Program-made: the position numbers and the translations under genes
NCBI GenBank assembly: GCA_025457885.1
Contig: JALOTN010000014.1
Location: 1-33,467, forward strand
Source: Thermoplasmatota archaeon
GTDB lineage: Archaea; Thermoplasmatota; E2; DHVEG-1
Direction of reading: 5' to 3'
Length of the DNA stretch: 33,467 nucleotides
Shown: one piece after another, positions 1 through 33,467 of the stretch
Layout of the letters: each line of letters opens with the position of its first letter
Position numbering within the stretch: the first letter of the stretch is position 1
Notes under the pieces: model-generated
Databases searched by the model: none
What the model was told of the DNA's origin: nothing
The model's input: only the letters and a program-made list of their open reading frames with translations

Positions 1-306
1 GAGGGCGATGATCTGTTTTATTTCTTCGATTGGGGTGATGGGACAACAAGTGGATGGTTTGGTCCCTATCATTCTGGTGCGACCACCGCAAGTGCTCATT
101 CCTGGAATAAAACCGGAGATGTTCTGGTCAAGGTGAAAGCCAAGGACGTCTGGGGATCTGAAAGTGATTGGGGGACAATTGAAATTCGTATCCCTACGGT
201 TTTTAGTGGCCTTACACTCCGATTTTTCAACTGGATATTTACCCATTTTCCGTATGCGTTTCCAATCCTGCGGTTCCTCTTATATGAAATGAGGACAGCA
301 CTCTAG
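1..306 (+). CDS. C-terminal fragment of a secreted PKD-type protein (5' end outside window)
   Basis: Open from the first base in frame 1, ending at TAG 304-306, so only the last 101 residues are seen. Residues 1 to about 62 are one copy of a PKD-like beta domain marked by DWGDGTTSGWFGPY, then HSW, then VKVKAKDVWGSESDWG. The same domain recurs in the next two genes. After it comes an aromatic C-terminal tail containing FPYAFPILRFLL, which matches the tail of the protein ending at 4511 (FPNAFPLLRY). PKD domains are extracellular binding or spacer modules, so this is probably the end of a large secreted or surface protein. Its catalytic or binding part lies upstream and cannot be judged. The next gene starts about 15 bases downstream on the same strand. 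Confidence 0.85.
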   Translation, partial: EGDDLFYFFDWGDGTTSGWFGPYHSGATTASAHSWNKTGDVLVKVKAKDVWGSESDWGTIEIRIPTVFSGLTLRFFNWIFTHFPYAFPILRFLLYEMRTAL

Positions 307-320
307 GGGTGGGGATAACG

Positions 321-2240
321 ATGATGAATAATATCCGGGGAAAAATGATTGTTTGGGGACTCATCCTTTTGTTCATTGGAAACAGTTGTTCCCTTGTATC
401 AACGATGATTATACCAGCTCCCTTAAAAGAATCACAACAGTGCATTGTTGAGAGAACAGCATCTCTTGATCAACCTCGATTGGTTCAGGAAAAAAAAAGT
501 ATCTTACAAGATCGACAGAGAGACATTGCTTATTGGTATGGCTGTGATTGTTTTATGAATTGGTGGATTTCCTCCGAAGGATATCTCGCACCAAGTATTT
601 TACCCAATTTTCCTTCAGGCTCCGATATCGATTCTGAGGGCAACTGGTACGCGGTGGATTATACTGGCGGTATCTATCAAATATATTATGATGGATATCA
701 GGTGTTCGTTGCACCAAGCATTCCATTACATAGTCTTACCTATGACCCCTGGACAGAGCTATGGTATGGATGTGACTCTACGAATTTATACATTGTGGAT
801 ATCACAACTGGGGAAACAAGCGTTATCGGCCCATTAAATGTTCCAAACATAATCATAGGTATCTCATGCAATCTTGCAGGCGAGATGTACGGTTATGATA
901 TTCTCTGGACAGGAGATAGCACGTTATATTCGATTAATGTAGATACCGGAGAATGCACGGCTATTGGAAGTATGGGGTACGGGTTTGTCTATGCACAGGA
1001 TTGTTGTTTTGACAGAGATAACGATAATTACCATCTTTATATCTCAGCGTATTTCAATGATGGATCACCCTCCGGTATGGTGCTTTGTGATGTCACCACC
1101 GGTGGATGCACACTCGTCTGGACGTTCCCTGGAGGTATGGAAGTCGACGCTCTTACATTCCCCTATGGAGTATCAAATTGGATGTTGCCTCCACGGGCGA
1201 ATTTCAGCTGGACACCACCAACTCCCTCGCCGGGAGAAACAATTCTTTTTAATGCTTCGACAAGTGTTGATGACGATGGATATATCACTCACTATGAATG
1301 GGACTGGAACAATGATAGCGTCTATGAGGAATCCTCTCCGCTTCCAACTATAACACACCTCTGGACATCACCAGGAGAATATCCAATCACCTTACAAGTC
1401 ACCGACGACACAGCATTAACAGCAACAAAATCTCACATCGTCCAGGTCATAAGTAAACCGCCATCCCCGCCAGTCATTCATGGCCCAGACTATGGATACG
1501 TCGGCCTCGCCTATACATTTACCACAGATCCGATAACAGACCCTGATGGGGATGCATTCTATTGTCTCTGGGATTGGGGGGATGGAACGAACACGGATTG
1601 GCTTGGCCCATATCAATCCGGTTCGAGTATCTCAGCCTCACACGTCTGGATGCATGCTGGAGTATACGAGATAAAAGCGAAAGTAAAAATCAATGGGGCT
1701 GAAAGCAATTGGTCTGAACCACTTCACATAACCATTGTTGAGTACCATCCACCAGTAAAACCAATCATTGAAGGGCCAGTCATCGGAACAGTTGGTGTCT
1801 TGTATAATTTCACGATTAGCATAACAGACCCCGAGGCAGAGCAATTCTACTTCCAAATCTCATGGGGTGATGGAATTACAACTGAATGGCTCGGTCCCTA
1901 CGACTCTGGGGAAGAAGCTTTGGTTTCCCATGCTTGGGGTACAGCTGGGATTTACTCGATTCTAGTCAAAGCGAAAAATCCTTATGGTGAGGAGAGCGTT
2001 TCAGATCCCTTCATCATCAAGATTGTTGAATTAAAGAAAGCTCTTCTCTTTGGGGTAGTTGACACTCAGAGCGAAACAGATGACCTTCGGATTATTGAGA
2101 CGAATTTTTTGATTTTTATTCCATCAGAATCCATAGTGTACCATGGAGTACCTGTCGTGATTGCGAAGAAGTATCTCTTTGGATTTATAGGTTCGTCGTT
2201 GTTTGGTGGTATTTTTGAAACCGCAGTCCTACTAAAATAA
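321..2240 (+). CDS. Secreted protein: beta-propeller-like N-terminal half plus three PKD-type domains
   Basis: 639 residues. Start chosen at ATG 321 rather than GTG 309, because GGTGGGG (309-314 region) fits as its ribosome binding site. Residues about 8-28 form a signal peptide or TM segment (IVWGLILLFIGNSCSLVSTM). Residues about 67-287 are a repeating beta region with short units such as LYSINVDTGECTAIG and LYIVDITTGETSVIG, which resembles a beta-propeller; I cannot name the family. About 290-373 is a PKD domain (WDWNNDS). About 379-473 and 476-570 are two copies of the PKD-like domain with WGDGxxTxWLGPY and a late HxW. The last ~70 residues are a hydrophobic module (LFGVVDTQSETDD, then KKYLFGFIGSSLFGG) that lacks the FPxAFP tail of its neighbours. 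Likely a surface adhesin or polymer-binding protein; no catalytic motif is visible. Confidence 0.8.
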   Translation: MMNNIRGKMIVWGLILLFIGNSCSLVSTMIIPAPLKESQQCIVERTASLDQPRLVQEKKSILQDRQRDIAYWYGCDCFMNWWISSEGYLAPSILPNFPSGSDIDSEGNWYAVDYTGGIYQIYYDGYQVFVAPSIPLHSLTYDPWTELWYGCDSTNLYIVDITTGETSVIGPLNVPNIIIGISCNLAGEMYGYDILWTGDSTLYSINVDTGECTAIGSMGYGFVYAQDCCFDRDNDNYHLYISAYFNDGSPSGMVLCDVTTGGCTLVWTFPGGMEVDALTFPYGVSNWMLPPRANFSWTPPTPSPGETILFNASTSVDDDGYITHYEWDWNNDSVYEESSPLPTITHLWTSPGEYPITLQVTDDTALTATKSHIVQVISKPPSPPVIHGPDYGYVGLAYTFTTDPITDPDGDAFYCLWDWGDGTNTDWLGPYQSGSSISASHVWMHAGVYEIKAKVKINGAESNWSEPLHITIVEYHPPVKPIIEGPVIGTVGVLYNFTISITDPEAEQFYFQISWGDGITTEWLGPYDSGEEALVSHAWGTAGIYSILVKAKNPYGEESVSDPFIIKIVELKKALLFGVVDTQSETDDLRIIETNFLIFIPSESIVYHGVPVVIAKKYLFGFIGSSLFGGIFETAVLLK

Positions 2241-2280
2241 CAGAATCGGCTGGAAGAATAAATATCCTTATTTAAGATAA

Positions 2281-2320
2281 AATTTAAATACATACTGAGT
2301 GTTGTTTTAGGATTGGGGAT
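2281..2320 (+). promoter_or_regulatory. TATA box and ribosome binding region of the VCBS/PKD gene
   Basis: TTTAAATA at 2283-2290 is an archaeal-type TATA box. A start of transcription about 25 bases downstream falls near 2310. GGGG (2316-2319) lies just before ATG 2331. The box stands in the 90-base gap after the preceding gene, which suggests this gene has its own promoter. Confidence 0.5.
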
Positions 2321-2330
2321 ACTGATACTG

Positions 2331-4511
2331 ATGAAGAGTAAATTTGAAAGACACCTGGTTTTTTGTCTTGTCGCTGTCGTGTTTTTTGCCTCAATGACCT
2401 CGTTTTCTATGAGTTTTAGAATAGAACAAAGGAACACGAATGTACCATTAAGGACGATTACCTTTGTTGAGAAATCCACTGGGCTGCAGCCTCCAACAAT
2501 GGAAGGAGGAAACACAGAGTTGGAATTGGCAGATATTAATAATGATGGCAATCCAGATCTCATCAGTGTCGGTGATCATGGCAATCCGTATGTGAATACC
2601 GATGAGCATGGAATCATGGTGTGGTTGAACTCTGGTCAGGGAAGCTGGTCTGTGGTTCAGGTCGGAGAATTTGGGTACGGGGGGATCGAGGCAGGGGATC
2701 TCGATTTGGATGGGAATCTTGATGTCGTCTGGGGGATCCATCATGATTACAGCGGTGTTCAAGGTTTTGGTGATACGTTAATCGGGGCTGCCTTAGGAGA
2801 TGGTACGGGAGCGAATTGGATTCCATGGGCGACGGGTTTAGGGACTGGTGGGGAGGACTGGGGGATGTTTGAAACAGCTCTTGCTGATTTTGATTGTAAT
2901 GGTCGTCTTGATCTTGTCTCTCAATCATTTGGGTACGGTCAAGGGTATCATGTGTATGAAAATCATGGGAACGGGACATGGACGCAGCGATGGGTCATCA
3001 GTGATAATAACAATAATAATGATTTGGAGATCGGTGATTTCAACTCAGATGGGATCCCTGATTTTGCTGGGAACCGTGATGGCACTCATGTCTACTTCGG
3101 AGAGGGTAATTTTAATTTTACTTTGATGCAAAATGGTCTTCCCTCAGGACTCTGGAATGGCCTTGATTGTGGGGATATGAATAATGATGGATGGGATGAT
3201 ATTGTTCTAGGATACAGCTCCACAGGAATTAGATGTTACATCTATGATGGAGACAGCAGTGAGTGGGATACTGTTTCTACGGGTTTGCCAACAACGGGGA
3301 CGTACTATCCGCAGTTCGGTGATGTGGATGGTGATGGGAATCTGGATGTCGTCGGGTATGTTGGTCCGATGGGGTATGTCTATCTGGGTGATGGAAATGG
3401 AAATTGGGTCCTTGATGGGACGTTTACCATGACGTCTCCTGGAGATATCTCTGAGTTTCTTGTTGATGGTGATTTTGATCATGATGGTCGTGAGGATGTC
3501 ACAGTGATTGCTACATCGGGCTCCTGGCCAAGTGACCATAATGTCATGAAAGCGTTCTCACCCTGGGTTGAGCCAAGTGATCTAACGGTGCTGGTGCAAT
3601 CGCCACATGGCGGAGAGACATTCAGAAGCGGTTCCATTCGGATAATCCATTGGCTTTCTGCCGTCCCTGTTTCACAAGGGCAATCCAGTGTTGATATCCT
3701 GCTTTCCCGCAATGGTGTATCCGGGCCATGGGAGCCTCTGGCGACCGATATCCCTAACAATGGCCACTATCAATGGTTAATTGGTGCAGGTGGGTCTGAA
3801 TCCTGTCGCATCAAGGTAGTGGTGACGACATCCCAGGATTCAACCGTTGCCATTTCTGATTCTGATTTCGCCATCCTGGGGTTTGATGTGGATGCCCATG
3901 GCCCCTATTTTGGTAATCCTGGACAGGTGATTCAATTCACTGGTTCTGCAGATAATGGGAATCCCCCTTATGAGTTCCTCTGGGATTTCGGTGATGGGAT
4001 AACCTCGACTCAACAAAATCCCACACATAGCTATGCAAGTGAGGGAAACTATACAGTGATTTTGTCGGTGACGGACTCGACGGGTATGACTGTAAGTGAT
4101 ATGACTTGGGCGTTGATTGGGGGATCAAATGTTCCTCCAGGTACACCGGATGTTCAAGGACCTGCGAAAGGAAAGCCTCTCTCGAATTACAAAATTATGT
4201 TTGTTTCGACTGATCCTGATTTGGATATGTTGTTTTATTTTGTTGACTGGGGTGATAATACTACAAGTGGTTGGTTGGGACCATTCAGCTCTGGTCTCCA
4301 AGCATCAGCTGTACATAATTGGAGCGAAAAAGGGACGTACTCGGTGAAGGTCAAGGCAAAGGATGTTCATGGTGCGGAGAGCGACTGGGGAATGCTTTCG
4401 ATCAAGATACCGTTTTCCTCTGATTTGCCTGTGTTCCGGTTCCTCACATTGTTCTTTGAGCGTTTTCCGAATGCGTTTCCGTTGTTGCGATATGTCTGTG
4501 GATTGATTTAA
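2331..4511 (+). CDS. Secreted VCBS/FG-GAP repeat protein with PKD domains and aromatic C-terminal tail
   Basis: 726 residues, taking ATG 2331 over TTG 2313. Residues 1-25 are a signal peptide (VFCLVAVVFFASMTS). About 60-410 hold six or seven VCBS/FG-GAP repeats with calcium-binding-like loops such as DINNDGNPDL, DLDLDGNLDV, DFNSDGIPDF, DMNNDGWDDI and DVDGDGNLDV; these fold as a seven-bladed propeller in known families. About 417-517 is an Ig-like domain starting SPHGGETF. About 519-598 is a classical PKD domain (WDFGDG, HSY). About 601-695 is the PKD-like domain shared with the two upstream genes. Residues about 697-726 are the aromatic tail with FFERFPNAFPLLRY. Probably a surface-displayed binding protein. 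Repeated Asp-Gly codons make the DNA look repetitive around 3040-3480. Confidence 0.85.
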   Translation: MKSKFERHLVFCLVAVVFFASMTSFSMSFRIEQRNTNVPLRTITFVEKSTGLQPPTMEGGNTELELADINNDGNPDLISVGDHGNPYVNTDEHGIMVWLNSGQGSWSVVQVGEFGYGGIEAGDLDLDGNLDVVWGIHHDYSGVQGFGDTLIGAALGDGTGANWIPWATGLGTGGEDWGMFETALADFDCNGRLDLVSQSFGYGQGYHVYENHGNGTWTQRWVISDNNNNNDLEIGDFNSDGIPDFAGNRDGTHVYFGEGNFNFTLMQNGLPSGLWNGLDCGDMNNDGWDDIVLGYSSTGIRCYIYDGDSSEWDTVSTGLPTTGTYYPQFGDVDGDGNLDVVGYVGPMGYVYLGDGNGNWVLDGTFTMTSPGDISEFLVDGDFDHDGREDVTVIATSGSWPSDHNVMKAFSPWVEPSDLTVLVQSPHGGETFRSGSIRIIHWLSAVPVSQGQSSVDILLSRNGVSGPWEPLATDIPNNGHYQWLIGAGGSESCRIKVVVTTSQDSTVAISDSDFAILGFDVDAHGPYFGNPGQVIQFTGSADNGNPPYEFLWDFGDGITSTQQNPTHSYASEGNYTVILSVTDSTGMTVSDMTWALIGGSNVPPGTPDVQGPAKGKPLSNYKIMFVSTDPDLDMLFYFVDWGDNTTSGWLGPFSSGLQASAVHNWSEKGTYSVKVKAKDVHGAESDWGMLSIKIPFSSDLPVFRFLTLFFERFPNAFPLLRYVCGLI

Positions 4512-4514
4512 ACA

Positions 4515-4587
4515 TCATTTTTTCCTTTATTGGTTCAATAACACAAAAATAGAATATATATAAATATATATCTTTTTTATGGGAAGA
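4515..4587. terminator. AT-rich spacer between convergent genes, oligo-T after the VCBS gene
   Basis: A run of six T at 4518-4523 follows the + strand stop by about 7 bases, as expected for archaeal oligo-T termination. The rest of the gap is AT-rich with no hairpin I could support. The gene on the other strand ends at 4588. Confidence 0.35.
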
Positions 4588-5067
4588 TTACTTTTCTAAC
4601 GTCACACCACGTTGATTCTGATAGGTCCCAGATCGTTCATGATACAGCGCTTTTGGTATCTGCTCGAGATATTCAAAAACAATCTGACAGAAACGATCTC
4701 CTATCGGAATCTCCACTTCCTTATCACTCGCGTTAAAACACCCGAACGTCAGCGTCCCATGAAACCCTGCATCCACCTTCCCAAAACTAGCCATTATCCC
4801 TTTCCTTGCGTAGCTAGAACGAATCCATAACTGCGATGTTATCTCAGAACCCATCTTGATGAATTCCTTTGTGCTTATCGCAAACCAGGTAAGAGGAGGA
4901 ATCACCGCGACACCCTCCTTGATATGTTGATCGGTGGTTCGGAGATAGACTTCATCAATAGAGAGATCATATCCATTTGGGGTCAGATGCTTCTGGATGA
5001 ACGGCTCAATCCCCAGTTTATCACTTTCAAGAGCCTGCTCGATGTCGATATCAGAGAGAACAGCCAT
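4588..5067 (-). CDS. dut: Archaeal-type dUTPase (dCTP deaminase fold family)
   Basis: 159 residues. Hydrolyses dUTP to dUMP and pyrophosphate, keeping uracil out of DNA and supplying dTMP synthesis. Family marks are NGYDLSIDEVYL (31-42), IRSSYARKG (82-90), KVDAGFHG (97-104) and YQNQRGVTL at the C-terminus. Asp99 in the VDAG motif is the residue used for water activation in dUTPases and in bifunctional DCD-DUT enzymes. The Glu needed for cytosine deamination, expected after GFHGTLTF, is Gly109. I therefore prefer the archaeal dUTPase subfamily over dCTP deaminase. Last gene of a three-gene operon behind two cyclophilins, with a 17-base gap. Confidence 0.82.
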   Translation of the reverse strand: MAVLSDIDIEQALESDKLGIEPFIQKHLTPNGYDLSIDEVYLRTTDQHIKEGVAVIPPLTWFAISTKEFIKMGSEITSQLWIRSSYARKGIMASFGKVDAGFHGTLTFGCFNASDKEVEIPIGDRFCQIVFEYLEQIPKALYHERSGTYQNQRGVTLEK

Positions 5068-5084
5068 AAAATCACTTCAACATT

Positions 5085-5567
5085 TTATGAAATGGTAATT
5101 TTTTTGATGATGACGTCCGAAGCGGGTTTATCATTTCGACCGGTTTTTACCTGGGAGATCGCATCGACAATCTCCAAGCCCTCCACGACCATCCCGAACA
5201 CAGGATGTGCACTGGAATATGGTTTCTTATCAAAGTCAAGGTATATGTTGTCCACGATATTGATGAACCATTGACTCCCCCCTGTGTTTGGTCCACAGTT
5301 TGCCATCGCAATCGTCCCACGCACGTTACTGAGGTCTTTATGGAACTCATCCTTGATAGTGTACCCAGGACCACCAGTACCGGTTCCCTTAGGACACCCA
5401 CCCTGGATCATGAACTGCGGGATGACTCGATGGAAGATCAAACCATTGTAGAAACCTTGATTGACGAGTTTAACAAAATTCCCGGTGGTCAATGGTGCTT
5501 TATCTTCATAGAGTTCAATGATGAATCTGCCTTTTGTTGTCTCAAAAATCGCTTTTCTGTTTGCCAT
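5085..5567 (-). CDS. Cytosolic cyclophilin-type peptidyl-prolyl isomerase
   Basis: 160 residues. Catalyses cis-trans isomerisation of prolyl bonds in folding proteins. Cyclophilin motifs are [13 protein letters not shown] (45-57, catalytic Arg47 and core Phe52, Met53, Gln55), then [11 protein letters not shown] and [10 protein letters not shown]. No signal peptide or TM segment, so cytoplasmic. Start at ATG 5567, preceded by GGAG 8-11 bases upstream. The reading frame stays open upstream to 5825, but that part is antisense-like, overlaps the next cyclophilin and lacks family similarity. It lies 16 bases after the membrane-anchored cyclophilin and 17 before dut, so the three are probably one transcript. 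Confidence 0.9.
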
Positions 5568-5583
5568 GATAACACATCTCCGG

Positions 5584-6240
5584 TTAAGAACTGAGGATGA
5601 TGATATTGTTGATGATGATATCGGTATCTGGTTTTCCTGTTCCATCACCACCATCCGCATGTGGTTGGGCTGCAATGGTCTGGACAACGCCCATTCCTTC
5701 GATGACGACCCCGAAGGCAGCATAGTTCCCATCAAGGAAACTTTGGGCTCCGTCACAGATGAAAAACTCATTCGATCCACCGACTTTTGCTCCGGTGCTT
5801 GCCATAGAGATTGCACCATCGACATGTTTTACATCACTGGTTTCAAAGGGGATGTTCCCGTATGGACTTGTTTTTCGTGTGCCATTCGGGTAATATCCTC
5901 CAGTTTGAATCATGAAATTATCTCCGATTCGATGGAAGATTAGCCCATTGTAAAAACCATCGTTGACGAGGGTGACGAAATTCTCGACGGTCTCTGGCAT
6001 CTTATCCTGATACAGCTCTACTTTGAAGGTGCCAAAGCTTGTATCGAAAAGCGCGATTGGATTTCCTTCAGGTTCGTTGTTGTTCGATGGTGAAAGCAGA
6101 TTCTGAGAGACCACGACAGCGACAACAGCAACGATGATAACAATAAGGATCAATCCCAGATAGATCCATTTACGTGATGCTTTCGATGAATGCTGAGGTG
6201 GATTATCTACTCGCTTTCTTGGTTGATCGATTGGACTCAT
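5584..6240 (-). CDS. Membrane-anchored cyclophilin-type peptidyl-prolyl isomerase
   Basis: 218 residues from ATG 6240; a GTG at 6255 is possible, but GTGGGGAA there reads better as the ribosome binding site. Residues about 30-46 form one TM anchor ([19 protein letters not shown]) after a basic N-terminus (RKRV, SRKW), so the enzyme domain should face outside. The cyclophilin domain runs from about residue 60 to the end: [18 protein letters not shown] carries the catalytic Arg, and [10 protein letters not shown] is the usual core. The stretch normally read as GSQFFI is GSNEFFI, so the conserved Gln is replaced with one extra residue. Likely helps fold the secreted proteins abundant in this window. 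First gene of the cyclophilin-cyclophilin-dut operon. Confidence 0.88.
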
Positions 6241-6275
6241 CTTTTCATTCCCCACAAATATGTAACTACTATCTG

Positions 6276-6300
6276 GGATGCTGCATCCTTTTTTAAAAGT
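6276..6300 (-). promoter_or_regulatory. TATA box with adjacent 13-bp palindrome upstream of the cyclophilin-dut operon
   Basis: On the minus strand CTTTTAAAA lies at about 6291-6299. Directly downstream is a perfect palindrome, GGATGC-T-GCATCC (6276-6288), between the TATA box and the expected transcription start near 6270. A protein bound there would block the polymerase, so it is a plausible repressor operator. No matching regulator is identified. Confidence 0.4.
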
Positions 6301-6329
6301 TATTGAAAAAATAAATCCCTCTATTTTCT

Positions 6330-9191
6330 TTATTGGATGGTGAAGGCATCCCCCTCAGATTGAATCCTGTTGAATGCGGTGTCGGTTGCGACGATCCAGA
6401 ATCCGATGGATTGGCCTGAAGAAAACTGACCAAGTTCAACACCAAAGAGCGGAGCATTGGATTGATTGATGAGGGGGTCTTCCTCGTGACGGCTTTGAAT
6501 CGGAGACTGACCATATCGATACAGCTGATGGGAGGTGGTGGTGTTTCCGTCATAACAATACAGCACAATGCTTTGGATGCTGAATGGTCCGGTTGAACTT
6601 ACGTTTGCATAAAGAATGACATTACTGGTATTCGTCGGATTCTTTGGAGTATAAAAAATGGTGTGAATTTGGGGTCCCCAGCTATGGCCGCTTTCATTTA
6701 GAACGATAGAACGTGCCTGAAGGCAGGTGAGTTGTTGCGAATCAAATGCGTTCACAGTGATGGTGTAATCTCCAAGAGGAAGTCCGGTGACATCCCAAGA
6801 GAGCGACCACGTGGTTGTGCCAGAAGCTACTCTGGTTTCATTGTTGAGGGTAACTTCCACCCGGTCTATGCCGACGTTATCCAAACTATGACCGGTAATG
6901 TTTAGGAGGTCTCCCTCAAGTATCGCTCCATCCACAGGGGCATCAATAGTGAGGGTGGGAGGAGTTCCGTCGATCAGAAGGATGGTACATTCATCAGAGG
7001 AGACTGAGGTTGCAGTGATCGTATGACCACCAAGGATGGCTCCCGAGGTGTTCCATGCGTACGACCATTCTCCATCTATCACTGGGCAATCAACCGTGGT
7101 TGGTTCATGGTCAAAGGAAAGAGTAATCATATCATTAGTCGCAACCCCAGAGATACACACAGTATCACCAACAGTGGAGATGGGTTGTTCAAAAACCGAT
7201 GTGTCAGGGCCTACAATCTGCACGATGTCCTGGACGGTCTGAACAGAAGCAGTGACTGAAAAATCGATACTCGCATGGGTGTTTCGATTGTAATTACGGA
7301 AAATAATATACCAGTCTTTCTCCTGGGTTGAGACGGACTGAGTCATCTCATTCCCGTTCCAATAACTATAACACACGAATGATTTACCTCCCATGTAACG
7401 CTGGAGGTTTTCTTCATCAACAATGAAACCATCAATGGAGGTAAACGGTTCGTATCTACCGATTCCTTCGTTGGTAAAATGTTTCTGCAATTGGTATCCA
7501 TCGGTGGCTATCGAGAGAGTAAATTGGCAGTCACCAACGGGGGCATCCGCACGGGTTATCAACTGGGGTTTCTGGGAAATATCCAGAAGGGTAATGGTAT
7601 AAGATTTATCCAATCCGCTGTTCAGAGTCCGTAGGGTGTTATGTCGTGCGAGCTGCCAGGGTTTCTTCAAATTCCCTTCCTGAATCAAGAACGTATAATT
7701 GAGGTTCTTTCCTAGTTCAAAGCTACATTGTCCCCTCGAATCAGTATAATTCCAGATGGCAATGGTAAATCCCGTGATGCTATCAGGTATCTGATCAATC
7801 CGTCCTTCAATCTTGTCAAACAGGAGAGCAAGGAGTTTTCCTTTCAGGATCTCGGGAAGTTTATCCCAGAGGCTCTGGAGTTTTTCACTGAATAGGTTTT
7901 TATAAAACGTGATATCCTTCGGGCCTTTCACCAGGACGATGACTCGTGCTCCATCGACCGGCTGTAAGAAGAGGTCTTGTACTTTGAAATCAATGGTGAT
8001 ACGATCTTCTTCATGGATGTATCGTTCTGTGTCCTGGATGATTGTTCCATCACCTCGCCATTGGTAAATAGCGGACATATCCTTCCCCCACCCATAGGCG
8101 TATATATCTGGTTCATCCACAGCACCTCCCGTATCACTCCACCAGTTGTCGTTTTCATGCCAGCCTCGTTCATAAAACTCCCTCCACACATGATCCTCAC
8201 CAACGTTACTTGCTGCAATGGAGGGAACAAGCATGGCTCGCAGCCCAGCTACCGCAATTTTTTGCAGCTCCCCGCACCAGCCGTTATGCTCATGGGCGAT
8301 GATAGACGCTTGCCCAGGCCTGTCGCCTATCGCTTGGTTTGGGACGGTTTTCCCAATCCAATAACTCACTGCCTCGATCGCAGTTGGATGCTCATTGATA
8401 CACACACTCCATAGTCGTTGTCCTGGTTGATAATACGATTGGCAATCCCAGAGGTACTGAATGGCTGAGAGTTTCTCTTTGAGTAATGGATAACCGATGT
8501 CATTGTGGTTGGTCAGATAATTCCGCCACAGAGGTCCATACACCGCGTCGATTTCCTCATTGGTGATCTTCGGATGGACCACATACCAGTAATAAATTTC
8601 TGGGGGGAGTATGACAGAGGTTTCTGTTCCGTTTTCAAGGACACGGTAGCGGAGGGTAGAAGAATAATTCCCCATTCCATCATTATCATCTACAATTTCT
8701 GCATAGGATATCCATTGGTCGATGGTATACAATGACTCGACATTTTCTTTAAGGAGCCCTGCCGGGGGGACTCTTCCGATGGGACAGCAGGCGATGGAGA
8801 ATGCGATTTCATCTGTGTATTGTGTACTCGCATTTAGAAGAACAACGGCATAGCTATCTTGCTCGTCCAGATTCTGAAATTGACTGGTGAGTCGTGGTTG
8901 GATCCATCGGGGTGATTTTGCGATGGCAGCAATCACAGTCTCGGATAAACCTGTAGCTAACGGTTCGAGTTCTTGTGGAAGTAACGTGAGATTGTGAGAA
9001 TCAAATCTGATGATATAATCAGAGTTTGGGGGAAGTTCGATGTGTCGTGTGACTTTTGACACCAATAATGCCTCAGAAGTTGGTGAGGAGTAAGAGGTGG
9101 TAACTGCACCAAGAACTCCTGGGAAAAGAAGAAGGAAACATGTTGCATGTGCAAAGAGTGTTTTTATGATGGTGCTAACTTTTATCGGAAT
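6330..9191 (-). CDS. Secreted transglutaminase-like (papain-fold) protein with C-terminal Ig-like domains; likely ATT start
   Basis: About 953 residues if translation starts at ATT 9191. That codon sits 7 bases behind AAGGAGGT (9206-9199) and opens a clean signal peptide (KVSTIIKTLFAHATCFLLLFPGV, split by the n-region). The nearest usual start, ATG 9275, adds 28 residues, has no ribosome binding site and lies upstream of a TATA-like box (9231-9240). The transglutaminase core is at about 300-350: Cys306 in NGWCGELQ, His334 in DHVWREFY and Asp348 in GWHEND, so the triad is complete. Later parts are beta-rich, with an Ig-like domain starting at TPPTLTIDAPVDG and a last domain near PKNPTNTSNV. 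Probably an extracellular protease or amide-forming enzyme. Follows the flippase-like gene but appears to have its own promoter. Confidence 0.75.
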   Translation of the reverse strand: MPIKVSTIIKTLFAHATCFLLLFPGVLGAVTTSYSSPTSEALLVSKVTRHIELPPNSDYIIRFDSHNLTLLPQELEPLATGLSETVIAAIAKSPRWIQPRLTSQFQNLDEQDSYAVVLLNASTQYTDEIAFSIACCPIGRVPPAGLLKENVESLYTIDQWISYAEIVDDNDGMGNYSSTLRYRVLENGTETSVILPPEIYYWYVVHPKITNEEIDAVYGPLWRNYLTNHNDIGYPLLKEKLSAIQYLWDCQSYYQPGQRLWSVCINEHPTAIEAVSYWIGKTVPNQAIGDRPGQASIIAHEHNGWCGELQKIAVAGLRAMLVPSIAASNVGEDHVWREFYERGWHENDNWWSDTGGAVDEPDIYAYGWGKDMSAIYQWRGDGTIIQDTERYIHEEDRITIDFKVQDLFLQPVDGARVIVLVKGPKDITFYKNLFSEKLQSLWDKLPEILKGKLLALLFDKIEGRIDQIPDSITGFTIAIWNYTDSRGQCSFELGKNLNYTFLIQEGNLKKPWQLARHNTLRTLNSGLDKSYTITLLDISQKPQLITRADAPVGDCQFTLSIATDGYQLQKHFTNEGIGRYEPFTSIDGFIVDEENLQRYMGGKSFVCYSYWNGNEMTQSVSTQEKDWYIIFRNYNRNTHASIDFSVTASVQTVQDIVQIVGPDTSVFEQPISTVGDTVCISGVATNDMITLSFDHEPTTVDCPVIDGEWSYAWNTSGAILGGHTITATSVSSDECTILLIDGTPPTLTIDAPVDGAILEGDLLNITGHSLDNVGIDRVEVTLNNETRVASGTTTWSLSWDVTGLPLGDYTITVNAFDSQQLTCLQARSIVLNESGHSWGPQIHTIFYTPKNPTNTSNVILYANVSSTGPFSIQSIVLYCYDGNTTTSHQLYRYGQSPIQSRHEEDPLINQSNAPLFGVELGQFSSGQSIGFWIVATDTAFNRIQSEGDAFTIQ

Positions 9192-9198
9192 ATAATCA

Positions 9199-9240
9199 AC
9201 CTCCTTATAGAAAATAAATACGTTTTTCCTATATAAATAA
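9199..9240 (-). promoter_or_regulatory. TATA box and strong ribosome binding site of the transglutaminase-like gene
   Basis: Minus strand TTATTTATAT at 9240-9231 would set transcription start near 9210, immediately before AAGGAGGT at 9206-9199. Only an ATT codon (9191-9189) follows at proper spacing in the gene's frame; the TTG at 9199 runs into a stop five codons later. Confidence 0.5.
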
Positions 9241-9281
9241 ACTTCGAACTCGGTAAATAGGAAAAAAGAAGACATGTTTTT

Positions 9282-10241
9282 TTACGGGAGCTGTATCTTC
9301 TTTCTATCGGGGAGCTTTTTATTTTCAATAAGGGTGATGAATGCTCCAACTATACTAGGGGCTATCCAGAACACCGTGAACCAGAATAGAGTGAAGCTCA
9401 CACTGTTTTCCGGTGAGATGTTATACATCGACAGTAGAGCGACTAATGTGGCATCTCTGGTCCCCACGCCATGGACAGAGATGGGGATTGTCGCAACAGT
9501 CGCTGAGATCGCGACCATGAAAAACAAGGTAAGGTACGGGACCGTGATGCCAAAGAGCTGCGCAATCAAATATAACTCGGTGAAGAAGACCACGTAACTG
9601 AGAAAGGATATGAGGAAGGGCAGCCAGAGGTCTCGAAATCGCGGGAGGTCTTCATAGAAGGTTTCAATGGGATCATCCATGAAGCGCTGGGCGGTTTGGA
9701 AGATTTGTGTTTTAAGGAGGCGTTCAAAGAGTTGTTTTGATTTTTTTTGTCGGATGAAGAAGATAAAAATCGTGGTTGCGGCGATAAGAAAAACAATACT
9801 AATGGCGAGGAGGTACGGGTAGCGTCCGAGCAGAAAGATCCCACCAATGGAGCTGATGATAAATAAGGCGATGAGGTCAATGGAGTTCAGGGTCACGATG
9901 TTCGAGATGCATTTCGGCAGTGGTGTTTTGCTTTCTTCTCGCAGGTACAGAGCACGAAGATAGTTCCCAAGACCACCAGGGGTAATAAACCCGTAAAAGT
10001 ATCCTATGAAATAGTTTTTGAGGGAGTACCAGTAGCTGACATGGATGTTCTGTTTCCGTTGGAGTATTTGCCATTCAAGATTAATGACCAGGATATAGGG
10101 AAGGAGACTGAGAAATGCAAGGATGATATAGAAGGGGTTGATGGTGGAAAAAACTGAGAAAATCTTTCCAACATCGAATCTCCAGAGGACGTAGATGAGA
10201 AGGATGATTCCGGCAATGGGCAGGAGTTTTTTCCAGTTCAT
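9282..10241 (-). CDS. UPF0104 / LPG-synthase-TM-type integral membrane protein (flippase-like)
   Basis: 319 residues with about eight TM segments, beginning LLPIAGIILLIYVLW. Two family marks are readable: ITPGGLGNYLRALYL (about residues 90-104) and PISVHGVGTRDATLV (about 253-267). This fold occurs as the membrane part of lysylphosphatidylglycerol synthase (MprF) and in stand-alone archaeal and bacterial proteins, some tied to lipid or glycolipid movement. No aminoacyltransferase domain is attached, so the substrate is unknown. Minus-strand AACTTATACC at 10257-10266 lies about 25 bases before ATG 10241, so the mRNA may be leaderless. The transglutaminase-like gene follows at once. Confidence 0.8.
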   Translation of the reverse strand: MNWKKLLPIAGIILLIYVLWRFDVGKIFSVFSTINPFYIILAFLSLLPYILVINLEWQILQRKQNIHVSYWYSLKNYFIGYFYGFITPGGLGNYLRALYLREESKTPLPKCISNIVTLNSIDLIALFIISSIGGIFLLGRYPYLLAISIVFLIAATTIFIFFIRQKKSKQLFERLLKTQIFQTAQRFMDDPIETFYEDLPRFRDLWLPFLISFLSYVVFFTELYLIAQLFGITVPYLTLFFMVAISATVATIPISVHGVGTRDATLVALLSMYNISPENSVSFTLFWFTVFWIAPSIVGAFITLIENKKLPDRKKIQLP

Positions 10242-10354
10242 AGACGTGCGGATGAGGGTATAAGTTCGTTGGTATATGTAGACTTTGCTTAGGAGAACAA
10301 CACGACCATATCAAAAAGGAAAAGGAAATGATACAAGGATGACTGTGTGTGTTT

Positions 10355-11506
10355 CTAGGCATTTGCGGTGAGATTCGAAGGGTCAAGCGGGAGCGGGGGC
10401 TGCAGGTTCTTCAATCGTCGTAAGGCCAAAAGCTTGTCACGTGGACCTAGTCTTGCTTCTTCAATTGCATCTGCGAGTGTTTGAATGGACTGTGCATAGG
10501 TGGGGAGATCCACAGGTTGAGGGACTCCGTCTTTTCCCCCATGGGCAAAGGTGTACCTGATCGGGTCCTCCCAGGAGGGGTGCTCCCCATAAATCAGATC
10601 AGAGATTAACGCTAAGGCTCGGATCGTCCGTGAACCGATTCCTGGTTGCGATAACAGGTCCTCATAACAGGTGGGATGAACATCATAAATCTCCTTCATC
10701 TTTCGCCAGTTAATCGACCGCGGCATGTCCAGGGTACGATAAGAACAACCCTTGTTGATGGGAGATATCCATTCATCCAATGTCCTCTGATGGTGATGGC
10801 GAGTGAGATTCGCCCAATCACGTTGGAGATGCACGGGATGGTCATTGACCAAGTCAACCGAGATTTTTTGTGTCGCACTACTTTGTTTTGCGGTCATGTT
10901 CAACACTGACTGCTGACGACTGTCACCGATAATGGTCGAATGAGGTTCACAAATGAAGCTTTGTACCTCATCGGAGAGCCAATGGTACCGGCGAGCATAT
11001 CCTGTCTCATCGTTCATACCCTGCTGAATCACTGCCCATTTCTTCCGTTCAGAAAGAACAAACACATGATGATACAGGATATGGCCATCCTGGATCGCAC
11101 AGTTATCAACCTTTGCTGCCATACGACTACAGTACTGCAATCGATCGATCAGCGATGACGAAAGATTATATTGTTCGCAAGATGCTTTTATTTCAGCAAG
11201 GGTGTTTCGTGATGCGTTTCCTTTTCCGCCACAGAGGACAACTCCAAGGTTTAATGGATTGAGTGCTTCTTTCAAAGCTCCGCAGGTAACAGTAGTCGTA
11301 CCAGATGAATGCCAATCATATCCCAGCACACAGGAAAACGCCTGAAACCAGAAGGGATCAGAGAGACGTCGTAAGAACTCATCAGACCCATACTCATCGA
11401 TAAGAATCTCAGAGACACCTTTGGAAAGAGCGACCATGCGCTGGAATAACCATCGTGGTGCTTTTCCGCCATGTAATGGTAAGTTTGCGACACCTGTTTT
11501 TCCCAT
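10355..11506 (-). CDS. DUF763 family protein with helix-hairpin-helix segment
   Basis: 383 residues from ATG 11506 (MGKTGVANLPLHGGKAP), which is where DUF763 proteins normally begin. The frame stays open to 11659, but that extension runs into the divergent promoter. Conserved patches are the N-terminal TGVANLPLHGGKAPRWLF, then TTTVTCGALKEAL and GVVLCGGKGNASR. A helix-hairpin-helix (SQPGIGSRTIRALALISDLI, about 287-306) suggests nucleic-acid contact. Biochemical function is not established as far as I know; DNA or RNA binding is inference from the hairpin. Divergent from the LuxE-like gene, with a 173-base gap. Confidence 0.82.
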   Translation of the reverse strand: MGKTGVANLPLHGGKAPRWLFQRMVALSKGVSEILIDEYGSDEFLRRLSDPFWFQAFSCVLGYDWHSSGTTTVTCGALKEALNPLNLGVVLCGGKGNASRNTLAEIKASCEQYNLSSSLIDRLQYCSRMAAKVDNCAIQDGHILYHHVFVLSERKKWAVIQQGMNDETGYARRYHWLSDEVQSFICEPHSTIIGDSRQQSVLNMTAKQSSATQKISVDLVNDHPVHLQRDWANLTRHHHQRTLDEWISPINKGCSYRTLDMPRSINWRKMKEIYDVHPTCYEDLLSQPGIGSRTIRALALISDLIYGEHPSWEDPIRYTFAHGGKDGVPQPVDLPTYAQSIQTLADAIEEARLGPRDKLLALRRLKNLQPPLPLDPSNLTANA

Positions 11507-11596
11507 ATACCGTTTTTCCTTATGGTCTTGATTGTTTTTATTCTTAGAGGAGAGGTCAGTGAAACTATCGACAAAACACGATATCATAAACGAAAA

Positions 11597-11607
11597 GATA
11601 TAAATAG
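11597..11607 (+). promoter_or_regulatory. TATA box of the LuxE-transglutaminase-Nramp operon
   Basis: GATATAAATAG, about 80 bases before ATG 11680, would give a leader of about 50 bases. A ribosome binding site, CGAGGAAA, lies at about 11668-11675. Confidence 0.45.
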
Positions 11608-11679
11608 AATCCTGTTTCATAGACCAGTCCCACAAGGGGAGTCTATCGACAAAAATCATATCAGAACGAGGAAATACCT

Positions 11680-13059
11680 ATGACAACACGAGATTTCACT
11701 ACTTATATGAAACAATTAAATGAGCAGCTTAGAAATTATTTTCCATCAAAAGACGTCTGGACACCAGCAGACGACGCCATCTACAAAACAGATGATCTCT
11801 TCCGCGTTCCCCTAAAAGAAGCCCATGAGATGCAGCTGAAATCCATAAAACACACCTTCACCTACCAATATAACAATAATAAGATATATCAAAACTTCTG
11901 TAAAGAGAGAAATTTCTCCCCTTCGGATATTAACACCAACGATGATTTGGAGAAAATCCCGCTTATTCCTGCCACCTTTTACAAAGATTATCCATCTGGA
12001 CGGGATTTTGCTACCTGGCTGGGAAACATTTTCACAGGACAACTTCCTAAGATCATGATCCCTCAGAAACACCCGACATATGATGAAGTCATCAACGCCT
12101 TTAACAAAGCTGGAATGGCGGTTGCTTATAGCAGTGGAACTAGCGGTCGGCATACATTCATCCCCCGGGATCAACGTACCTATTATACCTCTGAGTACGC
12201 TGCAGCAAAATCAGTCATTACTATGGTCTATCCCTTATGGGAGCCCAGTCTGTACGGATATTTATTGATGCCGAACCCAAAGAAAACGAACGTGTACGCT
12301 GGAAAAGTCTGCACCATTTATTTTGATGCGATTCAGGATGTGAAAGTCGCAATAGACCGAGAGATTACCACGGAACTCATCCAAATGACCATGACCAATC
12401 AGAAGGGCATTAAAAGCTCTATCGTCAAATTGGCTACAAAACGACAGTCAATAAAAATGATCGATGAAATCATCCGCTGGCTGGAATACCAAGAGAAAAC
12501 GAAGAATAAAATCGCAATTGTCGGCGCTCCGTTCATACTCTCATTTGTGATGAAAAAACTAGAAAAAGAAGGCCGTGCTTTTAATTTCGGAGAACGAGGT
12601 GGCGTCGCTACAGGTGGCGGATGGAAAGCCTATGAAGGCGTCCGTGTCCCGGTCGTTGATTTCCGTAAACAAGTCGAAAAAATCCTGGGTATCCCAGAGA
12701 AATTCTGTGTCGATCTCTACGGCATGGTTGAGGGAAATGGCTGGCTAACGCATTGCCCAGAGGGCCACTACCTTCATGAACCCTATAATTACTTCAAAGG
12801 AGTAGTCCTTGATGCAGAAAATAAACCAATGGGATATGGTGAATGGGGACGCTATGCATTCCTGGATGCAGCCGCGTTCAGTTATCCTGGATTCCTCATG
12901 TCCGGGGACCAGGTTCGAAGGCTGGAGCATTGCCCGGTCTGTGACCGTCCTGGTCCGGTCCTAGAACCAGAGATTAAACGAGCCGCGGGTGCAGAAGTCC
13001 GCGGATGTGCTGAGGAAGTCAGACGGATGCTTTCTGCGGACCTTAGCCAGGACTCGTAA
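11680..13059 (+). CDS. LuxE-like acyl-protein synthetase (acyl-adenylating)
   Basis: 459 residues. LuxE enzymes activate a carboxylic acid with ATP as acyl-AMP and pass the acyl group to a protein cysteine; in luminous bacteria the partner is the reductase LuxC. The ATP-binding signature YSSGTSG is at 150-156, with ATGGGWK (310-316) and DLYGMVEG (345-352) as the later adenylate-forming motifs. Near the C-terminus are HCPEGHY (Cys359), HCPVCDRPG (Cys418, Cys421) and Cys443, candidates for acyl transfer or metal binding. No LuxC or LuxD gene is nearby. Instead a transglutaminase-like cysteine enzyme starts 4 bases after the stop and an Nramp-like transporter follows. Its acid substrate is unknown. 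Confidence 0.82.
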   Translation: MTTRDFTTYMKQLNEQLRNYFPSKDVWTPADDAIYKTDDLFRVPLKEAHEMQLKSIKHTFTYQYNNNKIYQNFCKERNFSPSDINTNDDLEKIPLIPATFYKDYPSGRDFATWLGNIFTGQLPKIMIPQKHPTYDEVINAFNKAGMAVAYSSGTSGRHTFIPRDQRTYYTSEYAAAKSVITMVYPLWEPSLYGYLLMPNPKKTNVYAGKVCTIYFDAIQDVKVAIDREITTELIQMTMTNQKGIKSSIVKLATKRQSIKMIDEIIRWLEYQEKTKNKIAIVGAPFILSFVMKKLEKEGRAFNFGERGGVATGGGWKAYEGVRVPVVDFRKQVEKILGIPEKFCVDLYGMVEGNGWLTHCPEGHYLHEPYNYFKGVVLDAENKPMGYGEWGRYAFLDAAAFSYPGFLMSGDQVRRLEHCPVCDRPGPVLEPEIKRAAGAEVRGCAEEVRRMLSADLSQDS

Positions 13060-13063
13060 CCTC

Positions 13064-14044
13064 ATGTTCACCCCCTGGGAAATCAAACAAAAAGAAATGG
13101 TCCCACCCCTTCATATGCTTCAGATGAACATTGGGGGTGTTTTTTTACTTCTGAAAATGCTCTTATTCAATCTCGGTACCTTTAAGATGCTGAAAAATCA
13201 GAAAAAAAACGTGTATAATAGACCGACACCCACGTATTCAATACCAGCATACACCCCGGAAATGAAACACTGTGTTTCAGAGGATAAATACCTCAGGCCC
13301 ACCTTGTTCTGTGATTGTCGAGCCCCAGAGGTCATCGCGTTAGCTCATCAGCTGGGGGCGTATCAAAAAACAGACCGAGACTATGCGGAGGCTGTCTTTG
13401 AGTTTGCAAAAAGAAAAATCATTCTTGAGCAACATCCAATCGATGATGTGAAAAGCATTTTACATCGGGGGACGGGGACGTGTTTGCATAAAATTACTGT
13501 CTTTATCGCTTTATGCAGAGCCGGGGGGTTACCAGCGCGTTACAAGTTTTTCGCTCTTACGTTATTAGATGAATGGGCGGCACCTGCTCTTGATCATGCC
13601 CCGCTGTTGAAACAATGGTCTGATGCAATGGGATATTTCCTGCTTCATGGCGCAGGAGAGGTGTATCTTGATGGGAAATGGATTACTGCAGACGTTGGAG
13701 CAGAACCAGCACGTCAGGCGTCCTCCTGGATGCCGATCACGAAACTGGGGGAAGACGGGGCGGGACTCTGGTTATTCCCGATTCCTGGTTCTACTATTAT
13801 CCGGGAATCCATCCCTCTCGGGTTGGGGATCCCCTCAAGAATCCTTATGAACCATCTGGTGCCAAACTCTGTGGCAGGATTGAATATTGGGATTTTAGAG
13901 CAAATCGAAAAAGGAAAAAAAATCATCGCAGACGCTGGTGGAGAAGTTGCCTATGACAGTGAGGCACGAAAGAAACACAAGAAAGAAATGATGAAAAATG
14001 AGTTGTTAAAAGAACATGCAAACATCATCTTTGAGGCAGAGTAA
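13064..14044 (+). CDS. Transglutaminase-like enzyme, paralogue 1 (Cys/His/Asp)
   Basis: 326 residues from ATG 13064. The frame is open back to 12989, but residue 1 here aligns with residue 1 of the paralogue at 16405, and the extension would overlap the LuxE-like gene. A hydrophobic patch (about 22-39, NIGGVFLLLKMLLFNLG) follows a short N-terminus. No cleavable signal is evident, so the protein is probably cytoplasmic or membrane-associated. YLRPTLFCDCRAPEV (76-90) opens the enzyme region. The papain-like triad reads Cys140 (GTGTCLHK), His195 (HGAGEVYLDGKW) and Asp210 (TADVG). The fold covers transglutaminases, proteases and N-acyltransferases, and chemistry cannot be assigned. Coupled to the LuxE-like gene (4-base gap) and the Nramp-like gene (0-base gap), so it may accept an activated acyl group; this is inference. 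Confidence 0.8.
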   Translation: MFTPWEIKQKEMVPPLHMLQMNIGGVFLLLKMLLFNLGTFKMLKNQKKNVYNRPTPTYSIPAYTPEMKHCVSEDKYLRPTLFCDCRAPEVIALAHQLGAYQKTDRDYAEAVFEFAKRKIILEQHPIDDVKSILHRGTGTCLHKITVFIALCRAGGLPARYKFFALTLLDEWAAPALDHAPLLKQWSDAMGYFLLHGAGEVYLDGKWITADVGAEPARQASSWMPITKLGEDGAGLWLFPIPGSTIIRESIPLGLGIPSRILMNHLVPNSVAGLNIGILEQIEKGKKIIADAGGEVAYDSEARKKHKKEMMKNELLKEHANIIFEAE

Positions 14045-15337
14045 ATGGAGAAAAAACCTCGTAACTATTTGAGGTATCTCAAGTATTTTGGTCCAGGGGC
14101 GGTCGTTGCCTGTATGACCATTGGTGCTGGTGATATCGTCCTTGCACCACGCATTGGTGCGTGGGCGGTTCCTTTGTATTCCGCCTTATGGGTCATCACC
14201 TTTGCGATGATCACCAAAGGACTCACCGCGTATCTCGCCACACGATATTCGTTATTATCCGGGGAGCATATTATGACCTTGTTCTCCCGGGTTCGACCCT
14301 ATGGATGGATCAACATCTTTTCGCTTGTCACCGGATTCCTCCTCCTCCCCTTCCTGATTGCGACGTTTTTAACGATTCTTGGGAATGTATTTACCTTGTT
14401 CACCGGAACAGGGGATTTCATCATCTGGGGAGTCAGCCTTGGTCTGTTCATCGCTCTTTTTGGAGCACTTAGCTCCTATAAAATCATTGAACGGATCCAA
14501 CTTGTTTTTGTGATTTTTCTCTGCTTTGGAGCCATTGTTGCAGTGGCGGTCGTCAATCCGGATTGGTTCGCGATACTCAAAGGGTTATTTACCCCACAAG
14601 TCCCCACGATAGCAACCTGGGTTACTTCAGAGGACATCATCGCATTCCCCGTCATGTTCCAGCTTGCCGCTATCTATGGAACCATGCATGGCACCTACGC
14701 AGACATCACCGCCTACATCTCTTGGTGGATTTTACGTGTCCAGGAAAAAAAAGTCGCATTAAAATCGGAGATCATGACAGGTGTAAAACTCGACCTGTTC
14801 ATCTCATTCACAATTGTTGCGATTTTTATGGTCGCGTTTCTTGCTGCTGGTGTCGTGATTCTCGGGCAACGACAGATAGTACCAAACGGTGTCGATCTTA
14901 TATCAGCCCAGCAGAGCATCTATACTCAAATCAGCCCCATTGTCGGGAATGTTATCTACCCCATTGCAATGGTTGGGGTGATCGCAGGCTCGATTTATGC
15001 AGGGATGGATGCTGTACCCCGCATGATTAAAGCATGGCTAGATCCTCTCAGCAAACGGGTCCAAAAAATTTCCTTCAAACGATTCCAATTATACATCGTC
15101 CTTTACCTTCTGTTCACCAGCGTACCTCTGATGTTTTTCGAAAAACCCATCATTCTTATGACCATTTATTTACTCCTCACCGGCGTGTTTGGGATGTGGC
15201 TGCTTGGATGGGGCGCCCTGTGGGCAAACCAGAAAAAACTCCCCAAGGAACAACGACTTGGAAAAACAAAGATGACACTCTTTGTGATCAGTAACATCGC
15301 CATCACCGTGTTCGTCCTTTCGATATTTATCCTGTGA
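14045..15337 (+). CDS. Nramp-like membrane transporter without the canonical metal motif
   Basis: 430 residues, about 11 TM segments, LeuT-type Nramp superfamily. TM1 begins YFGPGAVVACMTIGAGD (14-30). In true Nramp metal transporters the unwound part of TM1 carries DPGN, whose Asp and Asn bind Mn or Fe. Here it is IGAGD. The TM6 region, normally MPH, reads GTMHGTYADIT. Loss of the standard ligands suggests the substrate is not an ordinary divalent metal, as in other Nramp-related branches. The ATG directly follows the stop of the transglutaminase-like gene, which implies translational coupling. The last 11 bases overlap the convergent dehydrogenase gene. Confidence 0.78.
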   Translation: MEKKPRNYLRYLKYFGPGAVVACMTIGAGDIVLAPRIGAWAVPLYSALWVITFAMITKGLTAYLATRYSLLSGEHIMTLFSRVRPYGWINIFSLVTGFLLLPFLIATFLTILGNVFTLFTGTGDFIIWGVSLGLFIALFGALSSYKIIERIQLVFVIFLCFGAIVAVAVVNPDWFAILKGLFTPQVPTIATWVTSEDIIAFPVMFQLAAIYGTMHGTYADITAYISWWILRVQEKKVALKSEIMTGVKLDLFISFTIVAIFMVAFLAAGVVILGQRQIVPNGVDLISAQQSIYTQISPIVGNVIYPIAMVGVIAGSIYAGMDAVPRMIKAWLDPLSKRVQKISFKRFQLYIVLYLLFTSVPLMFFEKPIILMTIYLLLTGVFGMWLLGWGALWANQKKLPKEQRLGKTKMTLFVISNIAITVFVLSIFIL

Positions 15338-16325
15338 GCAGACTCTGCTCATTTAAGGTTTTATACCAGGAAACGGAATCTGTGATGGTTTCCAGAACCC
15401 TGTAGCGAGGGACGTATTTCAATTCCTGTGCCGCTTTGGAACTATCAATCCGACGGGACGTGCCCATCACCCGCACCTTATGACGAGTGAAGGGCGGATT
15501 CTTTCTTCTAGCAAGCATCCAGAATCCTTCCACCAGACTGGCAAGGACATATGCTTGGAGATACGACCGGCACTTCTCAGGTGCTGAAAGCCTAAGCTGC
15601 TCCGCGAAAGATCTCATCAACAACCGCGGCGTACTATCAAAGCTTTTCACATTATACGGCTGATTATCAGAGATAGAAGATTCACCAGCAAGTCGAAGAC
15701 ATCGGGCAACATCACGACCATCAGAAAGTGAAATCTGCTGATTCCCATCACCGATGTAAAACAACCGTTTTCGTTGCAACGCATGAATAAGAAACAAGGT
15801 GATGAGATGATCACGCGGTCCGAGAACAACCGGGGAACGGACTGCAGACACGGCGATATCATGATTCATTCCATACCCCCAGAGCAGTGCTTCTGCAGCT
15901 AGTTTCGACTCACCATAGTTTAACGTCGGATGTTTCGGAAAACTCTCTTGGAGGGGCTGTCGTGTTTTTGGAAAACCATACACGGCAGCAGAACTCATAA
16001 AAACAAACCGCGGTACTTTGTTTACGACACACGCATCAAGGAGGTTTCTAGTCCCATCGACATTCACCTCAAAAAAGGTCTTTCTTGGGCCCCAATCCCG
16101 CGGGAGCGCCGCAATATGGTATACGACATCTACGTATTGACAAGCCCGCACCAGGGATTCCCGATCGGTCAGATCCCCCATAACAGGAGATATCGGTTTT
16201 CCCTCAAGAAACCGAGGATTACTCGATGTCCTTTGTAACACTCGTACGGTATATCCCTGGCTCGACAACTCATCCACCAGATGACTTCCAATAAACCCAG
16301 TTCCACCAGTGACCAAAGCCAGCAT
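15327..16325 (-). CDS. NAD(P)-dependent epimerase/dehydrogenase, 3beta-HSD-like (extended SDR)
   Basis: 332 residues from ATG 16325, placing the Rossmann glycine motif VTGGTGFIGSHL (5-16) at the usual N-terminal position; the frame is open upstream to 16442, but that overlaps the divergent gene. Other marks are GDLTDRESL, HIAALPRDWGP, FFEVNVDGTRNLLDA, the active-site Ser in FMSSAAVYG and the YxxxK pair in NYGESK. The DWGP and NVDGTRNLL texture is that of the 3beta-hydroxysteroid dehydrogenase/isomerase branch, which also contains dehydrogenases for acyl- or polyprenyl-derived and sugar substrates. Substrate unknown. Overlaps the convergent Nramp-like gene by 11 bases and starts 79 bases from the divergent paralogue 2. 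Confidence 0.83.
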   Translation of the reverse strand: MLALVTGGTGFIGSHLVDELSSQGYTVRVLQRTSSNPRFLEGKPISPVMGDLTDRESLVRACQYVDVVYHIAALPRDWGPRKTFFEVNVDGTRNLLDACVVNKVPRFVFMSSAAVYGFPKTRQPLQESFPKHPTLNYGESKLAAEALLWGYGMNHDIAVSAVRSPVVLGPRDHLITLFLIHALQRKRLFYIGDGNQQISLSDGRDVARCLRLAGESSISDNQPYNVKSFDSTPRLLMRSFAEQLRLSAPEKCRSYLQAYVLASLVEGFWMLARRKNPPFTRHKVRVMGTSRRIDSSKAAQELKYVPRYRVLETITDSVSWYKTLNEQSLLTG

Positions 16326-16404
16326 GCAACCACGAAACAGTTCTTGGCTAAAAAAGCCCTTTGGAAAAGAATATATGGTACCTTCCTTTTTCGTACCGAC
16401 TAAT

Positions 16405-17382
16405 ATGACCAGTTTTCGCGAGATGAAAGACAAGGAATACATCCCCCATGGGACCTACCTGAAACTGCTGATTGGCGGTGCTCTTTCTTTAAGTAAAGTG
16501 TTAATGTCCAATCCTAGTGATCTGAGAAAACTCCGCACAATCCAAGCCTCAGAGGAACGATACATCAGACCAAAACGTCCCTATGAACTCCTACCGTATA
16601 AGGAAGGAATGCGATGTGGCGCCACTACGGAGAAATACCTAAGACCCACCCTGTATTGTAACCCATGCGCTCCTGAGGTTGTTGCCCTTGCTCATCAGCT
16701 TGGAGCATTTCAAAAGACCGACTATGAATATGCAAAAGCAGCGTTTGAATTCGTCAAAGAAAAACTTGATTTAGAAATCTGTGGGATGGATTCTGTTGAG
16801 CAAACGATCCGCCGTGGGACAGGAACCTGTTTTCATTTAATCTCGGTCTACATCGCCTTGTGTCGCTGCGCGGGTATAAAAGCACGGTACAAGACATTTG
16901 CGATGAACATGATTCAACAATGGTATGATACCATGGTAACACCAGATCCTTTGGTTAAAAAATGGTACGATCAAATGGGATTCTTCATGATGGAAGGAGA
17001 AGGAGAGGCATTCATCGATGGAAAATGGATCCCAGCCCATGTCGGTCCTACTGCAGAACGACAAGCAGCAGCTAGTATCCCCATAACGCATTTTGGGGAA
17101 GGCTCTCTTGGCATCTGGTTCTTTGCTTTACCTGGGACTACCATGAATATGGAATCAATTCCCTATGGGTTAGGGTTAGGATCTAGACTATTACAAAAAC
17201 TCGCTCCCGGGTCAATGGAACGCGTCAATATCAGCATTCAACGTCAGAATCAAATCGGAAAAAAAGTAATCGAAGATGCTGGCGGCAGAGAAGCCTATGA
17301 CGCAATGGCACGAAAAAAACGTGCAGCACAATCACCAAAACTAGATTTATCTGACAAAAAAGGAATAGTTTTTGGAGAGTAG
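16405..17382 (+). CDS. Transglutaminase-like protein, paralogue 2 (triad changed to Cys/Glu/His)
   Basis: 325 residues from ATG 16405. Aligns end to end with paralogue 1, including the hydrophobic patch (KLLIGGALSLSKVL), EKYLRPTLYCNPCAPEV, ALAHQLGAFQKTD and the nucleophile region RGTGTCFHLISVYIALC (Cys142). The frame is open to 16309, but the extension lacks a counterpart in paralogue 1 and overlaps the divergent gene. The catalytic His position is Glu197 (MMEGEGEAFIDGKW) and the Asp position is His212 (WIPAHVG). So this copy is either inactive, works with a rearranged triad, or acts as a partner of paralogue 1. The MFS gene follows 5 bases later, so the two are co-transcribed. Confidence 0.8.
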   Translation: MTSFREMKDKEYIPHGTYLKLLIGGALSLSKVLMSNPSDLRKLRTIQASEERYIRPKRPYELLPYKEGMRCGATTEKYLRPTLYCNPCAPEVVALAHQLGAFQKTDYEYAKAAFEFVKEKLDLEICGMDSVEQTIRRGTGTCFHLISVYIALCRCAGIKARYKTFAMNMIQQWYDTMVTPDPLVKKWYDQMGFFMMEGEGEAFIDGKWIPAHVGPTAERQAAASIPITHFGEGSLGIWFFALPGTTMNMESIPYGLGLGSRLLQKLAPGSMERVNISIQRQNQIGKKVIEDAGGREAYDAMARKKRAAQSPKLDLSDKKGIVFGE

Positions 17383-17387
17383 TACCA

Positions 17388-18647
17388 TTGGATAAAACAA
17401 TGCAACCAAAACCAGCTAGTTTTATTAAACCAAGATCGAGACGATATATCATCTACCTTGTTCTGGTCATGGGGATTGTCGCAATCATGGATCAATATCT
17501 CTCCATGGTCCCCATCACCTACATGAACTCCATTCTCGATGAATATGGTGTCACCGCCTCGCAGTTCGAATGGTGGGAGGCACTCTATTTGATTCCCACG
17601 TTTTTCATATTTGCTCTCAACGGGCTCGTTGACATTATTGGAAGGAAATTTTCCATCCTTGTGTTGATTCTCATCATGGGATTTTCCTCTCTTGGAATCG
17701 TGTTGTTCACCCCGACGTTCCATTTCTTCATGATCTTTTACTCTATTGTTACCTTTACGACTGTGTCGAACATGTGGGCAATCCCCATCAGCGAAGAATC
17801 TCCTGCCACGAAACGAGCGAAACTCAGCTCGCTGGTATATGTCATTGGCTTGTTCCCACTCTCAGCGATCATCCCGTTATATGTCATTCCTAGCCTTGGA
17901 TGGAAATGGATGTATGGTATCATGTTTTTCTTTATGATACCCGTACTCGTCCTCTGGGTATTCATGAAGGAAACCGGGAGATACGAAGAAATAAAAGAGG
18001 AGCGGAAATCAGGGAAGTTGAAAAAACATTTCTTTGGACTTGGGTCGATTAATCGATCGGACATCAAATACATCATTTTTTCGGCATTCATCTGGATGTG
18101 CTGGTTGATCAACTCGCTGCTGATCATCCGATGGATGGGGTATTATTTCATGGAGATCCACGGGTACGCTCGAAGCGAATGGCTTATGGTGTTCCTCGCA
18201 TCAGGCGTGATGATGATCATTGGTGGAATCAGCAGTGGAGTTGTGATGGATAGGATTGGTCGAAAAATTGGCTTTATCATTGGAGCGGCAGGTTTTACGT
18301 TTTCCTTGTTTTTAATGGCATTTGGACCGGTGGCATTCCTTCCTATCTCCGGAGCACTCACAGGGTTCTTCATCGCATTCTCCTACGCCTGGGTGATCGT
18401 ATATATCCCAGAGATTTTCCCAACAGAACGCAGAGGTGCCTGCCTTGGGTGGACCACGACTGTCGCCCGTATATCCTATATCGTCGGACCAGTGATTGCC
18501 GCAGTGATGTTGGAGACGAATCCTACTATGGAATGGTTCTGGGTTGTCGGTGCTCTTCTGATGATTCTCGCTATCATCGTTGTTCTCCTGTTCCACCCGT
18601 TTGAGACGAAGGTAAAAGAACTCGAGGAAATCGAAGTTAGCCGATAA
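17388..18647 (+). CDS. Major facilitator superfamily transporter
   Basis: 419 residues with 12 TM segments. MFS signature loops appear after TM2 (NGLVDIIGRK) and TM8 (GVVMDRIGRKIG), with PEIFPTERRGACLG near TM10-11, typical of the sugar and organic-acid porter branch. A basic central loop (about 195-215, EEIKEERKSGKLKK) separates the halves. Start set at TTG 17388, because GGAGAG at 17374-17379 is spaced for it; ATG 17400 is the alternative and would lie about 20 bases away. Substrate unknown. Operon partner of transglutaminase-like paralogue 2, so it may export or import the compound made or used by this locus. Confidence 0.85.
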   Translation: MDKTMQPKPASFIKPRSRRYIIYLVLVMGIVAIMDQYLSMVPITYMNSILDEYGVTASQFEWWEALYLIPTFFIFALNGLVDIIGRKFSILVLILIMGFSSLGIVLFTPTFHFFMIFYSIVTFTTVSNMWAIPISEESPATKRAKLSSLVYVIGLFPLSAIIPLYVIPSLGWKWMYGIMFFFMIPVLVLWVFMKETGRYEEIKEERKSGKLKKHFFGLGSINRSDIKYIIFSAFIWMCWLINSLLIIRWMGYYFMEIHGYARSEWLMVFLASGVMMIIGGISSGVVMDRIGRKIGFIIGAAGFTFSLFLMAFGPVAFLPISGALTGFFIAFSYAWVIVYIPEIFPTERRGACLGWTTTVARISYIVGPVIAAVMLETNPTMEWFWVVGALLMILAIIVVLLFHPFETKVKELEEIEVSR

Positions 18648-18771
18648 GAGCAATCATCGCGATTTGCTTCTCTATGGATTTTTTCTTTCAACCCTTGGAG
18701 GAAAGCAGGTAAGGGTTGTACAACAAGTCCTTTATAACGCGACCGACAAAAGTACATGGTGAGGAAGCGTT
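18648..18771 (+). promoter_or_regulatory. Spacer with TATA box of the small membrane protein
   Basis: TTTATAAC at 18731-18738 is about 25 bases before 18760, where GGTGAGGAAG begins. That gives a short leader ending in a strong ribosome binding site before ATG 18772. Nothing else is evident in this gap. Confidence 0.4.
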
Positions 18772-18930
18772 ATGAAAACAGTTCTAAGGAGAAAAGACAA
18801 CAGCAGCATTTTCTGTCCACCCATGAAAAAAAAGTTCCACGCATCATCTTCTTTAAAACTCAAGGCAACTGAATTGATGATTGCCTGTTTTTGTATTGGA
18901 ACCGGTCTGTTCGTCATCATTAATTTCTAA
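18772..18930 (+). CDS. Small 52-residue membrane protein
   Basis: A short frame from ATG 18772 to TAA 18928-18930. Support comes from context: a TATA box (18731-18738), a strong ribosome binding site (GGTGAGGAAG, 5 to 6 bases before ATG) and no overlap with other genes. The N-terminal half is basic (VLRRKDN, MKKKFHASSSLKLK) and residues about 35-51 form one TM helix (ELMIACFCIGTGLFVIINF), giving a C-terminally anchored, cytosol-facing peptide. No family recognised. It could be a regulator of a neighbouring transporter; that is a guess. Confidence 0.45.
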   Translation: MKTVLRRKDNSSIFCPPMKKKFHASSSLKLKATELMIACFCIGTGLFVIINF

Positions 18931-19051
18931 GGATCATCAGGTCGATTCCTCCTGTTCAAATCTCGATTTTTTTACCTCTTTTTTCGAAATCCATATAAAA
19001 CAGAAGTCCCTAATAGTTTTATAAGGACAGACAGTAAAGGATTGAACACTC
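18931..19051 (+). promoter_or_regulatory. Spacer with TATA box of the DUF424 gene
   Basis: CCATATAAAA at 18991-19000 lies about 50 bases before ATG 19052. AAGGA at about 19037-19041 may serve as ribosome binding site. No other structure seen. Confidence 0.4.
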
Positions 19052-19348
19052 ATGATCAGTGTTAGAGTCTACCAACAAGGTGATGATGTGATCATCGGCG
19101 CCTGCGATGAGCATTTGCTTGGGAAGAAATTCCGGAAAGGTAAACTCCAGATTGATGTGGCGAAACGCTTCTATGAAGGGGAGCGTATTGATAAGAAAAC
19201 CTTGGAGTCGTTTCTGCGTGATGCGACGATAGCGAATCTGGTGGGAGATGAAACCGTGACTTGTGCGGTGAAACTTGGGTTGGTCGACCCAAAGTGTATT
19301 TTGAAAATCAAAGGAATCCCACATGCTCAGATTGTTCACATGTTTTGA
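19052..19348 (+). CDS. DUF424 family protein
   Basis: 98 residues, full length for the family. The family pattern is clear: ACDEHLLGKKFRKGKLQIDV, then FYEGERID, the central DATIANLVGDETV and the C-terminal KGIPHAQIVHMF. DUF424 is an archaeal-only small protein, often found next to translation and ribosome-associated genes; its role has not been established to my knowledge. Here it faces the Mut7-C gene tail to tail with a 4-base gap, a possible RNA-metabolism pairing. Confidence 0.87.
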   Translation: MISVRVYQQGDDVIIGACDEHLLGKKFRKGKLQIDVAKRFYEGERIDKKTLESFLRDATIANLVGDETVTCAVKLGLVDPKCILKIKGIPHAQIVHMF

Positions 19349-19352
19349 ATGT

Positions 19353-19823
19353 TTATGATGAGTGGTTGTTTCTGAGGGTGTTGATTCGTTCTTTCATGTG
19401 GTGATAGTGTGTCCCCATCCAATAATATTTTTTGCAGGTGGGGCAGGTCCAGAACGTGTCGTGGCTTTGGTATATTTTTTCTGGGATTTTGTTTTTGAGT
19501 TCCTCTTTGGGAATCAAGTGGAGTGGGGTGTTGCAGAGGGTACAACGAGTGAGGAAGAGGGTCTCATCAGGAGGGATCTTTTGTAATATGAGTCGAAGTT
19601 GTTCTGCTAGGTCGGTCGTCTGGATTTCTAGGATAGGGATGAGTGATTTTTTTGCCTGCATGAGTAATGCATGGTCTCGTGAGAGAAGGAGTCGTTTTTC
19701 ATTGCGAGCAACCTGAAGGATGTCCTTGTCGTTCATCATCTCGTTTGGATAAAAGGTATCATACCCAAAAATCCGTAGCCATGTTGCAAGAGAGCCAAGC
19801 ATGTGATCGCACAGGAGGTTCAT
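19353..19823 (-). CDS. Mut7-C (COG1656) PIN-like RNase domain protein with zinc ribbon
   Basis: 156 residues. The N-terminal PIN-like fold shows the acidic set Asp6 (LLCDHMLGSLATWLR), Asp32/Asp34 (NDKDIL) and Asp50 (LLLSRDHAL), consistent with a metal-dependent nuclease centre. The C-terminal zinc ribbon has Cys94, Cys97 (CTLC) and Cys127, Cys130 (CPTC). This is the stand-alone archaeal form of the domain found at the C-terminus of Mut-7 proteins; RNase activity is predicted for the family. Start at ATG 19823 gives the usual N-terminus; no good ribosome binding site is visible. It may read through from the beta-helix gene upstream (56-base gap). Confidence 0.85.
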   Translation of the reverse strand: MNLLCDHMLGSLATWLRIFGYDTFYPNEMMNDKDILQVARNEKRLLLSRDHALLMQAKKSLIPILEIQTTDLAEQLRLILQKIPPDETLFLTRCTLCNTPLHLIPKEELKNKIPEKIYQSHDTFWTCPTCKKYYWMGTHYHHMKERINTLRNNHSS

Positions 19824-19879
19824 TGAAAGGGATATCGGAGTGGAGGATTTTGGTTTTTCTGATACGAGGTTTGCAGGGA

Positions 19880-21679
19880 TCAGAGATATTTTCTGACATC
19901 AAGCTGGTCATAGTTGGGGTTTCCAGCGTTATCGTATGCAATCACGATGATACTGTGTTTCCGCATGAAGAGATATGGTTGGCTCCATTCCCAGCTATAG
20001 GGGGGTTGGGTGTCCGTGTATTGGGGGTTGACTGAATCATCGATGAGGAATTCGACACGTTCAATCCCTGAGCCTGCATCGGTAGCTTCTACATCGATGG
20101 TGATAGGACCATAGATCAGTGTTTTTTTCTTGATTACCCCTGAGAGGAGGTGAAGACCCCAGAGGTATACGCCGGTGCTGGGGCTTTGGATCTGCACCAC
20201 CGGTGGGGTGGTATCTACCTCAGAGTAGGGTTCCATGAGGGGATATCGATCGGTGTTTATCCCATCAAGAATCGCATAGGGGATATCTCCGATGCCGTCT
20301 CCATCCTCATCAAAACCGGTGTAGTCACTCCAGTAGTTCCCCCCGGAGGGGTATCCGTCATCCCAGATGTTTGCTGCATCATCGTATGCCTGATGGCGGT
20401 TTGCTTTGAAGTTGTTGTGATACAGGTAATTATTCGAAGAATCAATGATGCCTATCCCAGCGTAGAAGCTATTGGACAGGGTGTTTCGAAGGATGTAGTT
20501 TCCCAAACAACCTGGTTTCAAGGTAATGCCATTCCATCCACTGTCGGAGATTTTATTATCAAGTATCTGGGTGTTCTGAGTATTTTGTTTTAGGATGATT
20601 CCTTGGAAGTTTGCATAAATTGTGTTTTGTTGAATGACACAATGATTCCTATTGACGATAATCCCTGCATTAGTTTCTCCAGTCCCGCTCTGTTTGATCA
20701 TGAATCCAGTGATAGTGACATTATCGGCACAAATGGTGACGACATCACCAGAAAATCTCCCATCGATAATCGCGGAGTCATCAAAAACGCTGACGAGGGT
20801 GATCGATTTGGTGATGAGGAGATGCTCCCAAAAGACTCCTTTGCTTATTACAAGCTCATGGCCATTCAGGGTGTCGGGGTCATCGATTCCAGCTTGAATC
20901 GATAGGAAATTCTCATGTGTGTCGGTGTTGCGGATAGTACCATAGGGGTGGAGAAGGGGATAGCGGTCTGCTGAGCCATTTCCCGTAGGATAGGGGGTGT
21001 CACCAATCCCGTCTTCATCGGCATCGGTTGGTTCGTAATCATCCCAGTAGTTTCCACCAGTGGGATACCCTGCATCCCAGTTATTCCCTGTAGGGGCATC
21101 GAACGCCTGATAAAAATTTTCAAGGATATTGTTGTGATAAATCGTATTGTTTGTTCCTTCAAGGATGCAGATTCCATAGTAATTATTATCCTCTATGATG
21201 TTGTTCACAATCGTATTGTAAGGGGTATGGATCAAGATTCCTGCATTGTTTGGATTACTCCCGCAATGGGTGATGGTAAAACCAGAGATTGTTACTCCTT
21301 CTGCGATGATCTTTATAACGGTTCCGAAATCATCCCCGGTGATTTCCGTGCTACCTGGTGCTTCAGCGACGAGTTCAAGGGAGACAGATATGACGATGTT
21401 TTCTACATACTGCCCGTTGAAGACCAAGACGGTATCTCCACCGACTGCGTGATCGATTCCATCCTGGATGAATTGGTAGGGGTTCTCTATACTGCCGTCC
21501 CAGGGTCCATCGATGTTACTGTCATCCACATAGATAGTGGATCCTCCCTTGGAAGTCTGGTATCCATTTTTTTGAAGATCGCCTAAAAGGGTTGCTGACC
21601 CAGGGATGATAAACAAACTTGCTATGATGAGCACGAACATGGTTCGATAGATAGGGTTGTTCTGATGTTTTTCTTCCAT
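19880..21679 (-). CDS. Secreted NosD-like right-handed beta-helix protein
   Basis: 599 residues. Signal peptide about 11-31 (MFVLIIASLFIIPGSATLL), then TIYVDDSNIDGPWDGS, a common N-terminal strand of archaeal surface beta-helices. About 100-200 and 295-425 are parallel beta-helix (PbH1/NosD) turns rich in NNTI, GI and N ladders (NNAGILIHTPYNTIVNN, NYLYHNNF). Two copies of a calcium-loop-like insert follow the helices: GGNYWDDY then DADEDGIGDTPY, and GGNYWSDY then DEDGDGIGDIPY. The last ~110 residues are an Ig-like domain (GPITIDVEATDAGSGIERVEF). Such proteins bind or cleave polysaccharides or act as surface structures; no catalytic site is assigned. Start ATG 21679 is preceded by GGAGG. It lacks the FPxAFP tail. 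Confidence 0.82.
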   Translation of the reverse strand: MEEKHQNNPIYRTMFVLIIASLFIIPGSATLLGDLQKNGYQTSKGGSTIYVDDSNIDGPWDGSIENPYQFIQDGIDHAVGGDTVLVFNGQYVENIVISVSLELVAEAPGSTEITGDDFGTVIKIIAEGVTISGFTITHCGSNPNNAGILIHTPYNTIVNNIIEDNNYYGICILEGTNNTIYHNNILENFYQAFDAPTGNNWDAGYPTGGNYWDDYEPTDADEDGIGDTPYPTGNGSADRYPLLHPYGTIRNTDTHENFLSIQAGIDDPDTLNGHELVISKGVFWEHLLITKSITLVSVFDDSAIIDGRFSGDVVTICADNVTITGFMIKQSGTGETNAGIIVNRNHCVIQQNTIYANFQGIILKQNTQNTQILDNKISDSGWNGITLKPGCLGNYILRNTLSNSFYAGIGIIDSSNNYLYHNNFKANRHQAYDDAANIWDDGYPSGGNYWSDYTGFDEDGDGIGDIPYAILDGINTDRYPLMEPYSEVDTTPPVVQIQSPSTGVYLWGLHLLSGVIKKKTLIYGPITIDVEATDAGSGIERVEFLIDDSVNPQYTDTQPPYSWEWSQPYLFMRKHSIIVIAYDNAGNPNYDQLDVRKYL

Positions 21680-21746
21680 ATTTTTTCCTCCGTCTTGTAA
21701 TGAATTCGTAAGATATTTTTTATCTCTTATTATGTTATATTAATAG

Positions 21747-21760
21747 AATATTTAAATATT
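21747..21760 (-). promoter_or_regulatory. TATA box of the beta-helix gene inside a 14-bp palindrome
   Basis: AATATTTAAATATT is a perfect palindrome containing the TATA core. It lies about 70 bases before ATG 21679, giving a leader of about 45 bases that includes GGAGG before the start. Confidence 0.4.
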
Positions 21761-21787
21761 TGCTGGGGCTTTATCAGGAGAGAATTT

Positions 21788-22894
21788 TCAAAGGTTGACG
21801 AATCGTCCGTTCTTATAAATCAGCTCATTATCTGCATAAACTTCTCCATTTTTCCGCATATCACAAACCATATCCCAATGCAGACTCGAGATATTTTTAC
21901 TGCGGGTCTCCGGAAAGCCACTACCCACTGCAAGATGGATCGTCCCACCGATTTTCTCATCGAACAGGGTGTTTTTCGTAAATCGTTTCACCCCGTAATT
22001 CGTCCCGAATGCGAACTCACCTAACCTTCTTGCCCCAGGGTCAGTATCAAGCATTGCATTGAGAAATTCTTTTCCTTTTGACGCCTCGGCTTTCACCACA
22101 ACCCCTTTTTTAAACCAGAGTTGTATGTCATTGACCTCCCGACCATTATAGGAATCGGGGAAGGAATAGCTGATGTGTCCTTCAGTCGCATTCTCGACTG
22201 GCCCAGTGAATACTTCACCGTCGGGGAAGTTTTCCTTTCCGGAGCAGTTAATCCAGATTCTGTCAGTAACCGACATAGACAAATCAGTGTCTTTTGCATA
22301 CACATGAATGGTTTTTCTTGTGGCAAGCATCCTACGGATCTTCTCCTGTTCCTTGTGGACGGTCTGCCAGTATTTGATTGGGTTTTTTGCATTGACGTGG
22401 GCTGCGTCGAAAACAAATTTTTCATAGTCTGTGAGGGACATCTCTGCATCCTGAGCTTGGGCTTGGGTTGGGTACTGGGTGACGCACCAGCGGAGCTCTT
22501 TTTGTGCTGCTCGTTTGTTGAATATTTCATGTAGTTCATGATGGGCACTATTGCTGATCGCTTGTTTTTTCGGATCGATGTTGGTCATGTTTCTAGTATT
22601 CTCAGGGCTTAGGATGGCCAGGCTTGCATCAATTTGCTGGATTTCGAATTTGCTGAGTGGTGAGACGTATTTGAGTTGTTGGGTTGTCGCATGTTGATAG
22701 TAACTCTCTGCGAGTCCATCGATGCCGATGTGGGTGAAGGGATGGGCACCAATCTTGACCGCTTGACGGTAGACCTCCTGTATCAATGGTGCTGCTAGAT
22801 AACTACCGGAGATACGGAAGAGATCGTTTTTCTGTAGGTTTAATGAATATGTAGTTAAAATCGTGGCAAGGTTCTCTAATCGTTTGTCTATCAT
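21788..22894 (-). CDS. M29 family metallo-aminopeptidase
   Basis: 368 residues from ATG 22894 (MIDKRLENLATILTTYSL, the usual M29 start); the frame is open upstream to 23038 but overlaps the transporter gene. Removes N-terminal amino acids from peptides using two metal ions, in the cytoplasm. Metal ligands by motif and spacing are Glu227 (GEVFTGP), Glu293 (LGEFAFGTN), His320 (GTIHLAVG), His339 and Asp341 (LHWDMV). The position that is Tyr355 in Staphylococcus AmpS is Phe327 here (GSGF). Third gene of the RAM - RAM transporter - aminopeptidase operon (55-base gap), which links it to amino-acid sensing and export or uptake. Confidence 0.87.
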   Translation of the reverse strand: MIDKRLENLATILTTYSLNLQKNDLFRISGSYLAAPLIQEVYRQAVKIGAHPFTHIGIDGLAESYYQHATTQQLKYVSPLSKFEIQQIDASLAILSPENTRNMTNIDPKKQAISNSAHHELHEIFNKRAAQKELRWCVTQYPTQAQAQDAEMSLTDYEKFVFDAAHVNAKNPIKYWQTVHKEQEKIRRMLATRKTIHVYAKDTDLSMSVTDRIWINCSGKENFPDGEVFTGPVENATEGHISYSFPDSYNGREVNDIQLWFKKGVVVKAEASKGKEFLNAMLDTDPGARRLGEFAFGTNYGVKRFTKNTLFDEKIGGTIHLAVGSGFPETRSKNISSLHWDMVCDMRKNGEVYADNELIYKNGRFVNL

Positions 22895-22949
22895 AGGGTT
22901 TTCCCAGATTGAGAAACATATGAGCTCATAAAAGGGTTTCCTGGGAGTC

Positions 22950-24203
22950 TTATATTTTCTCCCAGTCTTTGAGCACGGATTCCCAGTGGTATTTCTTAAT
23001 TGTCTCGATTTCCTCGATTTTTCTGATAATCCGCTCATAGCCCTTCAGGAGGGTTCGGGTGGAGACTTTGACTATGAAATCGTATTTCCCGGAGGTGACG
23101 GAGACGTGGGAGACGCCCCGGATGTCCCAGAGTTTCAGCATGGTCTCTTTTATTGGTGTACCGGGTTTGACAGTGATGAAGATGTATGATTTCACGACCG
23201 TGAGTGCGAAGGAGATGATACCCATGACGATCAAGACTAGTCCGATGACTTTGATGATGAGCATGACGGGGTCGGTGGAAAATTCAGTGATGACTCCCAG
23301 TTGGATCAGCAGGATTGAGAAGGGGATGGCAAAGATAATCGTTGAGGCACGGATTGCGTTGTTGACGCTGGCTTTCCCCAGTCCGAGTGAACGGATGTAG
23401 AGAACGTAGGAGAAGAATGTTGTTCCCATGGTCAGTACCAGGAGAAGGAAATAATAGGGGTCAAGAGAGGTGACAAAACCAGTGATGAGATGATTTCCGC
23501 TTGTGAAGATGTCGTAGATGAGAAGGAGCAGGGCGGTAAAGAGGCAGGAAAAAAAGACGTTCCAGAATCGGATGTTGATGGAATCATTGGGTCGGTTGTG
23601 GATCTTCATGATTTTTAATTTTCTTTGGTAGATGGAAAAAATCGCCCAGGTGGGGTTGACAACGAGGAAGACGATGATGATTGGGAAGAGTTGGAATTCC
23701 CCGGTCAGACTGATGGAGGCAAGGATTGCTCCGAAGGTGACGATGACGGAGGATTGTACCTCCACAAGAGTGGGGACGTCCTTTTCAGTGATGGATTCCA
23801 TAAGCAGGAGGTAAAGGATGACGATTTGGGAAAAGGAGAGGATCACACTGGGGTCTTGGACGGTGGAGATAATCGCACAGTATCCGACGGTGTTGATGGC
23901 GTTGACTAAACCGGCGATGAGATGATATTTCATCTCATTTTTTTGTACAATGCGGATTTGTTTGAAGGAGGGGTCCAGGATTTTTGCACCCAGACTTTCT
24001 CCTTTGATTTTTATAGAAAGGATTAGGGTGATAAGAAGGGTAATGATTACGCCGACGAAGAATAGAGAAAATGCAAACGCCCAGGGGTCGGTTTTGAACA
24101 CGGGAAGGCTACCAACAAAGCTGTCAATTCCGGTGACTGCTGCGGCAATAACTGATGACGTGATCGCCAGGAGATAGAAGAGATATTTTTTCCTAATGAT
24201 CAT
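22950..24203 (-). CDS. EamA-type 10-TM transporter fused to a C-terminal AsnC/Lrp ligand-sensing (RAM) domain
   Basis: 417 residues. About ten TM helices fill residues 7-335 in the two-fold arrangement of the drug/metabolite superfamily (for example YLFYLLAITSSVIAAAVTG, ASTIIFAIPFSILLIQLGV, LVLIVMGIISFALTVV). EamA members of this size include amino-acid exporters. Residues 340-413 are a typical RAM domain: YIFITVKPG, then GVSHVSVTSGKYDFIVKV with Gly372 and Tyr374-Asp375, then IRKIEEIETIKKY. In Lrp/AsnC regulators this domain binds amino acids at a dimer interface and assembles octamers. Placed after TM10 it should be cytosolic and could gate transport by amino-acid level. The upstream gene is a stand-alone RAM protein (12-base gap); the downstream gene is an M29 aminopeptidase. 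Transport direction and substrate are inference. Confidence 0.85.
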   Translation of the reverse strand: MIIRKKYLFYLLAITSSVIAAAVTGIDSFVGSLPVFKTDPWAFAFSLFFVGVIITLLITLILSIKIKGESLGAKILDPSFKQIRIVQKNEMKYHLIAGLVNAINTVGYCAIISTVQDPSVILSFSQIVILYLLLMESITEKDVPTLVEVQSSVIVTFGAILASISLTGEFQLFPIIIVFLVVNPTWAIFSIYQRKLKIMKIHNRPNDSINIRFWNVFFSCLFTALLLLIYDIFTSGNHLITGFVTSLDPYYFLLLVLTMGTTFFSYVLYIRSLGLGKASVNNAIRASTIIFAIPFSILLIQLGVITEFSTDPVMLIIKVIGLVLIVMGIISFALTVVKSYIFITVKPGTPIKETMLKLWDIRGVSHVSVTSGKYDFIVKVSTRTLLKGYERIIRKIEEIETIKKYHWESVLKDWEKI

Positions 24204-24215
24204 GTTTTCGTCTCA

Positions 24216-24458
24216 TTATTGTAGGCTGATTTCTTTTTCGATGATTTGGGTGGTGGTTTTAGTGACTCCTTCGATCATCTGGATTTGATCGGTGACGTTG
24301 AGGAGTTCTTCGAGGTTTTTTACTTGGGCTCTGATGACGATATCGTATTCTCCTGCGATGATGGAGATTTTTGCTACGTTGTCTAGTTGTCTCATTTCCT
24401 TTATTGCTTTATCAGTTTTTCCAGGTAGCATTGTGATGAGAATGTACGCACTTATCAT
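24216..24458 (-). CDS. Stand-alone AsnC/Lrp-type RAM domain protein
   Basis: 80 residues, the whole length being one RAM (AsnC_trans_reg) domain without a DNA-binding part. It shares the pattern of the transporter's tail: YILITMLPG, then VAKISIIAGEYDIVIRA (the G-x-Y-D ligand turn) and IQMIEGVTKT. Stand-alone RAM proteins in archaea bind amino acids and can mix with full-length Lrp proteins or act as enzyme regulators. Start ATG 24458 is preceded by GGTGAAG. First gene of the operon with the RAM-fused transporter, so hetero-assembly with that domain is a reasonable idea. Confidence 0.87.
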   Translation of the reverse strand: MISAYILITMLPGKTDKAIKEMRQLDNVAKISIIAGEYDIVIRAQVKNLEELLNVTDQIQMIEGVTKTTTQIIEKEISLQ

Positions 24459-24712
24459 AGTTCTTCACCCATCTTCCACGCGGAATATTACCCCTTGGTA
24501 TAAAGTTTCCTGTATATGAGTATGTTGTGGAGAAGGATTGACTTGAGAGGAATATTTTCGTTAATGATTGTATTGTTTTCGCGAGAGGATTCTTTGGAAA
24601 AAAGTGATAAGAGATTTTTTCAAATATTTTTGGGAAATTATGATGAAAAATATCGATAGATATACTTATTAAGGAATAAAACTATGTCAAAGTTGAAAGC
24701 GGGAGTGAAAAA
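24459..24712. promoter_or_regulatory. Divergent promoter region between the RAM operon and the Lrp gene, with an AT-rich inverted repeat
   Basis: For the minus operon, ACTTTATACC lies at 24493-24502, about 40 bases before ATG 24458. For the plus gene, ATATACTTA (about 24659-24667) lies about 45 bases before ATG 24713, and GGGAGTGA precedes the start. Just upstream of that box is a perfect inverted repeat, ATATTTTT (24624-24631) and AAAAATAT (24646-24653), with a 14-base spacer. AT-rich dyads are typical Lrp-family operators, so this may be where the adjacent regulator binds. Confidence 0.4.
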
Positions 24713-25240
24713 ATGTCTAAAAGTAGTAAGGATCAGATGGGTTTAGATGAAAAAAAGGTCCTCTCCGAGCTTGTGAAAAATTCGAATAAGAACATCGAGA
24801 CGATCGCGAAGTTGGTTGGTTTTTCGAAGCAGAAAACCTGGAGAATCATTAAGCGTTTGGAATCAAAGGAACTAATCTGGGGATATACTGCGATTTTCGA
24901 TGAGGAGAAAATGGGTTTGAAGCATTTTATGGTCTTGATAAAACGTTCGATGAAACGACTTGATGAATCAACGATTAATAAAATTGTAAGTAGAAAACTT
25001 GAGGATGTTATTAAAGAGTTAGGGATTACGATTGAAAGTAGTTCGTATGTTCATGGTGACTTTGATTGGATTCTTACGTTTACCGCAAAGGATATTGTTC
25101 AGGCGAAGAAGTTTTCTGATGCATTGGTGATGTTTCATCCTGGAGTAATTGATAATATCTCAATTGTTGAGACATTGATTTATATTAAAAAACATTATAT
25201 ATTAAATCCCGAGAAGGCTCGGTTGAAGGAATTTTTATAG
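24713..25240 (+). CDS. Lrp/AsnC family transcriptional regulator
   Basis: 175 residues. An N-terminal winged helix-turn-helix at about 10-65 (LDEKKVLSELVKNSNKN, IAKLVGFSKQKTWRIIKRLE, ELIWGYTAIFDEEKMG) is the standard AsnC-type DNA-binding unit. The rest is RAM-like but divergent and about 20 residues longer than usual: HFMVLIKRSMKRLDES, then SSYVHGDFDWILTFTAKDI (the G-D-F-D ligand turn) and the final basic stretch KARLKEFL. Likely senses an amino acid and controls the divergent RAM - transporter - aminopeptidase operon as well as itself. Ribosome binding site GGGAGTGA lies 5 bases before ATG. Confidence 0.87.
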   Translation: MSKSSKDQMGLDEKKVLSELVKNSNKNIETIAKLVGFSKQKTWRIIKRLESKELIWGYTAIFDEEKMGLKHFMVLIKRSMKRLDESTINKIVSRKLEDVIKELGITIESSSYVHGDFDWILTFTAKDIVQAKKFSDALVMFHPGVIDNISIVETLIYIKKHYILNPEKARLKEFL

Positions 25241-25466
25241 TTTTCATTTCTTTCTTGTTTTCGTTTGTGAAAATCGTGGAGTAACTGGTTTTTATGATAA
25301 GAGTGATTATTAATCAATATAACAATATGTATCATGTTAACAAGAAAAATGTATTATTTAATTGATATATTTTTTTTAATTATTCTTCTTTATGAGTTGA
25401 TGTATCATATAAAGTCAATTCATTTGTAATAGAAACGTATTTAAACACATTTGATCATACAAAAAA
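25241..25466. other. AT-rich gene-free stretch
   Basis: About 225 very AT-rich bases with no supported frame. Holds two TATA-like boxes (ATCATATAAAG about 25404-25414; TATTTAAAC 25438-25446). The second is correctly placed to start a transcript at about 25468. Confidence 0.4.
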
Positions 25467-25467
25467 A

Positions 25468-25552
25468 TGGGAGAAAGGAAGCGAACCATCATTTCGTAAG
25501 TTTTGATACTGTACCGTAAAGAAAAATTACATTTAATGAATCATTTCTCCCA
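25468..25552 (+). ncRNA. Candidate structured RNA with closing terminal helix
   Basis: TGGGAGAAA (25468-25476) and TTTCTCCCA (25544-25552) are perfect 9-base complements enclosing 67 bases. The TATA box TATTTAAAC (25438-25446) predicts transcription start at about 25467-25469, exactly at the left arm, so a transcript of about 85 bases would have its ends paired. It is not a tRNA, because there is no GTTCRAAYC T-loop, and it lacks C/D boxes. No clear internal stem was found by eye. An operator dyad or chance repeat is the alternative. Confidence 0.3.
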
Positions 25553-25751
25553 GAAAATAAACACAACACCGTAAAAACAAAAGGATTGAGAGGAGGAAAA
25601 AACCCTGAAAAAAAAGGGATGTCAGCAGGATGTTGTTTTCTTCATAGTAATCCCCTTTGTGTATGCTCATACCACTGCCATCCCTACTCTCACTACAAAG
25701 CAAGAAAAAAACTGAATCAAAGATATGGTAGAAAAAAAAGGTGAAGCACCA
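25553..25751. other. Spacer upstream of the zinc-ribbon gene
   Basis: Contains GGAGGAAAAAA (about 25592) followed by a small CCCT/AGGG hairpin with an A-rich loop (about 25603-25618). Two short overlapping frames on opposite strands are not convincing. No other structure seen. Confidence 0.3.
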
Positions 25752-26057
25752 ATGAATCAATCACTGGAAGATCACCACGAGAAAAAAAGAAAATGTATCG
25801 AATGTGGGAAAAACATGAATCTGTTCGAAGGATACAAACATCCAACCATGGGTATCCACTTCCTGATATGCAGGAACTGTTTTGAAAAAGTGGAAAACAG
25901 CGTTGAACGTTGGGGTCGATTCGTCCTCTGGAACTCTTTTAATCCAGACGCACCCGATCCAACCTTTATCGACAATTTCCCGTTTCCCAGAGACGAATTC
26001 ACTCAGGAACCAAGAAAAATAAGACATCACAAACATTTCCACTTCATCATCTACTAA
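25752..26057 (+). CDS. Small zinc-ribbon protein
   Basis: 101 residues from ATG 25752, chosen over ATG 25725 because GGTGA (25740-25744) is correctly spaced. Four cysteines in two CxxC knuckles, Cys15/Cys18 (CIECG) and Cys40/Cys43 (CRNC), with a 21-residue loop, predict one structural zinc site. The rest is acidic and aromatic (ERWGRFVLWNSFNPDAPDPTF) and the C-terminus is His-rich (KIRHHKHFHF), which may add metal binding. No family recognised and no catalytic feature. It sits alone, 89 bases before the radical SAM gene. Function unknown; a nucleic-acid or protein adaptor role is common for such ribbons. Confidence 0.65.
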   Translation: MNQSLEDHHEKKRKCIECGKNMNLFEGYKHPTMGIHFLICRNCFEKVENSVERWGRFVLWNSFNPDAPDPTFIDNFPFPRDEFTQEPRKIRHHKHFHFIIY

Positions 26058-26115
26058 TATCCTATTCTTTAATAATTCTGGAAAGAATTTGTATCCGTCC
26101 CTTTTGAGAAGAAGT

Positions 26116-26124
26116 TTTTTAAAC
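26116..26124 (+). promoter_or_regulatory. TATA box of the radical SAM - RNase III operon, probably leaderless
   Basis: TTTTTAAAC is centred about 26 bases before ATG 26147. Transcription would begin at or next to the start codon, which also explains the lack of a spaced ribosome binding site. Confidence 0.45.
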
Positions 26125-26146
26125 AACCACAGGGTTCAAAGAAAGG

Positions 26147-27862
26147 ATGCGACGTGTCTTTATTCTCGATGGATACATAGACGAACCAACATGCCTTGGT
26201 GTGCCCCCCTACATCAGTCCCTACCCTCGATATATCGCAGGGGCAGCCTGGGATTTCGACCCTCAGATCCAAATCATCTATGCCACCATCGACCAGATTC
26301 GAAACAAAACTTCCCTTCTAGATGTCGCGGATAAATCAGACATACTGGTGGTCATCGCAGGGATGGCGGTCCCCGGGAGGTACCTCTCGGGATACCCGGT
26401 CAGCCCCCATGAGTTGCTCAGGTACCTTTCATCAATTTCAAAACCAATAAAACTCCTCTGCGGCCCTGCAGCTCGGTACGGGTTTGGGATGTCTGGTGGA
26501 AGATCCGTCACAGAAACCCAGGTCGTACAACACATCTTTGACATCATCGCCACCGGCGATGCAGAACTCATCGTCTTTAACCTGCTCAAAAACAAACTGA
26601 ACAAAGACGCTGTTGATCCGTCTCTTTGCAGATCCAACCCGCAGATGATACAACACTTTGCGGTGAAAGGCGCAAGAATAGTCACACAACATCCGTTCTT
26701 CCCACAGTACCTTATCACTGAAATAGAAACATACCGGGGGTGCTCCAGGAGTGTCACGGGAGGCTGCTCGTTTTGTAGCGAACCAATCAAAGGAGCTCCT
26801 AGCTTCCGAATGATTGATGAGATTTGCTCTGAGGTCGCTGCGTTGTACACCGCAGGAATCCGTCATCTACGACTTGGAAACCAACCCTGCATCTTTTCCT
26901 ATATGGCACATGGGGCAGGAGAAGAAGAATTCCCACGTCCAAATCCAGAGGCACTCGAACACCTCTTCAAAGGAGTCCGTATGGCGGCACCAGATGCAAG
27001 AACACTGCATATCGACAATGCAAACCCGGGCATCATCGCACGCTACCCCGAGGAATGCAAAAAGATCGCAAAAAGCATCATCCGGTACCACACCCCCGGT
27101 GATGTAGCGGCATTCGGGGTGGAGAGCGTCGACCCGGTGGTGATACAAAAAAACAATCTGAAAGCCACCGCAGAAGAAGTCTATCAAGCCATCCGATTAC
27201 TCAACGAGGTAGGCTCACAACGTGGAGCGAACGGTCTTCCCGAACTGCTCCCCGGCCTCAACTTCGTCTTCGGTCTTGACGGAGAGACAAAGAACACCTT
27301 CGCTCTTGACTATGCATTCTTAAAAAAAATCTATGACGATCAGCTCCTGCTCCGACGCATCAACCTGCGACAGGTCATCCCGCTCCCAGGGACACGAATG
27401 AGTCAGACCGGGGAGAAAAACATTCGGAAACACAAAGCGGTATTCCAACAGTTCAAACGAACCGTCCGTGAGACAATCGAACGACCCATGCTGCAACGTC
27501 TCCTCCCGAAAGGAACGCTCCTCAAAGGCGTCTACGCAGAGACCTATGAAGGAAAATTGACATTCGCCAGACAACTCGGAAGCTATCCACTCCTCGTAGG
27601 AATCCCTGGCATCCATCCACTTCATCAATTTTATAACGTGAAAATCGTGGAGTATGGGTATCGATCATTGACCGCCGTACCTTTCCCCCTTGACGTCAAC
27701 ACAGCACCAAGAGAGACCCTTGAAGCCTTACCGGGGGTTGGCAAGAAACGAGCGATACGGATATTAGCCAAACGACCTTTTACGACCTTCACTGGACTCA
27801 TCAACGCACTGGATGATCCAACCGTGGCATCTACCATCAAAGAATATATTCAGGCAGATTAA
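26147..27862 (+). CDS. Radical SAM protein, COG1031 type, with C-terminal helix-hairpin-helix
   Basis: 571 residues. The iron-sulfur motif is unusual for radical SAM: Cys199-x7-Cys207-x2-Cys210 (GCSRSVTGGCSFC), with seven residues rather than three between the first two cysteines, as in the COG1031 family. An N-terminal domain (1 to about 185) with GVPPYISPYPRYIAG precedes the SAM barrel, where THIDNANPG-like, GVESVDP and GLNFVFGLDGET strands follow. About 516-545 is a helix-hairpin-helix (VNTAPRETLEALPGVGKKRA) suggesting DNA or RNA contact. The family is archaeal, conserved and of unknown chemistry; nucleic-acid or tRNA modification is inference from the hairpin. RNase III follows 35 bases later, probably on the same transcript. 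Confidence 0.85.
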   Translation: MRRVFILDGYIDEPTCLGVPPYISPYPRYIAGAAWDFDPQIQIIYATIDQIRNKTSLLDVADKSDILVVIAGMAVPGRYLSGYPVSPHELLRYLSSISKPIKLLCGPAARYGFGMSGGRSVTETQVVQHIFDIIATGDAELIVFNLLKNKLNKDAVDPSLCRSNPQMIQHFAVKGARIVTQHPFFPQYLITEIETYRGCSRSVTGGCSFCSEPIKGAPSFRMIDEICSEVAALYTAGIRHLRLGNQPCIFSYMAHGAGEEEFPRPNPEALEHLFKGVRMAAPDARTLHIDNANPGIIARYPEECKKIAKSIIRYHTPGDVAAFGVESVDPVVIQKNNLKATAEEVYQAIRLLNEVGSQRGANGLPELLPGLNFVFGLDGETKNTFALDYAFLKKIYDDQLLLRRINLRQVIPLPGTRMSQTGEKNIRKHKAVFQQFKRTVRETIERPMLQRLLPKGTLLKGVYAETYEGKLTFARQLGSYPLLVGIPGIHPLHQFYNVKIVEYGYRSLTAVPFPLDVNTAPRETLEALPGVGKKRAIRILAKRPFTTFTGLINALDDPTVASTIKEYIQAD

Positions 27863-27897
27863 CACAACCAAAACAAAAGGAAGAAAAGAGGATACCT

Positions 27898-28359
27898 ATG
27901 AAAAAAAACAATTTCAAACCACTGGAGAAACATCTCGGGTACATCTTCAAAGATAAACAGCTCCTGACGACCGCGTTGACTCACAAAACCTACGCATTCG
28001 AAGCACAGACACCTGTGGAGTACAACGACCGGTTGGAATTCCTCGGTGATAGCATCCTGAACCTCGTCATCACCGAGAAACTCTATAAAAGCAACAAATA
28101 TTTTTCAGAAGGAGAACTCACCAGGAGACGCGCCCAAAACGTCAACAACAACGTCCTTGCGGACATCGCAGAGAAACTCAGCATCGGCTCCTACCTTCTG
28201 CTTGGGAAAGGAGAGCAGAAACAAGAAGGAGCAAAAAACCGGACCAACCTAGCAAACACCCTGGAGGCACTCATCGGGGCTCTCTACCTGGATTCCGACC
28301 TTGACACGGTCAAGAATTTCATCCTTAGCAAAATGTATCCAAAAGAATTCGAGTTTTAA
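27898..28359 (+). CDS. rnc: RNase III catalytic-domain protein without dsRNA-binding domain
   Basis: 153 residues, about 70 fewer than standard RNase III because the C-terminal dsRBD is missing. The catalytic domain is complete, with the signature NDRLEFLGDSILNLV (43-57; Glu47, Asp51), a conserved GELTRRRAQNV helix and a second acidic patch LANTLEALIGALYLD (118-132) with Glu123. The usual Asp two residues before this patch's Leu-Glu is Asn120, a change in one metal-site residue. RNase III cuts double-stranded RNA and is patchy in archaea, so transfer from bacteria is possible. Ribosome binding site AGAGGAT lies before ATG. Follows the radical SAM gene. Confidence 0.87.
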   Translation: MKKNNFKPLEKHLGYIFKDKQLLTTALTHKTYAFEAQTPVEYNDRLEFLGDSILNLVITEKLYKSNKYFSEGELTRRRAQNVNNNVLADIAEKLSIGSYLLLGKGEQKQEGAKNRTNLANTLEALIGALYLDSDLDTVKNFILSKMYPKEFEF

Positions 28360-28561
28360 AGGACATCACACCAGATTCTTTCCCTAAATTCTGTAATAAT
28401 AAAATTGTGAATAATGCATGTACAACTCTGTCCAAACCTCAAAAAGTGATATGGAAACGAGCAACCGTATTTTCCCAGCGAATCATGATAACGCTTCACC
28501 TTTCCATCTCATTCAAACTACTCATATAATAAAAAAAAAATGGGAAAGAGAAAACGATTCT
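28360..28561. other. AT-rich gene-free stretch after RNase III
   Basis: No convincing gene. A 10-base direct repeat CCCAGCGAAT occurs at 28474-28483 and 28565-28574. TTTCCCA (28471-28477) is complementary to TGGGAAA (about 28531-28537). These could be part of a transcript end or chance. Confidence 0.3.
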
Positions 28562-28666
28562 TTACCCAGCGAATGTACGAACGACAAACCCACCGAAAAA
28601 CACCAATGAGAGTGTCGCTAAATAAAACAACGTCTGATCCCAATTCTCTGTTATGACGAGTTTCAT
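28562..28666 (-). CDS. Candidate 34-residue membrane protein
   Basis: Minus-strand frame from ATG 28666 to TAA 28564-28562. The peptide starts MKLVITENWDQ and then has a single hydrophobic helix (TLFYLATLSLVFFGGFVV) ending RTFAG. It has its own signals: AAAGGGGAAG directly upstream as ribosome binding site and CTATAAATG (28722-28714) as TATA box. An inverted repeat overlaps this promoter. No family known; too short for composition tests, so support is from the signals only. Confidence 0.35.
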   Translation of the reverse strand: MKLVITENWDQTLFYLATLSLVFFGGFVVRTFAG

Positions 28667-28676
28667 CTTCCCCTTT

Positions 28677-28722
28677 CTCCTACATCACCTTGCAAAGTAA
28701 CATTTTGTAGGAGCATTTATAG
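28677..28722 (-). promoter_or_regulatory. TATA box and inverted repeat upstream of the candidate small membrane protein
   Basis: CTCCTACA (28677-28684) and TGTAGGAG (28706-28713) are perfect 8-base inverted copies with a 21-base spacer. The distal arm abuts the minus-strand TATA box (28714-28722). The proximal arm lies a few bases before the ribosome binding site, and GGAG is within it. It could be an operator or, if transcription starts upstream, a hairpin masking the ribosome site. Confidence 0.35.
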
Positions 28723-28899
28723 TTTTCGATTAAAAGTAACGACAACTGACGAATAAATGAAAAAAAATATAGGAATCTTCATCGGAAACTCCCGAACCGT
28801 CAAAACAAACACACGAAAAAGGACAATGAATAACAACTACCCTTCAATATGAAAAAACCGTAAAAAAAACTTCTCCTCACTATATTATATGTTGGCGAA
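28723..28899. other. Gene-free AT-rich stretch
   Basis: Nothing supported on either strand. A 31-codon frame from ATG 28757 has no ribosome binding site or TATA box. Confidence 0.35.
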
Positions 28900-29463
28900 C
28901 TAGCTTTTCTCCATATAATTCCAGTTCTTATACGTGTTATTCCGCACCACAGAAGGGGAAACATTCTTCTCTTTGTCTTCCGAGGATAACACATCGACAA
29001 TGATCCCTTCAATGTCCCGGATGATGATCTCACTTTCATCCTCGTTATAATCAGTGGTATAGATGTTACCATTCCGATAGATAACCCCAGATTCTGCGTT
29101 GAACACCGGTTTCTGCTCTATTTGAAGCTCCGTATCAAAATCCTTAATGTCTTCCAGTTGTTTGAACTGGTACGCATCCTCAGCCATCCCAATCATGGTC
29201 CGAAGGATTTGAATCTTCCGAGTGTCTTTCTCCGCATGAATCGCATCTTGCAACCCTGAAACGATCGCGGGGATCTCCTGAGGCTTTGTCTCACGGAGGA
29301 TCTTTCCCCAAAACCAATTATACAACTTACTACCCCGGGCATTGATATGTTCTGGTGGTTTATCCGGATATAAAATAATTCTACCGTTCAGCGTCCGATG
29401 GGACTTCCTCCATTGTGTACGAAGTGAATCAAGTTCTTTTTTCCGGTTACTTTGCTGCCTCAT
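28900..29463 (-). CDS. Unrecognised 187-residue cytosolic protein
   Basis: No family recognised. The first ~70 residues are basic and aromatic (RKKELDSLRTQWRKSHRTL, NGRIILYPDKPPEHINARG, LYNWFWGKIL). The middle is helical and charged (AIHAEKDTRKIQILRTMIGMA). The C-terminal half is an acidic beta-like stretch (GVIYRNGNIYTTDYNEDES, EIIIRDIEGIIVDVLSS). No signal peptide, TM segment or cysteines. Expression signals are good: minus-strand TTTATATCC about 33 bases before ATG 29463 and AGGTGAA just before the start. Stands alone between two intergenic gaps. Real gene likely, function unknown. Confidence 0.65.
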   Translation of the reverse strand: MRQQSNRKKELDSLRTQWRKSHRTLNGRIILYPDKPPEHINARGSKLYNWFWGKILRETKPQEIPAIVSGLQDAIHAEKDTRKIQILRTMIGMAEDAYQFKQLEDIKDFDTELQIEQKPVFNAESGVIYRNGNIYTTDYNEDESEIIIRDIEGIIVDVLSSEDKEKNVSPSVVRNNTYKNWNYMEKS

Positions 29464-29696
29464 TTCACCTAATTATTATGCGTTTTAGGATATAAACATT
29501 ATGGAGGTTTGCCCCTAAGAAACTCCAAATTATGCGTGATAAAATCACATATACAGAACCAGCATGCTGCACCAAAAAGCAGAAATGATTGAAGAAAAAA
29601 ACAGTGAAGCCACCCACCTTTCATCACATTTATTCTATAAAAGATAAAAATATTTATAGGTGAAATTGACTGCCCTAAACCAAGAGGAAGAACACC
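29464..29696. promoter_or_regulatory. Divergent promoter region; TATA box of the papain-like gene
   Basis: For the plus gene, TATTTATA (29651-29658) lies about 40 bases before ATG 29697 and AGAGGAAG (29683-29690) is the ribosome binding site. For the minus gene the TATA-like box is near 29490. No other element seen between them. Confidence 0.45.
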
Positions 29697-31583
29697 ATGA
29701 ACACCAAACTATTTTCCGTATTATTAATAGCAATACTACTAGGCACCTGCATGACGGCACTAGGGACATACCAACAGACCGATGAAAATATACGACCAGA
29801 GCTACAACAACCAACCGATATTACGAACAGTGACCTTGACTGCGGATGCGAAACCAACCAGACAATCGAAGTTCAGGGAACCTACCTTAAAACAGGTTTA
29901 CTACCAGCAAAAGAAACACTCCCGGAGGGAGAAACCTTTACCGGACAGACGTATGCCTCATGGGATTGGCGAGATGCAACCTATAATGGTCAAACCGGTG
30001 ATTGGACGACGCCAATCAGGAACCAGGCGAACTGCGGCAGCTGTTACGCATTCGCACCCTTAGGCTCGATCGAAGCGCTCATAAAAATAAAACAAAGTAA
30101 CCCAGAGTACTCCGTTGACCTCTCCGAACAGTTCATTGTCTCCTGCGGGATGGAATGGATGGGAGATTATATCTTAGGTTGTGAGGGTGCGTACTCACCC
30201 GGACCTTACAATTTCATCACCACGTATGGAACACTGCCGGAATCCTGCTTTCCCTACACAAGCGGATCAGGATCAGTACCTCCGTGCTCTGAGAAATGCA
30301 GCAACTGGGAGAACCTCCTCATTCAGATTGATGATTGGCACACCGTAGCAGGTGATCTAACTTCAATAAAAAATGCTCTGGTGCAAAAAGGTCCATTGGT
30401 TGCGGGTATGATTGTCTATGATGATTTCTTTGGGTACAATGGCGGTGTATATGAACACCCGGGGAGCGACCCTGACCCCATGAACCATGCAGTCGTCATC
30501 GTCGGCTATGACGATGCCCAAGGGTGTTGGATTTGTAAGAACAGCTGGGGCACCGGCTGGGGGGACGAGGGATGGTTCAAAATCGTCTACGGGGACTGTA
30601 AAATCGGACAGGAAATCGTGTATTTTGATTACACGCCTCAGACGGGACCTCAAGTGACTGTCAAGATCCATCGAGTCCAGATGATAGGGGACATTGAAGG
30701 ATGGCTCGAGTCCGAAGCGGACTGGTCATATCGAGTTCAGATATATACTGGGAGCCAATGGAGTGAACAGATCAACGATGACTACTCAAGCAACGAGGAT
30801 GACCATACCGAGGACGTCTCCCATCGTTTCCATGTGCAGACACCGACGCCAGAGTTCACGATTAAAGTCTGGGACCGGGACACCATCACTGGTGATGACC
30901 TCGCAGACGTCAGTGGATACACTGGAGGAGGATCCGATGATAGCACCACCGATATCAGAGGCGCAATCTTCCATGGCCGATACGATCTTATCACCAACCA
31001 GATTACTCAGATAGACCTGGTCATCACTGAAGGAAGTTACCTCACAACCTCTGGTACCTACCAACCAGATGGTGGGGATAATAGTGACGAGGAGAACGAT
31101 GCAAAAGTCTGGTTCCAGGTGTCAGACTCCTATGAACCACCAGAGCCAAATCTACAGGTCACTGGTTCTCTGAGTGGAAACGTCAAGAGCGGCACTAATC
31201 ATTACGCTTTAGGTTCGTTCACCGTTGCCAACATCGGCAACGACCCTGAAGGATTCAGTGATTCATACCTGGATTGGGCAGTCGCAGAGACCCCCACCTG
31301 GGGGAGTAACTGGATTTTTGAGCCAAATGGGGGTCTTAACCTACCATCGGGAAACCAGGTAACAGTCCAGGTGTACGTCGATGTCCCAGATGAGCAAGGA
31401 ACGTTTACCGGTTCGATAAAACTCTGGAACACAGAGGATCATACTGATTACGGACTTATCTCCATTGAGTTGGTAACCCCGGTTGAAAAATCCGTTTTGC
31501 GATGGAGCCTCCTCTGGGAGGAGTACCAAAAGAGTGTCTCAATGGATATCGTATCATTCTTGTTTGTTCATTCCTTAAGATAG
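29697..31583 (+). CDS. Secreted papain-like (C1A) cysteine protease
   Basis: 628 residues. Signal peptide 1 to about 24 (LFSVLLIAILLGTCMTALG), a short propeptide to about 85, then the C1A domain starting at SWDWRDA. Gln110 (oxyanion), Cys116 (NQANCGSCYAFA), His264 (MNHAVVIVGYDD) and Asn282 (CKNSWGTGWGDEGW) form the catalytic set. The Trp normally after the nucleophile is Tyr117. After about residue 315 comes a C2-like beta region (VKIHRVQMIGDIEGWLESE, FTIKVWDRDTITGDD), then an Ig-like domain (PNLQVTGSLSGNVKSG to ISIELVTP). The last ~30 residues lack the aromatic FPxAFP tail. Degrades extracellular protein; the C25 protease gene follows in the same direction 81 bases later. Confidence 0.9.
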   Translation: MNTKLFSVLLIAILLGTCMTALGTYQQTDENIRPELQQPTDITNSDLDCGCETNQTIEVQGTYLKTGLLPAKETLPEGETFTGQTYASWDWRDATYNGQTGDWTTPIRNQANCGSCYAFAPLGSIEALIKIKQSNPEYSVDLSEQFIVSCGMEWMGDYILGCEGAYSPGPYNFITTYGTLPESCFPYTSGSGSVPPCSEKCSNWENLLIQIDDWHTVAGDLTSIKNALVQKGPLVAGMIVYDDFFGYNGGVYEHPGSDPDPMNHAVVIVGYDDAQGCWICKNSWGTGWGDEGWFKIVYGDCKIGQEIVYFDYTPQTGPQVTVKIHRVQMIGDIEGWLESEADWSYRVQIYTGSQWSEQINDDYSSNEDDHTEDVSHRFHVQTPTPEFTIKVWDRDTITGDDLADVSGYTGGGSDDSTTDIRGAIFHGRYDLITNQITQIDLVITEGSYLTTSGTYQPDGGDNSDEENDAKVWFQVSDSYEPPEPNLQVTGSLSGNVKSGTNHYALGSFTVANIGNDPEGFSDSYLDWAVAETPTWGSNWIFEPNGGLNLPSGNQVTVQVYVDVPDEQGTFTGSIKLWNTEDHTDYGLISIELVTPVEKSVLRWSLLWEEYQKSVSMDIVSFLFVHSLR

Positions 31584-31664
31584 ATTTAAATAGAGATTTA
31601 TATAATTAAGAACATACGGGGATACAATTTAATAGAGTAATAAATAAAAAATAGGGGATATAAT
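31584..31664 (+). promoter_or_regulatory. TATA boxes of the C25 protease gene
   Basis: GATTTAAATAG (31583-31593) and GATTTATATAATT (about 31595-31607) are two overlapping TATA candidates. AGGGGAT at about 31653-31659 is the likely ribosome binding site for ATG 31665. Confidence 0.45.
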
Positions 31665-33467
31665 ATGAAGAAACTTACATCATTTGTAATAATTGGAATT
31701 CTACTCTTTGGTGGAGTAGGGGCGGCAACTGTATCAAAAACAACAACATCGATGGAAAAGACAGAAACACTCATTTTCTCAGATCCTGAATTATTCTCGA
31801 AAGAAAGTGCAACCTATATGAGCATCGATTATACAGAGAACTGGGTAAACACCCCAGGTGCACCGATGCTTCCAATATCAGTCAAAACGTTTACCTTTCC
31901 TTTTGGCACTATCATCAGAAAAGTGGAGGTGACCTTCACTGACCCACAGGAAGTCATGTTAGATCAACCAATCGTAACAACACCAACACCAATGACCTAT
32001 GTCCAAGGAACACTCGTACAATATGACCAGGAAACAGAATTTGGTTTGATCTACCCAGAATCCCTCTATGATTACCATGTAGGTGCGGGAATCTTTGGCG
32101 ATGATCATATGCTGTTCCTGACAGTCCGTTGCTTCCCTATCCAATACCGCTTCTCTGACAACACCTTACTCATTCACAAGACTGCATCTGTTTCAATCAC
32201 CTATGATCTTCCTCAGTCCAAACCTGCGACTGCAGAAGAATATCAACTTGTGATCATTGCTCCAAAGGATTTCTCCAGTGCATTGCAGTCGCTGGTGGAT
32301 CATAAGATCAGCAAGGGGATCACCACAAAACTAGTCACCCGAAACGAAATCTGCGACAGTGTCTATTTCCCTGCAGAAGGACGGGATTGTGCGGAGGAGA
32401 TGAAATACTTCATCAAGAACGCCTATGACCAATGGGGCACCGAATATGTATTGTTGGTTGGTGGAAGATCTGGGGGGATTTTAAAGGAAAAATGGCATGT
32501 CCCCGTCCGGTACACCAATCTTGATGATGGGGCGAACTGGGAAGGAGGGTACCTCTCCGATCTCTATTTCGCGGACCTCTATGATGCATATGGGAACTTC
32601 TCATCATGGGACTCGAATGGGAACGGTCTGTTTGCTGAATGGAACGACCAAGGGAAGGACATTCTGGATATGTATCCTGAGATTTACATCGGGCGATTGG
32701 CATGTAAGAATATCAATGAGGTAAAAACCCTGGTGAATAAAATCATGACCTATGAGACCACGACCGCGGGGACCGAATGGTTCAACAGGATGGTTGTGGT
32801 CGGCGGTGATTCTGCGCCCAACGCCACGGATCCCTGGTATGAAGGGGAAGAGGAAAACGCTCTCGCTTTGCAATATATGACAGGATTTGATGGTGACCGA
32901 CTCTGGACATCAAATGGGAATTTCACTGGCCCTCAGGATATTATCGAGGGAATCAGCGCGGGTTGCGGGTTTTTATTCTTTGATGGCCATGGGAATCCTT
33001 CGTCATGGTCTACTCATCCACCGCATAATCAAAGTCTTTGGATCACAGGTCTGCAGTTGAAACATATGGCGGAATTGACAAACGCGGAAAAGCTTCCAGT
33101 CACCGTCTGTGGTGGGTGTCACAACGGGCAGTTCAATACAAGTCTCCTCAACATCGCACAGGGATTCCTCCGGGATGGGTTTTCCTATTTCCAACGGAAG
33201 TTTTATTACATGGAATGGGTCCCGGAATGCTGGGCATGGAAACTTGTCAGTGTGAAGAACGGTGGGAGTATCGCAACCATGGCATACACAGGACTTGATT
33301 GGTTCGCCACCGAGGATTGGAACAGTGATTCGATCCCAGACTGTGTGCAGTTCTTCTCCGGATATGCAAATACACAGTTCTTCAAGAATTACGGGGTGAA
33401 TGGCAAAACGATTTTAGGTCAGGCGCATACCCAGACGCTTATCGATTATCTCAACGCCTATCCACCG
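31665..33467 (+). CDS. Secreted gingipain-like (C25) cysteine protease, 3' end outside window
   Basis: 601 codons are open from ATG 31665 to the window end with no stop. Signal peptide 1 to about 21 (KKLTSFVIIGILLFGGVGAAT). An N-terminal propeptide-like region (about 22-185) contains NTPGAPMLPISVKTFTFP, characteristic of C25 proteins. The caspase-like catalytic domain starts about 190 (EYQLVIIAPKDF), with YVLLVGG, PEIYIGRLACKN and VVVGGDS strands. The dyad is His442 in FFDGHGNPSSW and Cys485 in CGGCHNGQFN. Gingipains cleave after Arg or Lys; specificity here cannot be read. Secreted C25 plus C1 proteases are a known trait of MBG-D-type archaea that feed on detrital protein. Confidence 0.92.
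   Translation, partial: MKKLTSFVIIGILLFGGVGAATVSKTTTSMEKTETLIFSDPELFSKESATYMSIDYTENWVNTPGAPMLPISVKTFTFPFGTIIRKVEVTFTDPQEVMLDQPIVTTPTPMTYVQGTLVQYDQETEFGLIYPESLYDYHVGAGIFGDDHMLFLTVRCFPIQYRFSDNTLLIHKTASVSITYDLPQSKPATAEEYQLVIIAPKDFSSALQSLVDHKISKGITTKLVTRNEICDSVYFPAEGRDCAEEMKYFIKNAYDQWGTEYVLLVGGRSGGILKEKWHVPVRYTNLDDGANWEGGYLSDLYFADLYDAYGNFSSWDSNGNGLFAEWNDQGKDILDMYPEIYIGRLACKNINEVKTLVNKIMTYETTTAGTEWFNRMVVVGGDSAPNATDPWYEGEEENALALQYMTGFDGDRLWTSNGNFTGPQDIIEGISAGCGFLFFDGHGNPSSWSTHPPHNQSLWITGLQLKHMAELTNAEKLPVTVCGGCHNGQFNTSLLNIAQGFLRDGFSYFQRKFYYMEWVPECWAWKLVSVKNGGSIATMAYTGLDWFATEDWNSDSIPDCVQFFSGYANTQFFKNYGVNGKTILGQAHTQTLIDYLNAYPP

Follow-up and report, generated by a model that had tools for sequence, protein, structure and literature searches.

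AdmF, a protein of the transglutaminase (TG) fold from andrimid synthesis, forms an amide from a thioester-bound acyl group and acts within an assembly line, on acyl carrier proteins; as a TG-fold condensation enzyme, reportedly described by Fortin in 2007, it provides a precedent. Peptidases and amidases share the TG fold. In the bacterial LuxC-LuxE fatty acid reductase (PDB 7xc6), the acyl group is carried by Cys364 of LuxE, as set out in PMC8301110. Switched active-site triads occur in known transglutaminases, among them the Streptomyces enzyme (Cys-Asp-His, CDH) and Bacillus Tgl, which has Glu, according to PMC10318531.

Here we describe an archaeal locus in which a LuxE-type enzyme stands beside a TG-fold protein. 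The window, by which we mean the whole stretch of 33,467 nt that was analyzed, comes from a Thermoplasmatota archaeon (GCA_025457885.1, contig JALOTN010000014.1, forward strand) and holds a block of six genes at 11680-18647 (Table 1). The LuxE stop codon at 13057-13059 is followed by a four-base gap and the ATG of TG1 at 13064, and TG1 is followed with a 0-base gap by an Nramp-like gene, spacings that agree with an earlier note on this DNA. That note had also named Cys140 as the cysteine of TG1 and had correctly seen a second TG paralogue, TG2, which is 46% identical to TG1. TG2 is separated by 5 bases from the open reading frame (ORF) of a major facilitator superfamily (MFS) transporter, which runs from 17388 or from the ATG at 17400. 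The ORF of the short-chain dehydrogenase/reductase (SDR) spans 15327-16442 on the reverse strand, with a probable start at 16325, and because of this opposite orientation the block is not a single operon. The earlier proposal that the six genes form one functional block or pathway was rejected, as relatives differ in their transporters and in the SDR. The core of the block is a two-gene unit, LuxE and TG1, and the Nramp-like, SDR and MFS genes are optional local partners.

Table 1. Positions and supporting matches of the features in the block
Feature	Position	Strand	Evidence
LuxE-type acyl-activating enzyme, 459 aa	11680..13059	+	PF04443 80.7 bits (cut-off 24.9); 7xc6 LuxE match E 1.1e-15
LuxE Cys443 codon, counterpart of Cys364 in P. 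phosphoreum LuxE	13006..13008	+	Alignment to 7xc6_E
TG1, transglutaminase-fold protein, 326 aa, Cys140/His195/Asp210	13064..14044	+	PF01841 41.7 bits (cut-off 23)
TG1 Cys140 codon	13481..13483	+	Cys at column in 61/61 TG proteins
Nramp-like transporter	14045..15337	+	PF01566 38 bits (cut-off 29.8); optional local partner
Extended SDR dehydrogenase/epimerase, 332 aa	15327..16325	-	PF01370 156 bits; start inferred; optional
TG2, TG1 paralogue, 325 aa, Cys142-Glu197-His212	16405..17382	+	PF01841 42.3 bits
MFS transporter	17388..18647 (ATG at 17400)	+	PF07690 102.7 bits; optional local partner

The LuxE protein passes the curated Pfam cut-off for its family and resembles the LuxE of 7xc6 in both its N-terminal and C-terminal parts, including the GGGWK region and the acyl-carrying cysteine. 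The column of Cys443 holds a cysteine in all 40 LuxE rows that reach it (41 rows aligned), and Cys443 was invariant in a further comparison of 14 LuxE sequences. The two proteins differ in their partner, which in the window is a TG-fold protein in place of LuxC, and in an additional invariant set of residues (Cys359, His366, Cys418 and Cys421; n = 14), the cysteines of which are unmatched in the 7xc6 alignment; our guess is that this set forms a metal site. The NCBIfam equivalog model for long-chain-fatty-acid-protein ligase LuxE (NF052244) gave 74.8 bits, far below its 550-bit cut-off. AlphaFold2 models built from thin alignments had a mean pLDDT of 36.3 for LuxE (3 sequences) and 37.8 for TG1 (6 sequences).

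The PF01841 match of TG1 covers positions 2-107 of the 108 in the model, and its Cys140, His195 and Asp210 make up a triad whose His and Asp motifs are spaced in what we take to be the canonical way. In TG2 the match covers only model positions 2-75 and ends before the His/Asp half; instead of a Cys-His-Asp triad the protein has Cys142-Glu197-His212, a switch that the earlier note had missed. Proteins of this Glu type account for 26 of the 61 fetched TG proteins and form a single clade in the tree (support 97/85). The tree therefore requires just one His-to-Glu change, and repeated independent switches of the triad were rejected: that Glu goes together with the loss of Asp traces to a single event rather than to convergence. 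TG2 is like the Streptomyces microbial transglutaminase in that an acid occupies the His position and a His the Asp position, and in having Glu in place of His it is like Bacillus Tgl, a likeness drawn from descriptions of the active sites; it differs from these enzymes in having Glu inside an otherwise Cys-His-Asp family. TG2 is probably active, since several relatives have no other form of TG than this one next to LuxE at the locus. In the TG proteins of methanogens, the third active-site position is Asn or Val, and there is no His in the classic positions. An N-terminal membrane anchor was considered for the TG family and rejected, as a mean hydropathy of 1.6 was reached by only 2 of 61 proteins.

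We surveyed 389 genomes of the phylum and obtained 127 TG matches. The TG family was present in 60 genomes, every one of which also encodes LuxE; another 4 genomes encode LuxE but no TG. LuxE lies directly upstream (≤250 bases) of 93 of the 127 TG matches, in 54 genomes, so that the gene order, whose failure to recur in relatives the earlier note would have taken as disproof, does recur. Among the loci that were fetched, TG was adjacent to LuxE in 44 of 61, and such pairs were found in unrelated gene surroundings. For the remaining 34 of 127 matches there was no LuxE within 250 bases upstream, in some cases because the contig ends there or the TG is a second copy. Of the 61 TG genes in the fetched loci, however, 8 had no LuxE anywhere in their stretch and did not lie at its end. 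LuxE and TG also diverge together (r = 0.885, 44 pairs), a value that was reached in 0 of 2000 shuffles of partners among paralogues within genomes. Adjacency, co-divergence and the invariance of both cysteines, that of TG being kept in 61/61 proteins, bear out the view of LuxE and TG as a unit, and we regard their coupling as well supported. Among the papers listed in a literature search on LuxE or acyl-protein synthetase with transglutaminase and on LuxE in this phylum, from which subscription journals were mostly missing, there was no report of the pairing.

The block had been described as lacking LuxC. This holds for the block itself, in which a Pfam scan gave no LuxC, and for whole genomes of most lineages, with no LuxC match in 28 of the 42 TG genomes tested; it does not hold for the genome that contains the window. 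There, on another contig (C15), LuxC adjoins another LuxE in an operon that the earlier note had missed. This LuxC-LuxE-SCP2 operon resembles the pair in the window in having a related LuxE with its acyl-carrying cysteine kept, and differs in lacking a TG gene and in containing LuxC along with two SCP2 proteins and an FAD/Fe-S protein. Within the phylum, a separate, related LuxE clade adjoins LuxC, showing that LuxE has exchanged partners between LuxC and TG.

NRAMP metal transporters have DPGN and MPH as signature motifs, and both strings were absent in 8 of 8 members of the Nramp-like family, despite its PF01566 match above the cut-off. An MFS gene likewise comes after TG genes in relatives belonging to the same family. 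The label "3beta-HSD-like" for the SDR stands as one among several SDR matches (101 bits) and fails as a specific assignment, as the Epimerase model PF01370 is the better match (Table 1); the best NCBIfam model, HpnA, gave 140 bits, far below its cut-off of 367.65.

A single-sequence scan of genome contigs found only two close relatives. The TG relatives on plasmids are general TG proteins (best 10 of 38: 25-28% identity over about half the length). At the two plasmid LuxE loci examined, the match from Chloroflexota adjoins an acyl-CoA reductase, and that from Priestia adjoins a phosphopantetheine-binding protein and lies near a fatty acyl-AMP ligase. Viral contigs gave two weak matches, and the one that was examined was set aside as, by eye, an unrelated TG-like domain; PHROGs gave no match for LuxE, TG1 or TG2.

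We put a probability of about one half on the reading that LuxE and TG each supply one half of a single acyl-transfer system, in which an acyl group passes from LuxE to the TG cysteine and on to an amine. LuxE would activate a carboxylic acid with ATP and move the acyl group onto its C-terminal Cys443, as bacterial LuxE does with Cys364. Cys443 would then hand the acyl group to Cys140 of TG, which would stand in for the cysteine that LuxC contributes in bioluminescence. TG, finally, would transfer the acyl group to an amine, giving an amide, as its homologue AdmF does with carrier-bound acyl groups; here the likeness to AdmF is drawn from its description, and in contrast to AdmF the donor would be LuxE itself. 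Transfer from LuxE to TG, the formation of an amide and the nature of the substrates are what we infer. A scan of ten ORFs around the block, which took in only part of the small ORFs, gave no carrier protein. Several points count against the relay: the pair has no gene for a substrate, an acyl carrier protein or an amine acceptor linked to it, some TG genes have no LuxE nearby, the TG fold is also that of peptidases and amidases, so that TG may act by hydrolysis, and the methanogen proteins have no classic His. More tentatively, and with somewhat less confidence than in this acyl-transfer reading, the pair may be an ATP-driven amide-forming machine in which LuxE, and not CoA or a carrier protein, brings acyl groups to a TG-fold transferase whose family would have split long ago into two forms, Cys-His-Asp and Cys-Glu-His, that mirror each other in their active sites, the methanogen copies having lost His from both positions.

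A TG protein could instead be a hydrolase (a peptidase, amidase or deacylase) that frees an acid from an amide for LuxE to activate, the two forming a catabolic pair in protein-degrading archaea. TG1 does have a full Cys-His-Asp triad like those of papain-fold hydrolases, and the papain-like fold is widely hydrolytic, according to PMC10318531. Yet the Glu-type clade, which has no canonical His, is still paired with LuxE, and switched triads are described for transglutaminases in the same paper. LuxE would, moreover, still require an acyl acceptor other than LuxC, and we consider a hydrolytic role unlikely.

We know of no requirement for a LuxE-type C-terminal cysteine in CoA ligases, and yet Cys443 and its surroundings are kept here as in true LuxE. 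This weighs against the idea that LuxE acts like PaaK, as an acyl-CoA ligase, and that TG is structural or modifies proteins, for example by acylating or cross-linking one, with no thioester relay. The N-terminal part of LuxE does give weak matches to the PaaK and F390 synthetase models, and TG enzymes modify proteins in bacteria (PMC10318531), but on balance we find this arrangement rather improbable. It is scarcely credible that the block serves as a biosynthetic operon whose SDR takes LuxC's place and yields an aldehyde or alcohol by reducing the acyl group: a weak match of the SDR to a thioester-reductase model (TIGR01746, E 4.6e-15) is in its favor, while the SDR (cluster C10) is encoded on the opposite strand and occurs in only 5 of 41 clustered stretches, with the LuxE-TG pair persisting where it is absent.

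To our knowledge, archaeal membranes are not built from fatty acids. That a multi-copy acyl-activating system is nonetheless kept in many archaea of this phylum, methanogens included, therefore points to a metabolite or protein modification yet to be found. LuxE is fixed beside a TG-fold enzyme in many archaea from sediments and in some methanogens, which suggests that acyl groups are joined to amines in a way not yet described. As a small two-protein pair, LuxE-TG is open to biochemical testing, and there may be a host in culture, since its carriers include methanogens of this phylum. LuxE, known mostly from bioluminescence, thus gains a second partner.

The window, contig C2, belongs to a 2.07-Mb archaeal draft genome (G000), and a contig scan gave 'Euryarchaeota archaeon isolate bin_19' and 'uncultured archaeon isolate LFW-68_2' as close relatives. 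The LuxE, transglutaminase-fold (TG), dehydrogenase (SDR) and transporter genes described in the earlier note were confirmed together with their gaps. The likely start of the DUF763 gene, 11506, leaves about 170 bases to LuxE; this neighbour (sequence cluster C9) also occurs in four other stretches. In other genera, the Nramp-like gene is followed by a ~1,090-aa repeat-domain protein (cluster C30).

Features of the window and of loci fetched from other contigs
Feature	Location	Coordinates	Strand	Remark
Large ORF	window	309-2240	plus	sequence cluster C5
Large ORF	window	2313-4511	plus	sequence cluster C5; adjacent to preceding ORF
DUF763 gene	window	10355-11506	minus	divergent from LuxE
LuxE	window	11680-13059	plus	
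TG1	window	13064-14044	plus	4 bases after LuxE
Nramp-like gene	window	14045-15337	plus	abuts TG1 (0 bases); family without DPGN and MPH signatures
SDR gene	window	15327-16325	minus	opposite to LuxE, TG1 and Nramp-like
TG2	window	16405-17382	plus	
MFS gene	window	ends 18647	plus	after TG2
LuxC operon	L068 (contig C15 of G000)	7237-12883	minus	LuxC, SCP2, LuxE, SCP2, GlcD-like FAD/4Fe-4S protein; conserved
LuxE-less TG	L102	4590-5591		TG paralogue in conserved translation gene cluster
LuxE-less TG	L104	7981-8988		same; eIF6, ribosomal protein L31e and class I tRNA synthetase around TG
LuxE series	L083 (G040)	6699-12717		three LuxE and one TG, then Nramp-like gene

We searched 389 genomes of the phylum with a TG profile (A1; 14 sequences, E ≤ 1e-20) and a LuxE profile (A2; 14 sequences, two from the LuxC-type clade, E ≤ 1e-60); beyond the phylum, the survey covered only plasmids and viral contigs. 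TG was present in 60 genomes and LuxE in 64, and all 60 TG genomes were also LuxE-positive. The earlier note had proposed looking for LuxE beside transglutaminase-like genes, and the order does recur: 93 of 127 TG matches, in 54 genomes, have a same-strand LuxE within 250 bases upstream, and 93 of 128 LuxE matches have a TG correspondingly placed (fragments counted, all rows retained). In the four genomes without a TG match (G014, G016, G017 and G034), LuxE mostly belongs to the class with 38-41% identity, that of the LuxC-type clade. LuxC lies at most about 600 bases from LuxE on the same contig in G017, while the G014 genome gave no LuxC match, although its LuxE is placed in the LuxC-type clade. 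Literature searches (LuxE with transglutaminase in archaea; LuxE with the phylum's groups; acyl-protein synthetase with transglutaminase) gave no account of the pairing among the papers listed.

Among the fetched loci, 44 of 61 TG genes adjoin LuxE. Seven of the other 17, mostly second TG copies, lie 470-4900 bases downstream of a same-strand LuxE, two lie <300 bases from a contig end, and eight have no LuxE anywhere in the fetched stretch; two of the loci lacking LuxE, L102 and L104, share a conserved neighbour set. We infer that family f38 is Methanomassiliicoccales and that the phylum is Thermoplasmatota. In f38, LuxE and TG stand side by side in all seven genomes with a TG match, and mcrA was found in 4/4 tested.

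The pair's neighbours vary by genome, including two-component regulators, a Mut7-C protein, a radical SAM protein, deoxyhypusine synthase, a C25 peptidase and phosphofructokinase, and the pair is the sole constant element. In the window's own family, an Nramp-like or MFS gene often lies downstream of TG. Three genomes of its genus (G001, G004 and G008) have the order LuxE-TG2-MFS, with neither TG1 nor the Nramp-like gene found in these stretches; TG2 can thus be the lone TG at a locus. Across 44 adjacent pairs from 33 genomes, eight of which hold two or three pairs each, LuxE and TG distances correlated at r = 0.885, a value attained in 0 of 2,000 free permutations. When TG partners were swapped only among same-genome paralogues, which preserves the species tree, the mean r was 0.41 and 0.885 was again attained in 0 of 2,000. 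LuxE and TG have travelled as fixed couples.

LuxC does occur in some of these genomes. On contig C15 of G000, it adjoins another LuxE, and two SCP2 proteins and one FAD/Fe-S protein accompany them (these two family names are taken from the counterpart in L048); the LuxC-LuxE-SCP2 operon is also found in L048 and L049 and in part in L055. This operon represents a separate acyl-reductase system of archaea, one that includes sterol-carrier-type proteins. LuxC matched in 15 of 44 genomes tested, nine at E < 1e-50 and six, all methanogens, near 1e-31. Among the 42 of these that carry TG, the match was strong in eight, weaker in six and absent in 28. G004 falls in this last group but should be scored positive, because a LuxC-cluster protein is truncated by a contig end in L049. 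Several others are 97-99% complete, and the paired LuxE is therefore independent of LuxC there.

Across 14 LuxE sequences, the motif SGTxG, Asp410 and other residues do not vary. Cys443 is aligned to the final cysteine of Photobacterium phosphoreum LuxE (PDB 7xc6) and is present in all 40 archaeal rows reaching that column (41 aligned); the acyl-site cysteine is kept in TG-paired and LuxC-paired enzymes alike. In P. phosphoreum, Cys364 is given as the LuxE acyl transfer site, from which the acyl group moves to a LuxC cysteine (PMC8301110).

The TG cysteine is kept in 61/61 proteins, and the other two positions are His-Asp (34), His-Glu (1), Glu-His (18), Glu-Asn (3) or Glu-Val (5). Since all Glu forms fall in a single clade (26 members, support 97/85), the division represents one ancient split; Glu forms occur in five families (f1, f2, f7, f10 and f38), and the window carries both forms side by side. 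The main rival explanation is that TG is a hydrolase supplying acids to LuxE. The acid/His exchange of the Glu form is described for the Streptomyces transglutaminase (CDH order), and glutamate where histidine is expected for another transglutaminase, Bacillus Tgl (PMC10318531); these altered triads favour transfer over hydrolysis by TG without proving it. The most parsimonious interpretation has TG replacing LuxC: the acyl group of LuxE would be handed to TG, standing where LuxC would, and TG would then pass it to an amine, a type of transfer for which AdmF is reportedly a precedent.

Follow-up and report, generated by a model that had tools for sequence, protein, structure and literature searches.

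Archaea have been known for two decades to possess stand-alone RAM proteins, the physiological role of which has been described as unclear (PMC2995911). All RAM effectors known as of 2010 were amino acids, with DM1 responding to 2-oxoglutarate as well, and in vitro DM1 and FL11 form a hetero-octamer (PMC2995911). Post-translational control of a transporter by a linked sensor protein or an extra domain is exemplified by GlnK-AmtB and MetNI (PMC10710835, PMC3831643). No description of a RAM-tailed DMT carrier was found in searches of an open-access library, which is weak evidence, as the early structural literature on RAM and DM1 lies outside this scope.

In the window (the whole stretch of DNA analyzed, 33,467 nucleotides), a gene for an 80-residue stand-alone RAM protein is followed by one for a 10-TM DMT (EamA-like) transporter with a C-terminal RAM tail, and this gene pair is the conserved unit. 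An earlier note on this DNA had grouped four genes into a coherent module; their positions (Table 1) and the gaps of 12 and 55 bases in the minus-strand operon are correct, and 254 bases separate the RAM gene from the divergent Lrp-like gene. What holds of the module is the widely conserved pair of RAM and RAM-tailed transporter, to the exclusion of the Lrp-like gene, and of the gene order expected across Thermoplasmatota it is the two-gene rather than the four-gene version that is found. The circuit drawn in that note, in which secreted proteases would supply amino-acid sensing at three levels, is hypothetical. The true start of the M29 gene is very likely the ATG at 22894 rather than that of a longer open reading frame from 23038. 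By computation, the RAM, transporter and M29 genes are under purifying selection (dN/dS of 0.04, 0.06, and 0.05, respectively, against the close relative L079); for the Lrp-like gene, whose product is 87% identical in L079, synonymous sites are saturated and dN/dS is not computable. A search with Rfam detected no RNA families in the window.

Table 1. Features of the RAM-transporter locus in the window.
Feature	Position	Strand	Basis and remarks
M29 aminopeptidase, 368 aa	21788..22894	-	PF02073 E=3e-92; third operon gene in this lineage
Transporter-RAM, DMT/EamA-like fold, 10 TM helices, cytosolic C-terminal RAM tail	22950..24203	-	AF2, Foldseek, Pfam of relatives
Stand-alone RAM, 80 aa, sensor subunit	24216..24458	-	PF01037 E=1e-12; first gene of the operon
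AATATTCCGCGTGGAA, candidate operator or leader element	24474..24489	-	Where transcription should begin; conserved within the window's genus
BRE/TATA-like promoter GGAAACTTTATA	24499..24510	-	~41 nt upstream of the start of the RAM gene; consensus AGATAACTTTATA conserved
Lrp-like HTH regulator, 175 aa, divergent neighbor	24713..25240	+	HTH_24 E=5.8e-7; considered to lie outside the conserved system

Among 67 relatives with readable upstream DNA, drawn from eight Thermoplasmatota families, the RAM gene lies immediately upstream of the transporter gene in 66, and the two genes overlap by exactly 4 bp in 50; computation shows them to be translationally coupled. RAM orthologues were detected in 74 of 293 genomes and the transporter in 71, largely the same genomes, and at one locus (f10) the RAM gene is present and the transporter gene is broken in the assembly. 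The sole intact transporter without a RAM gene is a paralogue, the second copy (L053) in genome G014, the tail of which no longer carries the RAM motif G-x-Y-D intact, its G being lost, and forms the longest tail branch (1.26). Mean identity of the relatives to the window is 56% for the RAM subunit, 53% for the membrane part and 57% for the tail, so that all three are equally conserved, and in a phylogenetic tree the tails form one clade (support 100/99), tails and subunits representing two old, separate lineages. A single scan of genome contigs for spread beyond Thermoplasmatota returned only six close relatives.

The RAM subunit belongs to the RAM domain family (PF01037; 48.2 bits against a cut-off of 25), and the closest solved structures are the stand-alone RAM proteins 2zbc, 2cvi, and 2e1a (profile match E ~1e-13). 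In an AF2 model in which it was tethered to the transporter by artificial read-through of two stop codons, the subunit adopts a beta-alpha-beta-beta-alpha-beta arrangement that superposes on 2djw_H at 1.2 Å and on 2e1a at 1.5 Å. Both parts are folded in this model (pTM 0.66, versus 0.74 for the transporter alone), with the joint disordered, the subunit not confidently placed and no physical contact between the two demonstrable. Several further stand-alone RAM proteins are encoded in the genome, away from this transporter.

The transporter was modeled alone with 10 TM helices (pLDDT 80, pTM 0.74), and the best PDB matches found by Foldseek are all DMT carriers, including LicB (7paf; E=1.2e-5), CST, TPT, and YddG (5i20), with TM-scores by target of 0.56–0.83. 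The EamA Pfam model does not report the window protein and matches 12 of 59 relatives at E<=0.1 (best 1.9e-7); by its predicted fold the transporter is placed as a distant DMT family, outside the EamA family proper. Two homologous 5-TM halves are suggested by the fold only, a profile comparison of the halves giving no match (probability 0.2%). The loops contain 10 K/R residues inside versus one outside, and by the positive-inside rule this computation places the RAM tail (residues about 336–409) in the cytosol. The tail of the window protein taken alone matches PF01037 (AsnC_trans_reg) at E=3.3e-5 and 24.1 bits, 0.9 bit under the cut-off of 25, and scores 27.8 bits in the genome scan. The domain is detected in the tails of 58 of 59 relatives (best 4.8e-10), identifying the tail as a RAM domain; Foldseek matches it to Lrp/AsnC structures, and in its G-x-[YF]-D motif G372 and D375 are each retained in 58 of 59 relatives.

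M29 is a lineage-specific third gene, inherited together with the pair. Its grouping with RAM and transporter in the earlier note is borne out in the window's lineage, M29 being found downstream of the transporter in 27 of 39 contexts in the window's family and in two of four in a sister family. Of the full-length copies of this M29 subfamily in the class, 28 of 29 are linked to the transporter, and it is almost never found elsewhere. The gene is missing from the f4, f5, f11, f17, and f27 family neighborhoods, and universal membership is ruled out. The protein is a PF02073 member and matches the aminopeptidases AmpS/PepS/AmpT (1zjc, 4icq, 2ayi). Residues E227, E293, H320, H339, and D341, assigned as metal ligands by analogy with AmpT/AmpS, do not vary among 19 relatives; at position 327 the window protein has F and most relatives have Y.

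It is proposed that the pair is, on balance probably, a DMT-fold small-metabolite carrier gated after translation by a cytosolic amino-acid sensor that is composed of the RAM tail and the RAM subunit. The pairing of RAM with RAM, the ligand, the cargo and the direction of transport may be inferred as follows. In the RAM-transporter-M29 operon, the cytosolic amino-acid level would set the activity of the carrier, and the overlapping gene would yield the stand-alone RAM in equal measure, as a dedicated regulatory subunit. The subunit would pair with the transporter tail and so complete a RAM dimer or higher assembly. Binding of an amino acid where the two RAM domains meet would alter this assembly and thereby open or close the carrier. 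M29, a cytosolic enzyme co-expressed with the pair in the window's lineage, would free amino acids from imported peptides, and for this reason the likeliest cargo would be an amino acid or its product, which the carrier would export when there is an excess or, with lower probability, import under trans-inhibition.

Other families have different third genes. Methylthioadenosine phosphorylase (MTAP; the NCBIfam match, at E about 1e-76, falls slightly short of that model's cut-off) takes this place in f4 and f5, mostly translationally coupled: in f4 RAM, transporter and MTAP form an overlapping three-gene unit, with 11 loci coupled by 1–4 bp, and in f5 MTAP lies 34–35 bp away in three loci. PurF is encoded downstream in 25 f1 loci, the majority of that family, and a SAM hydrolase is found nearby in 15 loci. 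Because MTAP or PurF lies beside the pair in these families, its link with peptide feeding is not general, and these neighbors point no less to the metabolism of purines or methionine than to peptides. The pair could thus be a carrier of a nucleoside, nucleobase, methylthioadenosine or SAM-related compound, with RAM domains that sense methionine or glutamine to match purine/methionine-salvage flux and M29 as a late addition; the structural matches include DMT-fold carriers that transport nucleotides and nucleotide sugars. This reading nevertheless appears rather unlikely, as the effectors established for RAM are amino acids (PMC2995911), in the window's own lineage M29 stands nearer as the third gene, PurF often sits behind M29 and NosD, and several genes lie between the pair and the SAM hydrolase.

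Regulation of the operon by its divergent neighbor, with the Lrp-like protein sensing amino acids and the RAM proteins acting as co-regulators, is improbable. A divergent Lrp gene beside an EamA-like transporter gene is a known arrangement (PA2577/PA2576; PMC8707732), Ss-LrpB activates adjoining permease genes (PMC4046817), and in L039 M29 is followed by a distinct gene of LrpA-like type. However, the Lrp-like gene adjoins the operon at just two loci, those of the window and L079, and belongs to a set of about ten paralogues in this genome, those sampled lying at varied loci, so that a four-gene module is ruled out on synteny. Its product contains an HTH domain and matches the NCBIfam Lrp model over residues 8–150 (E=4.6e-11). 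The third RAM domain that the earlier note had counted, besides those of the subunit and the transporter tail, is unreported by Pfam in this protein and is a divergent, degenerate trace (profile comparison with the RAM subunit aligned 29 columns at 25% probability). Furthermore, the promoter consensus AGATAACTTTATA is kept at the same place within the window's genus and in further genera of its family, and is retained where the Lrp-like gene is absent. The 16-base element AATATTCCGCGTGGAA has a single site within two mismatches in the whole genome, about the chance expectation, so the case for it rests on conservation between relatives; it was rejected as a regulon motif and is a local element if anything. 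Another reading, an idea put forward for stand-alone RAM proteins at large, is that the free RAM acts separately as a co-regulator of transcription, combining with full-length Lrp proteins as in DM1-FL11 hetero-octamers (PMC2995911), and is merely co-expressed with the transporter. This is likewise very doubtful, since despite the other stand-alone RAM proteins encoded away from the transporter this one is paired near-invariantly with a single RAM-tailed transporter, coupled by 4 bp across eight families, and in the one known case where its gene was lost the tail motif has decayed as well.

The near-invariant, coupled pairing offers stand-alone RAM proteins a concrete, testable task, the post-translational control of transport, and would move to the membrane a domain usually viewed as part of transcription factors. 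That the RAM-tailed transporter is almost always co-encoded with a free RAM suggests that in these uncultured sediment archaea the cell tunes the transporter directly, besides acting through its genes, providing a handle on internal amino-acid balance in peptide-eating sediment archaea (MBG-D/Thermoprofundales-like). A more specific version of the gated carrier is advanced tentatively, as possible though short of probable: the DMT carrier may bear a covalent RAM half-sensor completed by the separate RAM subunit, with the amino-acid site present only at the tail-subunit interface and gating transport. If true, this would represent ligand-gated control of a transporter in a new form and a first physiological role of stand-alone RAM proteins, one outside transcription.

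With the DMT/EamA-like carriers (YddG, LicB, CST, TPT) the transporter shares the 10-TM fold and the inside location of both termini, but it has in addition the C-terminal RAM sensor domain and a conserved 25-residue cytosolic loop between TM2 and TM3, and is too distant in sequence for Pfam EamA. The subunit resembles stand-alone RAM proteins (DM1/PH-type, STS042, 2cvi, 2zbc, 2e1a) in length, fold and lack of a DNA-binding domain, but is tied by genome order to one RAM-bearing transporter. In the methionine importer MetNI, which exhibits trans-inhibition, the transport machinery likewise ends C-terminally in a cytosolic ligand-binding domain (PMC10710835); MetNI is, however, an ABC importer without a separate sensor subunit. 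In Pseudomonas PA2577-PA2576 the Lrp/AsnC-type gene is divergent from the EamA-like transporter gene, as here (PMC8707732), but RAM is confined to the transcription factor, with neither tail nor subunit, whereas the archaeal Lrp-like neighbor is not conserved. GlnK-AmtB is alike in its mode of working only: a small ferredoxin-like alpha/beta cytosolic sensor is co-encoded with its transporter almost everywhere it is present (PMC3831643), whereas the archaeal pair has RAM instead of PII and a DMT carrier instead of Amt, and its tail repeats the sensor domain on the transporter itself.

A stand-alone RAM domain (the Lrp/AsnC ligand-binding domain, PF01037) and a DMT carrier with a RAM tail, encoded side by side and followed by third genes that vary, make up the unit at this locus. 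Of 293 genomes drawn from the phylum, 71 have the transporter and 74 the RAM subunit, mostly the same genomes, belonging to families f1 (that of the window), f2 (its sister), f4, f5, f10, f11, f17, and f27; the unit is present in all 11 of the f1 genomes that are at least 90% complete. Where over 250 bases precede the transporter (67 loci), a script placed the RAM gene directly upstream in 65, and L058 (f10) brings the count to 66. The two genes overlap by exactly 4 bp in 50 loci, the remainder having gaps of -1 to 24 bases. Adjacency so far beyond chance makes a common function likely. Transporter tails form one clade (support 100/99) separate from the RAM subunits, and the two RAMs have therefore been passed on together from before the families split. 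The only intact transporter lacking an upstream RAM is a second copy in genome G014 (L053); in its tail the G-x-Y-D motif no longer has its glycine, and this tail is the longest branch in the tail tree. The transporter at L058 (G228, contig C12), behind an intact RAM, is fragmented by in-frame TAG stops and a change of frame, reflecting decay or an assembly error.

The earlier note had described a four-gene amino-acid sensing and transport module. Its genes, strands and gaps are all correct, confirming the observation, and its interpretation is partly supported: the pair holds (66/67 loci), the four-gene order does not. The Lrp-like gene adjoins the operon in the window and at one other locus (L079) only, and its family numbers ∼10 copies here and as many as 15 in relatives (family search), which removes it from the module; it is best interpreted as a newcomer at this locus that may still regulate the operon in the window.

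Coordinates of the features discussed (window positions unless stated)
Feature	Position	Strand	Remark
NosD/beta-helix protein with Big_7 Ig-like domain, and Mut7-C RNase-domain gene	19353-21679		together behind M29 across the genus
M29 aminopeptidase	21788-22894	-	start corrected, most likely 22894
RAM-tailed transporter	22950-24203	-	
RAM subunit	24216-24458	-	80 aa
Element AATATTCCGCGTGGAA	24474-24489	-	16 bases
Lrp-like gene	24713-25240	+	
Two further stand-alone RAMs around an L-asparaginase-like gene	5088-6371 of L124 (same genome, contig C72)		beside two Lrp genes

The 175-aa Lrp-like family has a degenerate RAM with H-G-[ED]-Y-D-W, and in a sample of 20 members its recognition helix (F-S-R-Q-K-V-W-R-I-I-K) is near-constant. 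Eight other copies in this genome (contigs C92, C75, C24, C67, C43, C63, C3, and C9) have varied neighbourhoods; these regulators may have DNA targets in common and respond to different ligands. One of the two L124 RAMs is the closest paralogue of the RAM subunit. A BRE/TATA promoter, AGATAACTTTATA, precedes the RAM gene and is the same in members of the genus with a radical-SAM gene directly divergent from it. Sited where transcription is expected to begin, element AATATTCCGCGTGGAA is conserved in the window's genus, single-copy in the genome within two mismatches, and a candidate local operator.

M29 follows the transporter in 27/39 f1 and 2/4 f2 loci with enough downstream sequence, and only one of 29 full-length copies of this M29 subfamily in the class (in G094) is unlinked to it. 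At residue 327, which in AmpT/AmpS lies near the metal site, most of the 19 relatives carry Tyr, and Phe occurs in the window protein and two others. In f4 and f5 an S-methyl-5′-thioadenosine phosphorylase-like (MTAP) gene (NCBIfam E ∼1e-76, just under the model cut-off) takes the place of M29, sharing 1-4 bp with the transporter in 11 f4 loci (L040, L046-L049, L051, L052, L074-L077) and lying 34-35 bp away in three of the f5 loci L044, L071, L073, and L078, farther in the fourth. This arrangement suggests that other families tie the pair to methylthioadenosine or methionine salvage. Outside the window's genus, PurF is the next gene in most f1 members or comes later, behind M29 and a NosD-like gene; at L054, L060, L069, L090 and others, PurF and a small HTH protein lie behind the pair, whether M29 and NosD are there or not, often followed by a zinc-ribbon gene (opposite strand) and a SAM hydrolase (DUF62). 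Since third genes differ by lineage, M29 by itself does not reveal cargo and ligand; M29, MTAP and PurF would all be connected by methionine or amino-acid nitrogen, and two of the three by purines.

For the window transporter, Pfam reports the C-terminal RAM only, just under cut-off; among 59 relatives RAM is matched in 58 and EamA in 12. An AlphaFold model built from these relatives (mean pLDDT 80, pTM 0.74) shows ten membrane helices and, after them, a RAM fold. The top Foldseek ranks against the PDB are all DMT-fold (LicB, CMP-sialic acid transporter, triose-phosphate translocator, YddG), and lower ranks are Lrp/AsnC structures matching the tail. Of the Lys and Arg residues in loops, 10 face one side of the membrane and 1 the opposite side, which places the tail in the cytosol. 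The best-conserved non-helix positions fall in two cytosolic loops, TM2-TM3 (G72, D77, P78, F80) and around TM6-TM7 (R194, N206, D207, N210, R212), a possible docking or gating surface.

The RAM subunit is a typical stand-alone RAM by profile and structure. In the simplest model, the carrier would be gated by a single amino-acid sensor that subunit and tail make up together in the cytosol. When both were modeled as one chain, an artificial device in which two stop codons between the genes are read as residues and which makes no claim on the organism, both parts folded and the subunit was placed without confidence (pTM 0.66). Because sensor and aminopeptidase both act in the cytosol, we prefer export, with surplus amino acids leaving after peptide breakdown; import with feedback inhibition fits the anatomy equally.

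The assembly that holds the window (contig C2) totals 2.07 Mb and is 92% complete. Its closest named relatives, 'Euryarchaeota archaeon', 'Thermoplasmata archaeon' and 'Thermoplasmatales archaeon SM1-50', we take to be of the DHVEG-1/MBG-D (Thermoprofundales) group. These benthic archaea degrade peptides, and the highly expressed peptidases of one MBG-D bin include an M29 aminopeptidase, which may or may not be the window's gene (PMC6461988).

No description of a RAM-tailed DMT carrier unit was found in the open-access papers searched, which is not proof that it is undescribed. RAM domains work as dimers and larger assemblies with amino acids bound between their subunits, and different RAM proteins mix in vitro (PMC2995911). 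Precedents for gating of the carrier here are GlnK-AmtB and MetNI, systems in which transport is known to be controlled through a linked sensor in the cytosol or through an extra domain that binds a ligand (PMC10710835, PMC3831643).
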